Assembly (NCBI GenBank): GCA_020248665.1
Contig: JADCHE010000019.1
Coordinates: 1-41,275, forward strand
Direction of reading: 5' to 3'
DNA from: Burkholderiales bacterium
GTDB taxonomy: Bacteria; Pseudomonadota; Gammaproteobacteria; Burkholderiales; Burkholderiaceae_E
Length of the DNA stretch: 41,275 nt
Below are positions 1 through 41,275 of this stretch, piece after piece (position 1 is the stretch's first letter; every line of letters begins with the position of its first letter). The notes below the pieces were generated by a model. That model ran no database searches. It saw only the letters and a list, made by a program, of their open reading frames with translations, and was not told where the DNA came from. The translations under genes were made by a program, and so were the position numbers.

Positions 1-1
1 C

Positions 2-468
2 GCGCCCGACGGGCCGCGGGTCGCCACCGCGCCCACCGACGCCGCGTCCGCCGAGGCCCCGCGCCCCCCCGCCGTCGTGCTGCGCCCGCACCGCGCCGGC
101 GACCTCGGCTGGATCGTCGAGCGCCACGGCGCCCTGTACGCCGCCGAGTACGGCTGGGACCAGCGCTTCGAAGGCATGGTCGCCGGTATCGTCGCGCGCC
201 TCGTCGAGCGCTTCGACCCCGCGCGCGAGGTCTGCCTGATCGCCGAGCACGGCGGCGCGCGCGTCGGCTCGGCCGTCGTCGTGCGCGAGTCCGCGTCGGC
301 GGCCAAGCTGAGGCTGGTGCTGGTCGAGCCGTCGGCCCGCGGCCTCGGCATCGGCCGCGCGCTGGTGAGCGAGTGCCAGCGCGTCGCGCGCGAGGTCGGC
401 TACCGCTCGATGGTCCTCTGGACCAACGACGTGCTCGTGGCCGCCCGCGCGACGCCTACAATCGTCCC
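2..468 (+). pseudogene. GNAT-family acetyltransferase, probably a MarR-GNAT fusion; C-terminus missing
   Basis: The frame is open from the left window edge, so the 5' end lies outside. The visible part is a GNAT fold: an N-terminal segment around [20 protein letters not shown], a beta-strand pair ending LRLVLVEP, the acetyl-CoA loop [10 protein letters not shown], and then the [11 protein letters not shown] strand-helix. In bifunctional MarR-GNAT proteins this point is followed by about 35 more residues (an AGF turn and a last strand pair). Here the family similarity stops at about 450, and the frame runs on out of phase through pdxA to 715 as low-complexity Arg/Ser/Pro translation. A neighbouring frame reads RDAYNR at this spot, which resembles the expected helix, so a frameshift plus a deletion is possible. 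I read it as a gene that lost its 3' end at the junction with pdxA. MarR fusion is inference, because the N-terminus is not visible. Confidence 0.6.
457..462 (+). promoter_or_regulatory. -10 element (TACAAT) directly upstream of pdxA
   Basis: TACAAT matches the sigma-70 -10 consensus at 5 of 6 positions and ends 6 nt before the pdxA ATG at 469. A start 7 nt downstream of the hexamer would fall on the A of the ATG, giving a leaderless mRNA. The -35 position (434-439, CTCGTG) is poor. The element sits in the decayed tail of the GNAT gene. Confidence 0.4.
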
Positions 469-1479
469 ATGGACACCGGACGCCCGCCGTTCGCGGTCAC
501 GATGGGCGACGCCTGCGGCATCGGCCCCGAGATCGTGCTCAAGGCCTTCGCCGCGCACGCCGCCGTGCCCGGCGCGCCGTCGCTCGTCGTCTACGGCGAC
601 GCGGGCGTGCTCGCCCGGCAGGCGCGCGCGCTCGGCCTCGCGCTCGACGTCGTGCCCGTCGCGCGACCGGCCGACGCGGCACGCGCGGGCGCCGGGCGCC
701 CGCGCGTGCCGGTGATCGCCTGCTCCGACCTGCCTGCACACCTGCCCCTCGGCCGCGTCGACGCCCGCGCAGGCGCCGCCGCCCACGCCGCGATCGTCGA
801 GGCGAGCCGCGCCGCGATGCGCGGCGAGGTCCGCGCGGTCGTCACGGCGCCGATCCACAAGGCAGCGCTCGCGGCCGCCGGCGTGAAGCACCCCGGCCAC
901 ACCGAGATCCTCGCCGAGGTCGCCGGGGTGCCGGACGTGCGGATGATGCTGGCCAACGACGAGCTGCGCACGATCCTCGTCACCATCCACGTGCCGCTGC
1001 GTGCCGCGATCGACGCGATCACCCGCGAGGCGGTGCGCGACACGATCGCGATCGCCGACGCGGGCCTCAGGCGCCTCGGCGTCGCGCGGCCTCGGATCGC
1101 GGTCGCGGGCCTGAACCCGCACGCCGGCGAGGGCGGGCTGATGGGCCGCGAGGAGATCGAGACGATCGCGCCGGCGGTCGCCGACGCGCGCGCCGCCGGC
1201 ATCGACGCGAGCGGCCCGTGGCCCGGCGACACGGTGTTCATGCGCGCGCGCGGCTTCCGGGAGTTCGACGTCGTCGTCGCGATGTACCACGACCAGGGGC
1301 TGATCCCGGTCAAGTACCTCGGCCTCGACAGCGGCGTGAACGTGACCGTCGGACTGCCGTTCGTGCGCACGTCCGTCGACCATGGCACCGCGTTCGACCT
1401 CGCGGGCCGCGGCCTCGCCGACCCCCGCAGCCTCCTCGCCGCGATCGAGCTCGCGACGAAGCTCGCCCCCGACCGCTGA
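469..1479 (+). CDS. pdxA: PdxA-family 4-phosphohydroxy-acid dehydrogenase (PdxA or PdxA2-like)
   Basis: 336 aa, the usual PdxA length. The family oxidises a phosphorylated hydroxy acid with NAD and decarboxylates it. PdxA acts on 4-phosphohydroxy-L-threonine in vitamin B6 synthesis, and PdxA2 paralogues act on 4-phospho-D-threonate or -erythronate. Visible motifs are [12 protein letters not shown] at the N-terminus, TAPIHK, the metal-binding histidine motifs [15 protein letters not shown] and MYHDQG, and the C-terminal [15 protein letters not shown]. The ATG at 469 is chosen because family similarity begins at once ([15 protein letters not shown]), although the frame is open further upstream. 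No ksgA, surA or apaH neighbour is present, and the TMGD-type N-terminus is common in the second paralogue of Burkholderiales. The B6 role is therefore not certain. Confidence 0.9.
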
Positions 1480-1541
1480 CCGCGCGCTCCAGAGCGTCCC
1501 GTCGCGCGCCCCCACGACCGACCCCGACCCGAGCCCGAGAC

Positions 1542-2651
1542 ATGCCCGACTTCCGCAGCGACACCGTCACCCGGCCCACCCCCGCGATGCGCGCCGCGAT
1601 CGCCGCCGCCGAGGTCGGCGACGACGTGTTCGCCGACGACCCGTCGATCAACGCGCTGCAGCACCACGCGGCCGAGATGCTCGGCTTCGAGGACGCGCTG
1701 TTCGCCGCATCGGGCACGCAGACCAACCTGATGGGCCTGCTGTCGCACTGCGAGCGCGGCGACGAGGCGATCGTCGGCCAGATGTGGCACACCTACCGCT
1801 GGGAGGCCGGCGGCATGGCGGTGCTTGGCTCGATCCAGCCGCAGCCGCTCGAGAACCGGCCCGACGGCACGATCGCGATCGACGCGATCGAGGCCGCGAT
1901 CAAGCCCGACGACCCGCACTTCGCGAAGTCGCGCCTCGTCGGCATGGAGAACACCACCGGCGGCAAGGTGCTGCCGATGGACTACCTGCGCGAGGTGCGC
2001 GAGCTCACGCGCCGGCGAGGCCTCGCCGCCCACCTCGACGGCGCGCGGCTCTTCAACGCGGCGGTCGAGGTCGCGCGCCGGCGTGCCGCCGGCGAGCGCG
2101 AGGGCGACGCGCACGGGGGCACGAGCACCGACCCGCGCGCGGTCGCCCGCGAGATCTGCTCGAACTTCGACAGCGTGTCGGTGTGCCTGTCGAAGGGCCT
2201 CGGCGCCCCGGTCGGCTCGCTGCTGCTCGGCTCGAAGCGCTTCGTCGCGCGCGCGCGCCGCTGGCGCAAGATGCTCGGCGGCGGCATGCGGCAGGCGGGG
2301 CTGCTCGCCGCGGGCGGCCTGCACGCGCTCGAGCACCACGTCGACCGCCTCGCCGAGGACCACGACAACGCGCGCGCGCTCGCCGAGGGCCTCGCCGCGC
2401 TCGGCCGCGCGAACGGCGATGCGATCCAGGTGGTGCCGCCGCAGACCAACATCGTGTTCGTGCAGGTCGCCGACGCGATCGCCGCGCCCTTTGCCGAGCA
2501 CCTGCTCGCGCACGGCGTGCGCACCACCGGCAGCACCGGCCGCTACGGCCAGGGGCTGGTGCAGCGCTGGGTCACCCACCTCGACGTGGACCGCGCCGAC
2601 GTCGACGAGGCGCTCGCGATCGCGTCCCGCTTCTTCGAATCGCGGCGGTGA
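1542..2651 (+). CDS. ltaE: Low-specificity L-threonine aldolase, PLP-dependent
   Basis: 369 aa, slightly longer than the usual 340-350. It cleaves L-threonine or allo-threonine to glycine and acetaldehyde. The sequence opens with MPDFRSDTVTRPTPAMRAAI, the signature start of the family. It continues with GDDVFADDPSINALQ, SGTQTNLMGLLSHC, a HLDGARLFNAAV segment holding the PLP-binding Asp, and CLSKGLGAPVGSLL with the Schiff-base lysine at about residue 218. An insertion of about 20 residues between HLDGAR and the lysine motif explains the extra length. It lies 62 nt after pdxA on the same strand and may be co-transcribed with it. Whether the two share a pathway through glycine, threonine or B6 is inference. 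Confidence 0.93.
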   Translation: MPDFRSDTVTRPTPAMRAAIAAAEVGDDVFADDPSINALQHHAAEMLGFEDALFAASGTQTNLMGLLSHCERGDEAIVGQMWHTYRWEAGGMAVLGSIQPQPLENRPDGTIAIDAIEAAIKPDDPHFAKSRLVGMENTTGGKVLPMDYLREVRELTRRRGLAAHLDGARLFNAAVEVARRRAAGEREGDAHGGTSTDPRAVAREICSNFDSVSVCLSKGLGAPVGSLLLGSKRFVARARRWRKMLGGGMRQAGLLAAGGLHALEHHVDRLAEDHDNARALAEGLAALGRANGDAIQVVPPQTNIVFVQVADAIAAPFAEHLLAHGVRTTGSTGRYGQGLVQRWVTHLDVDRADVDEALAIASRFFESRR

Positions 2652-2667
2652 CGCGGCGCACGACGCG

Positions 2668-3181
2668 ATGAGCGGCGCGACGGGCGGCGGATCCGGCGAT
2701 GGACCGGCGGCGCACGCCGACGTGCCGCGAGGCACCGTGCCGTTCCGCGAGGGCGACCCGTGCCGCGGCTTCCCGTTCGTGCTCGACGGCGAGGTCAGCG
2801 TCGCGCGCGGCTCACCCGGGGCCCGCTCGATCGAGCGCTACCGCGTCGGCCCCGGCGAGGTTCGCCTGCTGTCGGCCTCGCGCGCGTTCTCCTCGCTGCT
2901 GCAGGCCGCGCGCGCGAGTGCCGCGACCGCGACGCGGCCGTGGCCCGCGCCGCCCGAGGCCTTCCTCGCGTGGATGGCTGCGCCCGCGTTCCGCGCGTTC
3001 GTCTTCGGGGTGCACGGCGAGCGGCTCGCCGACCTGATGGGCCTCGCCGAGGCGGTCGCCTTCCAGCGGATGGACCGGCACCTCGCCGGCGCGCGGCTCG
3101 GGCGCGAGCGCATCGCGATCGTCGACGCTGCGGGCGCTGTCCGACGGCGAAGGGCCGGCGGACGCGCGCCCCGAGGCCTGA
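2668..3181 (+). pseudogene. Crp/Fnr-family regulator relic lacking the helix-turn-helix
   Basis: The first 140 or so residues are a cyclic-nucleotide-binding-like (Crp/Fnr) sensor: VPFREGDPCRGFPFVLDGEV, a GEVRLLSAS strand, then FVFGVHGERLADLMGL and EAVAFQRMDRHLAGARL at the start of the dimer helix. An intact member would follow with about 55 residues of winged helix. Here LAGARL is joined directly to GRERIAIVDAA, the segment that normally ends the DNA-binding domain, so the HTH has been cut out in frame. A second lesion follows: after IVD the natural C-terminus LRALSDGEGPADARPEA-stop is found only in the next frame, ending at 3181. The middle segment (about 2880-2940) is also poorly conserved. 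The original frame runs open to 3432, antisense to the flavin reductase. Two independent lesions make this a pseudogene. Confidence 0.75.
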
Positions 3182-3194
3182 GCGGGGCGCCGAA

Positions 3195-3875
3195 TCAGTC
3201 GTTCGGCCCGTCGCGTCGCAGGATCGTCTCCTCGTTTCGGATGCGCGCGTACAGCGCGCGCCCGAGCCGCCCGACCGGACGCATCGCCTCGACGCGAAGC
3301 AGGTCGATCCGGTGGTTCATGCCCTTGACGGTGCCGAGGTACACGCGCTCGTCGACGTGCACGTGCCGCACCTGCCCCATCACCCACCAGCTGCCGCCGA
3401 GCTCGATGATCGAGTGCACGGTGCACTCGTAGGCGACCGGCGCACCGGCCACGCGCGGGGGCTTCACCGTGGTGGACGGCGCCTCCGGCAGCTTCGCGAA
3501 GTCGAACTCGCTCTCGCCGGGCGGCAGGCCGGTCGAGGTCTCGACCATCGGCAGCATCATCGACTCGGGGACGATGTTGACGACCATCTCGCCGTTCGCG
3601 CGGATGTTCACCAGCGTGTCCTTGGGCTTGGGCTGGCCGCGCGCGTCGCGGCCCGCGCCCCCGACCGAGAAGCCGACGATCGGCGGATCGGGCGAGCAGA
3701 CGTTGAAGAAGCTGTACGGCGCGAGGTTGCTGCGCCCCTCGCGGTCGATCGTCGACACCCAGGCGATCGGCCGCGGCATGATCGCGTCGCGCAGCAGCAG
3801 GTACATCTCGTTGGCCGTCAGCGAGGCGGGATTCAGCTCCACGGTGGGCGGGGGTCGGTCCGGGGGTCGGTCCAT
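3195..3875 (-). CDS. Flavin reductase-family (DIM6/NTAB) FMN-binding protein
   Basis: 226 aa. The N-terminal half carries the family core RDAIMPRPIAWVSTID, then GRSNLAPYSFFNVCSPDPPIV and GFSVGG, which line the FMN pocket. DTLVNIRANGEMVVNIV and YECTVHSIIELGG follow, and a C-terminal HVDERVYLGTVKGMNHRIDLLRVEAMRPVGRLG segment matches the typical flavin reductase-like split-barrel end. Members reduce FMN with NAD(P)H or bind FMN as redox proteins. The substrate is unknown here. The ATG at 3875 is chosen because the preceding in-frame residues (TPD) show no family similarity. It diverges from the DUF2892/TraR set across a 195-nt gap containing a CRP-type palindrome. Its 3' end faces the Crp/Fnr relic. 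Confidence 0.88.
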   Translation of the reverse strand: MDRPPDRPPPTVELNPASLTANEMYLLLRDAIMPRPIAWVSTIDREGRSNLAPYSFFNVCSPDPPIVGFSVGGAGRDARGQPKPKDTLVNIRANGEMVVNIVPESMMLPMVETSTGLPPGESEFDFAKLPEAPSTTVKPPRVAGAPVAYECTVHSIIELGGSWWVMGQVRHVHVDERVYLGTVKGMNHRIDLLRVEAMRPVGRLGRALYARIRNEETILRRDGPND

Positions 3876-3992
3876 GTCGGGCGTCGCTCGGTCGGTGGCG
3901 GAAGCGGCGACTGTACCGGAGGCTCGCCGCGGCCGCCGCGGGCCGCCCCGTGCCTCGGCACGCCCGGGCACGCGACTCGCCTGCCGGCGTCG

Positions 3993-4008
3993 TGTGACCG
4001 CGGTCACA
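3993..4008. promoter_or_regulatory. Perfect CRP/FNR-family palindromic operator
   Basis: TGTGACCGCGGTCACA is a perfect 16-bp palindrome and an exact match to the TGTGA-N6-TCACA Crp consensus. It lies 117 nt upstream of the flavin reductase start and 62 nt upstream of the DUF2892 start, in the gap between these divergent genes. I could not find a convincing -10 at -41.5 on either side. The regulator that would be expected to use it may be the neighbouring Crp/Fnr gene, which has lost its HTH, or a Crp encoded elsewhere. Confidence 0.65.
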
Positions 4009-4070
4009 GACCGCTGCGGCCGTTCGGCGATCCAGTGGGCCCGATGGCACCACACCCAGGGAGGCAGGCC

Positions 4071-4805
4071 ATGGAGGCGAACCTCGGCGGCACCGAGCGC
4101 GTGCTGCGCATCGTCGTCGGTCTGGTCCTGATCGCACGCGCGGCGACGGACACGGTCGGCGCCTGGGGCCGGATCGGGGTCGTCCCGCTGGCCACCGGGC
4201 TGTTCCGGGTCTGCCCGGTCGATCCGCTGCTCGGCCTGAGCACCTGCCCGCTGCGCAAGGCGGGCGGCTCCGCCTGGGTGCGGCGACGGCGGCGGACCGG
4301 GCACCGCCGCCGTCCCGACCCACGGTCGTGCTTGACCTCGATCAAGGATCGCGGCGGCGTCGCGGCCTACGATGGTGGGGCAGTCACGAAGCACGCCCGC
4401 GAAGCACCCACGACAAGGCCCGCCACGATGGACCCCCTCGACGCAGCCCGCATCCGCCGCACGATCGAGCACCGGCTCGACGCGCTGCGCGGCGAGATCA
4501 CCGACAAGCTCGGCGACGCCGCGCTCGTCAACGAAGGCCTCGACCACAGCGCCGACTCGGGCGACCTGTCGGTTGCCAACGATACCGCGAGCGCCGACTT
4601 CGCCGACGCGCGCCGCGACATCGAGGAATACCAGGCCGGCCGCGCCGCGCTCGCGCGACTCGAGTCCGGCGACTACGGCACCTGCGTCGACTGCGGCGAG
4701 GCGATCCCCGCCGCGCGGCTGCAGGCGCAGGCCTTCGCGATCCGCTGCGTCGCGTGCCAGGAGCGCCGCGAGCGCGCGGCCGGCACGCACCGCAGCACGC
4801 TGTAG
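4071..4805 (+). CDS. DUF2892 (YgaP-like) membrane protein; frame runs on without a stop into the TraR/DksA gene
   Basis: The first 67 or so residues are a DUF2892 protein: MEANLGGTERVLRIVVGLVL, a first membrane helix, WGRIGVVPLATGLFRVCPVDPLLG with a second hydrophobic stretch, and the typical ending LSTCPLRKAG. Family members normally stop here at 62-70 residues. In this window no stop follows in frame. Translation would continue through an Arg-rich stretch and straight into the TraR protein that starts at 4428, giving 244 aa. A stop in the neighbouring frame at about 4333-4335 suggests that a frameshift or a stop-codon loss removed the original end. The SD-like AGGGAGGC just before the ATG at 4071 supports this start. 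The FNR-type promoter at 4332-4373 lies inside this run-on, so TraR probably also has its own transcript. Confidence 0.55.
   Translation: MEANLGGTERVLRIVVGLVLIARAATDTVGAWGRIGVVPLATGLFRVCPVDPLLGLSTCPLRKAGGSAWVRRRRRTGHRRRPDPRSCLTSIKDRGGVAAYDGGAVTKHAREAPTTRPATMDPLDAARIRRTIEHRLDALRGEITDKLGDAALVNEGLDHSADSGDLSVANDTASADFADARRDIEEYQAGRAALARLESGDYGTCVDCGEAIPAARLQAQAFAIRCVACQERRERAAGTHRSTL
4332..4373 (+). promoter_or_regulatory. FNR/ANR-type class II promoter for the TraR gene
   Basis: TTGACCTCGATCAA at 4332-4345 is a TTGAY-N4-ATCAA box of the FNR/ANR/DNR type, and TACGAT at 4368-4373 is a good -10. With transcription starting 7 nt after the hexamer at 4380, the box centre at 4338.5 lies at -41.5, the standard position for FNR-activated class II promoters. 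The TraR/DksA start is 48 nt further on at 4428. Oxygen-limitation control is inferred from this architecture. Confidence 0.65.
4428..4805 (+). CDS. TraR/DksA-family C4-type zinc-finger protein
   Basis: 125 aa, DksA/TraR-like in size. An N-terminal helical part (residues about 1-80, rich in Ala, Asp and Arg) would form the coiled coil that enters the RNA polymerase secondary channel. The C-terminal zinc finger is CVDCGEAIPAARL followed by RCVACQ, so all four cysteines are present. Family members modulate RNA polymerase, often with ppGpp. The ATG at 4428 has an AAGG about 10 nt upstream and follows an FNR-type promoter. The frame is continuous with the DUF2892 protein upstream, so a fusion product is formally possible. 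It is followed by the 'translational machinery protein' gene, a pairing that suggests a stress or low-oxygen role. Confidence 0.88.
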   Translation: MDPLDAARIRRTIEHRLDALRGEITDKLGDAALVNEGLDHSADSGDLSVANDTASADFADARRDIEEYQAGRAALARLESGDYGTCVDCGEAIPAARLQAQAFAIRCVACQERRERAAGTHRSTL

Positions 4806-4887
4806 ACGCACCGCTTTCCGTTCCGATCGTCTCCTCCAGGCAGCAGCCTCTCCTCCTCCCTCGATACCCACTCCAAGAGACCTCGCC

Positions 4888-5280
4888 ATGTCCCACGTCC
4901 ACGCCGTCGTCTGGCTCGACCACCGCGAAGCGAAGGTGGTCGACTTCTCTGTCGACGACACGCACGTCGTCAACGTGCACCACCGCGGCGGCCACCGCCA
5001 GGTCCACCACAAGGCCGGCTCGATCGGCTCGGGCCATGCGCCCGACGACGTGCACTTCCTCGACGCGATCGTGGCCGCGCTCGGCGACGCCCAGGAGGTG
5101 CTGATCACCGGTCCGGGCACCGCCAAGATCGGCCTGCGCGAACACCTCGCGAAGAAGCACGCGGAGGTCGCGAAGCGGGTCGTCGGTGTCGAGACGCTCG
5201 ACCACCCGACCGAGGGCGAGCTGCTCGCCTACGCCCGCAGGCACTTCAAGCGTATCGACGCGATGCTCGGCGACCGCTGA
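4888..5280 (+). CDS. 'Translational machinery protein' family (eRF1/pelota domain-3-like)
   Basis: 130 aa. The sequence starts MSHVHAVVWLDHREAKVVDFS, then a His-rich HHRGGHRQVHHKAGS segment, DVHFLDAIVAALGDAQEVLITGPG, and ends VVGVETLDHPTEGELLAYAR. This is the family annotated in Burkholderiales as translational machinery protein, which resembles the third domain of eRF1/Dom34. The biochemical role is not established. The ATG has a weak AAGAGA upstream. It lies 82 nt after the TraR gene across a pyrimidine-rich spacer with no obvious promoter, so it is probably in the same FNR-controlled unit. Pairing with TraR/DksA points to a stress response touching transcription and translation, which is inference. 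Confidence 0.85.
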   Translation: MSHVHAVVWLDHREAKVVDFSVDDTHVVNVHHRGGHRQVHHKAGSIGSGHAPDDVHFLDAIVAALGDAQEVLITGPGTAKIGLREHLAKKHAEVAKRVVGVETLDHPTEGELLAYARRHFKRIDAMLGDR

Positions 5281-5289
5281 GCGACGCGG

Positions 5290-5310
5290 CGGGCCGCGGG
5301 CCGCGGCCCG
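5290..5310 (+). terminator. G/C-only hairpin after the translational machinery gene
   Basis: CGGGCCGC and GCGGCCCG form an 8-bp perfect stem around a 5-nt loop, 9 nt after the stop codon. There is no T-tract, so it is a weak intrinsic terminator at best. In such G+C-rich sequence it could be chance. Confidence 0.3.
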
Positions 5311-5329
5311 GCGTTGACCTCGGAGGGCA

Positions 5330-5358
5330 TTGCCGGCCGCGCGGGCGGTCCGCAGAAT
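5330..5358 (+). promoter_or_regulatory. Sigma-70-like promoter for the DUF2834-XRE pair
   Basis: TTGCCG (5330-5335), a 17-nt spacer and CAGAAT (5353-5358) form a reasonable promoter, with start near 5365 and a 27-nt leader to the TTG start at 5392. A TTGACCTCG just upstream (5314-5322) repeats the left part of the FNR-type box at 4332 but lacks its right half. Confidence 0.35.
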
Positions 5359-5391
5359 CGGGCCATCCCCACCCCCTCCCGGGAGCCCGAC

Positions 5392-5631
5392 TTGGAGATC
5401 GCCCTGCTCGTCCTCGCCCTCGCCGCCGTCGGCGCGCCGTCCGCGCTCGCCGTCGCCGACCACGGCTTCGTCGGGATCTTCGCGCACGGGCTGCAGAACA
5501 CGGCCGGCACGGAGGTGCTCGCCGACCTCGTCATCGCGCTGGTGCTCGCGCTGGTGCTCGTGATGGCCTGGATGGTCGTCGACGCGCGCCGTCCCGGCCG
5601 CACGGCCTCGCTCGCGGCCGGGGCGCTCTGA
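5392..5631 (+). CDS. Small DUF2834-like membrane protein, TTG start
   Basis: 79 aa, two hydrophobic segments: EIALLVLALAAVGAPSALAV near the N-terminus, and ADLVIALVLALVLVMAWMVV at about residues 44-63, with DHGFVGIFAHGLQNTAG between them. The ADHG..GIF.HGL and ADLVIAL..V.AWMV.DAR pattern resembles DUF2834 proteins, which usually carry one more C-terminal helix. Here the protein ends shortly after DARRPGR, so it may be shortened. The TTG start is supported by GGGAG at 5381-5385 with 6-nt spacing, and no ATG fits. Its stop overlaps the ATG of the XRE regulator (TGATG), implying translational coupling. Function unknown. Confidence 0.65.
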   Translation: MEIALLVLALAAVGAPSALAVADHGFVGIFAHGLQNTAGTEVLADLVIALVLALVLVMAWMVVDARRPGRTASLAAGAL

Positions 5632-6476
5632 TGGACGCCGCGGCGCCGAGCGTCGGTGCCGCCATCCCTTCGTTCGGGATGGCGTTGCGCCGATGGCGCG
5701 CCCGGCGCGGGCTCACCCAGTCCGCGTTCGCCGAGGCCTGCGGCATCTCGCAGCGGCACGCGAGCTACGTCGAGTCCGGCCGGTCGTACCCGAGCCGCGA
5801 GCTGGTGCTGCGCGCGGCCGGCGTGCTCGACGTGCCGCTCGCCGAGCGCAACGAGCTGCTGCGGCTCGCCGGCTTCGCGCCGATGTACGGCCGCCGTTCG
5901 ATCGACGACACCGACATGCACGCCGTCCGCCACGCGATCGCCCGCCTGCTCGACCACCACGACCCGTTCCCGGCGGTCGCGGTCGACGCGCACTGGGACG
6001 TGCTGCAGATGAACCGCAGCGCGCAGGCGCTGCTCGGTGCGCTGGTCGACATGCCGGCGCTGGTCGCCGAGCGTGGCCGCGGGCCGGTGCCGAACGTGAT
6101 GCACCTGACCTTCCATCCGCGCGGGCTGTCGCGCTCGGTCGAGAACTGGGGCGTGGTCGGGCCGCACCTGTTCGCGCGGCTGCGCCAGGAGACCTGGAGC
6201 CAGCCCGAGCTCGCCGAACTGGTGGGCGAGGTGCAGCCCTGGGTGCCGCCCGCCGATCCGTCGGCCCAGCGCGGCTCGACGCTGTCGCCGGTGCTCGAGA
6301 CGCGCTTCCTCGTCGACGGCGAGCGCATCGACCTCTTCACCACGATCACCAGCTTCGGCACCGCGCAGGACGTGCTCGCGGCGGGCATCCGCGTCGAGCA
6401 CTTCTTCCCGGCCGACGCCCGCAGCGACGCGCTGTGCCGCGCGTTCTTCGAGGGCGCGACCGCTTCGGGACGATAA
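5631..6476 (+). CDS. XRE-family regulator with MmyB-like ligand-binding domain
   Basis: 281 aa. An N-terminal helix-turn-helix (about residues 14-75) contains LRRWRARRGLTQSAFAEACG, then ISQRHASYVESGRSYPSREL. The remainder matches the MmyB-like transcription regulator ligand-binding (PAS-like) domain: HHDPFPAVAVDAHWDVLQMN, NVMHLTFHPRGLSRSVENW, LVGEVQPWVPP and DLFTTITSFGTAQDVLAAGI. The domain usually binds a small hydrophobic ligand. Members in actinobacteria and proteobacteria often control neighbouring dehydrogenases or transporters. Here the only coupled gene is the DUF2834-like membrane protein, whose stop overlaps this ATG. The target is therefore unknown and autoregulation is plausible. 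Confidence 0.92.
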   Translation: MDAAAPSVGAAIPSFGMALRRWRARRGLTQSAFAEACGISQRHASYVESGRSYPSRELVLRAAGVLDVPLAERNELLRLAGFAPMYGRRSIDDTDMHAVRHAIARLLDHHDPFPAVAVDAHWDVLQMNRSAQALLGALVDMPALVAERGRGPVPNVMHLTFHPRGLSRSVENWGVVGPHLFARLRQETWSQPELAELVGEVQPWVPPADPSAQRGSTLSPVLETRFLVDGERIDLFTTITSFGTAQDVLAAGIRVEHFFPADARSDALCRAFFEGATASGR

Positions 6477-6540
6477 TGTCGGCATCGCGCGGCGCGGCCC
6501 GACCCGGGCCCGCGCGCGGCGACGACATTCCGGAGGCCAG

Positions 6541-8160
6541 ATGGCCAAGCCCGACGACACCCCGAGCATGGCGGTGTTCTGCGATTTCGAGAACGTCGCG
6601 CTCGGCGTTCGCGACGCGAAGTACGAGAAGTTCGACATCCGCAAGGTGCTCGAGCGCCTGCTGCTCAAGGGCAGCATCGTCGTCAAGAAGGCCTACTGCG
6701 ACTGGGCACGCTACCGCGAGTTCAAGGCCGAGATGCACGAGGCCTCGTTCGAGCTGATCGAGATCCCGCACGTGCGCCAGTCGGGCAAGAACTCGGCCGA
6801 CATCCGCATGGTCGTCGACGCGCTCGACCTCTGCTACACCAAGTCGCACGTCGACACCTTCGTGATCGTCAGTGGCGACTCCGACTTCTCGCCGCTGGTC
6901 TCGAAGCTGCGCGAGAACGCGAAGACGGTGATCGGCGTCGGCGTGAAGGGCTCGACCTCGGACCTGCTCACCGCGAACTGCGACGAGTTCATCTTCTACG
7001 ACGACCTGGTGCGCGAGCAGCGCCGGCGCGGCGCGCAGAGCGCGGCGCGGCGCGAGGGTGGCCGGGAGAACGGACGAGAGGGCGGCCGCGAGGCCGGGCG
7101 CGAGAACGCGCGCGGCGACGCGGGCCGCGAGGGCGGGCGCGACGCGAACCGCGACGGCGGCCGCGGCAACGGCCCGCGCGGCCCGGGGCGCGGCGGCGAG
7201 CGCGAGGGCGGCCGCGATCCGGCGCGCGTTGCGCTGACGGTCGTGCCGACCGCGGGTGCTGCCGCCGCCGCGGCCTTCGACGACGAGGACACCCCGTCGG
7301 TCGGCGGCCCCTGGCGGCCCTTCGCGGCCGAGCGGCGCGACGGCGACGACGCGCGGACCGGCGAGCTCGTGCCGGCCGCCGACGACGCGGACACCTCGGG
7401 TACGCAGGCCGGGGACACGGCCCCCGCCGTGGAGGCGAGCGGCGAGGGCGCCGCGCCGCCCGGACGGCCCGGACGCCGCTCGCGGCGCGGCCGCACGCGC
7501 GCCGGCGCGGCGGACGACGCCGCGCAGGCCGGCGGCGAGGCGGTCGATCCGTCGGACGTCGTGTCCGCCGCCGACTTCGTCGGCTCGGACCCGGCCGACG
7601 GCACCGATCCGGTGGTCGAGACCCCGGACACGGCCCCGCCCGACGCGTTGCCGGCTGCCGCCGACGGCGACGCCGCGCCGCCCGTCGAGGGCCCCAAGAA
7701 GCGCGCCCCGCGCCGGCGCAAGACCGCCGCGACGGCGAGTGCCGACGAGGCCGCGCCCGTCGACCCCGCCACCGCGCCCGTGCGGGACGCGGCCCCGGCC
7801 GAGGCCGCAGCCGTCCCGGTGTCCGACGCGGCCCCGGGCACCGCGACCGGCGATGCCGAGGACACCCGGCCCGACGACGAGGCCGCGGCACGCCCGCGCC
7901 GCAGCGAGGCCGAACGCCGCCAGGAGGCGATCGACCTCGCGGTCGAGACCGTCGAGGCGCTGCTCGCCGAGCGCGGCGCCGACGACAAGATCTGGGGCTC
8001 GATGGTCAAGCAGACGCTCAAGCGCCGCCGACCGGGTTTCGCCGAGAGCTACTACGGGTACCGCTCGTTCAACGAGCTGCTCGAGGACGCGCGCGACCGC
8101 GGGCTGCTCTCGCTCGAGCACGACGAGAAGTCGGGGGGTTACGTGATCCGGCTGCTGTGA
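6541..8160 (+). CDS. NYN-domain putative RNase with Arg/Gly-rich linker and C-terminal OST-HTH/LOTUS domain
   Basis: 539 aa. Residues about 10-155 are a NYN (LabA-like PIN-fold) nuclease domain: MAVFCDFENVALGV with the first catalytic Asp, KKAYCDWARYREF, IRMVVDALDLCY and VSGDSDFSPLVSKLRE, plus a late DEFIFYDDL. The acidic cluster expected for metal-dependent RNase activity is visible. Residues about 171-224 are an Arg/Gly/Glu-rich repeat, followed by a long Ala/Pro/Asp-rich disordered stretch containing RPGRRSRRGRTRAG and KKRAPRRRK patches. The last 80 residues (VETVEALLAERG, SMVKQTLKRRRPGFAESYYG, YRSFNELLEDARDRGLL) form an OST-HTH/LOTUS domain, which binds RNA in other proteins. GGAGG lies about 5 nt before the ATG. 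A GATAAT at 6472-6477 could be its -10. RNA target unknown. Confidence 0.9.
   Translation: MAKPDDTPSMAVFCDFENVALGVRDAKYEKFDIRKVLERLLLKGSIVVKKAYCDWARYREFKAEMHEASFELIEIPHVRQSGKNSADIRMVVDALDLCYTKSHVDTFVIVSGDSDFSPLVSKLRENAKTVIGVGVKGSTSDLLTANCDEFIFYDDLVREQRRRGAQSAARREGGRENGREGGREAGRENARGDAGREGGRDANRDGGRGNGPRGPGRGGEREGGRDPARVALTVVPTAGAAAAAAFDDEDTPSVGGPWRPFAAERRDGDDARTGELVPAADDADTSGTQAGDTAPAVEASGEGAAPPGRPGRRSRRGRTRAGAADDAAQAGGEAVDPSDVVSAADFVGSDPADGTDPVVETPDTAPPDALPAAADGDAAPPVEGPKKRAPRRRKTAATASADEAAPVDPATAPVRDAAPAEAAAVPVSDAAPGTATGDAEDTRPDDEAAARPRRSEAERRQEAIDLAVETVEALLAERGADDKIWGSMVKQTLKRRRPGFAESYYGYRSFNELLEDARDRGLLSLEHDEKSGGYVIRLL
7051..7212 (+). repeat. GRE/GRD-type Arg-Gly-rich repeat inside the NYN protein
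   Basis: Residues about 171-224 are built from short units of the form GRE-x-GRE-x and GRD-x (for example GGRENGREGGREAGREN). At DNA level this is an imperfect short tandem repeat of G-G-C-C-G-C-G-A-G type units. Such a segment may vary in copy number between strains and resembles RGG-type RNA-binding linkers. Confidence 0.75.
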
Positions 8161-8185
8161 CGCCGGGCACCGCCGCGGAGCTCCG

Positions 8186-8214
8186 TTGACACACGCTCCG
8201 TGCGCACATAACCT
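8186..8214 (+). promoter_or_regulatory. Promoter with imperfect inverted repeat ahead of the vapBC-like pair
   Basis: TTGACA (8186-8191) is a perfect -35; 17 nt later TAACCT (8209-8214) is a moderate -10. An imperfect inverted repeat, GTGCGCACA and TGTGCAC, flanks the -10 (about 8201-8221), the usual place for autorepression by a toxin-antitoxin complex. The antitoxin ATG follows at 8232 with GGAGG just upstream. Confidence 0.55.
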
Positions 8215-8231
8215 GTGCACACGGAGGTCGC

Positions 8232-8480
8232 ATGAACATCACCCTGTCCGTGGACGATCGCGTCGTCGAGCAGGCCCGCAAGGCCGCGCAGGCGATGGGC
8301 AAGAGCCTGAACCAGGCCGTCCGCGACTACCTCGAGCAGCTCGCCGGACAGGCGCAGCGCGAGGCCGTCGTCGACGAGCTGCAGGCGCTGTCGATGAAGG
8401 GCCGCGGCCCCTCGGCCGGCTGGCGCTTCGATCGGGACGAGGTCTACGCCGAGCGACTGGACCGTCGTCGTGGCGCGTAG
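8232..8480 (+). CDS. Ribbon-helix-helix antitoxin, VapB-like (DUF6364-type)
   Basis: 82 aa. The N-terminus MNITLSVDDRVVEQARKAAQ followed by AMGKSLNQAVRDYLEQLAG is the short strand plus two helices of an RHH DNA-binding dimer of the DUF6364 type. The C-terminus (residues about 55-82, with GWRFDRDEVYAERL) would wrap the toxin. GGAGG lies 5-9 nt before the ATG. The gene overlaps the PIN toxin start by 11 nt, the usual toxin-antitoxin coupling. Autoregulation through the inverted repeat at the -10 is likely by analogy. Confidence 0.88.
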   Translation: MNITLSVDDRVVEQARKAAQAMGKSLNQAVRDYLEQLAGQAQREAVVDELQALSMKGRGPSAGWRFDRDEVYAERLDRRRGA

Positions 8481-8880
8481 GTTCCTCGACACCAACGTCC
8501 TGGTCTACACGGACGACGGCGGCGACCGCCGCCGGGCGAAGCGGGCCCTCGCCGCCGTGCAGGAGGCGATCGCATCGGGCGAGGGCGTCGTCAGCACGCA
8601 GGTGCTCCAGGAGTACTACTCGGTCACCACGCGCAAGCTCGGCACCGACCCGGCGGTCGCGCGCCGCAAGCTGCAGCTGTTCGCGACGCTGGACGTCATC
8701 CAGGTCGACACCGACCTGATCCTCGCGGCAGTGGACCTGCACCGGCTGCACGCGCTGTCGTTCTGGGACGCACTGATCCTGTCGGCCGCCGGTCGCGCCG
8801 GCTGCGAGATCCTGCTGACCGAGGATCTGCAGGCCGGTCGGGCGATCTCCGGCCTGCGCATCGTCGATCCGTTCGCCTGA
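8470..8880 (+). CDS. PIN-domain ribonuclease toxin, VapC-like
   Basis: 136 aa, GTG start. The PIN fold opens with RRFLDTNVLVYTDD, whose Asp is the first metal ligand. It continues with STQVLQEYYSVTTRKLG, which holds the Glu ligand, and ends with HALSFWDALILSAAGRAGCEILLTEDL, which carries the remaining Asp residues. All catalytic acids of a VapC-type endoribonuclease are present, so it looks active. It overlaps the antitoxin gene by 11 nt. VapC toxins cut tRNA or rRNA; the specific target cannot be read from sequence. Confidence 0.92.
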   Translation: MARRFLDTNVLVYTDDGGDRRRAKRALAAVQEAIASGEGVVSTQVLQEYYSVTTRKLGTDPAVARRKLQLFATLDVIQVDTDLILAAVDLHRLHALSFWDALILSAAGRAGCEILLTEDLQAGRAISGLRIVDPFA

Positions 8881-8884
8881 CCCG

Positions 8885-8920
8885 CGGGTCGGACACCCGA
8901 GTCCGCGGAGGACCGACCCG
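8885..8920 (+). terminator. Possible hairpin terminator after the toxin gene
   Basis: CGGGTCGG at 8885-8892 pairs perfectly with CCGACCCG at 8913-8920, 4 nt after the toxin stop. A competing inner hairpin (CGGAC with GTCCG, 8890-8905) is also possible. There is no T-tract. Confidence 0.35.
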
Positions 8921-8957
8921 GCGCGGCCGCGCGGGTGCCGCCGAGGCTCGTCCCGCC

Positions 8958-8963
8958 TATACT
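8958..8963 (+). promoter_or_regulatory. -10 element (TATACT) ahead of the thioesterase-like gene
   Basis: TATACT matches the -10 consensus at 5 of 6 positions and lies 35 nt upstream of the GTG start at 8999. The -35 position is not recognisable. GGAG at 8987-8990 would be the ribosome binding site for that GTG. Confidence 0.4.
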
Positions 8964-8998
8964 CGACCGCCCGACGACGCGCCCCCGGAGCCCGCGCC

Positions 8999-9712
8999 GT
9001 GACCTCGCTGTCGATCCCCCGCCGCTACAACGGACCGCCCGCCACCGGCAACGGAGGCTGGGTCGGCGGCCTGCTCGCCGAGCGGCTCGGCGCGGCGTCG
9101 GTCGAGGTCACGCTGCGCGCGCCACCGCCGCTCGACACGCCGCTCGAGGTTCGCCCGAACGGCGAGGGCCTCGCGCTGCACGACGGGGACACGCTGCTCG
9201 CCGAGGCCGTCGCCCGCGCGTTCGAGCTCGAGGTGCCGCGCGCGCCCGACCTCGAGGCGGCGGCCGCCGCCGGCGCGCTGGGGCGGATGCGTGCGCACGC
9301 GCGCACCGGCAACCCGTACCGCCGCTGCTTCGGCTGCGGCATCGACCGGGACGACGGCCTGCGGATCATCCCGGCGCCGGTCGGCGTCGACGGCGTCGTC
9401 GCGACGGACTGGACGCCCGCGGCCGACCTCGCGGGCGCCGACGGCACGCTGCCCGCGCCGGTCGTCTGGGCCGCGCTCGACTGCCCGGCCGGCATCGCGT
9501 GGACGCACCGGCTGCCCGACGCGCCGCCGATGATGACCGGCCGCATCGCCGCGCGGTTCGACGCGCCGATCCGCGCCGGCGAGCGCCTCGTCGCGATGGG
9601 CTGGCCGATCGCGCAGGACGGCCGCAAGCTGCACGCCGGCACCGCCCTCGTCGACGCCGAGGGCGTCGTGCGCGCACGCTCGCTGCAGCTGTGGCTGCTG
9701 CCGCGCGCCTGA
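8999..9712 (+). CDS. Hotdog-fold thioesterase-like protein
   Basis: 237 aa, GTG start with GGAG 8 nt upstream. The N-terminal half holds RYNGPPATGNGGWVGGLLAE, resembling the long helix of a hotdog domain. A conserved-looking NPYRRCFGCGIDRDDGLRI segment sits in the middle. The second half (PAPVVWAALDCPAGIAWTH, then MMTGRIAARFDAPIRAGERL and ARSLQLWLLP) reads as another hotdog, with strand patterns of acyl-CoA thioesterases. I infer a double-hotdog thioesterase family member of unknown substrate. Two cysteines in CFGCG might bind metal. It may be co-transcribed with the following deaminase-like gene 85 nt downstream. Confidence 0.6.
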   Translation: MTSLSIPRRYNGPPATGNGGWVGGLLAERLGAASVEVTLRAPPPLDTPLEVRPNGEGLALHDGDTLLAEAVARAFELEVPRAPDLEAAAAAGALGRMRAHARTGNPYRRCFGCGIDRDDGLRIIPAPVGVDGVVATDWTPAADLAGADGTLPAPVVWAALDCPAGIAWTHRLPDAPPMMTGRIAARFDAPIRAGERLVAMGWPIAQDGRKLHAGTALVDAEGVVRARSLQLWLLPRA

Positions 9713-9722
9713 CGCCCCTCGA

Positions 9723-9749
9723 GCCCCCGACGCCCCCGACGCCCCCGAC
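9723..9749 (+). repeat. Three tandem copies of a 9-bp unit
   Basis: GCCCCCGAC is repeated three times without interruption, followed by a degenerate CCCGAC tail, in the 85-nt gap between the thioesterase-like gene and the next gene. No function is apparent. Confidence 0.8.
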
Positions 9750-9797
9750 CCCGACCCCGCCACGACGCCCGACCGACCCGACTTCCCCGGAGTCCCC

Positions 9798-10550
9798 ATG
9801 AGCACCCGCCTCCTCGCCGCCGGCGCCTACCGTTTCATTCCCGCCGTCTCGCAGTACTCGGGCGGCGTCACCGCCGAACCCGGTCACCGGATCGAGCGCG
9901 TGCGCTTCGAGCGCGTCGTGCCGCTCGCGGAGGGCTTCGCCGCGATCGAGCGCCACCTCGCGTCGATCGGCCGCCCGACGAGCGCCTTCTGCGCCTGCGA
10001 GCTGCGCTCGCCCGAGCCGTTCACCGAGCAGGGCTTCCGCGACTTCAACGCCGTCTACATCGAAACCCTGCGGCGCTGGGGCCTGATGGACGGCGACGTC
10101 AATCCGGTCGCGCGCAGCAACGTCTGCCCCGAGCTGCACAAGCCGCCGGCACCGGGCTTCTTCGCGTTCGCCTACACCGTGCCCGATCCGCAGGCCGCGC
10201 CGTCGTGGATCGTCGCCGGCAGCGGCGAGGCGCCCGAGACCGGCGGCGACTACCGCGACCATGCGATCGCGTTCGGCGACGTCTCGCCCGCAGGCCTGCT
10301 CGCGAAGGCACGCTGGGTGCTCGGCGAGATGGAGCGGCGCATGGCCGCGCTCGGCGCCGACTGGTCGAAGGCGACCGCGACGCAGGTCTACACGGTGCAC
10401 GACCTGCACCCGTTCCTCGCCGACGAGCTCGCCGCGCGCGGCGCGATCCCCGGCGGGCTGACCTGGCACTTCGCGCGCCCGCCGATCCGCGGGCTGGAGT
10501 ACGAGATGGACTGCCGCGGCGTGGGCGTCGAGCGCGTGATCGCCGGCTGA
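9798..10550 (+). CDS. RidA/YjgF-like deaminase candidate, resembling 2-amino-5-chloromuconate deaminase (CnbZ)
   Basis: 250 aa. Recognisable blocks are VSQYSGGVTAEPGHRIERVR, PTSAFCACELRSPEPFTEQG, VNPVARSNVCPELHKPPAPG, GSGEAPETGGDYRDH and TATQVYTVHDLHPFLADELA. The last block and the overall order look like two RidA-type halves, and I recall this pattern from proteins annotated as the 2-amino-5-chloromuconate deaminase family. That assignment is from memory and unconfirmed. A general imine or enamine deaminase role is the safer reading. The gene is intact with a clear start (CCGGAGTCCCC precedes the ATG). A LysR relic follows on the opposite strand, so this gene may once have been under LysR control. 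Confidence 0.55.
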   Translation: MSTRLLAAGAYRFIPAVSQYSGGVTAEPGHRIERVRFERVVPLAEGFAAIERHLASIGRPTSAFCACELRSPEPFTEQGFRDFNAVYIETLRRWGLMDGDVNPVARSNVCPELHKPPAPGFFAFAYTVPDPQAAPSWIVAGSGEAPETGGDYRDHAIAFGDVSPAGLLAKARWVLGEMERRMAALGADWSKATATQVYTVHDLHPFLADELAARGAIPGGLTWHFARPPIRGLEYEMDCRGVGVERVIAG

Positions 10551-10574
10551 GCGGCCGCCGCACGACGGGCCGGG

Positions 10575-10751
10575 TCAGGCTCCGCCGAGCAGCCGCGCGG
10601 GCGCCGCGCGGTCCCGCCGTACCACCGAGCGCAGCGCCGCGAGACCCACCGTGACGGCGTCCCGCGCGAAGATGCCGAGCGCGGCCGCGGACACCGACGC
10701 GCAGTCGGCGACCGCGATGAAGTAGCGGAACTGGCGCAGCGTGACGTTCAT
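10575..10751 (-). pseudogene. LysR-family regulator scar
   Basis: 58 codons remain. The first 25 residues, MNVTLRQFRYFIAVADCASV then SAAAL, are the classic start of a LysR HTH. The match then stops and jumps to GIFARDAVTVGLAALRSVVR followed by RDRAAPARLL, which resembles the extreme C-terminus of a LysR effector domain (typically RTV..RRD..LSPAA). About 240 residues of a normal 300-residue LysR protein are missing, apparently by internal deletion. It is unlikely to be functional. Confidence 0.6.
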
Positions 10752-10891
10752 CCGGGCCCAAGCCTGGCGTCGCGCGCCCCGGAATGCAACGCGCGCCGGC
10801 GTCCGGGACCCGCCCGCCGCTCCGACCGACCGGGCCCGCCGGCGCGTGGCCTTCGGGCGGTCCGCGCCGGCCAGCGTGGCAGACTCGACCC

Positions 10892-11494
10892 ATGACGCCC
10901 CGCCCCGCATCCCGTCCGGCCCCGCTCGCCCGGGCCGCGCGCGCCGCCGCCTGCGCCCTCGCGCTGGGCGCGCCTCTCGCCGCGCTGCCCGCGCCGACCG
11001 GCGCCGAGCTGCCGAGGCTGCTCCCGGTGCCGCGCGTCGACCCGCAGCGCTACGCCGGCACCTGGTACGAGGTCGCGCGCCTCCCCAACCGCTTCCAGAC
11101 GCAGTGCGCGAGCGACGTCGTCGCGACCTACGCGCCGCGCCCCGACGGCGCGATCGACGTGACCAACCGCTGCCGCACCGAGTCGGGCGCGCTCGACGAG
11201 GCCGGCGGCCTCGCGAGGCCGCAGGACGCGACCAACGCCAGGCTCCGGGTCAGCTTCCTGCCCGCTGCGCTGCGCTGGCTGCCGTTCGGACGCGGCGACT
11301 ACTGGGTGCTCGCGCTCGACGCCGACTACCGCTGGGCGATGGTCGGCGCGCCGAGCCGCGACTTCCTGTGGATCCTGTCGCGCCAGCCGACGCTGCCCGA
11401 CGACGAGCTCGGGACGCTGCTCGGGCAGGCGCGCGAGATGGGCTTCCCCGCCGACCAGGTGGTGCGCACGCCGCACCGCGCCCCGCCGCGCTGA
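10892..11494 (+). CDS. Lipocalin family protein, exported
   Basis: 200 aa. Residues about 1-39 form a signal peptide with an Arg-rich start and the hydrophobic ARAAACALALGAPLAALPAP. There is no lipobox at the cleavage region, unlike E. coli Blc. The mature part has the lipocalin signature RYAGTWYEVARLPNRFQTQC with the invariant G-x-W, then the second structurally conserved region DYWVLALDADYRWAMVGAPS and the third, RDFLWILSRQPTLPD. Bacterial lipocalins of this class bind lipids or haem-like ligands in the periplasm or envelope. The ATG at 10892 is the first start giving a proper signal peptide. Neighbours give no functional hint. Confidence 0.92.
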   Translation: MTPRPASRPAPLARAARAAACALALGAPLAALPAPTGAELPRLLPVPRVDPQRYAGTWYEVARLPNRFQTQCASDVVATYAPRPDGAIDVTNRCRTESGALDEAGGLARPQDATNARLRVSFLPAALRWLPFGRGDYWVLALDADYRWAMVGAPSRDFLWILSRQPTLPDDELGTLLGQAREMGFPADQVVRTPHRAPPR

Positions 11495-11546
11495 CGGCCC
11501 GCGCCGGATTCCGCGCGCGGGCGGGGCGTGCGCCCGGCGCCTCGGC

Positions 11547-11552
11547 TATGCT
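11547..11552 (+). promoter_or_regulatory. -10 element (TATGCT) 6 nt before the MFS start codon
   Basis: TATGCT matches the -10 consensus at 4 of 6 positions and ends 6 nt before the ATG at 11559, the same geometry as pdxA. A leaderless transcript is possible. No SD-like sequence precedes the ATG. Confidence 0.35.
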
Positions 11553-11558
11553 GCCCCG

Positions 11559-12824
11559 ATGTCCGCCGCGTCCGCGTCCGCGTCCGCGCCCTCGCGCCGC
11601 GACGACGCCCGCATCGTCGGCGTCGTGTCGCTCGCCCACGGCTGCTCGCACTTCTTTCACCTGATCGTCGCGCCGATCTTTCCCTGGCTGAAGGTCTCGT
11701 TCGACCTCAGCTGGTCGCAGCTCGGCCTGCTGATGACGGTGTTCTTCCTCGTCTCGGGCGTGGGCCAGGCGCTCGCCGGCTTCGTCGTCGACCGCATCGG
11801 CGCGGTGCCGGTGATGCTCGCGAGCCTCGCGGCGTTCGTGCTCGCGACGCTCGCGATCGCGACCGCGCCGGGCTACCCGATGCTCGCGGTCGGGCTCGCG
11901 CTCGCCGGGCTCGGCAACGCCGCGTTCCACCCGGTCGACTACTCGATCCTCAACGCCCGGATCGCGACGCCGCGGCTCGCGCACGCGTACTCGGTGCACG
12001 GCATCGCCGGCAGCCTTGGCTGGGCCGCCGCGCCGGTGTTCCTCGTCGGGCTCACGCAGCTCGCCGGCTGGCGCGTCGCGGTGGCCGGCGCGGGCGCGCT
12101 GGCGGCGGCGATCGGGCTGCTGGTCTGGCACGAGCGCGCGCGGCTCGCCGGCAGGCCGGTCGGCGCGTTCGGCGTGGTGCGTGCGGCGCCCGCCTCCGCG
12201 CACGCCGGCCCGGCCGAGTCGAGCCTCGCGTTCCTGCGCCTGCCCGCGGTGTGGATGAGCTTCGTGTTCTTCTTCACGATGGCGATCTCCTTCGGCGGGA
12301 TCCAGACCTTCGGACCCGAGTCGGCCGGCGCACTGCACGGCGTCGAGCCGCGCTGGGTCGCGCTGTGCCTGACCGCGTACATGCTCGCGAGCGCCGCCGG
12401 CATCGTCGTCGGCGGCTTCGTCGCGAGCGACCCGCGCCGCGCCGAGCCGGCGATCGCGGTCGGCTACGGCCTCGGCGCCGCGGGCGCGCTGGTGCTCGGC
12501 ACGGTCGCGCTGCCCGCCTGGGCGGTGCCGGTGCTGTTCGCCGCGATGGGCGCGGGCTCGGGCGTCGCCGGCCCCTCGCGCGACCTGCTGGTCCGCCGCG
12601 CGAGCCCGCCCGGCGCGACCGGCCGCGTCTACGGCACCGTCTACTCGGGGCTCGACGCCGGCATGGCGATCGCGCCGCTCGGCTTCGGCTGGCTGATGGA
12701 CCATGGCCACCCGGCCGTCGTCTGGATCGGCATCGCGGTGTTCCAGGCGCTGCTGATCCTGACCGCGGTCAACGTCGGGCGCTTCGCGCGGAGCGCGGTC
12801 GGCGCGACGGCCGCGGCACGCTGA
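11559..12824 (+). CDS. MFS permease
   Basis: 421 aa with twelve predicted membrane segments by eye, beginning VGVVSLAHGCSHFFHLIVAP. The inter-helix motif between helices 2 and 3 reads GFVVDRIGAVPVML, matching MFS motif A. The SLAHGCSHFFH start and the FGPESAGALHGV loop resemble members annotated as fosmidomycin-resistance-like or general MFS exporters, but substrate is not predictable. The N-terminus is a low-complexity SAASASASAP encoded by a tandem GCGTCC hexamer (11568-11585). It ends 65 nt before the sulfatase gene on the same strand, so a role in moving the sulfatase substrate or product is plausible but unproven. Confidence 0.88.
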   Translation: MSAASASASAPSRRDDARIVGVVSLAHGCSHFFHLIVAPIFPWLKVSFDLSWSQLGLLMTVFFLVSGVGQALAGFVVDRIGAVPVMLASLAAFVLATLAIATAPGYPMLAVGLALAGLGNAAFHPVDYSILNARIATPRLAHAYSVHGIAGSLGWAAAPVFLVGLTQLAGWRVAVAGAGALAAAIGLLVWHERARLAGRPVGAFGVVRAAPASAHAGPAESSLAFLRLPAVWMSFVFFFTMAISFGGIQTFGPESAGALHGVEPRWVALCLTAYMLASAAGIVVGGFVASDPRRAEPAIAVGYGLGAAGALVLGTVALPAWAVPVLFAAMGAGSGVAGPSRDLLVRRASPPGATGRVYGTVYSGLDAGMAIAPLGFGWLMDHGHPAVVWIGIAVFQALLILTAVNVGRFARSAVGATAAAR

Positions 12825-12889
12825 GCACCGCGGGACGGTCCCGCGCACGACGGCCGACCACGGCCGCACGAGACGAAGGAGGAGACACC

Positions 12890-15154
12890 GTGTCCGACGC
12901 ACCGTTCCACGGCCGGATCGGCCGCACCGTCGCCGACGCCGCGCCCTGGTGGCCCGAGGAGCCCCGCCCGCGCGAGGGCGCACCGAACGTCGTGGTCGTC
13001 GTGTTCGACGACGTCGGCTTCGCGCACTGGGGCTGCTACGGCTCGACGCTGGCGACGCCGCGGCTCGACGCGCTCGCCGCCGCCGGCCTGCGCTTCGTGA
13101 ACTTCCACACCACCGCGCTGTGCTCGCCGACGCGCGCGTGCCTCCTCACCGGCCGCAACCACCACGCGGTCGGCATGCGCTCGATCTCCAACTTCGACAC
13201 CGGCTTCCCCAACATGCGCGGCGCGATCCCGAAGAGCGCGGCGACGCTCGCCGAGCTGCTTCGCGCGCAGGGCTACGGCACCTACATGGTCGGCAAGTGG
13301 CACCTGGCGCCGATGCACGAGGCCGGACCCGCAGGCCCGTTCCGCAACTGGCCGCTCGGGCGCGGCTTCGACCGCTTCTACGGCTTCATGCAGGGCGAGA
13401 CCGACCAGTTCAGGCCCGAGCTGGTGCAGGACAACCACTACGTCGACGCGCCCCGCCGCGCCGAGGACGGCTACCACCTCTCCGAGGACCTGGTCGACCG
13501 CGCGATCGCGTACGCGGCGGACCACGTGTCGGCCGCGCCCGATCGGCCGTTCTTCACCTACCTCGCGTTCGGCGCCTGCCACGCGCCGCACCAGGCGCCG
13601 GACGCGTACCTCGCGCGCTGGCGCGGGGCGTTCGACGAGGGCTGGGACGTGTTCCGCGAGCGCTGGTTCGCGCGCCAGAAGGCGATGGGCGTCGTGTCGC
13701 CGGACACGGTGCTGCCGCCGCGCAATCCTGGCGTGCCCGCGTGGACGGAGCTGACCGACAACGAGCGGCGCTTCGCCGCGCGGCTGATGGAGGCGTTCGC
13801 CGCGTTCCTCGAGCACACCGACGCGCAGCTCGGCCGCTTCGTCGACGCGCTGCGCGACATGGGGCAGCTCGAGAACACGCTGCTCGTCGCGATGAGCGAC
13901 AACGGCGCGAGCCAGGAGGGCGGCCGCAGCGGCGTGCTCGACGAGATGCTGTACTTCAACGGCCTGAAGGAGGACGTCGACCGCGCGGTGGAGAGGCTCG
14001 ACGCGATCGGCACCGCCGACAGCCACACCAACTACCCGTGGGGCTGGGCGATGTGCGGCAACACGCCGTTGAAGCGCTACAAGCAGAACACCCACGCCGG
14101 CGGCGTGCGCGATCCGTTCGTCGTGCACTGGCCGGCGCGCGTGATGGACGCGGGCGGCATCCGCCGGCAGTTCCACCACGTGACCGACATCGCGCCGACG
14201 GTGCTCGAGCTGGTCGGCCTCGCGCCGCCCGAGGTGTTCGAGGGCGTCGCGCAGATGCCGGTGCACGGCACCTCGATGGCCTACGCGCTCGCCGACGACG
14301 CGGCCGGGGCACCGACGCGCAAGCGCACGCAGTACTTCGAGATGTTCGGGCATCGCGGGATCTGGCACGACGGCTGGAAGGCGGTGTGCTTCCACACGCC
14401 GGGCGCGGACTACGACACCGAGGCCTGGGAGCTCTACCACGCGGATGCCGACCCGTCCGAGGCGATCGACCTCGCCACCGCGCATCCGGAGCGGCTGCGC
14501 GCGCTGGTCGCGCTGTGGTGGGCCGAAGCCGAGCGCCACGGCGTGCTGCCGCTCGACGACCGTCGGCTCGGCGAGCTGTTCCGGGCGGCGCGCGCGCGGG
14601 GCGGCTCGACGATGCGCGAGCGGTACGTGCTCTACGCGCCCCTGTCGCGCTGGAACGCCGACGTCTCGCCGCCGACCGGCACGCGGCCGTTCGTGCTCGC
14701 CGCCGAGATCGAGCTCGGCGAGGGCCGCGACGGCGCGATCGTCGCGCGCGGCGGCTCGAACGGCGGCTACGTGCTGTACGTGCGCGATCGCCGGCTCGCG
14801 TTCGCCTACAACCACTTCCACGAGCACACGCGCATCGTCTCGGACGTCGCGCTGCCGCCCGGGCCGTGCACCGTCGCCGTCCGCATCGAGCGCGACGGCG
14901 AGGCGGCGGTCGCGACGCTGCTGCTCGACGGTGCGGGCATCGGCTCGGTCCGCATCCCGCGCACCGCCGCGATGGTCTCCTCCACCGGCATGGATGTCGG
15001 ACGCTCGCAGGCCCCGGTGTGCGACGACTATGCGCCGCCGTTCGCGTTCGAGGGCCGCATCCGCCGCGTGGTGTTCGACATCGCGCCGCGCACGCCGCGC
15101 ACCGCGCGGCGCGAGGAGGTGGCGGTCGAGCGCCGGGTACAGGGGCAGCAGTAG
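12890..15154 (+). CDS. Arylsulfatase-family (formylglycine-type) sulfatase
   Basis: 754 aa, GTG start with a strong AAGGAGGAG 5-14 nt upstream. The N-terminal sulfatase core opens with NVVVVVFDDVGFAHWGCYGS (metal-binding Asp pair). At residue 78 it has the formylglycine motif CSPTRACLLTGR, with a Cys for conversion by a formylglycine-generating enzyme. Further core blocks are MVGKWHLAPMHE, FRNWPLGRGFDRFYGF, LVAMSDNGASQEGG and YKQNTHAGGVRDPFVVHWPA. The last 180 residues (from about YAPLSRWNADVS) form a C-terminal beta-rich extension typical of the large 750-aa arylsulfatase subgroup. No signal peptide is visible, so the enzyme is probably cytoplasmic. No formylglycine-generating enzyme is encoded in the window. 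It likely releases sulfate from an imported organosulfate; the substrate is unknown. Confidence 0.93.
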   Translation: MSDAPFHGRIGRTVADAAPWWPEEPRPREGAPNVVVVVFDDVGFAHWGCYGSTLATPRLDALAAAGLRFVNFHTTALCSPTRACLLTGRNHHAVGMRSISNFDTGFPNMRGAIPKSAATLAELLRAQGYGTYMVGKWHLAPMHEAGPAGPFRNWPLGRGFDRFYGFMQGETDQFRPELVQDNHYVDAPRRAEDGYHLSEDLVDRAIAYAADHVSAAPDRPFFTYLAFGACHAPHQAPDAYLARWRGAFDEGWDVFRERWFARQKAMGVVSPDTVLPPRNPGVPAWTELTDNERRFAARLMEAFAAFLEHTDAQLGRFVDALRDMGQLENTLLVAMSDNGASQEGGRSGVLDEMLYFNGLKEDVDRAVERLDAIGTADSHTNYPWGWAMCGNTPLKRYKQNTHAGGVRDPFVVHWPARVMDAGGIRRQFHHVTDIAPTVLELVGLAPPEVFEGVAQMPVHGTSMAYALADDAAGAPTRKRTQYFEMFGHRGIWHDGWKAVCFHTPGADYDTEAWELYHADADPSEAIDLATAHPERLRALVALWWAEAERHGVLPLDDRRLGELFRAARARGGSTMRERYVLYAPLSRWNADVSPPTGTRPFVLAAEIELGEGRDGAIVARGGSNGGYVLYVRDRRLAFAYNHFHEHTRIVSDVALPPGPCTVAVRIERDGEAAVATLLLDGAGIGSVRIPRTAAMVSSTGMDVGRSQAPVCDDYAPPFAFEGRIRRVVFDIAPRTPRTARREEVAVERRVQGQQ

Positions 15155-15174
15155 CGGGAGCGGGGGCTGCGCAG

Positions 15175-15206
15175 GATGATCGCGACACTGCGGTATCGCG
15201 ATCATC
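15175..15206 (+). terminator. 11-bp perfect stem-loop after the sulfatase gene
   Basis: GATGATCGCGA (15175-15185) and TCGCGATCATC (15196-15206) pair perfectly around a 10-nt loop, 20 nt after the stop. No T-tract follows. It could stabilise the 3' end or act as a protein-binding site as well as a terminator. Confidence 0.5.
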
Positions 15207-15312
15207 GCCCCGTCACGCCATGCCCGCCCCGTCGCCGCGCTTCGTCCGGGACCGCCCCGCTTCGTTCGAGGCAGGTGCTTGTGCATCCAGACGGCTATGC
15301 CGATCCGAGCCG

Positions 15313-15600
15313 ACGCGGATCGACGGGTTCGACTGGGACGCCGGCAACCGCGGCAAGTGCACGAGGCACGGCGTGCCGATCGAGACGATCGAATCGCTGT
15401 TCAGCGGGAGGTCCACGTGTGTCCGGATCCGCGTCCTCCGACGTCCGAGACGCGGTTCCTCGCGATCGGCCGCGACGCCGGCGCCCGGCATGTGTTCGTC
15501 GCGTTCACGTTCCGCGGACGCGGCGGCTCGATGCCGATCCGCCCGATCAGCGCCCGCTGGATGCACGCGAAGGAGATCAGGCACCTTGAAGCGCCGATGG
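15313..15600 (+). pseudogene. brnT: BrnT-family toxin, disrupted
   Basis: Two reading frames together restore a BrnT toxin. The first gives RIDGFDWDAGNRGKCTRHGV then PIETIESLFSG, and the second VHVCPDPRPPTSETRFLAIG, then RHVFVAFTFRGRGGSMPIRP and ISARWMHAKEIRHLEA. This covers the whole BrnT fold, including the FDWD start, the RF.AIG strand and the ISAR..HAKEIR end. The frames switch at the GGG at 15406-15408; one extra G would read FSGEVHV and repair the gene. The codon where ATG is expected (15313-15315) is ACG, so the start also seems lost. No stop follows the natural end, and no BrnA antitoxin is present. The break may be an assembly error, but the ACG start argues for real decay. Confidence 0.65.
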
Positions 15601-15627
15601 CCCGCACCCCGCACTGGCGCCGCCGCG

Positions 15628-16845
15628 TCACCCGCCCCCGACGAGCCGGTCGTCCTCCCCGAGCCGCGGCGCCCGCCCCGGCGGCGGCGGCGCGGTCCGG
15701 TCCCACTTCGCGCCGGTGCCGACGTCGAGGACCGCGCCGCCCGGATAGTCGACCCGCACGACCGGCGCGGTCGCGATCGTGCCGTCGGCCCACTCGCCCA
15801 TGAACTCCGCGAGCCCGCGCACCCGCGCGGCCGGCACGCGCGCGTCGGCGAGTGCGCGCTCGAGCGCCGCGGCCGACGCGGCGGCGAAGGCCGCCGCGAG
15901 CCGCGCGTGCAGCGCCGCGGCGTCGCGCGGCACGACGAAGCCCGCGCCGCGCGCGAGCGCGTCGACGTCGAGCAGCGCCGGATCGGCGAGCACGTCCTCG
16001 ACGCCGAGCAGGCGGCACAGCGTCGCGAACTGCGCGGGCGTGTTGGCCGCGGTCGCGATCCAGCCGTCGGCGCAGCGGAAGGTCGCCGCGCCCGGGCTGC
16101 CCGAGAAGCCGCGGTTGCCGGGCCGGGGCCGGTCGCGGCCCTCGTGCGCGGCGAGCACCGCAGGTGACAGCATCAGGTGCACCGCGGCCTGCGCCATCGA
16201 CACGTCGAGGTACGCGCCGCCGCCGCCGCGCGCGCGCCGCAGCAGCGCGGCGAGCACCGCCTGCGCGGCCATCATCCCCGCGGCCGCGTCGATCACCGGG
16301 AAGCCGACCTTGATCGGCGGATCGTCGGCCTCGCCCTGCAGCGACATCATCCCGGTCATCGCCTGCACGACGTGGTCGTACGCGCCGCGCGACGACCACT
16401 CGCCCTCCTGGCCGTAGCCGGAGATCGACGCGTAGACGATGTCCGGCCGGGCCGCGCGTACCGCGTCCCAGCCGAGGCCGAGACGCTCGGCGACACCGGG
16501 CGTCCAGTTCTCGACGAACACGTCGGCCTCGCGCGCGAGCGCGAGCACCACGGCGACGCCCTCGGGCGTCTTCAGGTCGACCGCGACCGAGCGCTTGCCC
16601 GCGTTGATCGCCGCGAAGCCGACGCTCACGCCCTCGTCGACCTGCGTGCGGCCGCCGCCCGCGCGCAGCACGTCGCCGCGCCCCGGCGGCTCGACCTTGA
16701 TCACCTCGGCGCCGTGCCGCGCGAGGTAGTGGCCGCAGGTCGGCCCCGCGATCACGTGCGACAGGTCGACGACCCGCATCCCGTCCATCGGCCTCACGAC
16801 GTCGCTCCCGCCCGCCGCACGGTCCGAGCCGCGCATCCGGCGCAT
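15628..16845 (-). CDS. CaiB/BaiF-family (class III) CoA transferase
   Basis: 405 aa, family-typical length. The enzyme moves CoA between carboxylic acids through an aspartyl-CoA thioester. The sequence begins GMRVVDLSHVIAGPTCGHYL, then GAEVIKVEPPGRGD, NAGKRSVAVDLKTPEG, VENWTPGVAERLGLGW and DIVYASISGYGQEG. GFPVIDAAAGM follows, in which Asp 186 is the expected nucleophile. The C-terminus contains ATAPVVRVDYPGGAVLDVGT. The ATG at 16845 has AGGA upstream; a stronger AAGGAGG lies further up but leads to an out-of-frame ATG. Divergent pairing with a Bug receptor is common in Burkholderiales and suggests uptake of a carboxylic acid followed by CoA activation. A broken BrnT gene lies beyond its 3' end. 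Confidence 0.93.
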   Translation of the reverse strand: MRRMRGSDRAAGGSDVVRPMDGMRVVDLSHVIAGPTCGHYLARHGAEVIKVEPPGRGDVLRAGGGRTQVDEGVSVGFAAINAGKRSVAVDLKTPEGVAVVLALAREADVFVENWTPGVAERLGLGWDAVRAARPDIVYASISGYGQEGEWSSRGAYDHVVQAMTGMMSLQGEADDPPIKVGFPVIDAAAGMMAAQAVLAALLRRARGGGGAYLDVSMAQAAVHLMLSPAVLAAHEGRDRPRPGNRGFSGSPGAATFRCADGWIATAANTPAQFATLCRLLGVEDVLADPALLDVDALARGAGFVVPRDAAALHARLAAAFAAASAAALERALADARVPAARVRGLAEFMGEWADGTIATAPVVRVDYPGGAVLDVGTGAKWDRTAPPPPGRAPRLGEDDRLVGGG

Positions 16846-16984
16846 CCGTTCCTGCGCATCGCCCCTCCTTCCCGCCGCGCCCGTGCGCGGCCCGGCGCAC
16901 CGCGCGCCGTCGACCCGCGCAGGCTAGCGCGCCGGCGGCCGGCTGTCGTGCCGCGAGGCCCTGCCCCGGGCCGCCGCCGCGGGT

Positions 16985-17014
16985 TTGACCTGTCATGACA
17001 GGCCGACGTACGAT
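16985..17014 (+). promoter_or_regulatory. Promoter with a perfect 14-bp operator between -35 and -10
   Basis: TTGACC (16985-16990), an 18-nt spacer and TACGAT (17009-17014) drive the Bug receptor gene. CCTGTCATGACAGG (16989-17002) is a perfect palindrome lying across the spacer, where a bound protein would block RNA polymerase. The TGTCATGACA core is of the type used by GntR/FCD-family repressors. Because the CoA transferase diverges from the same gap, it may be co-regulated. No GntR gene occurs in the window. Confidence 0.65.
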
Positions 17015-17085
17015 CCCGGCCATCGACAGGAGGAGGCGCGCATCGCGGCGACGAGCCGCGCAGCGCGCCCGCGAGGAGACCCCGA

Positions 17086-18108
17086 ATGAACGACGCCACC
17101 GGCATGCCCCCCCGGCGGGGGCCCGCCGCCGCCCGACGCGACCTGCTGCGCATCGCGGCAGCCCTCGCCGCGGCGCATGCGACGGCTGCGCGCGCGCAGG
17201 CCTTCCCGACCCCCGGACGCCCGGTGCGGCTGGTGCTGCCGAGCGGCGCGGGCGGCGGCGCGGACCTCTTCGGCCGCCTGATGGCCGAGTGGCTGTCGAA
17301 GGAACTCGGCACCCAGGTCGTCGTCGACAACCGCCCGGGCGCGAACGGCCTGCTCGCGACGCAGGAGGTCGCGCGCGCGGCGCCCGACGGGCACACGCTG
17401 CTGATCTCGTTCACCGCCGCGACGGTCGCCAACAAGCTGCTGATGCTCAAGCCGCCGGTCGACCCGCTGAACGACGTCGTGCCGATCGCGCGCATCGGCG
17501 GCGGCGGCGGAAACATGATCGTCGTGAACCCCTCGCTGCCGGTGCGCTCGCTGAAGGAGCTGCTCGAGTACGGGAAGACGCGCACCGACCTCACCTATGC
17601 GTCGTGGGGCGTCGGCTCGGGCGGGCACCTGGTGATGGAGTCGATCAAGGCGAAGTCCGGCCTGCGGATCGAGCACGTGCCGTACAAGACCGTCGCGCAG
17701 ATCCCGCCCGACCTGATCTCCGGCGTGATCCCGGTCGCGACCATCGACGCGGCCACGCCGATGCCGCACATCCGCTCCGGCCGGATGCGTCCGATCGCGA
17801 CGATGTCGTCCGAGCGGCTGCCCCAGCTGAAGGATGTGCCGACGATGATCGAGCAGGGCTTCCCGCTCGACGCGATCCCCTGGTACGGGCTCTTCGGGCC
17901 GAAGGGCCTGCCGCGCGAGCTGGTCGAGCGGCTGAACGCCGCACTCAACCGCTGGATGGTCATGCCCGAGGTCGTCGAGTTCTTCGACCAGAAGCAGAAC
18001 TCGCCGCCGCCGAAGCCGCTGTCGGTCGCCGCGTTCGAGAAGCAGATCCAGGACGAGCTCGTGCGCTGGAAGGCACTGATCGACGTCGCGGGCGTCAAGC
18101 CCGAATAG
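17086..18108 (+). CDS. Bug-family (TctC) tripartite tricarboxylate transporter substrate-binding protein
   Basis: 340 aa. The N-terminus has a Tat-like export signal, with RRDLLRIAAALAAAHATAAR and cleavage expected near ARAQ. The mature protein begins FPTPGRPVRLVLPSGAGGGA and has the Bug hallmarks DLFGRLMAEWLSKELGTQVV, VDNRPGANGLLATQEVARA, SWGVGSGGHLVMESIK and HVPYKTVAQIPPDLISGVIP. Bug receptors bind carboxylates in the periplasm. Burkholderiales carry many orphan copies, and no tctA/tctB membrane genes are visible here. GAGGAGACCCC before the ATG supports the start. It diverges from the CoA transferase over a shared palindromic operator, and the pair probably handles one carboxylic acid, which is inference. 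Confidence 0.93.
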   Translation: MNDATGMPPRRGPAAARRDLLRIAAALAAAHATAARAQAFPTPGRPVRLVLPSGAGGGADLFGRLMAEWLSKELGTQVVVDNRPGANGLLATQEVARAAPDGHTLLISFTAATVANKLLMLKPPVDPLNDVVPIARIGGGGGNMIVVNPSLPVRSLKELLEYGKTRTDLTYASWGVGSGGHLVMESIKAKSGLRIEHVPYKTVAQIPPDLISGVIPVATIDAATPMPHIRSGRMRPIATMSSERLPQLKDVPTMIEQGFPLDAIPWYGLFGPKGLPRELVERLNAALNRWMVMPEVVEFFDQKQNSPPPKPLSVAAFEKQIQDELVRWKALIDVAGVKPE

Positions 18109-18156
18109 CGCCGCGGCGCGCCTCGCACCGATCGTCGCGGCGGTGCTGCTCGCCGC

Positions 18157-18636
18157 TGCAGCTGAACCACGACCGGGAACTCGGCGTGGCCGGCACCGGC
18201 GACGAGTGGACGCTGAACGTCCAGCCCGTGGTGCCGATGGCGCTGAATCCCGACCTGAACCCGATCTCCCCCACGATCGTGCCGATCGCCACGCAGTCGG
18301 GCGTCGTGCCCGGCGGCGGCCGGCAGTCGGGCCTCGGCGAGGTCGTGCAGAGTCCGTTCCTGTCGCCGAGCGCCCCCGGGCCGGGCGGCTGGATCTCGGG
18401 CGTCGGGGCCGGTGTTCCTGCTGCCCAACGCGACCGACGACGCCCTCGGCGCCGGCCGATGGGGCGCAGGACCGACCGGAGTCGTGCTGCGGCAGTCGGA
18501 CGGCTGGACGTGGGGCGCGCCGGGCAACGACCTGTGGTCCGTCGGCGGCGGGCTGCGATACCGGGCCGAGTCGCCCGAGGGCGGCCCGCAGGGCTGGGGC
18601 CTGCGGCTGTCGGTCACGCTGCTGTGCCCGAGGTGA
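18157..18636 (+). pseudogene. Outer-membrane transporter (phenol-degradation-meta-pathway-type porin) relic
   Basis: Three pieces of one family are visible. The first frame gives LQLNHDRELGVAGTGDEWTL, NVQPVVPMALNPDLNPISPT and SPSAPGPGGWISGVG. After a frameshift near 18405 the next frame gives PVFLLPNATDDALGAGRWGA, GPTGVVLRQSDGWTWGAPGN and DLWSVGG. It then jumps to GLRYRAESPEGG and WGLRLSVTLLCPR at the stop. In intact family members the first block follows a signal peptide and about 50 residues, and roughly 70 residues separate LWSVGG from the final strand. The gene has therefore lost its 5' end, has a frameshift, and has an internal deletion. Its 3' end overlaps the convergent MFS gene by 23 nt. 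Confidence 0.7.
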
Positions 18637-19807
18637 GCGGCGCCGGCGCCCGCAGCGTGGCGAGCGCCGCGACCGCCGCGACGCCGCAGGCCGCGGTGAC
18701 CCACAGCGCCCCTGCGCCCCAGCGCTCGAGGCACACGCCGAACAGCCAGGGCGCGACCGCCTGCGCGATGCGCGACGGCATCCCGAGCCGCCCCTGCCGC
18801 GCCCCGTAGCCGCCCGGCCCGAACAGCGCGAGCGGCAGCGTGCCGCGCGCGATCGTCATCAGCCCGTTGCCCGCGCCGTGCACGATCGCGAACGCGGCCG
18901 CCGCGGGCGCGCCCAACGCGAGCAGCAGCACGACCGCGACCGGGTGCGCGGCCATCGACAGCCGCGCCGTCACGAGCGGGTGCAGCCGCTGCATCGCGCC
19001 GAACTCGAGCAGCCGCGCGGCGACCTGCGCGGGTCCGATCAGCGCACCCGCGGCCACCGCCGCGGCGACGCTGGCGCCGGCGAGCTGCAGCACCACCGGC
19101 AGGTGCGCGGCCATCGCGGTGCCGGTGAAGCCGACCACCGCGAACACGAACGCGAGTACCGGACCGGTCCGGCGCGGCGGAGGCGGCCCCTCGGCCTCAT
19201 GCGCCGGCGCGCCCGCCGCGGGCGACGCACCATCTTGCCTGACGTCGACGCGCGGCAGCGCCGCGTTGAGCGGGATCCCGAGCACGAGGTGCAGCACCGC
19301 CCACGCGACGCACGCGCCGCGCCAGCCGAGCTGCGCGTCGAGCAGCGTGGACAGCGGCCAGCCCACCGTGCTCGCGAAGCCCGCGACCAGCGTGATGCCG
19401 GTGATCAGCGGCCGGGCGTCGCGCCCGTGCAGCCGCACCAGCGCGGCGAACGCGGCCTCGTACAGCCCGCTGCCCATGCCGATGCCGAGCACCGTCCACG
19501 CGACCGCCAGCCCCGCGGCCGAGTCGGCCGCGGCGAGCAGCGCGAGGCCGGCCGCGAACACGACGTTGGTCGCGACCAGCACCGGCCGGCCGCCCCAGCG
19601 GTCGATCGCGCGGCCCGCGTACGGACCGAGCACCGCCGACACGACCAGCGCCCACGAGAACGCGAGGAACACCGTCGGCACGCCGAGGCCGAGGTCGCGC
19701 GCGATCGCCGGCGCGAGCACCGCGGGCAGGTAGAACGTCGACGCCCACGCGAGCGTCTGCGCGGTGCCGAGCGCCGCGACCGTCGCGATGCGACGCCGGT
19801 CAGCCAT
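18614..19807 (-). CDS. MFS permease
   Basis: 397 aa from the ATG at 19807; a GTG at 19828 would add seven residues. About twelve membrane helices are visible, starting with VAALGTAQTLAWASTFYLPA. The motif-A region is GPYAGRAIDRWGGRPVLVA, followed by GIGMGSGLYEAAFAALVRLHG and GITLVAGFASTVGWPLSTLL. A cytoplasmic loop around residues 205-225 is rich in Pro, Ala and Glu. The start overlaps or nearly touches the end of the broken TetR gene on the same strand, an arrangement typical of a repressor with its transporter. Loss of that repressor may have left the permease unregulated. Substrate unknown. AGCAGG before 19807 is a modest ribosome site. Confidence 0.88.
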   Translation of the reverse strand: MADRRRIATVAALGTAQTLAWASTFYLPAVLAPAIARDLGLGVPTVFLAFSWALVVSAVLGPYAGRAIDRWGGRPVLVATNVVFAAGLALLAAADSAAGLAVAWTVLGIGMGSGLYEAAFAALVRLHGRDARPLITGITLVAGFASTVGWPLSTLLDAQLGWRGACVAWAVLHLVLGIPLNAALPRVDVRQDGASPAAGAPAHEAEGPPPPRRTGPVLAFVFAVVGFTGTAMAAHLPVVLQLAGASVAAAVAAGALIGPAQVAARLLEFGAMQRLHPLVTARLSMAAHPVAVVLLLALGAPAAAAFAIVHGAGNGLMTIARGTLPLALFGPGGYGARQGRLGMPSRIAQAVAPWLFGVCLERWGAGALWVTAACGVAAVAALATLRAPAPLTSGTAA

Positions 19808-19828
19808 CGATGCGCCTGCTGTCGGCAC

Positions 19829-20242
19829 TCACGTCGCGCCCCCGATGCGTCGCAGCACCTCGAGCCCGGCGTCGAGCGCGGCGAGTTCCCCGAGGCTCGA
19901 GCGCGGCCAACCGCCGCGCGACCTCGGCCTGCGCACCGCGGCGGATGCGGTCGAGCCCAGCGCGGTCCGCGTCGGTGACCTCGAGCCGCGTGGGTCGGCG
20001 GTCGGCCTCGTGACCCCGAGGAAGGCCGCCGCCTCGCCGATCGTCGAGCCGGGACGGCGCGCGACGAAGGCGGCGAAGTACGACCGCAGCATCGCCTCCA
20101 TCGCGTCGGCCGCGCCCGAGGTGCGGAGCACCGCCTCGGCGACCGCCCGAGCGGCGCGGGTCATCTCGCCGACCGCGACCTCGGCGAGCACCGCCTCCTT
20201 CGAGTCGAAGTACCGACGGCAAGTGCTCTGGTCAACGCCAAT
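19829..20242 (-). pseudogene. TetR-family regulator relic
   Basis: The relic starts inside the helix-turn-helix. Reading the minus strand from 20242 gives IGVDQSTCRRYFDSKEAVLA, the recognition helix and YF.SKE motif of TetR proteins, but the first 35 or so residues of the HTH are absent. It continues in frame through EMTRAARAVAEAVLRTSG, AMEAMLRSYFAAFVARRPGS and IGEAAAFLGVTRPTADP. It then shifts frame to LEVTDADRAGLDRIRRGAQA and EVARRLAALEP, and shifts back to LGELAALDAGLEVLRRIGGAT and the stop at 19829. Missing start, truncated HTH and two frame changes mark it as dead. The break lies about 10 nt downstream of the pckG terminator on the same strand, so the deletion joined these two sequences. 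Confidence 0.72.
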
Positions 20243-20251
20243 CCCGCACCC

Positions 20252-20278
20252 GGAAGAAAGCCCGGCCGAAGCCGGGCT
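20252..20278 (-). terminator. Rho-independent terminator of pckG
   Basis: On the minus strand AGCCCGGC, a TTCG tetraloop and GCCGGGCT form an 8-bp hairpin followed by TTCTTCC. It starts 24 nt after the pckG stop. The UUCG loop and T-rich tail make this the clearest intrinsic terminator in the window. Confidence 0.85.
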
Positions 20279-20301
20279 CGTTCAGCGAAGCGAGCGACCG
20301 C

Positions 20302-22179
20302 TCACGCCGCCAGTCGCCTCTCCAGCGCCGCCTTCGTCTCCGGCAGGTGGTGGGGCAGCCCGTGGGCGAGCATGCGGAACAGCTCCTCGTGCAGCTCGAA
20401 CTCGCGCTTCCACTGCGCCGCGTCGATCGCGGTGATCTTCTCGAAGTCGCCGCGGCCGAACTCCAGCCCGCGCCAGTCGAGGTCCTCGTAGCGCGGCGAG
20501 TGACCGAACACATGCTCGGCGGCGCCCGCTTTGCCCTCGATGCGGCCGATCATCCACTGCAGCACGCGCATGTTCTCGCTGTAGCCGGGCCACACGAAGC
20601 GGCCCTGCTCGTCGGTGCGGAACCAGTTCACGCAGAAGATCGCCGGCAGCTTCGCCTTCGCGACCTCCAGCCGGTGGCCGAGGTCCAGCCAGTGGCGGAA
20701 GTAGTCGGCCATGTTGTAGCCGCAGAAGGGCAGCATCGCGAACGGGTCGCGGCGCACGACGCCCTGAGCGCCCGCCTGCGCGGCGGTGGTCTCGGAGCCC
20801 ATCGTCGCCGCCATGTACACGCCCTCGACCCAGTTGCGGGCCTGCGTGACCAGCGGCACCGTCGTCGAGCGGCGGCCGCCGAAGATGAACGCGTCGATCG
20901 CGACGCCGCGCGGATCGTCCCAGGCCGGATCGATGACCGGGTTCTGAGACGCGGCGACGGTGAAGCGCGCGTTCGGGTGCGCGGCCTTGCGACCGGCCTT
21001 GCCGTCCTCGGGCGTCCAGTCCTTGCCCTGCCAGTCGACCAGGTGCGCCGGCGCCTCCTTGGTCATCCCCTCCCACCAGACATCGCCGTCGTCGGTCAGC
21101 GCGACGTTCGTGAAGATCGTGTTCTCCTTCAGCGACGCCATGCAGTTGAAATTGGTCTTCTCGTTCGTGCCCGGCGCGACGCCGAAGTAGCCGGCCTCGG
21201 GGTTGATCGCATAGAGCCGGCCGTCCGCGCCCGGCTTGATCCAGGCGATGTCGTCGCCGATGGTGGTGACCTTCCAGCCGTCCAGGCCCTTCGGCGGGAT
21301 CAGCATCGCGAAGTTGGTCTTGCCGCAGGCCGACGGGAACGCAGCCGCGACGTGGTACTTGCGGCCCTCGGGCGAGGTCACGCCGAGGATCAGCATGTGC
21401 TCGGCGAGCCAGCCGATGCCGCCGGCAGCGACGTCCTGGCGACCCATGTTCGACGCGATCCGCAGCGCGAAGCACTTCTTGCCGAGCAGCGCGTTGCCGC
21501 CGTAGCCCGAGCCGTACGACCAGATCTCGCGGGTCTCGGGGTAGTGGACGATGTACTTGGTCCTGTTGCAGGGCCAGGCGACGTCCTTCCGGCCCGGCTC
21601 GAGCGGCGCGCCCACGGTGTGCACGCAGGGCACGAAGCCGCCGTCCTCGCCGAGCACCTCGTAGACCGCGCGACCCATGCGGGTCATCGTGCGCATCGAC
21701 ACGACGACGTACGGGCTGTCGGAGATCTCGATGCCGACGTGCGCGATCGGCGAGCCGATCGGGCCCATCGAGAACGGGATCACGTACATCGTGCGGCCGC
21801 GCATGCAGCCGTCGAACAGGCCGGCGAGCGTCGTGCGCATCTCGGCCGGGTCGGTCCAGTTGTTGGTCGGGCCGGCGTCCTCGCGGCGCTGCGAGCAGAT
21901 GAACGTGCGGTCCTCGACGCGCGCCACGTCCGTCGGGTCCGACCAGGCGAGGAACGAGTTCGGGCGCTTCGCCGGATTCAGCCGGCGCAGCGTGCCGGCC
22001 GCGACCATCTCGTCGCACAGCCGGTCGTACTCCTCCTGCGAGCCGTCGGCCCAGACGATGCGGGCAGGCTGGGTGAGGGACGCGATCTGGGCGACCCAGT
22101 CGATCAGGCCCTGGTGCCTGACGTAGTCCGGGGCGGCGACGCCGGCGGCCACGGCCGGGGCCACGTACGGGTGGTTCAT
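20302..22179 (-). CDS. pckG: Phosphoenolpyruvate carboxykinase (GTP)
   Basis: 625 aa, normal for the GTP-dependent enzyme, which converts oxaloacetate plus GTP to PEP, CO2 and GDP in gluconeogenesis. Diagnostic blocks are [15 protein letters not shown] near the N-terminus, [13 protein letters not shown] and [20 protein letters not shown]. The kinase-1a loop [13 protein letters not shown] has the reactive Cys at residue 285 and the P-loop Lys at 287. The metal-binding [10 protein letters not shown] follows, then [35 protein letters not shown] and [14 protein letters not shown]. The start at 22179 has GGAGC 5 nt upstream. A clear UUCG terminator follows. The gene stands alone and diverges from the kefF-like gene over a 373-nt gap. 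All catalytic residues that I can locate are intact. Confidence 0.98.
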
Positions 22180-22349
22180 CTGAAGCTCCGAAGGAAAGGA
22201 ATCGTTGCGCTCGCGGCGACGCGCGCACGGGGCGCGTCGCAGGATCGGGGCGCGAGCGAGATCCGTCGCTCCAGCAGGGCCCCCGGGGCGCCGCGCGCCG
22301 GGACGTCCGCCGGGTAGGCGGGCGTCTCGCGGTCGGTCGTCGCCGTCAT
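22176..22349 (-). CDS. Possible small upstream ORF overlapping the pckG start
   Basis: A 57-codon frame on the minus strand runs from an ATG at 22349 to a TGA that overlaps the pckG ATG as ATGA. It begins [20 protein letters not shown] and is rich in Arg, Ala and Pro. There is no recognisable domain and no good SD, and similar open frames are frequent in this base composition. If translated, it would couple to pckG. I regard it as unproven. Confidence 0.2.
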
Positions 22350-22552
22350 GTCGTCACCGGTCCAGTCATGCACCACTTTCCCGGGTGGAACCGTCGAGTG
22401 TACACCGGCGATCCGTGCCGATCCGGCCGGGATCCGGCCCCCGGGACGCAAAAAAGTGCCACACCCTCCGGACCGTCCGATTGATGGAAGTCACGAGCGG
22501 TCGAAGCCACCGGAACCGCGACCTATAGAATGGGTGTCCGAGCGTCACGCCC
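22180..22552. other. 373-nt divergent intergenic region between pckG and the kefF-like gene
   Basis: This gap must hold promoters for both genes. On the minus strand TACACT (plus-strand 22397-22402, inside a GTGTACAC palindrome) could be a pckG -10, although no good -35 fits. On the plus strand TAGAAT lies at 22526-22531. A run of six A (22450-22455) next to GTGCCACAC resembles a sigma-54 element on the minus strand, but its GG-GC spacing is one base short. Nothing else was recognised. Confidence 0.5.
22526..22531 (+). promoter_or_regulatory. -10 element (TAGAAT) for the kefF-kefC-MFS operon
   Basis: TAGAAT matches the consensus at 5 of 6 positions and lies 21 nt before the ATG at 22553; TATAGA overlaps it at 22524. 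No clear -35 is visible at the expected spacing. Confidence 0.4.
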
Positions 22553-23170
22553 ATGGCTCTCCTCCTCGTACTGGCCCACCCCGGCTCGCCCCCGTCGCGC
22601 GTGAACGCCGCGCTCGCCGCCGCGGCGCGGACCGTGCCCGGCGTCGAGGTTCACGACCTCTATGACGCGTACCCGCACTTCTTCGTCGACGCCCGCGCCG
22701 AGCAGTCTCGCGTCGAGGCGCACGCGGCGGTCGTCTTCCAGCACCCGATGTACTGGTACGCCGCCCCGCCGCTGCTCAAGCAGTGGTGGGACACGGTGCT
22801 CGAGGAGGGCTGGGCGTACGGCCGCGGCGCCACCGCCACGATCGGCAAGACCTGGGCCCACGCGATCACCACCGCCGGCTCGGCGCACGCCTACGCGCAC
22901 GCCGTCGACCCCTCCGACGAGCCGACGGGCCGCGCGAACGTCTTCCCGCTGTCCGACTACGTGAAGCCCTGGCTGCAGTCGGCGCGGCTGTGCGGGATGC
23001 GCTGGCACCCGCCATTCCCGGTGCACGAGGCCGAGCGGATCGACGCGACGGCGCTGGAGGCGGCCTGCGAGCGCTACCGCGCGTGGCTCGCCGCGCTCGC
23101 CGCGTCGGCCGACGCGCACGCGGCCGAGGCGGCGGCCCGCGCGGCCGCGACTCCGGCCGGGACCCGCTGA
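22553..23170 (+). CDS. kefF: KefF/KefG-like NAD(P)H:quinone oxidoreductase (antiporter ancillary protein)
   Basis: 205 aa. It is a flavodoxin-fold protein: LLLVLAHPGSPPSRVNAALA with the FMN phosphate loop, VEVHDLYDAYPHFFVD, VFQHPMYWYAAPPLLKQWWD (the hallmark block of the family), then GRGATATIGKTWAHAITTAG. The C-terminus is an Ala-rich helix longer than in E. coli KefF (176 aa). Ancillary Kef proteins bind and activate the glutathione-gated K+/H+ antiporter and reduce quinones. The next gene, one nucleotide downstream, is the antiporter, which fixes the assignment. KefF and KefG cannot be separated by eye. Confidence 0.9.
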   Translation: MALLLVLAHPGSPPSRVNAALAAAARTVPGVEVHDLYDAYPHFFVDARAEQSRVEAHAAVVFQHPMYWYAAPPLLKQWWDTVLEEGWAYGRGATATIGKTWAHAITTAGSAHAYAHAVDPSDEPTGRANVFPLSDYVKPWLQSARLCGMRWHPPFPVHEAERIDATALEAACERYRAWLAALAASADAHAAEAAARAAATPAGTR

Positions 23171-23171
23171 C

Positions 23172-24986
23172 GTGCACGGCGCCGGCTTCCTGCTGCCCGC
23201 CCTCGTCTACCTGGCCGCGGCGCTGGTCATGGTCCCGCTCTTCAAGCGGCTCGGCCTCGGCACGGTGCTCGGCTACCTGGTCGCCGGCGTCGCGATCGGG
23301 CCCTGGGGCCTCGCGCTGGTCAACGACTTCGAGCGGGTCGCGCAGGTCTCCGAGCTCGGCGTCGTGATGCTGTTGTTCCTCGTCGGCCTCGAGCTCGAGC
23401 CCAAGCGGCTGTGGTCGCTGCGCCGCTCGATCTTCGGGCTCGGGCTGCTGCAGGTCGTGGTCACCGTCGCCGCGGTCGCCGCGATCGCGCGCCTCGCGGC
23501 CGGCACGTCGTGGCCGGTCGGCGTCGTGCTCGGTATGGCCTGCGCGATGTCCTCGACCGCGATCGCGCTGCAGGTGCTCGCCGAGCGCGGCATGGTGAAG
23601 TCGGTGCCCGGGCAGTCGGCGTTCGCCGTGTCGCTGTTCCAGGACCTCGCGGTGATCCCGATGCTGCTGGTGCTGGGTGCGCTCGCGCCGGCCGGCTCGG
23701 CGCAAGGCGACGCCTTCGGCTGGCGCGAGGCCGGCATCGCCGTCGCGCTGCTCGCCGGCATGGTGCTCGGCGGCCGGCTGCTGCTGCGCCCGGTGCTGCG
23801 CATCGTCGCGGACGTCGGCGCGCGCGAGATCTTCGTCGCGCTCGCGCTGCTGCTGGTGGTCGGCAGCGCCTGGCTCACGCAGTCGGTCGGGCTGTCGATG
23901 GGCCTCGGCGCCTTCATCGCCGGCGTGCTGCTCGCCGAGTCCGAGTACCGGATGGAGCTCGAGGTCGACATCGAGCCGTTCAAGGGCCTGCTGCTCGGCC
24001 TCTTCTTCATGGCCGTCGGCATGGGCATCGACCTCGGCCTGGTGCTCGCGCAGCCGTGGGTCGTGCTCGCGCTCGCGGTCGCTGCGGTCGCGCTGAAGTT
24101 CGTCGTGCTCGCGGTGCTCGGCCGCGTGTTCCGGCTGTGCGCGCAGGACGGCTGGGTGTTCGCGATCACGCTGTCGCACGTCGGCGAGTTCGCGTTCCTC
24201 GTGCTCGCGTCGGCCCGCGGCTACGGCATCGTGCCCGAGCGCGAGGCGGCGCTGCTGACCGCGGCGGTCGCGCTGTCGATGCTCTCGACGCCGCTGCTGA
24301 TGGTCGTGTACGAGCGGCTGATCGCGCCGCGCTACAACGCGGGCCCGGCCCGCGCCTTCGACGCGATCGACGAGCGCAACGCGGTGATCGTCGCCGGCGC
24401 CGGCCGCTTCGGCCAGCTGGTCGCACGGATGCTGCTCGGCCGCGGCATGACCGTCACGGTGATCGACCACGACCCGAACCAGATCGAGCTGATGCGTCGC
24501 TTCGCGTTCCACGGCTTCTACGGCGACGCGAGCCGGCCCGACGTGCTCGACCAGGCAGGCGCCGCCGAGGCCAAGCTGCTGGTGCTCGCGATGGACGACC
24601 CGGCGACGGTCAAGCGCACCGTCGAGCACGTCCGGGCGACGTATCCCGGCCTCGCGATGCTCGCCCGCGCGCGCGGCCGCGTCGACGCCTACGAGCTCGC
24701 GAAGCTCGGCGTGCCCACGGTCCGCGAGACCTGGGGCTCGGCGCTCGAGGCCGGCGAGCGCGCGCTGCGGCTGCTCGGCCACCGGCCGTTTCTCGCGCGC
24801 GCGATCGCGCACCGCTTCCGGATGCACGATGAGAAGCAGTTCGAGGAGCAGCTGCGGGTGGTCGACGACGACGAGAAGTTCATGGCGGTCGTCAAGGCGA
24901 GCCGCGCACAGCTCGAGAAGCTGCTGCAGGACGATGCCGCGGAGATCGCACGGGCGAAGGCGGCGGGCCGGGACGTCGACTGGTGA
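23172..24986 (+). CDS. kefC: CPA2-family K+/H+ antiporter, KefB/KefC-like
   Basis: 604 aa, GTG start one nucleotide after the kefF stop. Residues 1-380 form the antiporter membrane domain with about twelve helices. It includes LGTVLGYLVAGVAIGPWGLA, MACAMSSTAIALQVLAERGM, the buried SLFQDLAVIPMLL Asp motif and LGAFIAGVLLAESEYRMELE. From about residue 400 the RCK (TrkA-N) domain has a Rossmann motif VIVAGAGRFGQLVARML, then VIDHDPNQIELMRRFAFHGF and YGDASRPDVLDQAGA. The C-terminus is a helical QFEEQLRVVDDDEKF segment. In the family, glutathione keeps it closed and electrophile adducts open it, acidifying the cytoplasm as protection. Its stop overlaps the next GTG by 4 nt. Confidence 0.93.
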   Translation: MHGAGFLLPALVYLAAALVMVPLFKRLGLGTVLGYLVAGVAIGPWGLALVNDFERVAQVSELGVVMLLFLVGLELEPKRLWSLRRSIFGLGLLQVVVTVAAVAAIARLAAGTSWPVGVVLGMACAMSSTAIALQVLAERGMVKSVPGQSAFAVSLFQDLAVIPMLLVLGALAPAGSAQGDAFGWREAGIAVALLAGMVLGGRLLLRPVLRIVADVGAREIFVALALLLVVGSAWLTQSVGLSMGLGAFIAGVLLAESEYRMELEVDIEPFKGLLLGLFFMAVGMGIDLGLVLAQPWVVLALAVAAVALKFVVLAVLGRVFRLCAQDGWVFAITLSHVGEFAFLVLASARGYGIVPEREAALLTAAVALSMLSTPLLMVVYERLIAPRYNAGPARAFDAIDERNAVIVAGAGRFGQLVARMLLGRGMTVTVIDHDPNQIELMRRFAFHGFYGDASRPDVLDQAGAAEAKLLVLAMDDPATVKRTVEHVRATYPGLAMLARARGRVDAYELAKLGVPTVRETWGSALEAGERALRLLGHRPFLARAIAHRFRMHDEKQFEEQLRVVDDDEKFMAVVKASRAQLEKLLQDDAAEIARAKAAGRDVDW

Positions 24987-26149
24987 TCCGCGGCCTGCCG
25001 GCGACCGTCTGGATGCTGGGCGCGATCAGCTTCCTCAACGACGCCGCCTCCGACCTGGTCTACCCGCTGGTGCCGCTGTTCGTCGCGCAGGTGCTGGGCG
25101 CGGGCCCGCGCGCGCTCGGCGTCATCGAGGGCCTCGCGAACGCGACGGCCGCGCTGCTGAAGCTGGTGTCCGGCACGCTGTACGACCGGTTCCCGCGCGC
25201 GAAGGGCTGGCTGGTCGCCGGCTACGGGCTGCCGGCGATCGCGCGGCCGGCGATCGCCTTCGCCGGCTCGACGCTGACGCTCGGCGTGCTGCGCGTCGCC
25301 GATCGGATCGGCAAGGGGCTGCGCTCGGCGCCCCGCGACGCGCTGCTCGCGCGCTCGGTGGAGCCCGCGAGGCGCGGGCTCGCGTTCGGCGTGCACCGCT
25401 CGATGGACCACGCGGGCGCGGTGGCCGGGCCGCTCGCCGCAGCGGCGCTGCTCGCCGGCGGCATGGGCCTGCGCGAGATCTTCCTCTGGACGCTGGTGCC
25501 GGGCGTCGCGTGCATCGCGCTCGCGCTCGCGGTGCGCGAGCCGCCCGGCGCGCTCGCGCCGCCCGAGCGCATCGACTGGGCGCTCGGCACGCTGCCCGCG
25601 CCGTTCCGCACCTATCTCGCGATCGTCGCGCTGTACACGCTGTCGCAGGCGTCGAACCTGTTCCTGCTGCTGCGCGCCTCGCAGCTCGGGGTGCCCGCGG
25701 CGAGCATCCCGCTGCTGTGGGCCGTGCAGTCGGCCATCGCGATGCTGCTGACGACGCCGCTGTCCTCGCTCTCCGACCGCGTGCCGCGGCTGCGGCTGGT
25801 CGCGACCGGCTGGCTGCTGTACGCGGCGGTCTTCGGCGTGCTCGGCGCGGCGGTCGACACGCTCGCCGGCATCGCCGCGCTGCTCGCCCTCTACGGCGTC
25901 GTGCTCGCGATGACCGAGGGCGTGGAGAAGGCGCTGGTCGCCGACCTCGTGCCGCCCGAACGCCTCGGCACGGCGTTCGGCTGGTTCCACCTGGTCGCCG
26001 GGCTGGGGCTGGTGCCGGCGTCCGCGGGATTCGGCTGGGCCTGGGAGCGTTTCGGCGCGGCGGCCGCATTCGGCGCGAGCGGCACGGTCGCGGCGACGGC
26101 CGCGATCGCGCTGCTCGTCTCGATGCACGCGCCGGCCGTCCGTCGCTGA
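24983..26149 (+). CDS. MFS permease
   Basis: 388 aa, GTG start overlapping the kefC stop (GTGA). Membrane segments are evident from the start: WMLGAISFLNDAASDLVYPL, then VPLFVAQVLGAGPRALGVIE, and KLVSGTLYDRFPRAKGWLVA as the motif-A region. A conserved-looking DRIGKGLRSAPRDALLARSV block belongs to a subgroup of poorly characterised MFS proteins. The tight overlap places it in the kef operon, suggesting a role in the same electrophile or K+/pH stress response, for instance export of toxic metabolites. That is inference from position only. Confidence 0.88.
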   Translation: MIRGLPATVWMLGAISFLNDAASDLVYPLVPLFVAQVLGAGPRALGVIEGLANATAALLKLVSGTLYDRFPRAKGWLVAGYGLPAIARPAIAFAGSTLTLGVLRVADRIGKGLRSAPRDALLARSVEPARRGLAFGVHRSMDHAGAVAGPLAAAALLAGGMGLREIFLWTLVPGVACIALALAVREPPGALAPPERIDWALGTLPAPFRTYLAIVALYTLSQASNLFLLLRASQLGVPAASIPLLWAVQSAIAMLLTTPLSSLSDRVPRLRLVATGWLLYAAVFGVLGAAVDTLAGIAALLALYGVVLAMTEGVEKALVADLVPPERLGTAFGWFHLVAGLGLVPASAGFGWAWERFGAAAAFGASGTVAATAAIALLVSMHAPAVRR

Positions 26150-26161
26150 GGCCGCGCCCGT

Positions 26162-26578
26162 TCAGCCGCCGGCGCGCCCCGGTGCACCGCGCTTCGCGCC
26201 GCGCCGCGCCGGCTGGCACTCCCTGCAGCGACCGTACAGCGTGAGCTCGTGGTCCTCGACCGTGAACCCCTCGGGCGCGAGCCGGGCGAGGTTGCCCGGG
26301 CAGGCGTGCACGTCGAACACCCGGCTGCACGCGGTGCACTGGAAATGGTGGTGGTGCGTGCCGCCCGCGATCTCGTAGCGCACGGACTCGCCGGGCAGCG
26401 TTACCGCCTGGATCTCGCCCGACTCGGCGAGGCGACGCACCGTGCGGTAGACCGTCGCGAGGCTCAGCGCCGGCACGGCCCCGCGCGCGGCCTCGAGGAT
26501 CTCCACCGGGCCGAGCGGCCTGCCGGCGTCGCGGATCGCGTCGCGGATCGAGGTGCGTTGCCGGGTCGAGCGCTCCAT
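26162..26578 (-). CDS. Fur-family metal-dependent repressor
   Basis: 138 aa, Fur-sized. The winged helix is residues about 1-80: RQRTSIRDAIRDAGRPLGPV, EILEAARGAVPALSLATVYR, TVRRLAESGEIQAV. The metal and dimer domain has GGTHHHHFQCTACSRVFDVH, then GFTVEDHELTLYGRCRECQ. The two CxxC pairs (CTAC, CREC) form the structural zinc site, and the HHHH run lies where Fur and Zur bind the regulatory metal. Fur and Zur cannot be separated by eye. The divergent TonB receptor, ABC importer and CobW protein, with matching boxes at two promoters, make it the likely regulator of the island. A GATAAT ends 8 nt before the ATG, implying a leaderless mRNA. Confidence 0.9.
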   Translation of the reverse strand: MERSTRQRTSIRDAIRDAGRPLGPVEILEAARGAVPALSLATVYRTVRRLAESGEIQAVTLPGESVRYEIAGGTHHHHFQCTACSRVFDVHACPGNLARLAPEGFTVEDHELTLYGRCRECQPARRGAKRGAPGRAGG

Positions 26579-26586
26579 GGGGTCCG

Positions 26587-26592
26587 ATTATC
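26587..26592 (-). promoter_or_regulatory. -10 element (GATAAT) of the Fur-family gene
   Basis: On the minus strand GATAAT matches the consensus at 5 of 6 positions and ends 8 nt before the ATG at 26578, so transcription would start at or next to the start codon. It is 29 nt from the shared operator of the divergent receptor gene. Confidence 0.45.
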
Positions 26593-26614
26593 TCCGAAGC
26601 CGCCGCCGGGCTGC

Positions 26615-26636
26615 TACTATTGCGACTGCATTATCA
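26615..26636 (+). promoter_or_regulatory. -10 element plus Fur-type operator of the TonB-receptor gene
   Basis: TACTAT (26615-26620) is a probable -10. Directly behind it lies TGCGACTGCATTATCA (26621-26636). Read on the minus strand, TGATAATGCAGTCGCA resembles a Fur box half (TGATAATG). The same 16-mer with four differences is at the cobW promoter (31730-31745). A repressor bound here would cover the transcription start. Confidence 0.6.
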
Positions 26637-26709
26637 ACTGCAACTGGATCCGGGTGGCGGTCGCGACCGGTGCCCCGGTCCGCCCCGCCGCCACCGGACG
26701 TCGCTCCGC

Positions 26710-28910
26710 ATGCATGCCGCCCCATCGATCGCCCTGTGCGCCGCCGCCCTGCTCTGCGTCTCGGCGGGCGGGCCGCGGGCCGCCCGCGCGCAGGCGCCGT
26801 CCCCTCCCGCGCCCGGACTCGCGCCGGTCATCGTCACCGATCGTTCCGAAGGCCTCGACGCCCGGGCCGAGTCCGCCTCGCGCCTCGGCCTGACCGTGCG
26901 CGAGACGCCCGCCTCGATCGACGTGCTGACCGCCGGCGCGATGCGCGAGCTCGGCCTCCGCTCGGTGACCGAGGCTGCGGCGGGCGCGACCGGCGTCACC
27001 GGCGCCGACTTCCCCGCCGAGCCGGCCAACTTCTCGATGCGCGGCTTCGCGAACAGCCAGCTGAACTCGCTCTACAACGGCATCCGGATCGGGCCGCCGA
27101 ACATGACGTCGCGCGTGATGGACGTCGGCGCGCTCGAGCGTATCGAGTTCCTCAAGGGATCCGCCTCGCTGATGTCCGGCGAAGGCGCGGCGGGCGGCGC
27201 GATCAACTTCGTGACGAAGCGGCCCCATCGCGGTCCGATCCGCAACGAGCTCGACCTGTCGGCGGGCAGCTTCGGCACGGTGCGAACCGGGTTCGGTTCG
27301 GGCGGCACGACCGCGATCGACTCGGTCGACTACCGGATCGATCTGAACCGCACGAGCACCGACGGCTTCGTCGACGACACCGGCGCGCTCGGCTGGCACC
27401 TGTCGGGCGCGATCGACTGGTACGCACGACCCGGCCTCAAGCTGTGGGGGGCCGTCGAACGCAAGCGCGACCGCGCGAGCCCGTACTGGGGCACGCCGCT
27501 GGTGTCGGCGGGCGCGCCCGGCATCGAGCCGGCCGCCGGCCTGGTGTCGGGCACCTACGTCTCCGGCTTCAGCGGCGCTGACCTCGGGCCGGTCGCGATC
27601 GACCGCCGCACGCTGCGCACGAACTACAACGTGCTCGACAACCGCAACACCGCCGACGAGACCTGGCTGCGGGGCGGCTTCGAGGCGCGGCTCGGCCAGC
27701 AGTGGGCCCTGCGCGGACAGCTCTACCGCTACGCGGCCGAGCGCGAGTGGCGCAACAACGAGGTGATCGCGTTCGATCCCGCCAGCGGTCGGGTCGATCG
27801 GGAACGCTTCTACGTCGCGCACGACCAGACGCTGCTGGGCGGCAAGCTCGACCTCGCCCACGAGGGGCGGCTGGCCGGCCGCCCGAACCAGCTCGTCGCC
27901 GCGCTCGAATGGAGCGACCTCGACTTCGTGCGCCCCGGTGCAGCCAACTTCCCGTCCGATCGCGTGGACCTGGTCGCCCCCGACCGGGGCGTCTACGGCC
28001 CGCTGACGACGCAGCTGCAGACCTCGCGCATCCGCACCGTCGCGGCGATCGTCGAGGACCGCTGGCGCGTGACACCGACGGTCGCGCTGCTCGCCGGCCT
28101 GCGGACCGAGTCGATCGACCTGGACCGGACCTCGACAAACGCCGCGGGCGCGTCGCGGCCCGGATTCCCGTTCTCGGTCCGGTGGACGCCGACGACCGGA
28201 CGCGCCGGCGTGACCTGGGACGTGCTGCCCGGTCTCACCGCCTACGGTCAGTACGCGACCGGCGTCGACGTCGCCGCCAACAACCTGTTCCTGCTGCGCG
28301 CCGACCAGCCACCCGAGCTCGCCCGCACGCGCACGCTCGAGGTCGGCCTGAAGGGCCGCGCAGGCGCCGCGGGCGAGTGGACCGTCGCGGCCTACGACAT
28401 CGAGCGCTCGAACGTGTTCTCGGCGCAGGGCGGACGCGCGCTCGTCGACGCGGGCCGGCTCGCGTCGCGCGGCGTCGAGGCCGCGGTGTCGCTGCGCCCG
28501 AGCACCGCGTGGCGGCTGTGGGGCAACGTCGCGGTGAACCGCGCGACGTACCGCGACTACGACTTCGCCGGCGGGTCCTTCTCCGGCAACGCGCCGCCCA
28601 ACGCGCCGCGCGTGGTCGCCAACGCCGGCGCCAGCTACCGCGTCGACGTCGGCCGGCCGGTCGAGGTGTCCGCATGGGTGCGCCACGTCGGCGAGCGCTT
28701 CCACAGCGACGCGAACACGGTGCGGCTCGCGGCCTACACGCTCGTCGAGGCGAGCGTGTCCGTCGAGCTGCGGCGCGGCACGACGCTGCTGCTGCGCGGC
28801 AGGAACCTCACCGACCGGGTGTACGCCGCCTGGGCCGATCCGTTCTATCCCGACCAGATCCTGATCGGTCCTCCCCGCAGCGTGGAGATCGCGCTGCGGC
28901 ACGCGTTCTG

Positions 28911-28911
<1 letters not shown>
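26710..28911 (+). CDS. TonB-dependent outer-membrane receptor, siderophore/metallophore type
   Basis: 733 aa. A signal peptide (MHAAPSIALCAAALLCVSAG, cleavage near ARAQ) is followed by a TonB-box-like PVIVTD and the plug domain: VRETPASIDVLTAGAMRELG, ANFSMRGFANSQLNSLYNGI and ERIEFLKGSASLMSGEGAAG. GAINFVTKRP completes the plug. The barrel follows and ends in the usual aromatic C-terminus with RSVEIALRHAF. The layout matches FhuA/FcuA-like siderophore receptors; the ligand is unknown. The ATG at 26710 is chosen because it gives a proper signal peptide; upstream in-frame starts fall in the operator. The stop overlaps the ABC ATPase start (TGATG), so receptor and importer are one transcript. Confidence 0.93.
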
Positions 28912-29689
<778 letters not shown>

Positions 29690-29693
<4 letters not shown>

Positions 29694-30652
29694 CCGGACG
29701 TCGGCGCGCCGCGCTCGCGCTCGCCGCGGCCGTCCCGTTCGCGCCGTCGATCGCGACGGCCCATCCGGTGACGGTAGCCAGCTGCGGCGAACCCGTGGTC
29801 TTCGGCGAGCCGCCGCGCCGCGCGGTGTTCCACGACCACAACCTCGTCGGCATGGCGATCGCGCTCGGCCTGCAGCCGGCCATCGCCGGCGTCACCGGCC
29901 TCACCGGCTGGCGCCCTCCGGACCCGTCGCTCCGGGCGGCCCTCGGTGCGGTGCCCGAGCTCGCGCCCCGCCAGCCTTCGCTCGAGACCCTGCTCGCCGC
30001 CCGGCCCGACCTGTTCGTCGCCGGCTGGCACTACGGGATGCGGCCCGGCGGCGACGTGACGCCCGCGACGCTCGCGCGCTTCGGCATCCGCACCCTGGTG
30101 CTGACCGAGAGCTGCGCCCACGTCGACCGGGCCGACCGGGTCGCCACGATGTCGCTGCTCTACGACGACGTACTGCGCCTCGGTCGCGTCTTCGGCGTCG
30201 AGGCGCGCGCCCGGCGGCTCGTCGAGGACTGGCGCGCCCGGATCGAGGCGGCCTCGCGCCCGGTCGACCCGGCGGCGGCGCCCCGGGTCTTCGTCTACGA
30301 CTCGGGCGAAGACCGACCGTTCACCGCGGGGCGCGCCGCGATGCCCACCGCGCTGATCGCGGCCGCGGGCGGGCGCAACGTGCTCGCCGACCAGCCGGGG
30401 AGCTGGATCGCCGTGTCGTGGGAGGCGGTCGCGACCCGCGATCCGCAGTGGATCGTGCTGGTCGACGACGGCGACGGCCGCGCCGCCGCCCGGCTCGCGT
30501 CGACGCTGCGCGCGCACCCCGCGATGCGTCGCACATCGGCAGTGCGGGACGGCCGCATGATCGTGCTGCGCTACGTCGAGCTCGTCCCGGGCCCCGCCAA
30601 CGTCGAGGCGGTCGAGAAGCTCGCGGCCGCGTTTCACGGGTCGGCCCGGTGA
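29690..30652 (+). CDS. Periplasmic metal-chelate binding protein (FecB/BtuF-like, class III)
   Basis: 320 aa from a GTG overlapping the ATPase stop. A Tat/Sec-like signal with RRRAALALAAAVPFAPSIAT precedes a mature start near ATAHPVTVASCGEPVVFGEP. Class III binding-protein features follow: RRAVFHDHNLVGMAIALGLQ, PSLETLLAARPDLFVAGW, then a long helix region and RVFVYDSGEDRPFTAGRAAM, AGGRNVLADQPGSWIAVSWE and a C-terminal GPANVEAVEKLAAAFHG. These proteins bind iron-siderophore, haem or cobalamin between two lobes. The His-rich HDHN near the N-terminus might contact metal. It is downstream of its own receptor and ATPase, so it receives the ligand brought in by the TonB receptor. Confidence 0.9.
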
Positions 30653-31680
30653 CCCTCGAGCGGCCCGGTGCCCGCAGCGCGGCGCTCGCGGTCGCCGCGA
30701 CGCTCGCGATCCCCGCGCTGCTCGTCGCCTCGCTCGCGCTCGGCGCGACGGCGCTGCCCCCCGCGGCGGTCCTCGCCGCGCTCGTCGACCCGCTCGCTCC
30801 GGGGCTCGGCCTCGGCCCCGTCGACCCGGCGATCGCAGTGATCGTCGTCGAGCTCCGCCTCCCCCGGGCCCTGCTGGCCGCGATCGTCGGCGCGGGGCTC
30901 GGCCTGGCCGGCCTCCTGCTGCAGACCGCGACGCGCAACGACCTCGCGGACCCGTGGCTGTTCGGCCTGTCCTCCGGCGCCGCCGCCGGCGCGGCGATCG
31001 TGCTGCTGCACGCGGGCGAAGTGCTCGGCGCCGCGACGCTGCCGGCGGCCGCGTTCGCCGGCGGCATGCTGGCGGCCGCGACGGTGCTCGCCCTCGCCCG
31101 ACGCGCCGGGTCGGCGGACCCCCATCGCGTGGTGCTCGCCGGCCTCGCGGTGTCGTTCCTCTTCGGCGCGCTGACGCACGCGGTGGTGCTCGCCGCCGAC
31201 CCGCGCGCCGCGCATGCCGTCACCTTCTGGACGCTCGGAGGCCTCGGGCTCGCGCGCTGGGACACGCTGTGGATCGCCGGCGCGGGCCTCGCGGCGGTCG
31301 CCGGCTTCGCGATCCTGCGACGGGGCGAGCTCGACGCCCTGCTGGCGGGCGACGAGACCGCGCACGGGCTCGGCGTCGATCCCGACCGGCTGCGCACAGC
31401 GGTGTTCGCGATCGCGTCGCTGTCGACCGCGTGCTTCGTCGCGCTGTCGGGCGTGATCGGGTTCGTCGGCCTGATGGTGCCCCACCTCGCGCGCGCTGCG
31501 GCGGGCATCGGCCACGGCCGGTCGATCGCGCCCGCCGGGATCGCCGGTGCGGTGCTGCTGCTGGCGAGCGACCTGCTCGCCCGGACGGTCCTCGTGCCGC
31601 AGGAGCTGCCGGTGGGCGTGGTGACCGCCGCGCTCGGCGCGACGTTCATGGTCGGGCTGCTGCTGCGGGGCGCCCGCTGA
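30649..31680 (+). CDS. ABC importer permease, FecCD/BtuC family
   Basis: 343 aa from a GTG overlapping the previous stop (GTGA). Around ten membrane helices are expected. The family blocks are ELRLPRALLAAIVGAGLGLA, GLLLQTATRNDLADPWLFGL, SSGAAAGAAIVLL, TFWTLGGLGLARWDTLWI and SGVIGFVGLMVPHLARAAAG; the last is the EAA-like loop that touches the ATPase. Ending in PQELPVGVVTAALGATFMVG is typical of FecCD. A single permease gene means a homodimeric channel. It is the last gene of the receptor-importer transcript; cobW has its own promoter 88 nt on. Confidence 0.94.
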   Translation: MTLERPGARSAALAVAATLAIPALLVASLALGATALPPAAVLAALVDPLAPGLGLGPVDPAIAVIVVELRLPRALLAAIVGAGLGLAGLLLQTATRNDLADPWLFGLSSGAAAGAAIVLLHAGEVLGAATLPAAAFAGGMLAAATVLALARRAGSADPHRVVLAGLAVSFLFGALTHAVVLAADPRAAHAVTFWTLGGLGLARWDTLWIAGAGLAAVAGFAILRRGELDALLAGDETAHGLGVDPDRLRTAVFAIASLSTACFVALSGVIGFVGLMVPHLARAAAGIGHGRSIAPAGIAGAVLLLASDLLARTVLVPQELPVGVVTAALGATFMVGLLLRGAR

Positions 31681-31716
31681 CCGGGGACACACGGCCTCGC
31701 GCGACGGATCGCGTGC

Positions 31717-31745
31717 TATCTTTCGCTCCTGAGATCGCATTCTCA
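31717..31745 (+). promoter_or_regulatory. -10 element and Fur-type operator of the cobW gene
   Basis: TATCTT (31717-31722) is a moderate -10. TGAGATCGCATTCTCA (31730-31745) is an inverted repeat with TGAGA/TCTCA arms, placed at the expected transcription start. It shares 12 of 16 positions with the operator at 26621-26636, including GCATT-TCA. GGAGGG before the ATG at 31768 is the ribosome site. Confidence 0.6.
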
Positions 31746-31767
31746 CCAAGGTCTGGAGGGCGCTTCG

Positions 31768-32769
31768 ATGTCGACGATTCCCGTGACGATCCTGACCGGG
31801 TTCCTGGGCAGCGGGAAGACGACCCTGCTGAACAGGATCCTGCACACCGAGCACGGTCGCCGCGTCGCCGTGATCGAGAACGAGTTCGGCGAGGCCGGCA
31901 TCGACAACGAGCTGCTGGTGCAGGACCGCGACGAGCAGATCGTCGAGATGAACAACGGCTGCATCTGCTGCACCGTGCGCGGCGACCTCGTCAGGATCCT
32001 GCGCGACCTCGCGGGCCGGCGCGACCGCGGCGAGCTCGCGTTCGACCGGGTGATCATCGAGACCACCGGGCTCGCCGATCCCGCGCCCGTCGCGCAGACG
32101 TTCTTCGTCGACGACGACGTGTCGATGCGCTACGGACTCGACGCGATCGTCACCATGGTCGACGCCGTCCACGCGGACGGCCAGCTCGACGCGCACCACG
32201 AGGCGCAGGAGCAGGTCGGGTTCGCCGACCGCATCCTGCTCAGCAAGACCGACCTGGTCGCGCCCGCCGACGTGGATGCCCTGACCGCGCGGCTGCGGCG
32301 CATGAACCCGCGCGCACCGATCGCGGTCGCCGTCCGCGGCGACGCGGACGTTTCCACCCTGCTCGACATCCGCGGCTTCGACCTCGACGCGATCCTGGAG
32401 ATCGAGCCGGGCTTCCTGACCGACCTCGAGCACGAGCACGACGAGGAGGTGTCGTCGTTCGTGTTCCGCGAGACCCGCCCGCTCGACCTCGAGCGCGTCG
32501 AGGCCTTCCTCGACTCGATGATCCGCGTCTACGGCACGGCCCTGATGCGCTACAAGGGCGTGCTCGCCGTCGCCGGACAGTCGCGGCGGGTCGTATTCCA
32601 GGGCGTCCACATGTTGATGGGCGCGGACTTCGGTACGCCGTGGCGCAAGGGCGAGACGCGCGGCTCGAAGATGGTCTTCATCGGCAAGGGCCTGCCCCGG
32701 GACCTGCTCGTGGAGGGCTTGCGCGGCTGCGTGGCCGGCGCGCCCGAGCGCGCGGCCCCGCGCGGCTGA
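31768..32769 (+). CDS. CobW/COG0523-family GTPase, metallochaperone
   Basis: 333 aa. The P-loop GFLGSGKTT is at residues 11-19, VIENEFGEAGIDNELL follows, and the metal-binding NNGCICC is at residues 62-68, with the CxCC motif that defines the family. Walker B is RVIIETTGLADPAPV and the base-recognition motif is SKTDL. The C-terminal CobW domain has EHDEEVSSFVFRETRPLDLE and GVHMLMGADFGTPW. Members deliver zinc, cobalt or other metals to client enzymes using GTP. It lies 88 nt after the permease gene and has its own operator. The absence of cobalamin synthesis genes favours a zinc- or iron-homeostasis role over cobalamin assembly. Confidence 0.93.
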   Translation: MSTIPVTILTGFLGSGKTTLLNRILHTEHGRRVAVIENEFGEAGIDNELLVQDRDEQIVEMNNGCICCTVRGDLVRILRDLAGRRDRGELAFDRVIIETTGLADPAPVAQTFFVDDDVSMRYGLDAIVTMVDAVHADGQLDAHHEAQEQVGFADRILLSKTDLVAPADVDALTARLRRMNPRAPIAVAVRGDADVSTLLDIRGFDLDAILEIEPGFLTDLEHEHDEEVSSFVFRETRPLDLERVEAFLDSMIRVYGTALMRYKGVLAVAGQSRRVVFQGVHMLMGADFGTPWRKGETRGSKMVFIGKGLPRDLLVEGLRGCVAGAPERAAPRG

Positions 32770-32778
32770 ACGCCGCCC

Positions 32779-34335
32779 TCAGGCCAGCCTGAACGTCGAT
32801 ACCGCGCCGACCAGCTCGTTCGCCTGCTGCCGCAGGCTGTCGGCTGCGGCAGCGCTTTCCTCGACCAGCGCCGCGTTCTGCTGCGTGCTGCGGTCCATCT
32901 GAGCGACCGCCTCGCCGATCTGCGACACCCCGCGCGCCTGCTCGTCGCTCGCGGCGCTGATCTCGCCGACGATGCCGGCGACCCGCTGGATCGCCGCGAC
33001 GATCTCCTGCATGTCGGCGCCTGCGCGGTCGACGAGCGCGGTGCCCTGGTCGACGCGGCCGACCGACTCCTCGATCAGCGTCTTGATCTCGCGCGCCGCC
33101 TGCGCCGCACGCTGCGCGAGCGTGCGCACCTCGCCGGCGACGACCGCGAAGCCGCGGCCCTGCTCGCCGGCACGCGCGGCCTCGACCGCCGCGTTGAGCG
33201 CGAGGATGTTCGTCTGGAACGCGATCCCGTCGATGACCGCGTTGATCTCGGCGATCCGGCGCGAGCTGTCGTGGATGCCGCGCATCGTGTCGACCACCTC
33301 GCGCACCGTCGAGCCGCCGCGTCCGGCGACCTGCGACGCCTCGGCCGCGAGACGGTCGGCCGCTCGCGCGTTGTCGGCGTTCTGGCGCACCGTCGCCGCG
33401 AGCTGCTCCATCGACGCCGCGGTCTGCTGCAGCGCGCTCGCCTGCGACTCGGTCCGCGCCGACAGGTCGGTATTGCCGCTGGCGATCTGCGCGCTCGCGC
33501 CGGCCACCGCTTCCGCGTTGGTGCGGACGGTGCCGACGGTGCGCGCGATGTCGTCGCGCATCGTGCGCAGCGCCGCCATCACGCTGTCGGCGTCACCGTG
33601 GCGCAGCGCGATGTCGGTGTCGAGCCGGCCGGCGGCGACGGCGGACGCGACGTCCTTCAGCGCATCCGGCTCGGCGCCGAGGCGGCGCATGACCCGGATC
33701 AGGTAGATCGCGAACGCGAGCTGCCCGAGCCCGACCGCGACCACCGCGCCGATCACCACGTTGCGCGCCGAGACCGACTCCCGGACGATCGATCCGATCG
33801 CCTCGCGCAGGGTGTCGCCCTGCCGCTGCTTCTCCGCCGCGAGCGGCTGCAGCAGCCGGTTGCGCGCCTGCACCGTGCGTTCCGCGAGGAACGCGAACGC
33901 CTCCGCCTTGCGTCCCTCCCGGATCAGCGCGACGTTCTCGTCGACCACCGCCGCGAACTCGCGCAGCAGCCCGGGCATCGGCGCATACACCTCCTTGCCT
34001 TCGGGCGTCACCATGCCGCGCCCGATCGCGTCCATCGTCTCGCCGACCAGCCGGCGCTTCGCATCGACGTCGGCGAGCGCGGCGTCCCGTTCCTCCGGGG
34101 TCCGTGCGAGGATCGCATGGCGCAGCTGAAGCGACGCGCGCGTCACCTGCAGCTCGACCTCGGAGATCCGCTGCAGCTGCGGGACGCGCACCGCCTCCAC
34201 GAAGCCCGTCTCTTCGACGATCTCGGACATCAGGGTCGCGACGACGACGGCGACCGCGGCGAGGGACAGCACGAGCACACCGCTCGCGAGGTACAGCTGT
34301 TGCGCGAGGGTGAAGCGACCGGAACGGGCGGACAT
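32779..34335 (-). CDS. Methyl-accepting chemotaxis protein
   Basis: 518 aa. Membrane helix 1 is around residues 14-36 ([20 protein letters not shown]). A periplasmic four-helix-bundle-like sensor runs to about residue 190, membrane helix 2 is [20 protein letters not shown], and a HAMP domain follows ([20 protein letters not shown]). The signalling domain has the hairpin tip [20 protein letters not shown] then [20 protein letters not shown], diagnostic of the MCP family. No CheR-binding xWxxF pentapeptide ends the protein. AGGAGCC precedes the ATG. It is convergent with cobW, 9 nt apart, so a role in sensing the same metal or chelate is only speculative. Confidence 0.95.
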
Positions 34336-34634
34336 GGGACGAGGCTCCTGGAACACGGGGCGAAGGACGGGTCCGCGCGGAACCCAGGGAACGGTTGACG
34401 AAGACAAGCCTAGACCGATCGGGCACGTGCGCCGCCTGAGATGAGCGGCAGGAAAACCCGGCAGTTCGACCGCGCCCCACCCGGCGGACGCGCGGCGCCG
34501 ACGCACGGCGCGCGCGCCGCGCGGACCACCGCGTGCCGGCGCCGAAGCGGGGCGGCCCGAAGCGGGGCCCGACTCACGCCGCGCGACGCGGTGTCCTGGA
34601 CGCGCGGCGCGCGAAGCGGTCGCGCGGACCTTGC
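34336..34634. other. 299-nt gap between the chemotaxis gene and the LacI gene
   Basis: Mostly G/C-only sequence. Around 34547-34570 CGAAGCGGGGC occurs twice, with a third partial copy (CGAAGCGG) near 34613. TTGACG near 34394 and TAGACC near 34411 could be a weak plus-strand promoter. I found no gene, no intrinsic terminator and no clear sigma-28 promoter for the chemotaxis gene. Confidence 0.5.
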
Positions 34635-35705
<1,071 letters not shown>

Positions 35706-35717
35706 CAACGCGGAGGT

Positions 35718-35746
35718 TTGACCCTGCCCTGCGCGCCTCCTACGCT
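35718..35746 (+). promoter_or_regulatory. Promoter of the TRAP/RuBisCO-like operon
   Basis: TTGACC (35718-35723), a 17-nt spacer and TACGCT (35741-35746) form a good sigma-70 promoter, with start near 35753 and a 45-nt leader to dctP. The ribosome site GGGGAG is at 35785-35790. No clear LacI-type palindrome overlaps it. Confidence 0.6.
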
Positions 35747-35797
35747 CGGCCGACCGGTGCCCGCCGGACACCATCGAACCACACCGGGGAGACCATC

Positions 35798-36832
35798 ATG
35801 CCCGCAATCAAGAACGGCCGCAGCGCCGGCCCGCGTCGCGCCGTCGTCGCCGGCCTCGCGGCCGCCGCAGCGCTCGTCGCCTCGCCCACGGCCCTCGCGC
35901 AGCAGGCGAAGACGATCGAATGGCGCTACGGCCACATGAACCCGCCGAACAGCGCGGCGGGCATGCAGGCGCAGTGGCTCGCGGAGGCGATCGCGAAGTA
36001 CTCCAACGGGCAGATCAAGGTCACGGTCTATCCGTCCTCGCAGCTCGGCAAGCTGCAGGAGCTCGCCGAGGCGGTGTCCACCGGCACGATCGCGCTGTCG
36101 CACAACACCGCGGGCGGCATCGGCTCGCTGCACGAGCCCTTCGGCGCGCTCGACACGCCGTACCTGTACCGCGACGTCGACCACCTGATGAAGGTCGTCG
36201 ACGTGAACTCGTCGGTGATGAGGAAGCTCAACGAGGGCCTGGTGAAGTCGGCCGGCGTTCGCGTGCTCTACGCGTACTACTTCGGCACGCGCCAGCTGAC
36301 CGCGAACAGGGCGGTGATGCAGCCCTCCGACCTTGCCGGCCAGAAGATCCGCGCGATCCCGTTCCCGATCTACATGAGCACGGTGCAGGGCCTCGGCGCG
36401 GTACCGGTGCCGGTGGACTGGTCGGAGGTGCCGACCGCGCTCGCGACCGGGCAGGTCGCGGGGCAGGAGAACCCGGTCAACGTCGTGCTGTCGTCCAAGC
36501 TCTACGAGACCCAGTCGCACATGATGCTGACCGGGCACATCATGAACGCGCAGCTGATCGTCATCAACGAGAAGGCCTGGCAGGGCCTGTCGCCGGAGAT
36601 GAAGGCCGCGCTCGCGAAGGCCGCCGACGAGGTCCGCACGAAGGCGACCGAGCACGTCCGCGCGCAGGAGGCCGACGAGACCGAGAAGCTCAAGGGGCTG
36701 AGGATGAAGGTCTTGGGTCCCGCCGAGGGCCTGAAGCTCGACGCGTTCAAGGCCTCGGTCAACAAGGTGGTGCAGGACCGGTTCGGCGCGAAGTTCGGCG
36801 AGCTCTACAAAGAGATCGCGGCGGTCCGGTGA
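35798..36832 (+). CDS. dctP: TRAP transporter solute-binding protein (DctP family)
   Basis: 344 aa. A signal peptide (RRAVVAGLAAAAALVASPTA, cleavage near ALAQQ) precedes the mature start KTIEWRYGHMNPPNSAAG. DctP features are QWLAEAIAKYSNGQIKVTVY, PSSQLGKLQELAEAVSTGTI, then LAGQKIRAIPFPIYMSTVQG, in which the Arg-containing segment is where the conserved carboxylate-binding arginine lies, and PTALATGQVAGQENPVNVVL. These proteins bind organic acids. GGGGAG 7 nt upstream supports the ATG. The stop overlaps the GTG of dctQ (GTGA). The ligand is probably a sugar acid given the downstream kinase, which is inference. Confidence 0.95.
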   Translation: MPAIKNGRSAGPRRAVVAGLAAAAALVASPTALAQQAKTIEWRYGHMNPPNSAAGMQAQWLAEAIAKYSNGQIKVTVYPSSQLGKLQELAEAVSTGTIALSHNTAGGIGSLHEPFGALDTPYLYRDVDHLMKVVDVNSSVMRKLNEGLVKSAGVRVLYAYYFGTRQLTANRAVMQPSDLAGQKIRAIPFPIYMSTVQGLGAVPVPVDWSEVPTALATGQVAGQENPVNVVLSSKLYETQSHMMLTGHIMNAQLIVINEKAWQGLSPEMKAALAKAADEVRTKATEHVRAQEADETEKLKGLRMKVLGPAEGLKLDAFKASVNKVVQDRFGAKFGELYKEIAAVR

Positions 36833-37329
36833 AGCCGATCGGGCGGATCCTCGACGCGGCCTGCCGCGTCGGGGAGGCGGTAGCGATGGTCATGCTCGCG
36901 CTCGTCACCGTGCTGATCCTGCTGATGATCGTCGGCCGCGAGCTGCTGAACGATGGCGTGCCCTGGGCCGACGAGCTCGCGCGGCTGGGCGGCCTGGGGC
37001 TGATCTTCCTCGCCGCGCCGCTGCTGCTCGCCCGCGACGCGCACGTGAAGGTCGACTTCTTCGTGAACCGGCTGCCCGAGGGCGGGCGGCGCGCGATGCT
37101 GCGGCTCGTCGACCTGCTGACGGCCGCCTTCTGCGGGCTCTTCCTCGTCGCCGGCTGGTTCTTCCTGCAGCGCGCCGGACGTTTCTCGACGCCCGCGCTG
37201 TCGCTGCCGAACCTGCTGTTCTACCTGCCGGCGATCGTCGGCGTCGCGCTGCTCGCGCTGGTCGCGGTGCACCGCCTGGTCTCGCCCCGCACCCCGACCG
37301 ACGCGGCGGCCGGCGCCCACGGCATCTGA
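36829..37329 (+). CDS. dctQ: TRAP transporter small membrane subunit (DctQ family)
   Basis: 166 aa from a GTG in the dctP stop (GTGA). Four membrane helices are visible, the first VAMVMLALVTVLILLMIVGR. GVPWADELARLGGLGLIFLA and HVKVDFFVNRLPEG match the DctQ pattern of an E-DELAR loop followed by V-DFF. It partners dctM in the membrane. Confidence 0.93.
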   Translation: MKPIGRILDAACRVGEAVAMVMLALVTVLILLMIVGRELLNDGVPWADELARLGGLGLIFLAAPLLLARDAHVKVDFFVNRLPEGGRRAMLRLVDLLTAAFCGLFLVAGWFFLQRAGRFSTPALSLPNLLFYLPAIVGVALLALVAVHRLVSPRTPTDAAAGAHGI

Positions 37330-37344
37330 CCGGAGCGCGTGGCG

Positions 37345-38625
37345 ATGATGAGCCTCGTGGCGGTGCTGCTGTTCCTCGTGCTGACCGTCGCCGGGCTGCC
37401 GATCGCGTTCGCGATGGGGCTGTCCGCCGGCACGGTGATCTGGTGGTTCGACCTGCCGCTCGCGGTGATCGCGCAGCGCACCGTCAATGCGCTCGATTCG
37501 ACGCCGCTGCTCGCGGTGCCGATGTTCATCTTCGCGGCGGCGATCTTCAACGCCGCGGGCATCACCGCGCAGCTGTTCGACTTCGTGCGGATGGTGGTCG
37601 GCCGCATCCACGGCGGACTCGGGCACGTGACGGTGCTCACGCACCTGGTGTTCTCGGGCGTGTCGGGCGCGGCGCTCGCCGACATCGGCGCGCTCGGCAA
37701 GGTCCAGATCGACATGATGCGCGAGCAGGGCTACGACGACGAGTTCGCCGCCGGCATCTGCATGGCGGCGGCGACGCTCGGGCCGATCTTCCCGCCGTCG
37801 ATCCCGCTGGTGATCTTCGCGATGGCCGCCGAGGTCTCGCCGGTCAAGGTGCTGATCGCGGCGATCATTCCGTCGCTGATCATCGCCGCCTTCCTGATGG
37901 GGCAGGTCGTCTGGACCGCGAAGCGCCGCGGCCTGCCGCGCGACACGATCGTGATCACCCGCGCCGACTTCCTGCGCACCTTCTGGATGTCGCTGCCCGC
38001 GCTGCTCGCGCCGGTGGTGCTGATCGGCGGCATGGTGATCGGCTGGTTCGGCTCGACCGAGGCGGCCGCGGTGACGGTCGCCTATTCGCTGCTCGTCGGC
38101 GTGCTGTTCTACCGGCGCCTCACCTGGGCGGGCCTGCTCGCGGCGGCGCGCGAGACGGTGCGGTCGTCGGCGAGCGTGATGCTGATCGTCGGTACCGCGG
38201 CCCTGTTCGCCTGGGTGCTGACGATCGACCAGGTGCCGATGAAGGCGACCGAGCTGCTGCTCGGCCTGTCGAAGGAGCCCTGGGTGCTGCTGCTGCTGGT
38301 CAACGTGCTGCTGCTGGTGCTCGGGATGGTGATGGAGACGCTCGCCGCGATCCTGATCGTCGCGCCGATCGTCACGCCGGCGCTGGTGGCCGCCGGCGTC
38401 GACCCGGTGCACCTGGGCGTCGTGGTGGTGCTGAACCTGATGATCGGCCTGCTGACGCCGCCGGTGGGGATGAGCCTGTACATGGTGTCGAACGTCGCGG
38501 GGATGCCGGTCGACCGCGTCGTCGCGAGCGCGTGGCCGTGGATCGTGACGCTCGGGCTGTCGCTGCTCGCGGTGACCTACGTGCCCGCGGCCTCCACCTG
38601 GCTGCCGGGCCTGCTGATGAAGTGA
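37345..38625 (+). CDS. dctM: TRAP transporter large membrane subunit (DctM family)
   Basis: 426 aa from the ATG at 37345, 9 nt after GGAG; a GTG at 37339 would add two residues but is too close to that site. About twelve helices are present. Family blocks include VAGLPIAFAMGLSAGTVIWW, VPMFIFAAAIFNAAGITAQL and GLGHVTVLTHLVFSGVSGAA. ATLGPIFPPSIPLVIFAMAA and NLMIGLLTPPVGMSLYMVSN follow. It forms the Na+- or proton-driven channel for the substrate bound by DctP. Confidence 0.95.
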   Translation: MMSLVAVLLFLVLTVAGLPIAFAMGLSAGTVIWWFDLPLAVIAQRTVNALDSTPLLAVPMFIFAAAIFNAAGITAQLFDFVRMVVGRIHGGLGHVTVLTHLVFSGVSGAALADIGALGKVQIDMMREQGYDDEFAAGICMAAATLGPIFPPSIPLVIFAMAAEVSPVKVLIAAIIPSLIIAAFLMGQVVWTAKRRGLPRDTIVITRADFLRTFWMSLPALLAPVVLIGGMVIGWFGSTEAAAVTVAYSLLVGVLFYRRLTWAGLLAAARETVRSSASVMLIVGTAALFAWVLTIDQVPMKATELLLGLSKEPWVLLLLVNVLLLVLGMVMETLAAILIVAPIVTPALVAAGVDPVHLGVVVVLNLMIGLLTPPVGMSLYMVSNVAGMPVDRVVASAWPWIVTLGLSLLAVTYVPAASTWLPGLLMK

Positions 38626-38647
38626 CCTCCTCCGATCGAGAACGACG

Positions 38648-39187
38648 ATGAGCAGATTCCTCGGCGAGATCCGCCAGCTCGGCTACGTGGTGCACGACGT
38701 CGAGGCCGCGATGCACCACTGGAGCCGCGTGCTCGGCGTGGGCCCGTGGTTCTACAACCCGAAGGTGCCGATCGTGAACTACACCTACGACGGCGAGCCG
38801 TACCAGCCGCACAACTCGGTCGCGCTGGCCAACTCGGGCTTCGTGCAGGTCGAGCTGATCCAGCCGCGCAACGACGTGCCGTCGATGTACCGCGACTTCC
38901 TGCGCGCCGGGCGCACCGGGCTGCAGCACGTCGCCTACTGGACGTCGTCGTTCGACGAAGACCTCGCGCGCCTGCAGGCGCAGGGCTTTCGCGTGAAGAT
39001 GGGCGGCGAGGTCGGCGAGCGCGGCCGCTTCGTCTACTTCGACGGCGAGTTCCACCCGGGCGCGGTGATCGAGCTCTCCGAAGTGCAGGGCCCGAAGGGC
39101 AGGATGTTCGATATGATCCGCGAGGCGTCGCGCGGCTGGGACGGCCGCGATCCGGTGCGCCCCTTCCCCGACCTCACGACCCTCTGA
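38648..39187 (+). CDS. VOC-superfamily enzyme (glyoxalase/epimerase-like)
   Basis: 179 aa. Two beta-alpha-beta-beta-beta modules are visible: GEIRQLGYVVHDVEAAMHHW, SRVLGVGPWFYNPK and NSGFVQVELIQPRNDVPSMY, then GLQHVAYWTSSFDEDLARL and FVYFDGEFHPGAVIELSE. By eye the likely metal ligands are His 16, Glu 69 (or Gln 67), His 94 and Glu 142, the pattern of methylmalonyl-CoA epimerase-type VOC enzymes. Possible chemistries are epimerisation, isomerisation or lyase. Placement between TRAP genes and a RuBisCO-like gene (1-nt gap) argues for a step in the same pathway. I know of no assigned VOC enzyme in apionate-type catabolism. ATG at 38648 has weak GAGAACG upstream. Confidence 0.8.
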   Translation: MSRFLGEIRQLGYVVHDVEAAMHHWSRVLGVGPWFYNPKVPIVNYTYDGEPYQPHNSVALANSGFVQVELIQPRNDVPSMYRDFLRAGRTGLQHVAYWTSSFDEDLARLQAQGFRVKMGGEVGERGRFVYFDGEFHPGAVIELSEVQGPKGRMFDMIREASRGWDGRDPVRPFPDLTTL

Positions 39188-39188
39188 C

Positions 39189-40490
39189 ATGGCCGCTGCA
39201 CCCGGCGACGAGCGCATCGTCGCGACCTACCTGATCGAGACCCCGCTCGACCCGGCGAAGGTCGCCGACGTGCTCGCCGGCGAGCAGAGCAGCGGCACCT
39301 TCGTGCGCGTGGCCGGCGAGACCGACGACCTGCGCGCGCGCAGCCGCGCGACGGTCGAGCGGATCGTCGAGTTCGAGCCGGCGGGCGCGCCGAGCCTGCA
39401 CAGCGCGTGGCTCGCCGGGCGCGGCGCGACCGGGCCGTGGCGGCGCGCGCGCGTCGAGGTCGCGTTCCCGCCGGCGAACATCGGGCGCAACCTGCCGACG
39501 CTCGCCGCGACCGTCGCCGGCAACCTCTACGACCTCGGCGAGACCACCGGCGTGCGGCTCGAGCACCTCGCGCTGCCCGCCTCGTTCCGCGAGCGCTTCG
39601 ATCGGCCGCGCCAGGGCGTCGCCGGCACCCGTCGGCTCACCGGCGTCGCGAGCGGGCCGATCGCCGGCACGATCGTCAAGCCGAACGTCGGCCTGTCGGC
39701 CGCGCAGACCGCCGAGCTCGTCGACGCGCTGTGCCGCGCCGGCATCGACTTCGTGAAGGACGACGAGGTCAACGCCGACTCCGAGCACGCGCCGATCGCC
39801 GACCGGATCCGCGCGGTGATGGCGAAGGTGCGCCGCTGGCAGGACGAGAGCGGCAAGCACGTGATGGTCGCCTTCAACGTCAGCGGCACGCACGACGAGA
39901 TGCTGCGCCACGCCGAGCTGGTGCAGCGCGAGGGCGGCAGCTGCGTGATGGCGAGCCTGAACTGGGTCGGCTTCTCGACGATGCAGGCACTGCGCCGCAG
40001 CACCGACCTCGCGATCCATGGCCACCGCAACGGCTTCGGGATGTTCGACCGGCACCCCGCGCTCGGCATGGCCTTCCAGCCGTACCAGGCGATGTGGCGG
40101 CTCGCCGGCATCGACCACCTGCACGTGCACGGCATGGGCGGCAAGTTCGCGCAGCGCGACGAGGACGTCGCCGACGCGGCCCGCGCCTGCCTCGCGCCGC
40201 TCGCCGCCGCGTCCGGCTGCGACGACCGCGACGACGCCGACGACCGTATCGTGCCCGCGTTCTCCTCGGGCCAGTGGGCAGGCACGCTGCCGCGCACGCT
40301 CGAGGTCGTCCCCGACGGCGACCTGCTGTTCCTGTGCGGCGGGGGCATCCTCGCGCACCCGGGCGGCCCCGCCGCCGGCGTGACCAGCGTGCGGCAGGCC
40401 TGGGCGGCGACGCGCGCCGGCCGCAGCCTCGCCGACGCCGCGCGCGACGCGCCCGAGCTGCGCGACGCGCTCGCGTTCTTCGGGTCGTGA
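39189..40490 (+). CDS. RuBisCO-like protein (form IV type)
   Basis: 433 aa, RuBisCO large-subunit length. The N-terminal domain has AGEQSSGTFVRVAGET, aligning with the E60/T65 region, and ARVEVAFPPANIGRNLPTLA. AGNLYDLGETTGVRLEHL carries the N123-like Asn 112. The barrel has GTIVKPNVGLS (Lys 164, like K175) and AGIDFVKDDEVNADSEH (Lys 190, Asp 192, Glu 193, like the carbamylated K201 and metal ligands D203/E204). It also has IHGHRNG (His 277, like H294), HGMGGKF (Lys 319, like loop-6 K334), FSSGQ (Ser like S379) and LFLCGGGILAHPGG for phosphate. This near-complete set is unlike methionine-salvage RLPs, which lose several residues. Overlap with a DUF1537 kinase suggests a 3-oxo-sugar-acid-phosphate decarboxylase such as OiaX; not proven. 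Confidence 0.88.
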   Translation: MAAAPGDERIVATYLIETPLDPAKVADVLAGEQSSGTFVRVAGETDDLRARSRATVERIVEFEPAGAPSLHSAWLAGRGATGPWRRARVEVAFPPANIGRNLPTLAATVAGNLYDLGETTGVRLEHLALPASFRERFDRPRQGVAGTRRLTGVASGPIAGTIVKPNVGLSAAQTAELVDALCRAGIDFVKDDEVNADSEHAPIADRIRAVMAKVRRWQDESGKHVMVAFNVSGTHDEMLRHAELVQREGGSCVMASLNWVGFSTMQALRRSTDLAIHGHRNGFGMFDRHPALGMAFQPYQAMWRLAGIDHLHVHGMGGKFAQRDEDVADAARACLAPLAAASGCDDRDDADDRIVPAFSSGQWAGTLPRTLEVVPDGDLLFLCGGGILAHPGGPAAGVTSVRQAWAATRAGRSLADAARDAPELRDALAFFGS

Positions 40491-41275
40491 GCGCGCCGCG
40501 GCTCGCCTGGGTCGGCGACGACTTCACCGGCGCGAGCGACACCCTCGCGACGCTCGCCACAGGCGGCGCGCGCGCGCTGCTGTTCCTCGACGTGCCGACC
40601 GCGGCGCGCCTCGCCGCGGTCGGGCCGCTCGACGCCGTCGGCGTCGCGACCGCGGTGCGCTCGATGGCGCCCGGGGCGATGCGCTCGGCGCTCGCGCCGA
40701 TCGCCGCGTGGCTCGCGGCGAGCGGCGTGCCGCTGGTGCACTACAAGGTCTGCTCGACCTGGGACAGTGCGCCTCACGTCGGCAACGTCGGCGAGGCGGT
40801 CCGCACGCTGTGGTCGCCCGCGTACGCACCGTGGGTCCCGCTGGTGGGCGGGCAGCCGAGCCTCGGGCGCTGGTGCGTGTTCGGGCAGCTCTTCGCGCAG
40901 GCGGGCGTCGGCGGGCCGGTGTTCCGCATCGACCGGCATCCGACGATGAGCCGCCATCCGGTCACGCCGATGGACGAGGCCGACCTCGCGGTGCACCTCG
41001 CGAAGCAGGGCCTCGCACCGGTCGCGACGATCGACTGGCGCACGCTGGAGGCGGGCGACGCGGCGATCGACGCGGCGCTGCGCGAGGCGATCGACGGCGC
41101 CGGCCCGGCCGACGCGTCCGGCCCGTGCGACGCCGGCGGCCGCGTCGCCCCGCCGCGCCCCGTGCTCCTCGACGCGATGCGCGACGCGCACCTCGCCGCG
41201 ATCGGCACCGCGCTCGCGCGGCACGCGCGCGGCCGGCCGGTGCTCGCGGTCGGCGCGAGCAGCGTCGCGCAGGCC
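40487..41275 (+). CDS. DUF1537 (four-carbon acid sugar) kinase, cut by the window edge
   Basis: 263 codons visible from a GTG overlapping the RuBisCO-like gene (GTGA). The frame is open to the right edge. The family signature GDDFTGASDTLATLATGG is near the N-terminus, then YKVCSTWDSAPHVGNVGEAV, VGGQPSLGRWCVFGQLFAQA and RHPTMSRHPVTPMDEADL, all matching the DUF1537 N-terminal domain. Family members phosphorylate threonate, erythronate, 3-oxo-tetronate or 3-oxo-isoapionate. Coupling to a RuBisCO-like protein favours the last type (OiaK-like). The nucleotide-binding C-terminal domain lies outside the window. Confidence 0.92.
   Translation, partial: MSAPRLAWVGDDFTGASDTLATLATGGARALLFLDVPTAARLAAVGPLDAVGVATAVRSMAPGAMRSALAPIAAWLAASGVPLVHYKVCSTWDSAPHVGNVGEAVRTLWSPAYAPWVPLVGGQPSLGRWCVFGQLFAQAGVGGPVFRIDRHPTMSRHPVTPMDEADLAVHLAKQGLAPVATIDWRTLEAGDAAIDAALREAIDGAGPADASGPCDAGGRVAPPRPVLLDAMRDAHLAAIGTALARHARGRPVLAVGASSVAQA

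Follow-up and report, generated by a model that had tools for sequence, protein, structure and literature searches.

The DNA analyzed here (the window, 41,275 nucleotides) ends in an operon that places a VOC-superfamily enzyme next to a RuBisCO-like protein (RLP) and a DUF1537 kinase. What does the VOC enzyme do there, and on which compound? D-Apionate catabolism reportedly runs through ApnO, OiaK, and OiaX or OiaT. The involvement of OiaK and OiaX is credited to Carter et al. 2018 in an excerpt of PMC6302742. A preliminary description of the locus had proposed a sugar-acid uptake operon lacking an ApnO-type oxidoisomerase, a step that the VOC enzyme might replace.

Gene order and the intergenic region

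The operon comprises a divergent LacI-family regulator, a DctP-DctQ-DctM TRAP importer, a VOC enzyme, an RLP, and a DUF1537 kinase. All genes named in the preliminary description were found in the order it gave, with Pfam or NCBIfam domain matches; its interval, 35705 to 41275, covers the genes from the TRAP importer to the kinase but excludes the LacI gene (34635 to 35687, minus strand). This regulator combines a helix-turn-helix with a Peripla_BP_4 sensor domain (PF00356, 42 bits; PF13407, 118 bits; both scores obtained on a longer version of the ORF). Its start, giving 350 amino acids, was picked by coding score and by the regulatory site just upstream, and a longer start at 35774 is disfavored because it would overrun that conserved site. 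On the plus strand, the solute-binding protein DctP (35798 to 36832) scores 200.9 bits against TIGR00787 (cutoff, 175) and exceeds the PF03480 cutoff, the small permease DctQ (36829 to 37329) matches PF04290 at 99 bits, and the large permease DctM (37339 to 38625) matches TIGR00786 at 394 bits (cutoff, 268), which together make the importer a TRAP transporter. The VOC enzyme, a proposed isomerase (38648 to 39187, plus strand; PF13669, 91 bits), is followed on the same strand by the RLP (39189 to 40490; PF00016, 226 bits; cutoff, 30) and the N-terminal part of the kinase (40487 to 41275; PF07005, 165 bits). The GTGA overlap previously claimed for RLP and kinase lies at 40487 to 40490 by ORF coordinates, and an overlap of the same type joins DctP and DctQ at 36829 to 36832.

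The kinase gene is cut where the window and, with it, contig C101 stop. The missing C-terminal domain opens contig C63 of the same genome (G000:C63:3-452; PF17042, 67 bits), and from a relative in which the gene is intact (L007) we estimate that about 35 codons are absent between the two contigs. With PF07005 in the window, PF17042 on C63, and both domains in L007, the protein belongs to the DUF1537 four-carbon acid sugar kinases.

Two approaches to the cargo of the importer were set aside. Scores against the 2,3-diketo-L-gulonate transporter YiaMN were low (PRK15060, 248.6 of 800 bits; PRK09877, 33.8 of 260 bits), and the sequence and structure matches of DctP were TRAP proteins of many kinds, including sialic-acid binders, at similar scores. 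The DctP structure model was poor in part (mean pLDDT, 76.8).

Between the LacI and DctP genes, a direct repeat with a period of 10 bp, in the window CCATCA-N4-CCATCA (35692 to 35707, plus strand), is a putative regulator site. Ten nucleotides after it stands a −35-like element, TTGACC (35718 to 35723, plus strand), in which TTGnC is conserved. Because the pattern was defined on the very sequences in which it was then counted, and because these loci are mutually related, shuffling is not an independent test of the following counts: of the 75 cassettes, 71 carry the period-10 repeat in this intergenic region (shuffled sequences averaged 0.77 and reached at most 5), and 54 have TTGnC 5 to 12 nt 3′ of it (shuffle mean, 0.013). 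Other gaps (0 to 4 and 6 to 8) gave 1 to 14 of 75 and the reverse strand gave 4 of 75; repeat and −35-like box combined had a single match in the window and none in 100 shuffles. A generic promoter scan returned no full sigma-70 match at the −35-like box, which counts against that element. A palindromic LacI operator was rejected, since no palindrome was common to the cassettes and the conserved site is a direct repeat.

Recurrence of the cassette and exchange of its modules

Many bacteria, among them soil, marine, and plant-associated ones, carry the cassette with its genes in near-identical order, on chromosomes and on plasmids; five plasmid loci share the order, one with an added SDR. In Azospirillum brasilense the cassette is on a plasmid and has a different type of TRAP importer, whereas Stappia indica has an orthologue of the window DctP. 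Genes in the compared loci were called with our own codon-score script, with approximate starts, and the short loci L118 to L131 were excluded from the gene sets. Of 80 loci retrieved with the RLP, 74 have the VOC gene directly 5′ of the RLP gene, and all 74 have TRAP genes upstream and a kinase gene next. The pairing, for which the preliminary description had called for a genome-neighborhood check, is thus beyond chance, and 76 of 80 rows of the RLP clade come with this one short list of genes. Clustering found no further enzyme family in more than seven loci, except for one 32-locus cluster that by eye resembles ABC ATPases.

An SDR-type dehydrogenase of the L015 type was found in the operon only in L013, L014, and L015, and was absent from the other 71 of 74 VOC loci. 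Such genes would be expected if the imported compound were a reduced branched acid (D-apionate, isoapionate, or hamamelonate, i.e., 2-carboxyarabinitol), oxidized by the cassette SDR or by a dehydrogenase encoded elsewhere, with the VOC enzyme only epimerizing the keto acid. In line with this, an SDR also lies inside the operon of Neorhizobium NCHU2750 and in L169 and L176, two loci with neither ApnO nor VOC. By description, the cassette also resembles the breakdown of the branched sugar D-hamamelose in Ochrobactrum anthropi, where an RLP is reported to act late (Kim et al. 2018, as cited in excerpts of PMC8914248 and PMC10176493). The 71 cassettes without the SDR weigh against a reduced substrate, even if their dehydrogenase could be encoded elsewhere in the genome, and we consider it unlikely, though a serious candidate.

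The LacI-TRAP-VOC genes are absent as a block from L006, L007, L008, and L012, in which RLP and kinase remain (the L006 contig ends inside the kinase gene, and only 364 bp of upstream sequence is available for L007). L008 retains the 3′ end of the LacI gene, adjoining the 3′ end of the VOC gene. That the RLP-kinase core stays when the block is missing indicates that it can be fed another way. The block also occurs in other settings: in the hybrid locus L174 it lies 5′ of an RLP and a kinase from ApnO-type clades. TRAP-VOC has further partners: among 19 loci with a VOC protein at least 62% identical in one order, 7 have a PdxA-family gene where the RLP gene would be, and 6 of these 7 add a kinase and an aldolase of the DeoC/LacD type. 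In these respects LacI-TRAP-VOC acts like a module for entry into the pathway.

RLP-kinase pairs without VOC, as in L006 to L008 and L012, would also be expected if the VOC protein were a repair or detoxifying enzyme, for instance against reactive dicarbonyls from the pathway, with kinase and RLP acting directly on the imported acid; its glyoxalase-like fold would suit that role. However, no other cassette protein is as well conserved as VOC (median identity to that of the window, 72%, versus 59.5% for the RLP and 38% for the kinase), which has TRAP neighbors in all 74 loci and is missing together with the TRAP genes. We therefore regard a repair function as very unlikely.

Family assignments of the three enzymes

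The VOC protein is proposed to be a metal-dependent isomerase, its metal site being predicted from the residue pattern. Residues Q10, E69, H94, and E142 are invariant over 35 rows, except that E142 and others were taken at 97% or more over 77 rows. This Q/E/H/E set is glyoxalase-like, and as a ligand pattern we take it to be nearer to that of human glyoxalase I. Structure comparison with the model (pLDDT, 93.5) matched the fold to methylmalonyl-CoA epimerase and glyoxalase I, both proton-transfer enzymes, and also to HPPD-type dioxygenases. Methylmalonyl-CoA epimerase shares the fold but was rejected as the identity of the protein, which scores 21.5 bits against TIGR03081 (cutoff, 115) and carries the Q/E/H/E pattern.

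A RuBisCO_large domain, the catalytic lysines, and the carbamate/metal-binding motif place the RLP in the RuBisCO superfamily. Residues K164, K190, D192, E193, H279, R280, K319, and S360 are kept in 77 of 77 VOC-linked rows; we take these eight to be catalytic residues, their RuBisCO numbering having been assigned by motif. The best NCBIfam match is OiaX at 390 bits, short of the equivalog cutoff of 700 (NF042437), above which 18 members score 758 to 791 bits; the NCBIfam scans gave no match to a model for OiaT, the transcarboxylase/hydrolase. In the tree, the RLP falls into a clade of its own, apart from the RLPs that accompany ApnO of the D-apionate route, and near-fixed differences from the ApnO-type proteins lie by the catalytic motifs (N166/S, H314/N, G318/N, and T366/Q) and at W259/S. 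The ApnO group of this position test (n = 20) includes two RLPs over the OiaX cutoff (L166 and L190), L162 and L163 are shown apart, and the L117 RLP, a truncated gene call, was excluded from tree and test. MtnW, the 2,3-diketo-5-methylthiopentyl-1-phosphate enolase (NF007095, 131 of 409 bits; TIGR03332, 99 of 514), and form III RuBisCO, under its curated cutoffs, were rejected as identities. By sequence, the nearest solved relative is PDB 3nwr (612 bits over residues 4 to 432), presumably from a Burkholderia and listed as "A rubisco-like protein" with no function given. In the annotated plasmid records examined, the RLP goes by no more specific name than "ribulose-bisphosphate carboxylase large subunit family protein" or "ribulose 1,5-bisphosphate carboxylase large subunit."

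For the kinase, OiaK is the best NCBIfam match and 3-oxo-tetronate kinase the second. The 263-residue N-terminal part in the window scores 189 versus 96 bits, the former under a whole-protein cutoff that a fragment of this length cannot reach; the intact L007 kinase scores 245 versus 137 bits, likewise missing the OiaK equivalog cutoff of 700 (NF042436). Since five other kinases scanned (L084, L085, L169, L174, and L222) score 430 to 568 bits against OiaK, the cassette kinase is, judged by these scores, far drifted from it. The kinase tree of 68 rows holds 31 of 76 VOC-linked kinases. The earlier link to OiaK and OiaX thus holds as one of best matches within a sugar-acid uptake operon, but both cutoffs are missed by a wide margin.

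The second-best match connects the kinase to the 3-oxo-tetronate route, in which the DUF1537 kinase OtnK works with OtnI and OtnC. If the substrate were a linear C4-C5 keto acid, VOC would interconvert 2-oxo- and 3-oxo-tetronate (the OtnI role) or tetruronate and 3-oxo-tetronate, the kinase would form 3-oxo-tetronate 4-phosphate, and the RLP would decarboxylate this to dihydroxyacetone phosphate (the OtnC role), a single C3 product that would account for the absence of a further cassette enzyme. The two routes share the kinase family and the phosphorylation of a 3-oxo acid before decarboxylation, but the cassette has an RLP instead of a class II aldolase-like decarboxylase, and both cassette-type kinases scanned are closer to OiaK. 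Moreover, contig C39 of the same genome already encodes an L-threonate dehydrogenase paired with a 3-oxo-tetronate kinase, both over their cutoffs; RLPs of the sister clade often stand beside ApnO and ApnL; and the aldolase of the PdxA variant hints at a product of more than three carbons. A linear substrate is, in our judgment, quite unlikely.

ApnO and the proposed pathway

Neither ApnO nor ApnL is encoded in the window cassette, and ApnO is absent from the operons of all 74 VOC loci. The absence of an ApnO-type enzyme noted earlier is true of the operon; since contig C164 of the same genome encodes an ApnO homologue at 64% identity, it is the operon and not the genome that lacks the step. 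Among the fetched loci, only L054 has both VOC and ApnO, the latter in a separate operon about 5 kb beyond LacI, at the locus edge, where it is cut; ABC-type uptake genes lie at a similar distance from the cassette. This near-exclusion, together with the hybrid locus L174, strengthens the proposal that VOC stands in place of ApnO. The apionate-type clusters that we examined contained ABC-like or TRAP genes.

The homologue on C164, in a genome with a single RLP, and the proximity of ApnO to the cassette in L054 are what an ordinary D-apionate operon with ApnO encoded elsewhere would predict. At E 1e-5, however, ApnO is absent from 20 of 30 tested cassette genomes, which also speaks against the reduced branched acid considered above, and all 10 that have ApnO have a second RLP. 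D-Apionate is therefore unlikely as the direct substrate. A search of the window's own genome, run without a positive control, gave no ApnL match, and an ordinary apionate operon would leave VOC unexplained; such an operon seems to us scarcely probable.

The reading that we favor, tentatively and at somewhat less than even confidence, is a self-contained catabolic cassette of two modules. The substrate class, VOC reaction, step order, and products that we infer are as follows. In the entry module, LacI would sense the substrate and the TRAP importer would take up a sugar acid at the keto or aldehyde level, which VOC, as a metal-dependent, glyoxalase-like isomerase, would convert without NAD to a 3-oxo (beta-keto) sugar acid, for which the likeliest candidates are 3-oxo-isoapionate and its close branched homologues. 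In the core, the kinase would phosphorylate the hydroxyl adjoining the ketone, and the RLP, with RuBisCO carbamate and metal chemistry, would decarboxylate or hydrolyze the resulting phosphorylated beta-keto acid, yielding central metabolites. The position held in the D-apionate route by ApnO, which oxidizes and rearranges, would here be taken by VOC, because what is imported would already be a keto or aldehyde acid. The near-fixed residue differences of the RLP and the drift of the kinase suggest that substrate and product may differ from those of the apionate route. The PdxA variant fits poorly with a substrate already at the 3-oxo acid level, since PdxA normally oxidizes.

Possible, if rather doubtful, is a version in which VOC provides a redox-free entry to RuBisCO-like chemistry as a metal-dependent aldose-ketose/alpha-ketol isomerase. 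From an imported branched sugar acid with an aldehyde or keto group it would make a beta-keto acid that a new RLP subfamily cleaves after phosphorylation, and TRAP-VOC could alternatively feed a PdxA-plus-aldolase route. The substrate might be, for instance, a 3-C-carboxy aldose; on paper, the aceric acid found in pectin RG-II would suit.

Like D-apionate catabolism, the cassette sets a DUF1537 kinase beside an RLP that retains the RuBisCO catalytic residues and best matches OiaK and OiaX; unlike it, the operon has VOC, TRAP, and LacI genes and no ApnO or ApnL, its RLP belongs to a separate clade, and its scores lie far under the curated cutoffs. In the open-licence literature, searches with terms around apionate, RLPs, apiose, hamamelose, and aceric acid returned no title describing the cassette. 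According to an excerpt of the review PMC10176493, characterized RLPs number no more than a handful; here, a well-bounded RLP subfamily is tied to one small gene set. As the cassette comprises just an importer and three enzymes, its substrate and reaction are directly testable in culturable hosts such as Azospirillum brasilense, and its assignment would reveal the role of a highly conserved VOC family and of a regulatory site that predicts expression.

Organization and conservation of the cassette

In the window, a LacI-family regulator gene (34635-35687, minus strand) is divergent from genes encoding a TRAP importer. The DctP gene that faces it (35798-36832) is followed by DctQ (36829-37329), DctM (37339-38625), a VOC-superfamily gene (38648-39187), a RuBisCO-like protein (RLP) gene (39189-40490), and a DUF1537 kinase gene that starts at 40487 and continues past the end of the contig, C101, part of a 5.07-Mb genome in 218 contigs. 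Contig C63 of this genome begins with the second domain of the kinase and carries, after the kinase end, a hydratase-like gene and a serine/threonine dehydratase gene. In three other loci (L007, L008, and L021) this pair of genes comes after a kinase gene that is unbroken, and this synteny supports the order C101 to C63. In those loci an intact hydratase-like gene lies directly behind the kinase, unlike in C63 (L004, 480-2450), where a fragment at 527-637 that is 59% identical to the hydratase-like protein of L007 comes first and a reversed Lumazine_bd_2 gene separates it from the intact gene; this arrangement looks like a duplication plus insertion. Ahead of the cassette (26620-34335), ORFs read as a TonB siderophore-type receptor, an ABC uptake system, a CobW-type GTPase, and a chemoreceptor; a TonB siderophore receptor adjoins the cassette in L247 as well.

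The RLP was used as query against 84,980 species genomes and returned 296 stretches, of which 223 were relatives; the best 80 loci were analyzed, and the closest of these by RLP identity were Burkholderiales MAGs. The VOC gene lay directly 5′ of the RLP gene in 74 of these best 80 loci, always with TRAP genes upstream and the kinase gene next (74/74). LacI was upstream in 72 of the 74, the other two (L021 and L053) being cut by contig ends. The VOC-RLP order was missing from L006, L007, L008, L012, L084, and L085. The LacI-TRAP-VOC-RLP-kinase operon of the preliminary description is confirmed. Median identity to the window's proteins (68 to 74 loci) was highest for VOC (72%), followed by DctP (63%), DctM and RLP (both 59.5%), LacI (45.5%), DctQ (41%), and the kinase (38%). 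Clustering of all ORFs revealed no other enzyme family in more than 7 loci, except one 32-locus cluster that resembles ABC ATPases. The hosts, assigned to class from their names, are alpha-, beta-, and gammaproteobacteria. The VOC gene was also detected in 20 plasmid records (E 1e-40); all five inspected carried the complete cassette with a second TRAP type, one with an added short-chain dehydrogenase (SDR) gene, and the four annotated records among them used generic gene names.

The RuBisCO-like protein and its relation to ApnO systems

The window's RLP scored 390 bits against the model for OiaX of D-apionate catabolism (cut-off, 700), and its best solved relative by sequence was 3nwr. In a tree of 109 RLPs (quick method without bootstrap, midpoint root), all VOC-linked RLPs except that of L174, a hybrid locus, formed one clade of 80 rows (SH-aLRT 100, branch 0.69), comprising 76 VOC-linked sequences and the four VOC-less Burkholderiales ones; ApnO-linked, SDR-linked, and OiaX rows fell outside. 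Eight checked catalytic positions were conserved in 77/77 VOC-linked and 20/20 ApnO-linked rows. By our own thresholds, 17 positions distinguish the two groups, and four of these (166, 314, 318, and 366) lie by the catalytic motifs, as we assigned them, which makes a retuned binding site probable.

RLPs above the OiaX cut-off occurred in 18 of 249 genomes of the order of L015 (Neorhizobium). Five loci with such RLPs were read: L162 and L163 carry a kinase and, by eye, a Gfo/Idh-like gene and ABC-type uptake genes; L166 has a kinase, ApnO, and TRAP; L190 has a kinase, ApnO, and ApnL; and L164 shows neither a labelled kinase nor a labelled ApnO inside 14 kb. No single gene order or transporter type (ABC-like or TRAP) characterizes the apionate-type clusters (L162-L191). 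Three RLP genes each were detected in G557 and G642 (E 1e-100).

Homologues of the oxidoisomerase ApnO were sought at E 1e-5 or better in 30 cassette genomes picked from the 80 loci and found in 10. Two RLPs were present in all 10, and in one (G387) of the 20 without ApnO, the other 19 having one (Fisher p 3.7e-7, kinship ignored). The second RLP lay inside the stretch fetched around ApnO in seven genomes, further along the same contig in two, and on another contig in G375. ApnO therefore usually travels with an RLP of its own, and the cassette constitutes a system apart from it, with a probably different input. L054 is the only fetched locus with both ApnO and VOC: at 2-4745, about 5 kb from the cassette, an ApnO gene is represented by its end, with genes behind it that by eye are of the ABC uptake type.

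The window's genome differs: the cassette RLP is its only RLP, and its ApnO homologue is on C164 (L246, 5022-7757), next to genes for a GntR-type regulator and a LeuB/tartrate-dehydrogenase-like protein. LeuB-like genes were also seen near ApnO in L182 and L191 (by eye) and near TRAP-VOC in L219 (scanned). ApnL had no match in this genome or in control genomes. On C39 (L005, 7304-9525) the genome's other DUF1537 kinase, a 3-oxo-tetronate kinase, adjoins an L-threonate dehydrogenase; both exceed their NCBIfam cut-offs, and together they represent a separate tetronate pathway.

The VOC enzyme and a proposed separable entry module

The structure model of the VOC protein (pLDDT 93.5) matches the putative methylmalonyl-CoA epimerase 3gm5, other epimerases, and glyoxalases, as well as hydroxymandelate synthase and HPPD-type enzymes. 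Across 35 rows residues Q10, E69, H94, and E142 never vary, and in 77 rows their conservation is 97% or more; by alignment they are predicted to occupy the metal-ligand positions of glyoxalase I. Enzymes of this kind mostly move protons beside carbonyls. An SDR gene lies upstream of the transporter in 3 of 74 VOC loci and on one plasmid, and SDR genes accompany the RLP in L169 and L176, which have neither VOC nor ApnO. Both observations fit a scheme in which the oxidation and rearrangement performed by ApnO are split between an SDR and then VOC, or in which oxidation is needless and VOC suffices. Distant VOC relatives (46 to 51% identity) in other genomes (L227-L230) have different neighbors, which in L227-L229 look by eye like P450 and ferredoxin genes.

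Four lines of evidence point to LacI-TRAP-VOC as an entry module that can be separated from kinase-RLP. First, in L174 it precedes an RLP and a kinase both of ApnO-type clades, the RLP having ApnO-type residues at 5/5 positions compared. Second, the block is absent from L006, L007 (only 364 bp of upstream sequence in view), and L008, where the RLP is intact, as is the kinase in L007 and L008 (the L006 contig ends inside it), and also from L012, judging by L010-like gene sizes around the site. In L008 the LacI 3′ end (81% identity to window 34633-34753) adjoins the VOC 3′ end; its near relative L021 retains VOC, so the block has probably been lost more than once. Third, in G603 the TRAP-VOC pair stands by itself (L219), and ApnO, RLP, and kinase form a cluster at another site (L173). 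Fourth, in the L015 order, VOC was found in 25/249 genomes (E 1e-20); among 19 VOC loci at ≥62% identity, 11 have an adjoining RLP, seven a PdxA-family gene in its place, and one neither. Six of the seven PdxA loci also encode an L222-like kinase and a DeoC/LacD-type aldolase.

In the order of L026 (Salipiger), VOC occurred in 12/244 genomes (E 1e-60), each time beside an RLP; a few genomes of the two order surveys overlap with the 80 loci. VOC at E 1e-40 was confined to the window's own genome in a sample of 340 from its class. The L220-L226 cluster is different: it combines TRAP, VOC, a PdxA-family dehydrogenase, an OiaK-like kinase, a DeoR regulator, and a DeoC/LacD aldolase (L220 has no kinase or aldolase nearby) and apparently handles the cassette's substrate, or a related one, by a route that lacks an RLP. 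Rhamnose-type genes adjoin it in L224 and L226 (by eye).

A putative regulatory site and the proposed pathway

Between LacI and the first transporter (or SDR) gene, 71 of 75 cassettes contain on the operon strand a direct repeat with the consensus CaTCAAAAnnCaTCA and a period of exactly 10 bp (shuffled sequences, mean 0.77, maximum 5; reverse strand, 4); as defined, it is absent from L038, L043, L044, and L054. A TTGnC element follows 5 to 12 nt later in 54/75 (shuffles, 0.013). Because the pattern was taken from the same cassettes, these statistics describe it and do not test it. The window's repeat plus box, CATCAAGATCCATCAACGCGGAGGTTTGAC (35693-35722; 0 matches in 100 window shuffles), lies upstream of LacI, 4 bp from its start codon. 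A generic sigma-70 scan of this site found no full promoter. The combination of repeat and box recurs in L220 and L221, TRAP-VOC loci without an adjoining RLP, and was not found in L219 or L222-L226. LacI-family operators are mostly palindromic, and a direct repeat is unusual; a 10-bp-period repeat before a -35-like box could mark an activator.

In the proposed pathway, the TRAP importer would take up a sugar acid at the keto or aldehyde level, VOC would isomerize it to a 3-oxo acid, the kinase would phosphorylate this acid, and the RLP would decarboxylate or hydrolyze the product. The intermediate may be 3-oxo-isoapionate, considered in light of the L174 hybrid and the window's own genome, or a homologue, considered in light of the retuned RLP and kinase. 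Central metabolites as products would fit, since the cassette has no further enzyme. As candidates there are, on paper only, aceric acid, carboxylated tetroses, 2-oxo-apionate, and hamamelonate, among which the present results do not discriminate. The main misfit is the PdxA variant, because PdxA usually oxidizes a hydroxy acid; in this variant the protein may instead catalyze a decarboxylation, or its presence may point to a second substrate.

The preliminary description had read the operon as a probable sugar-acid pathway, with VOC possibly replacing the ApnO-type step. This reading holds in part. The core chemistry is probably shared with the apionate RLP pathways, but the cassette's transporter, regulator, and RLP clade are different, as is its entry step.
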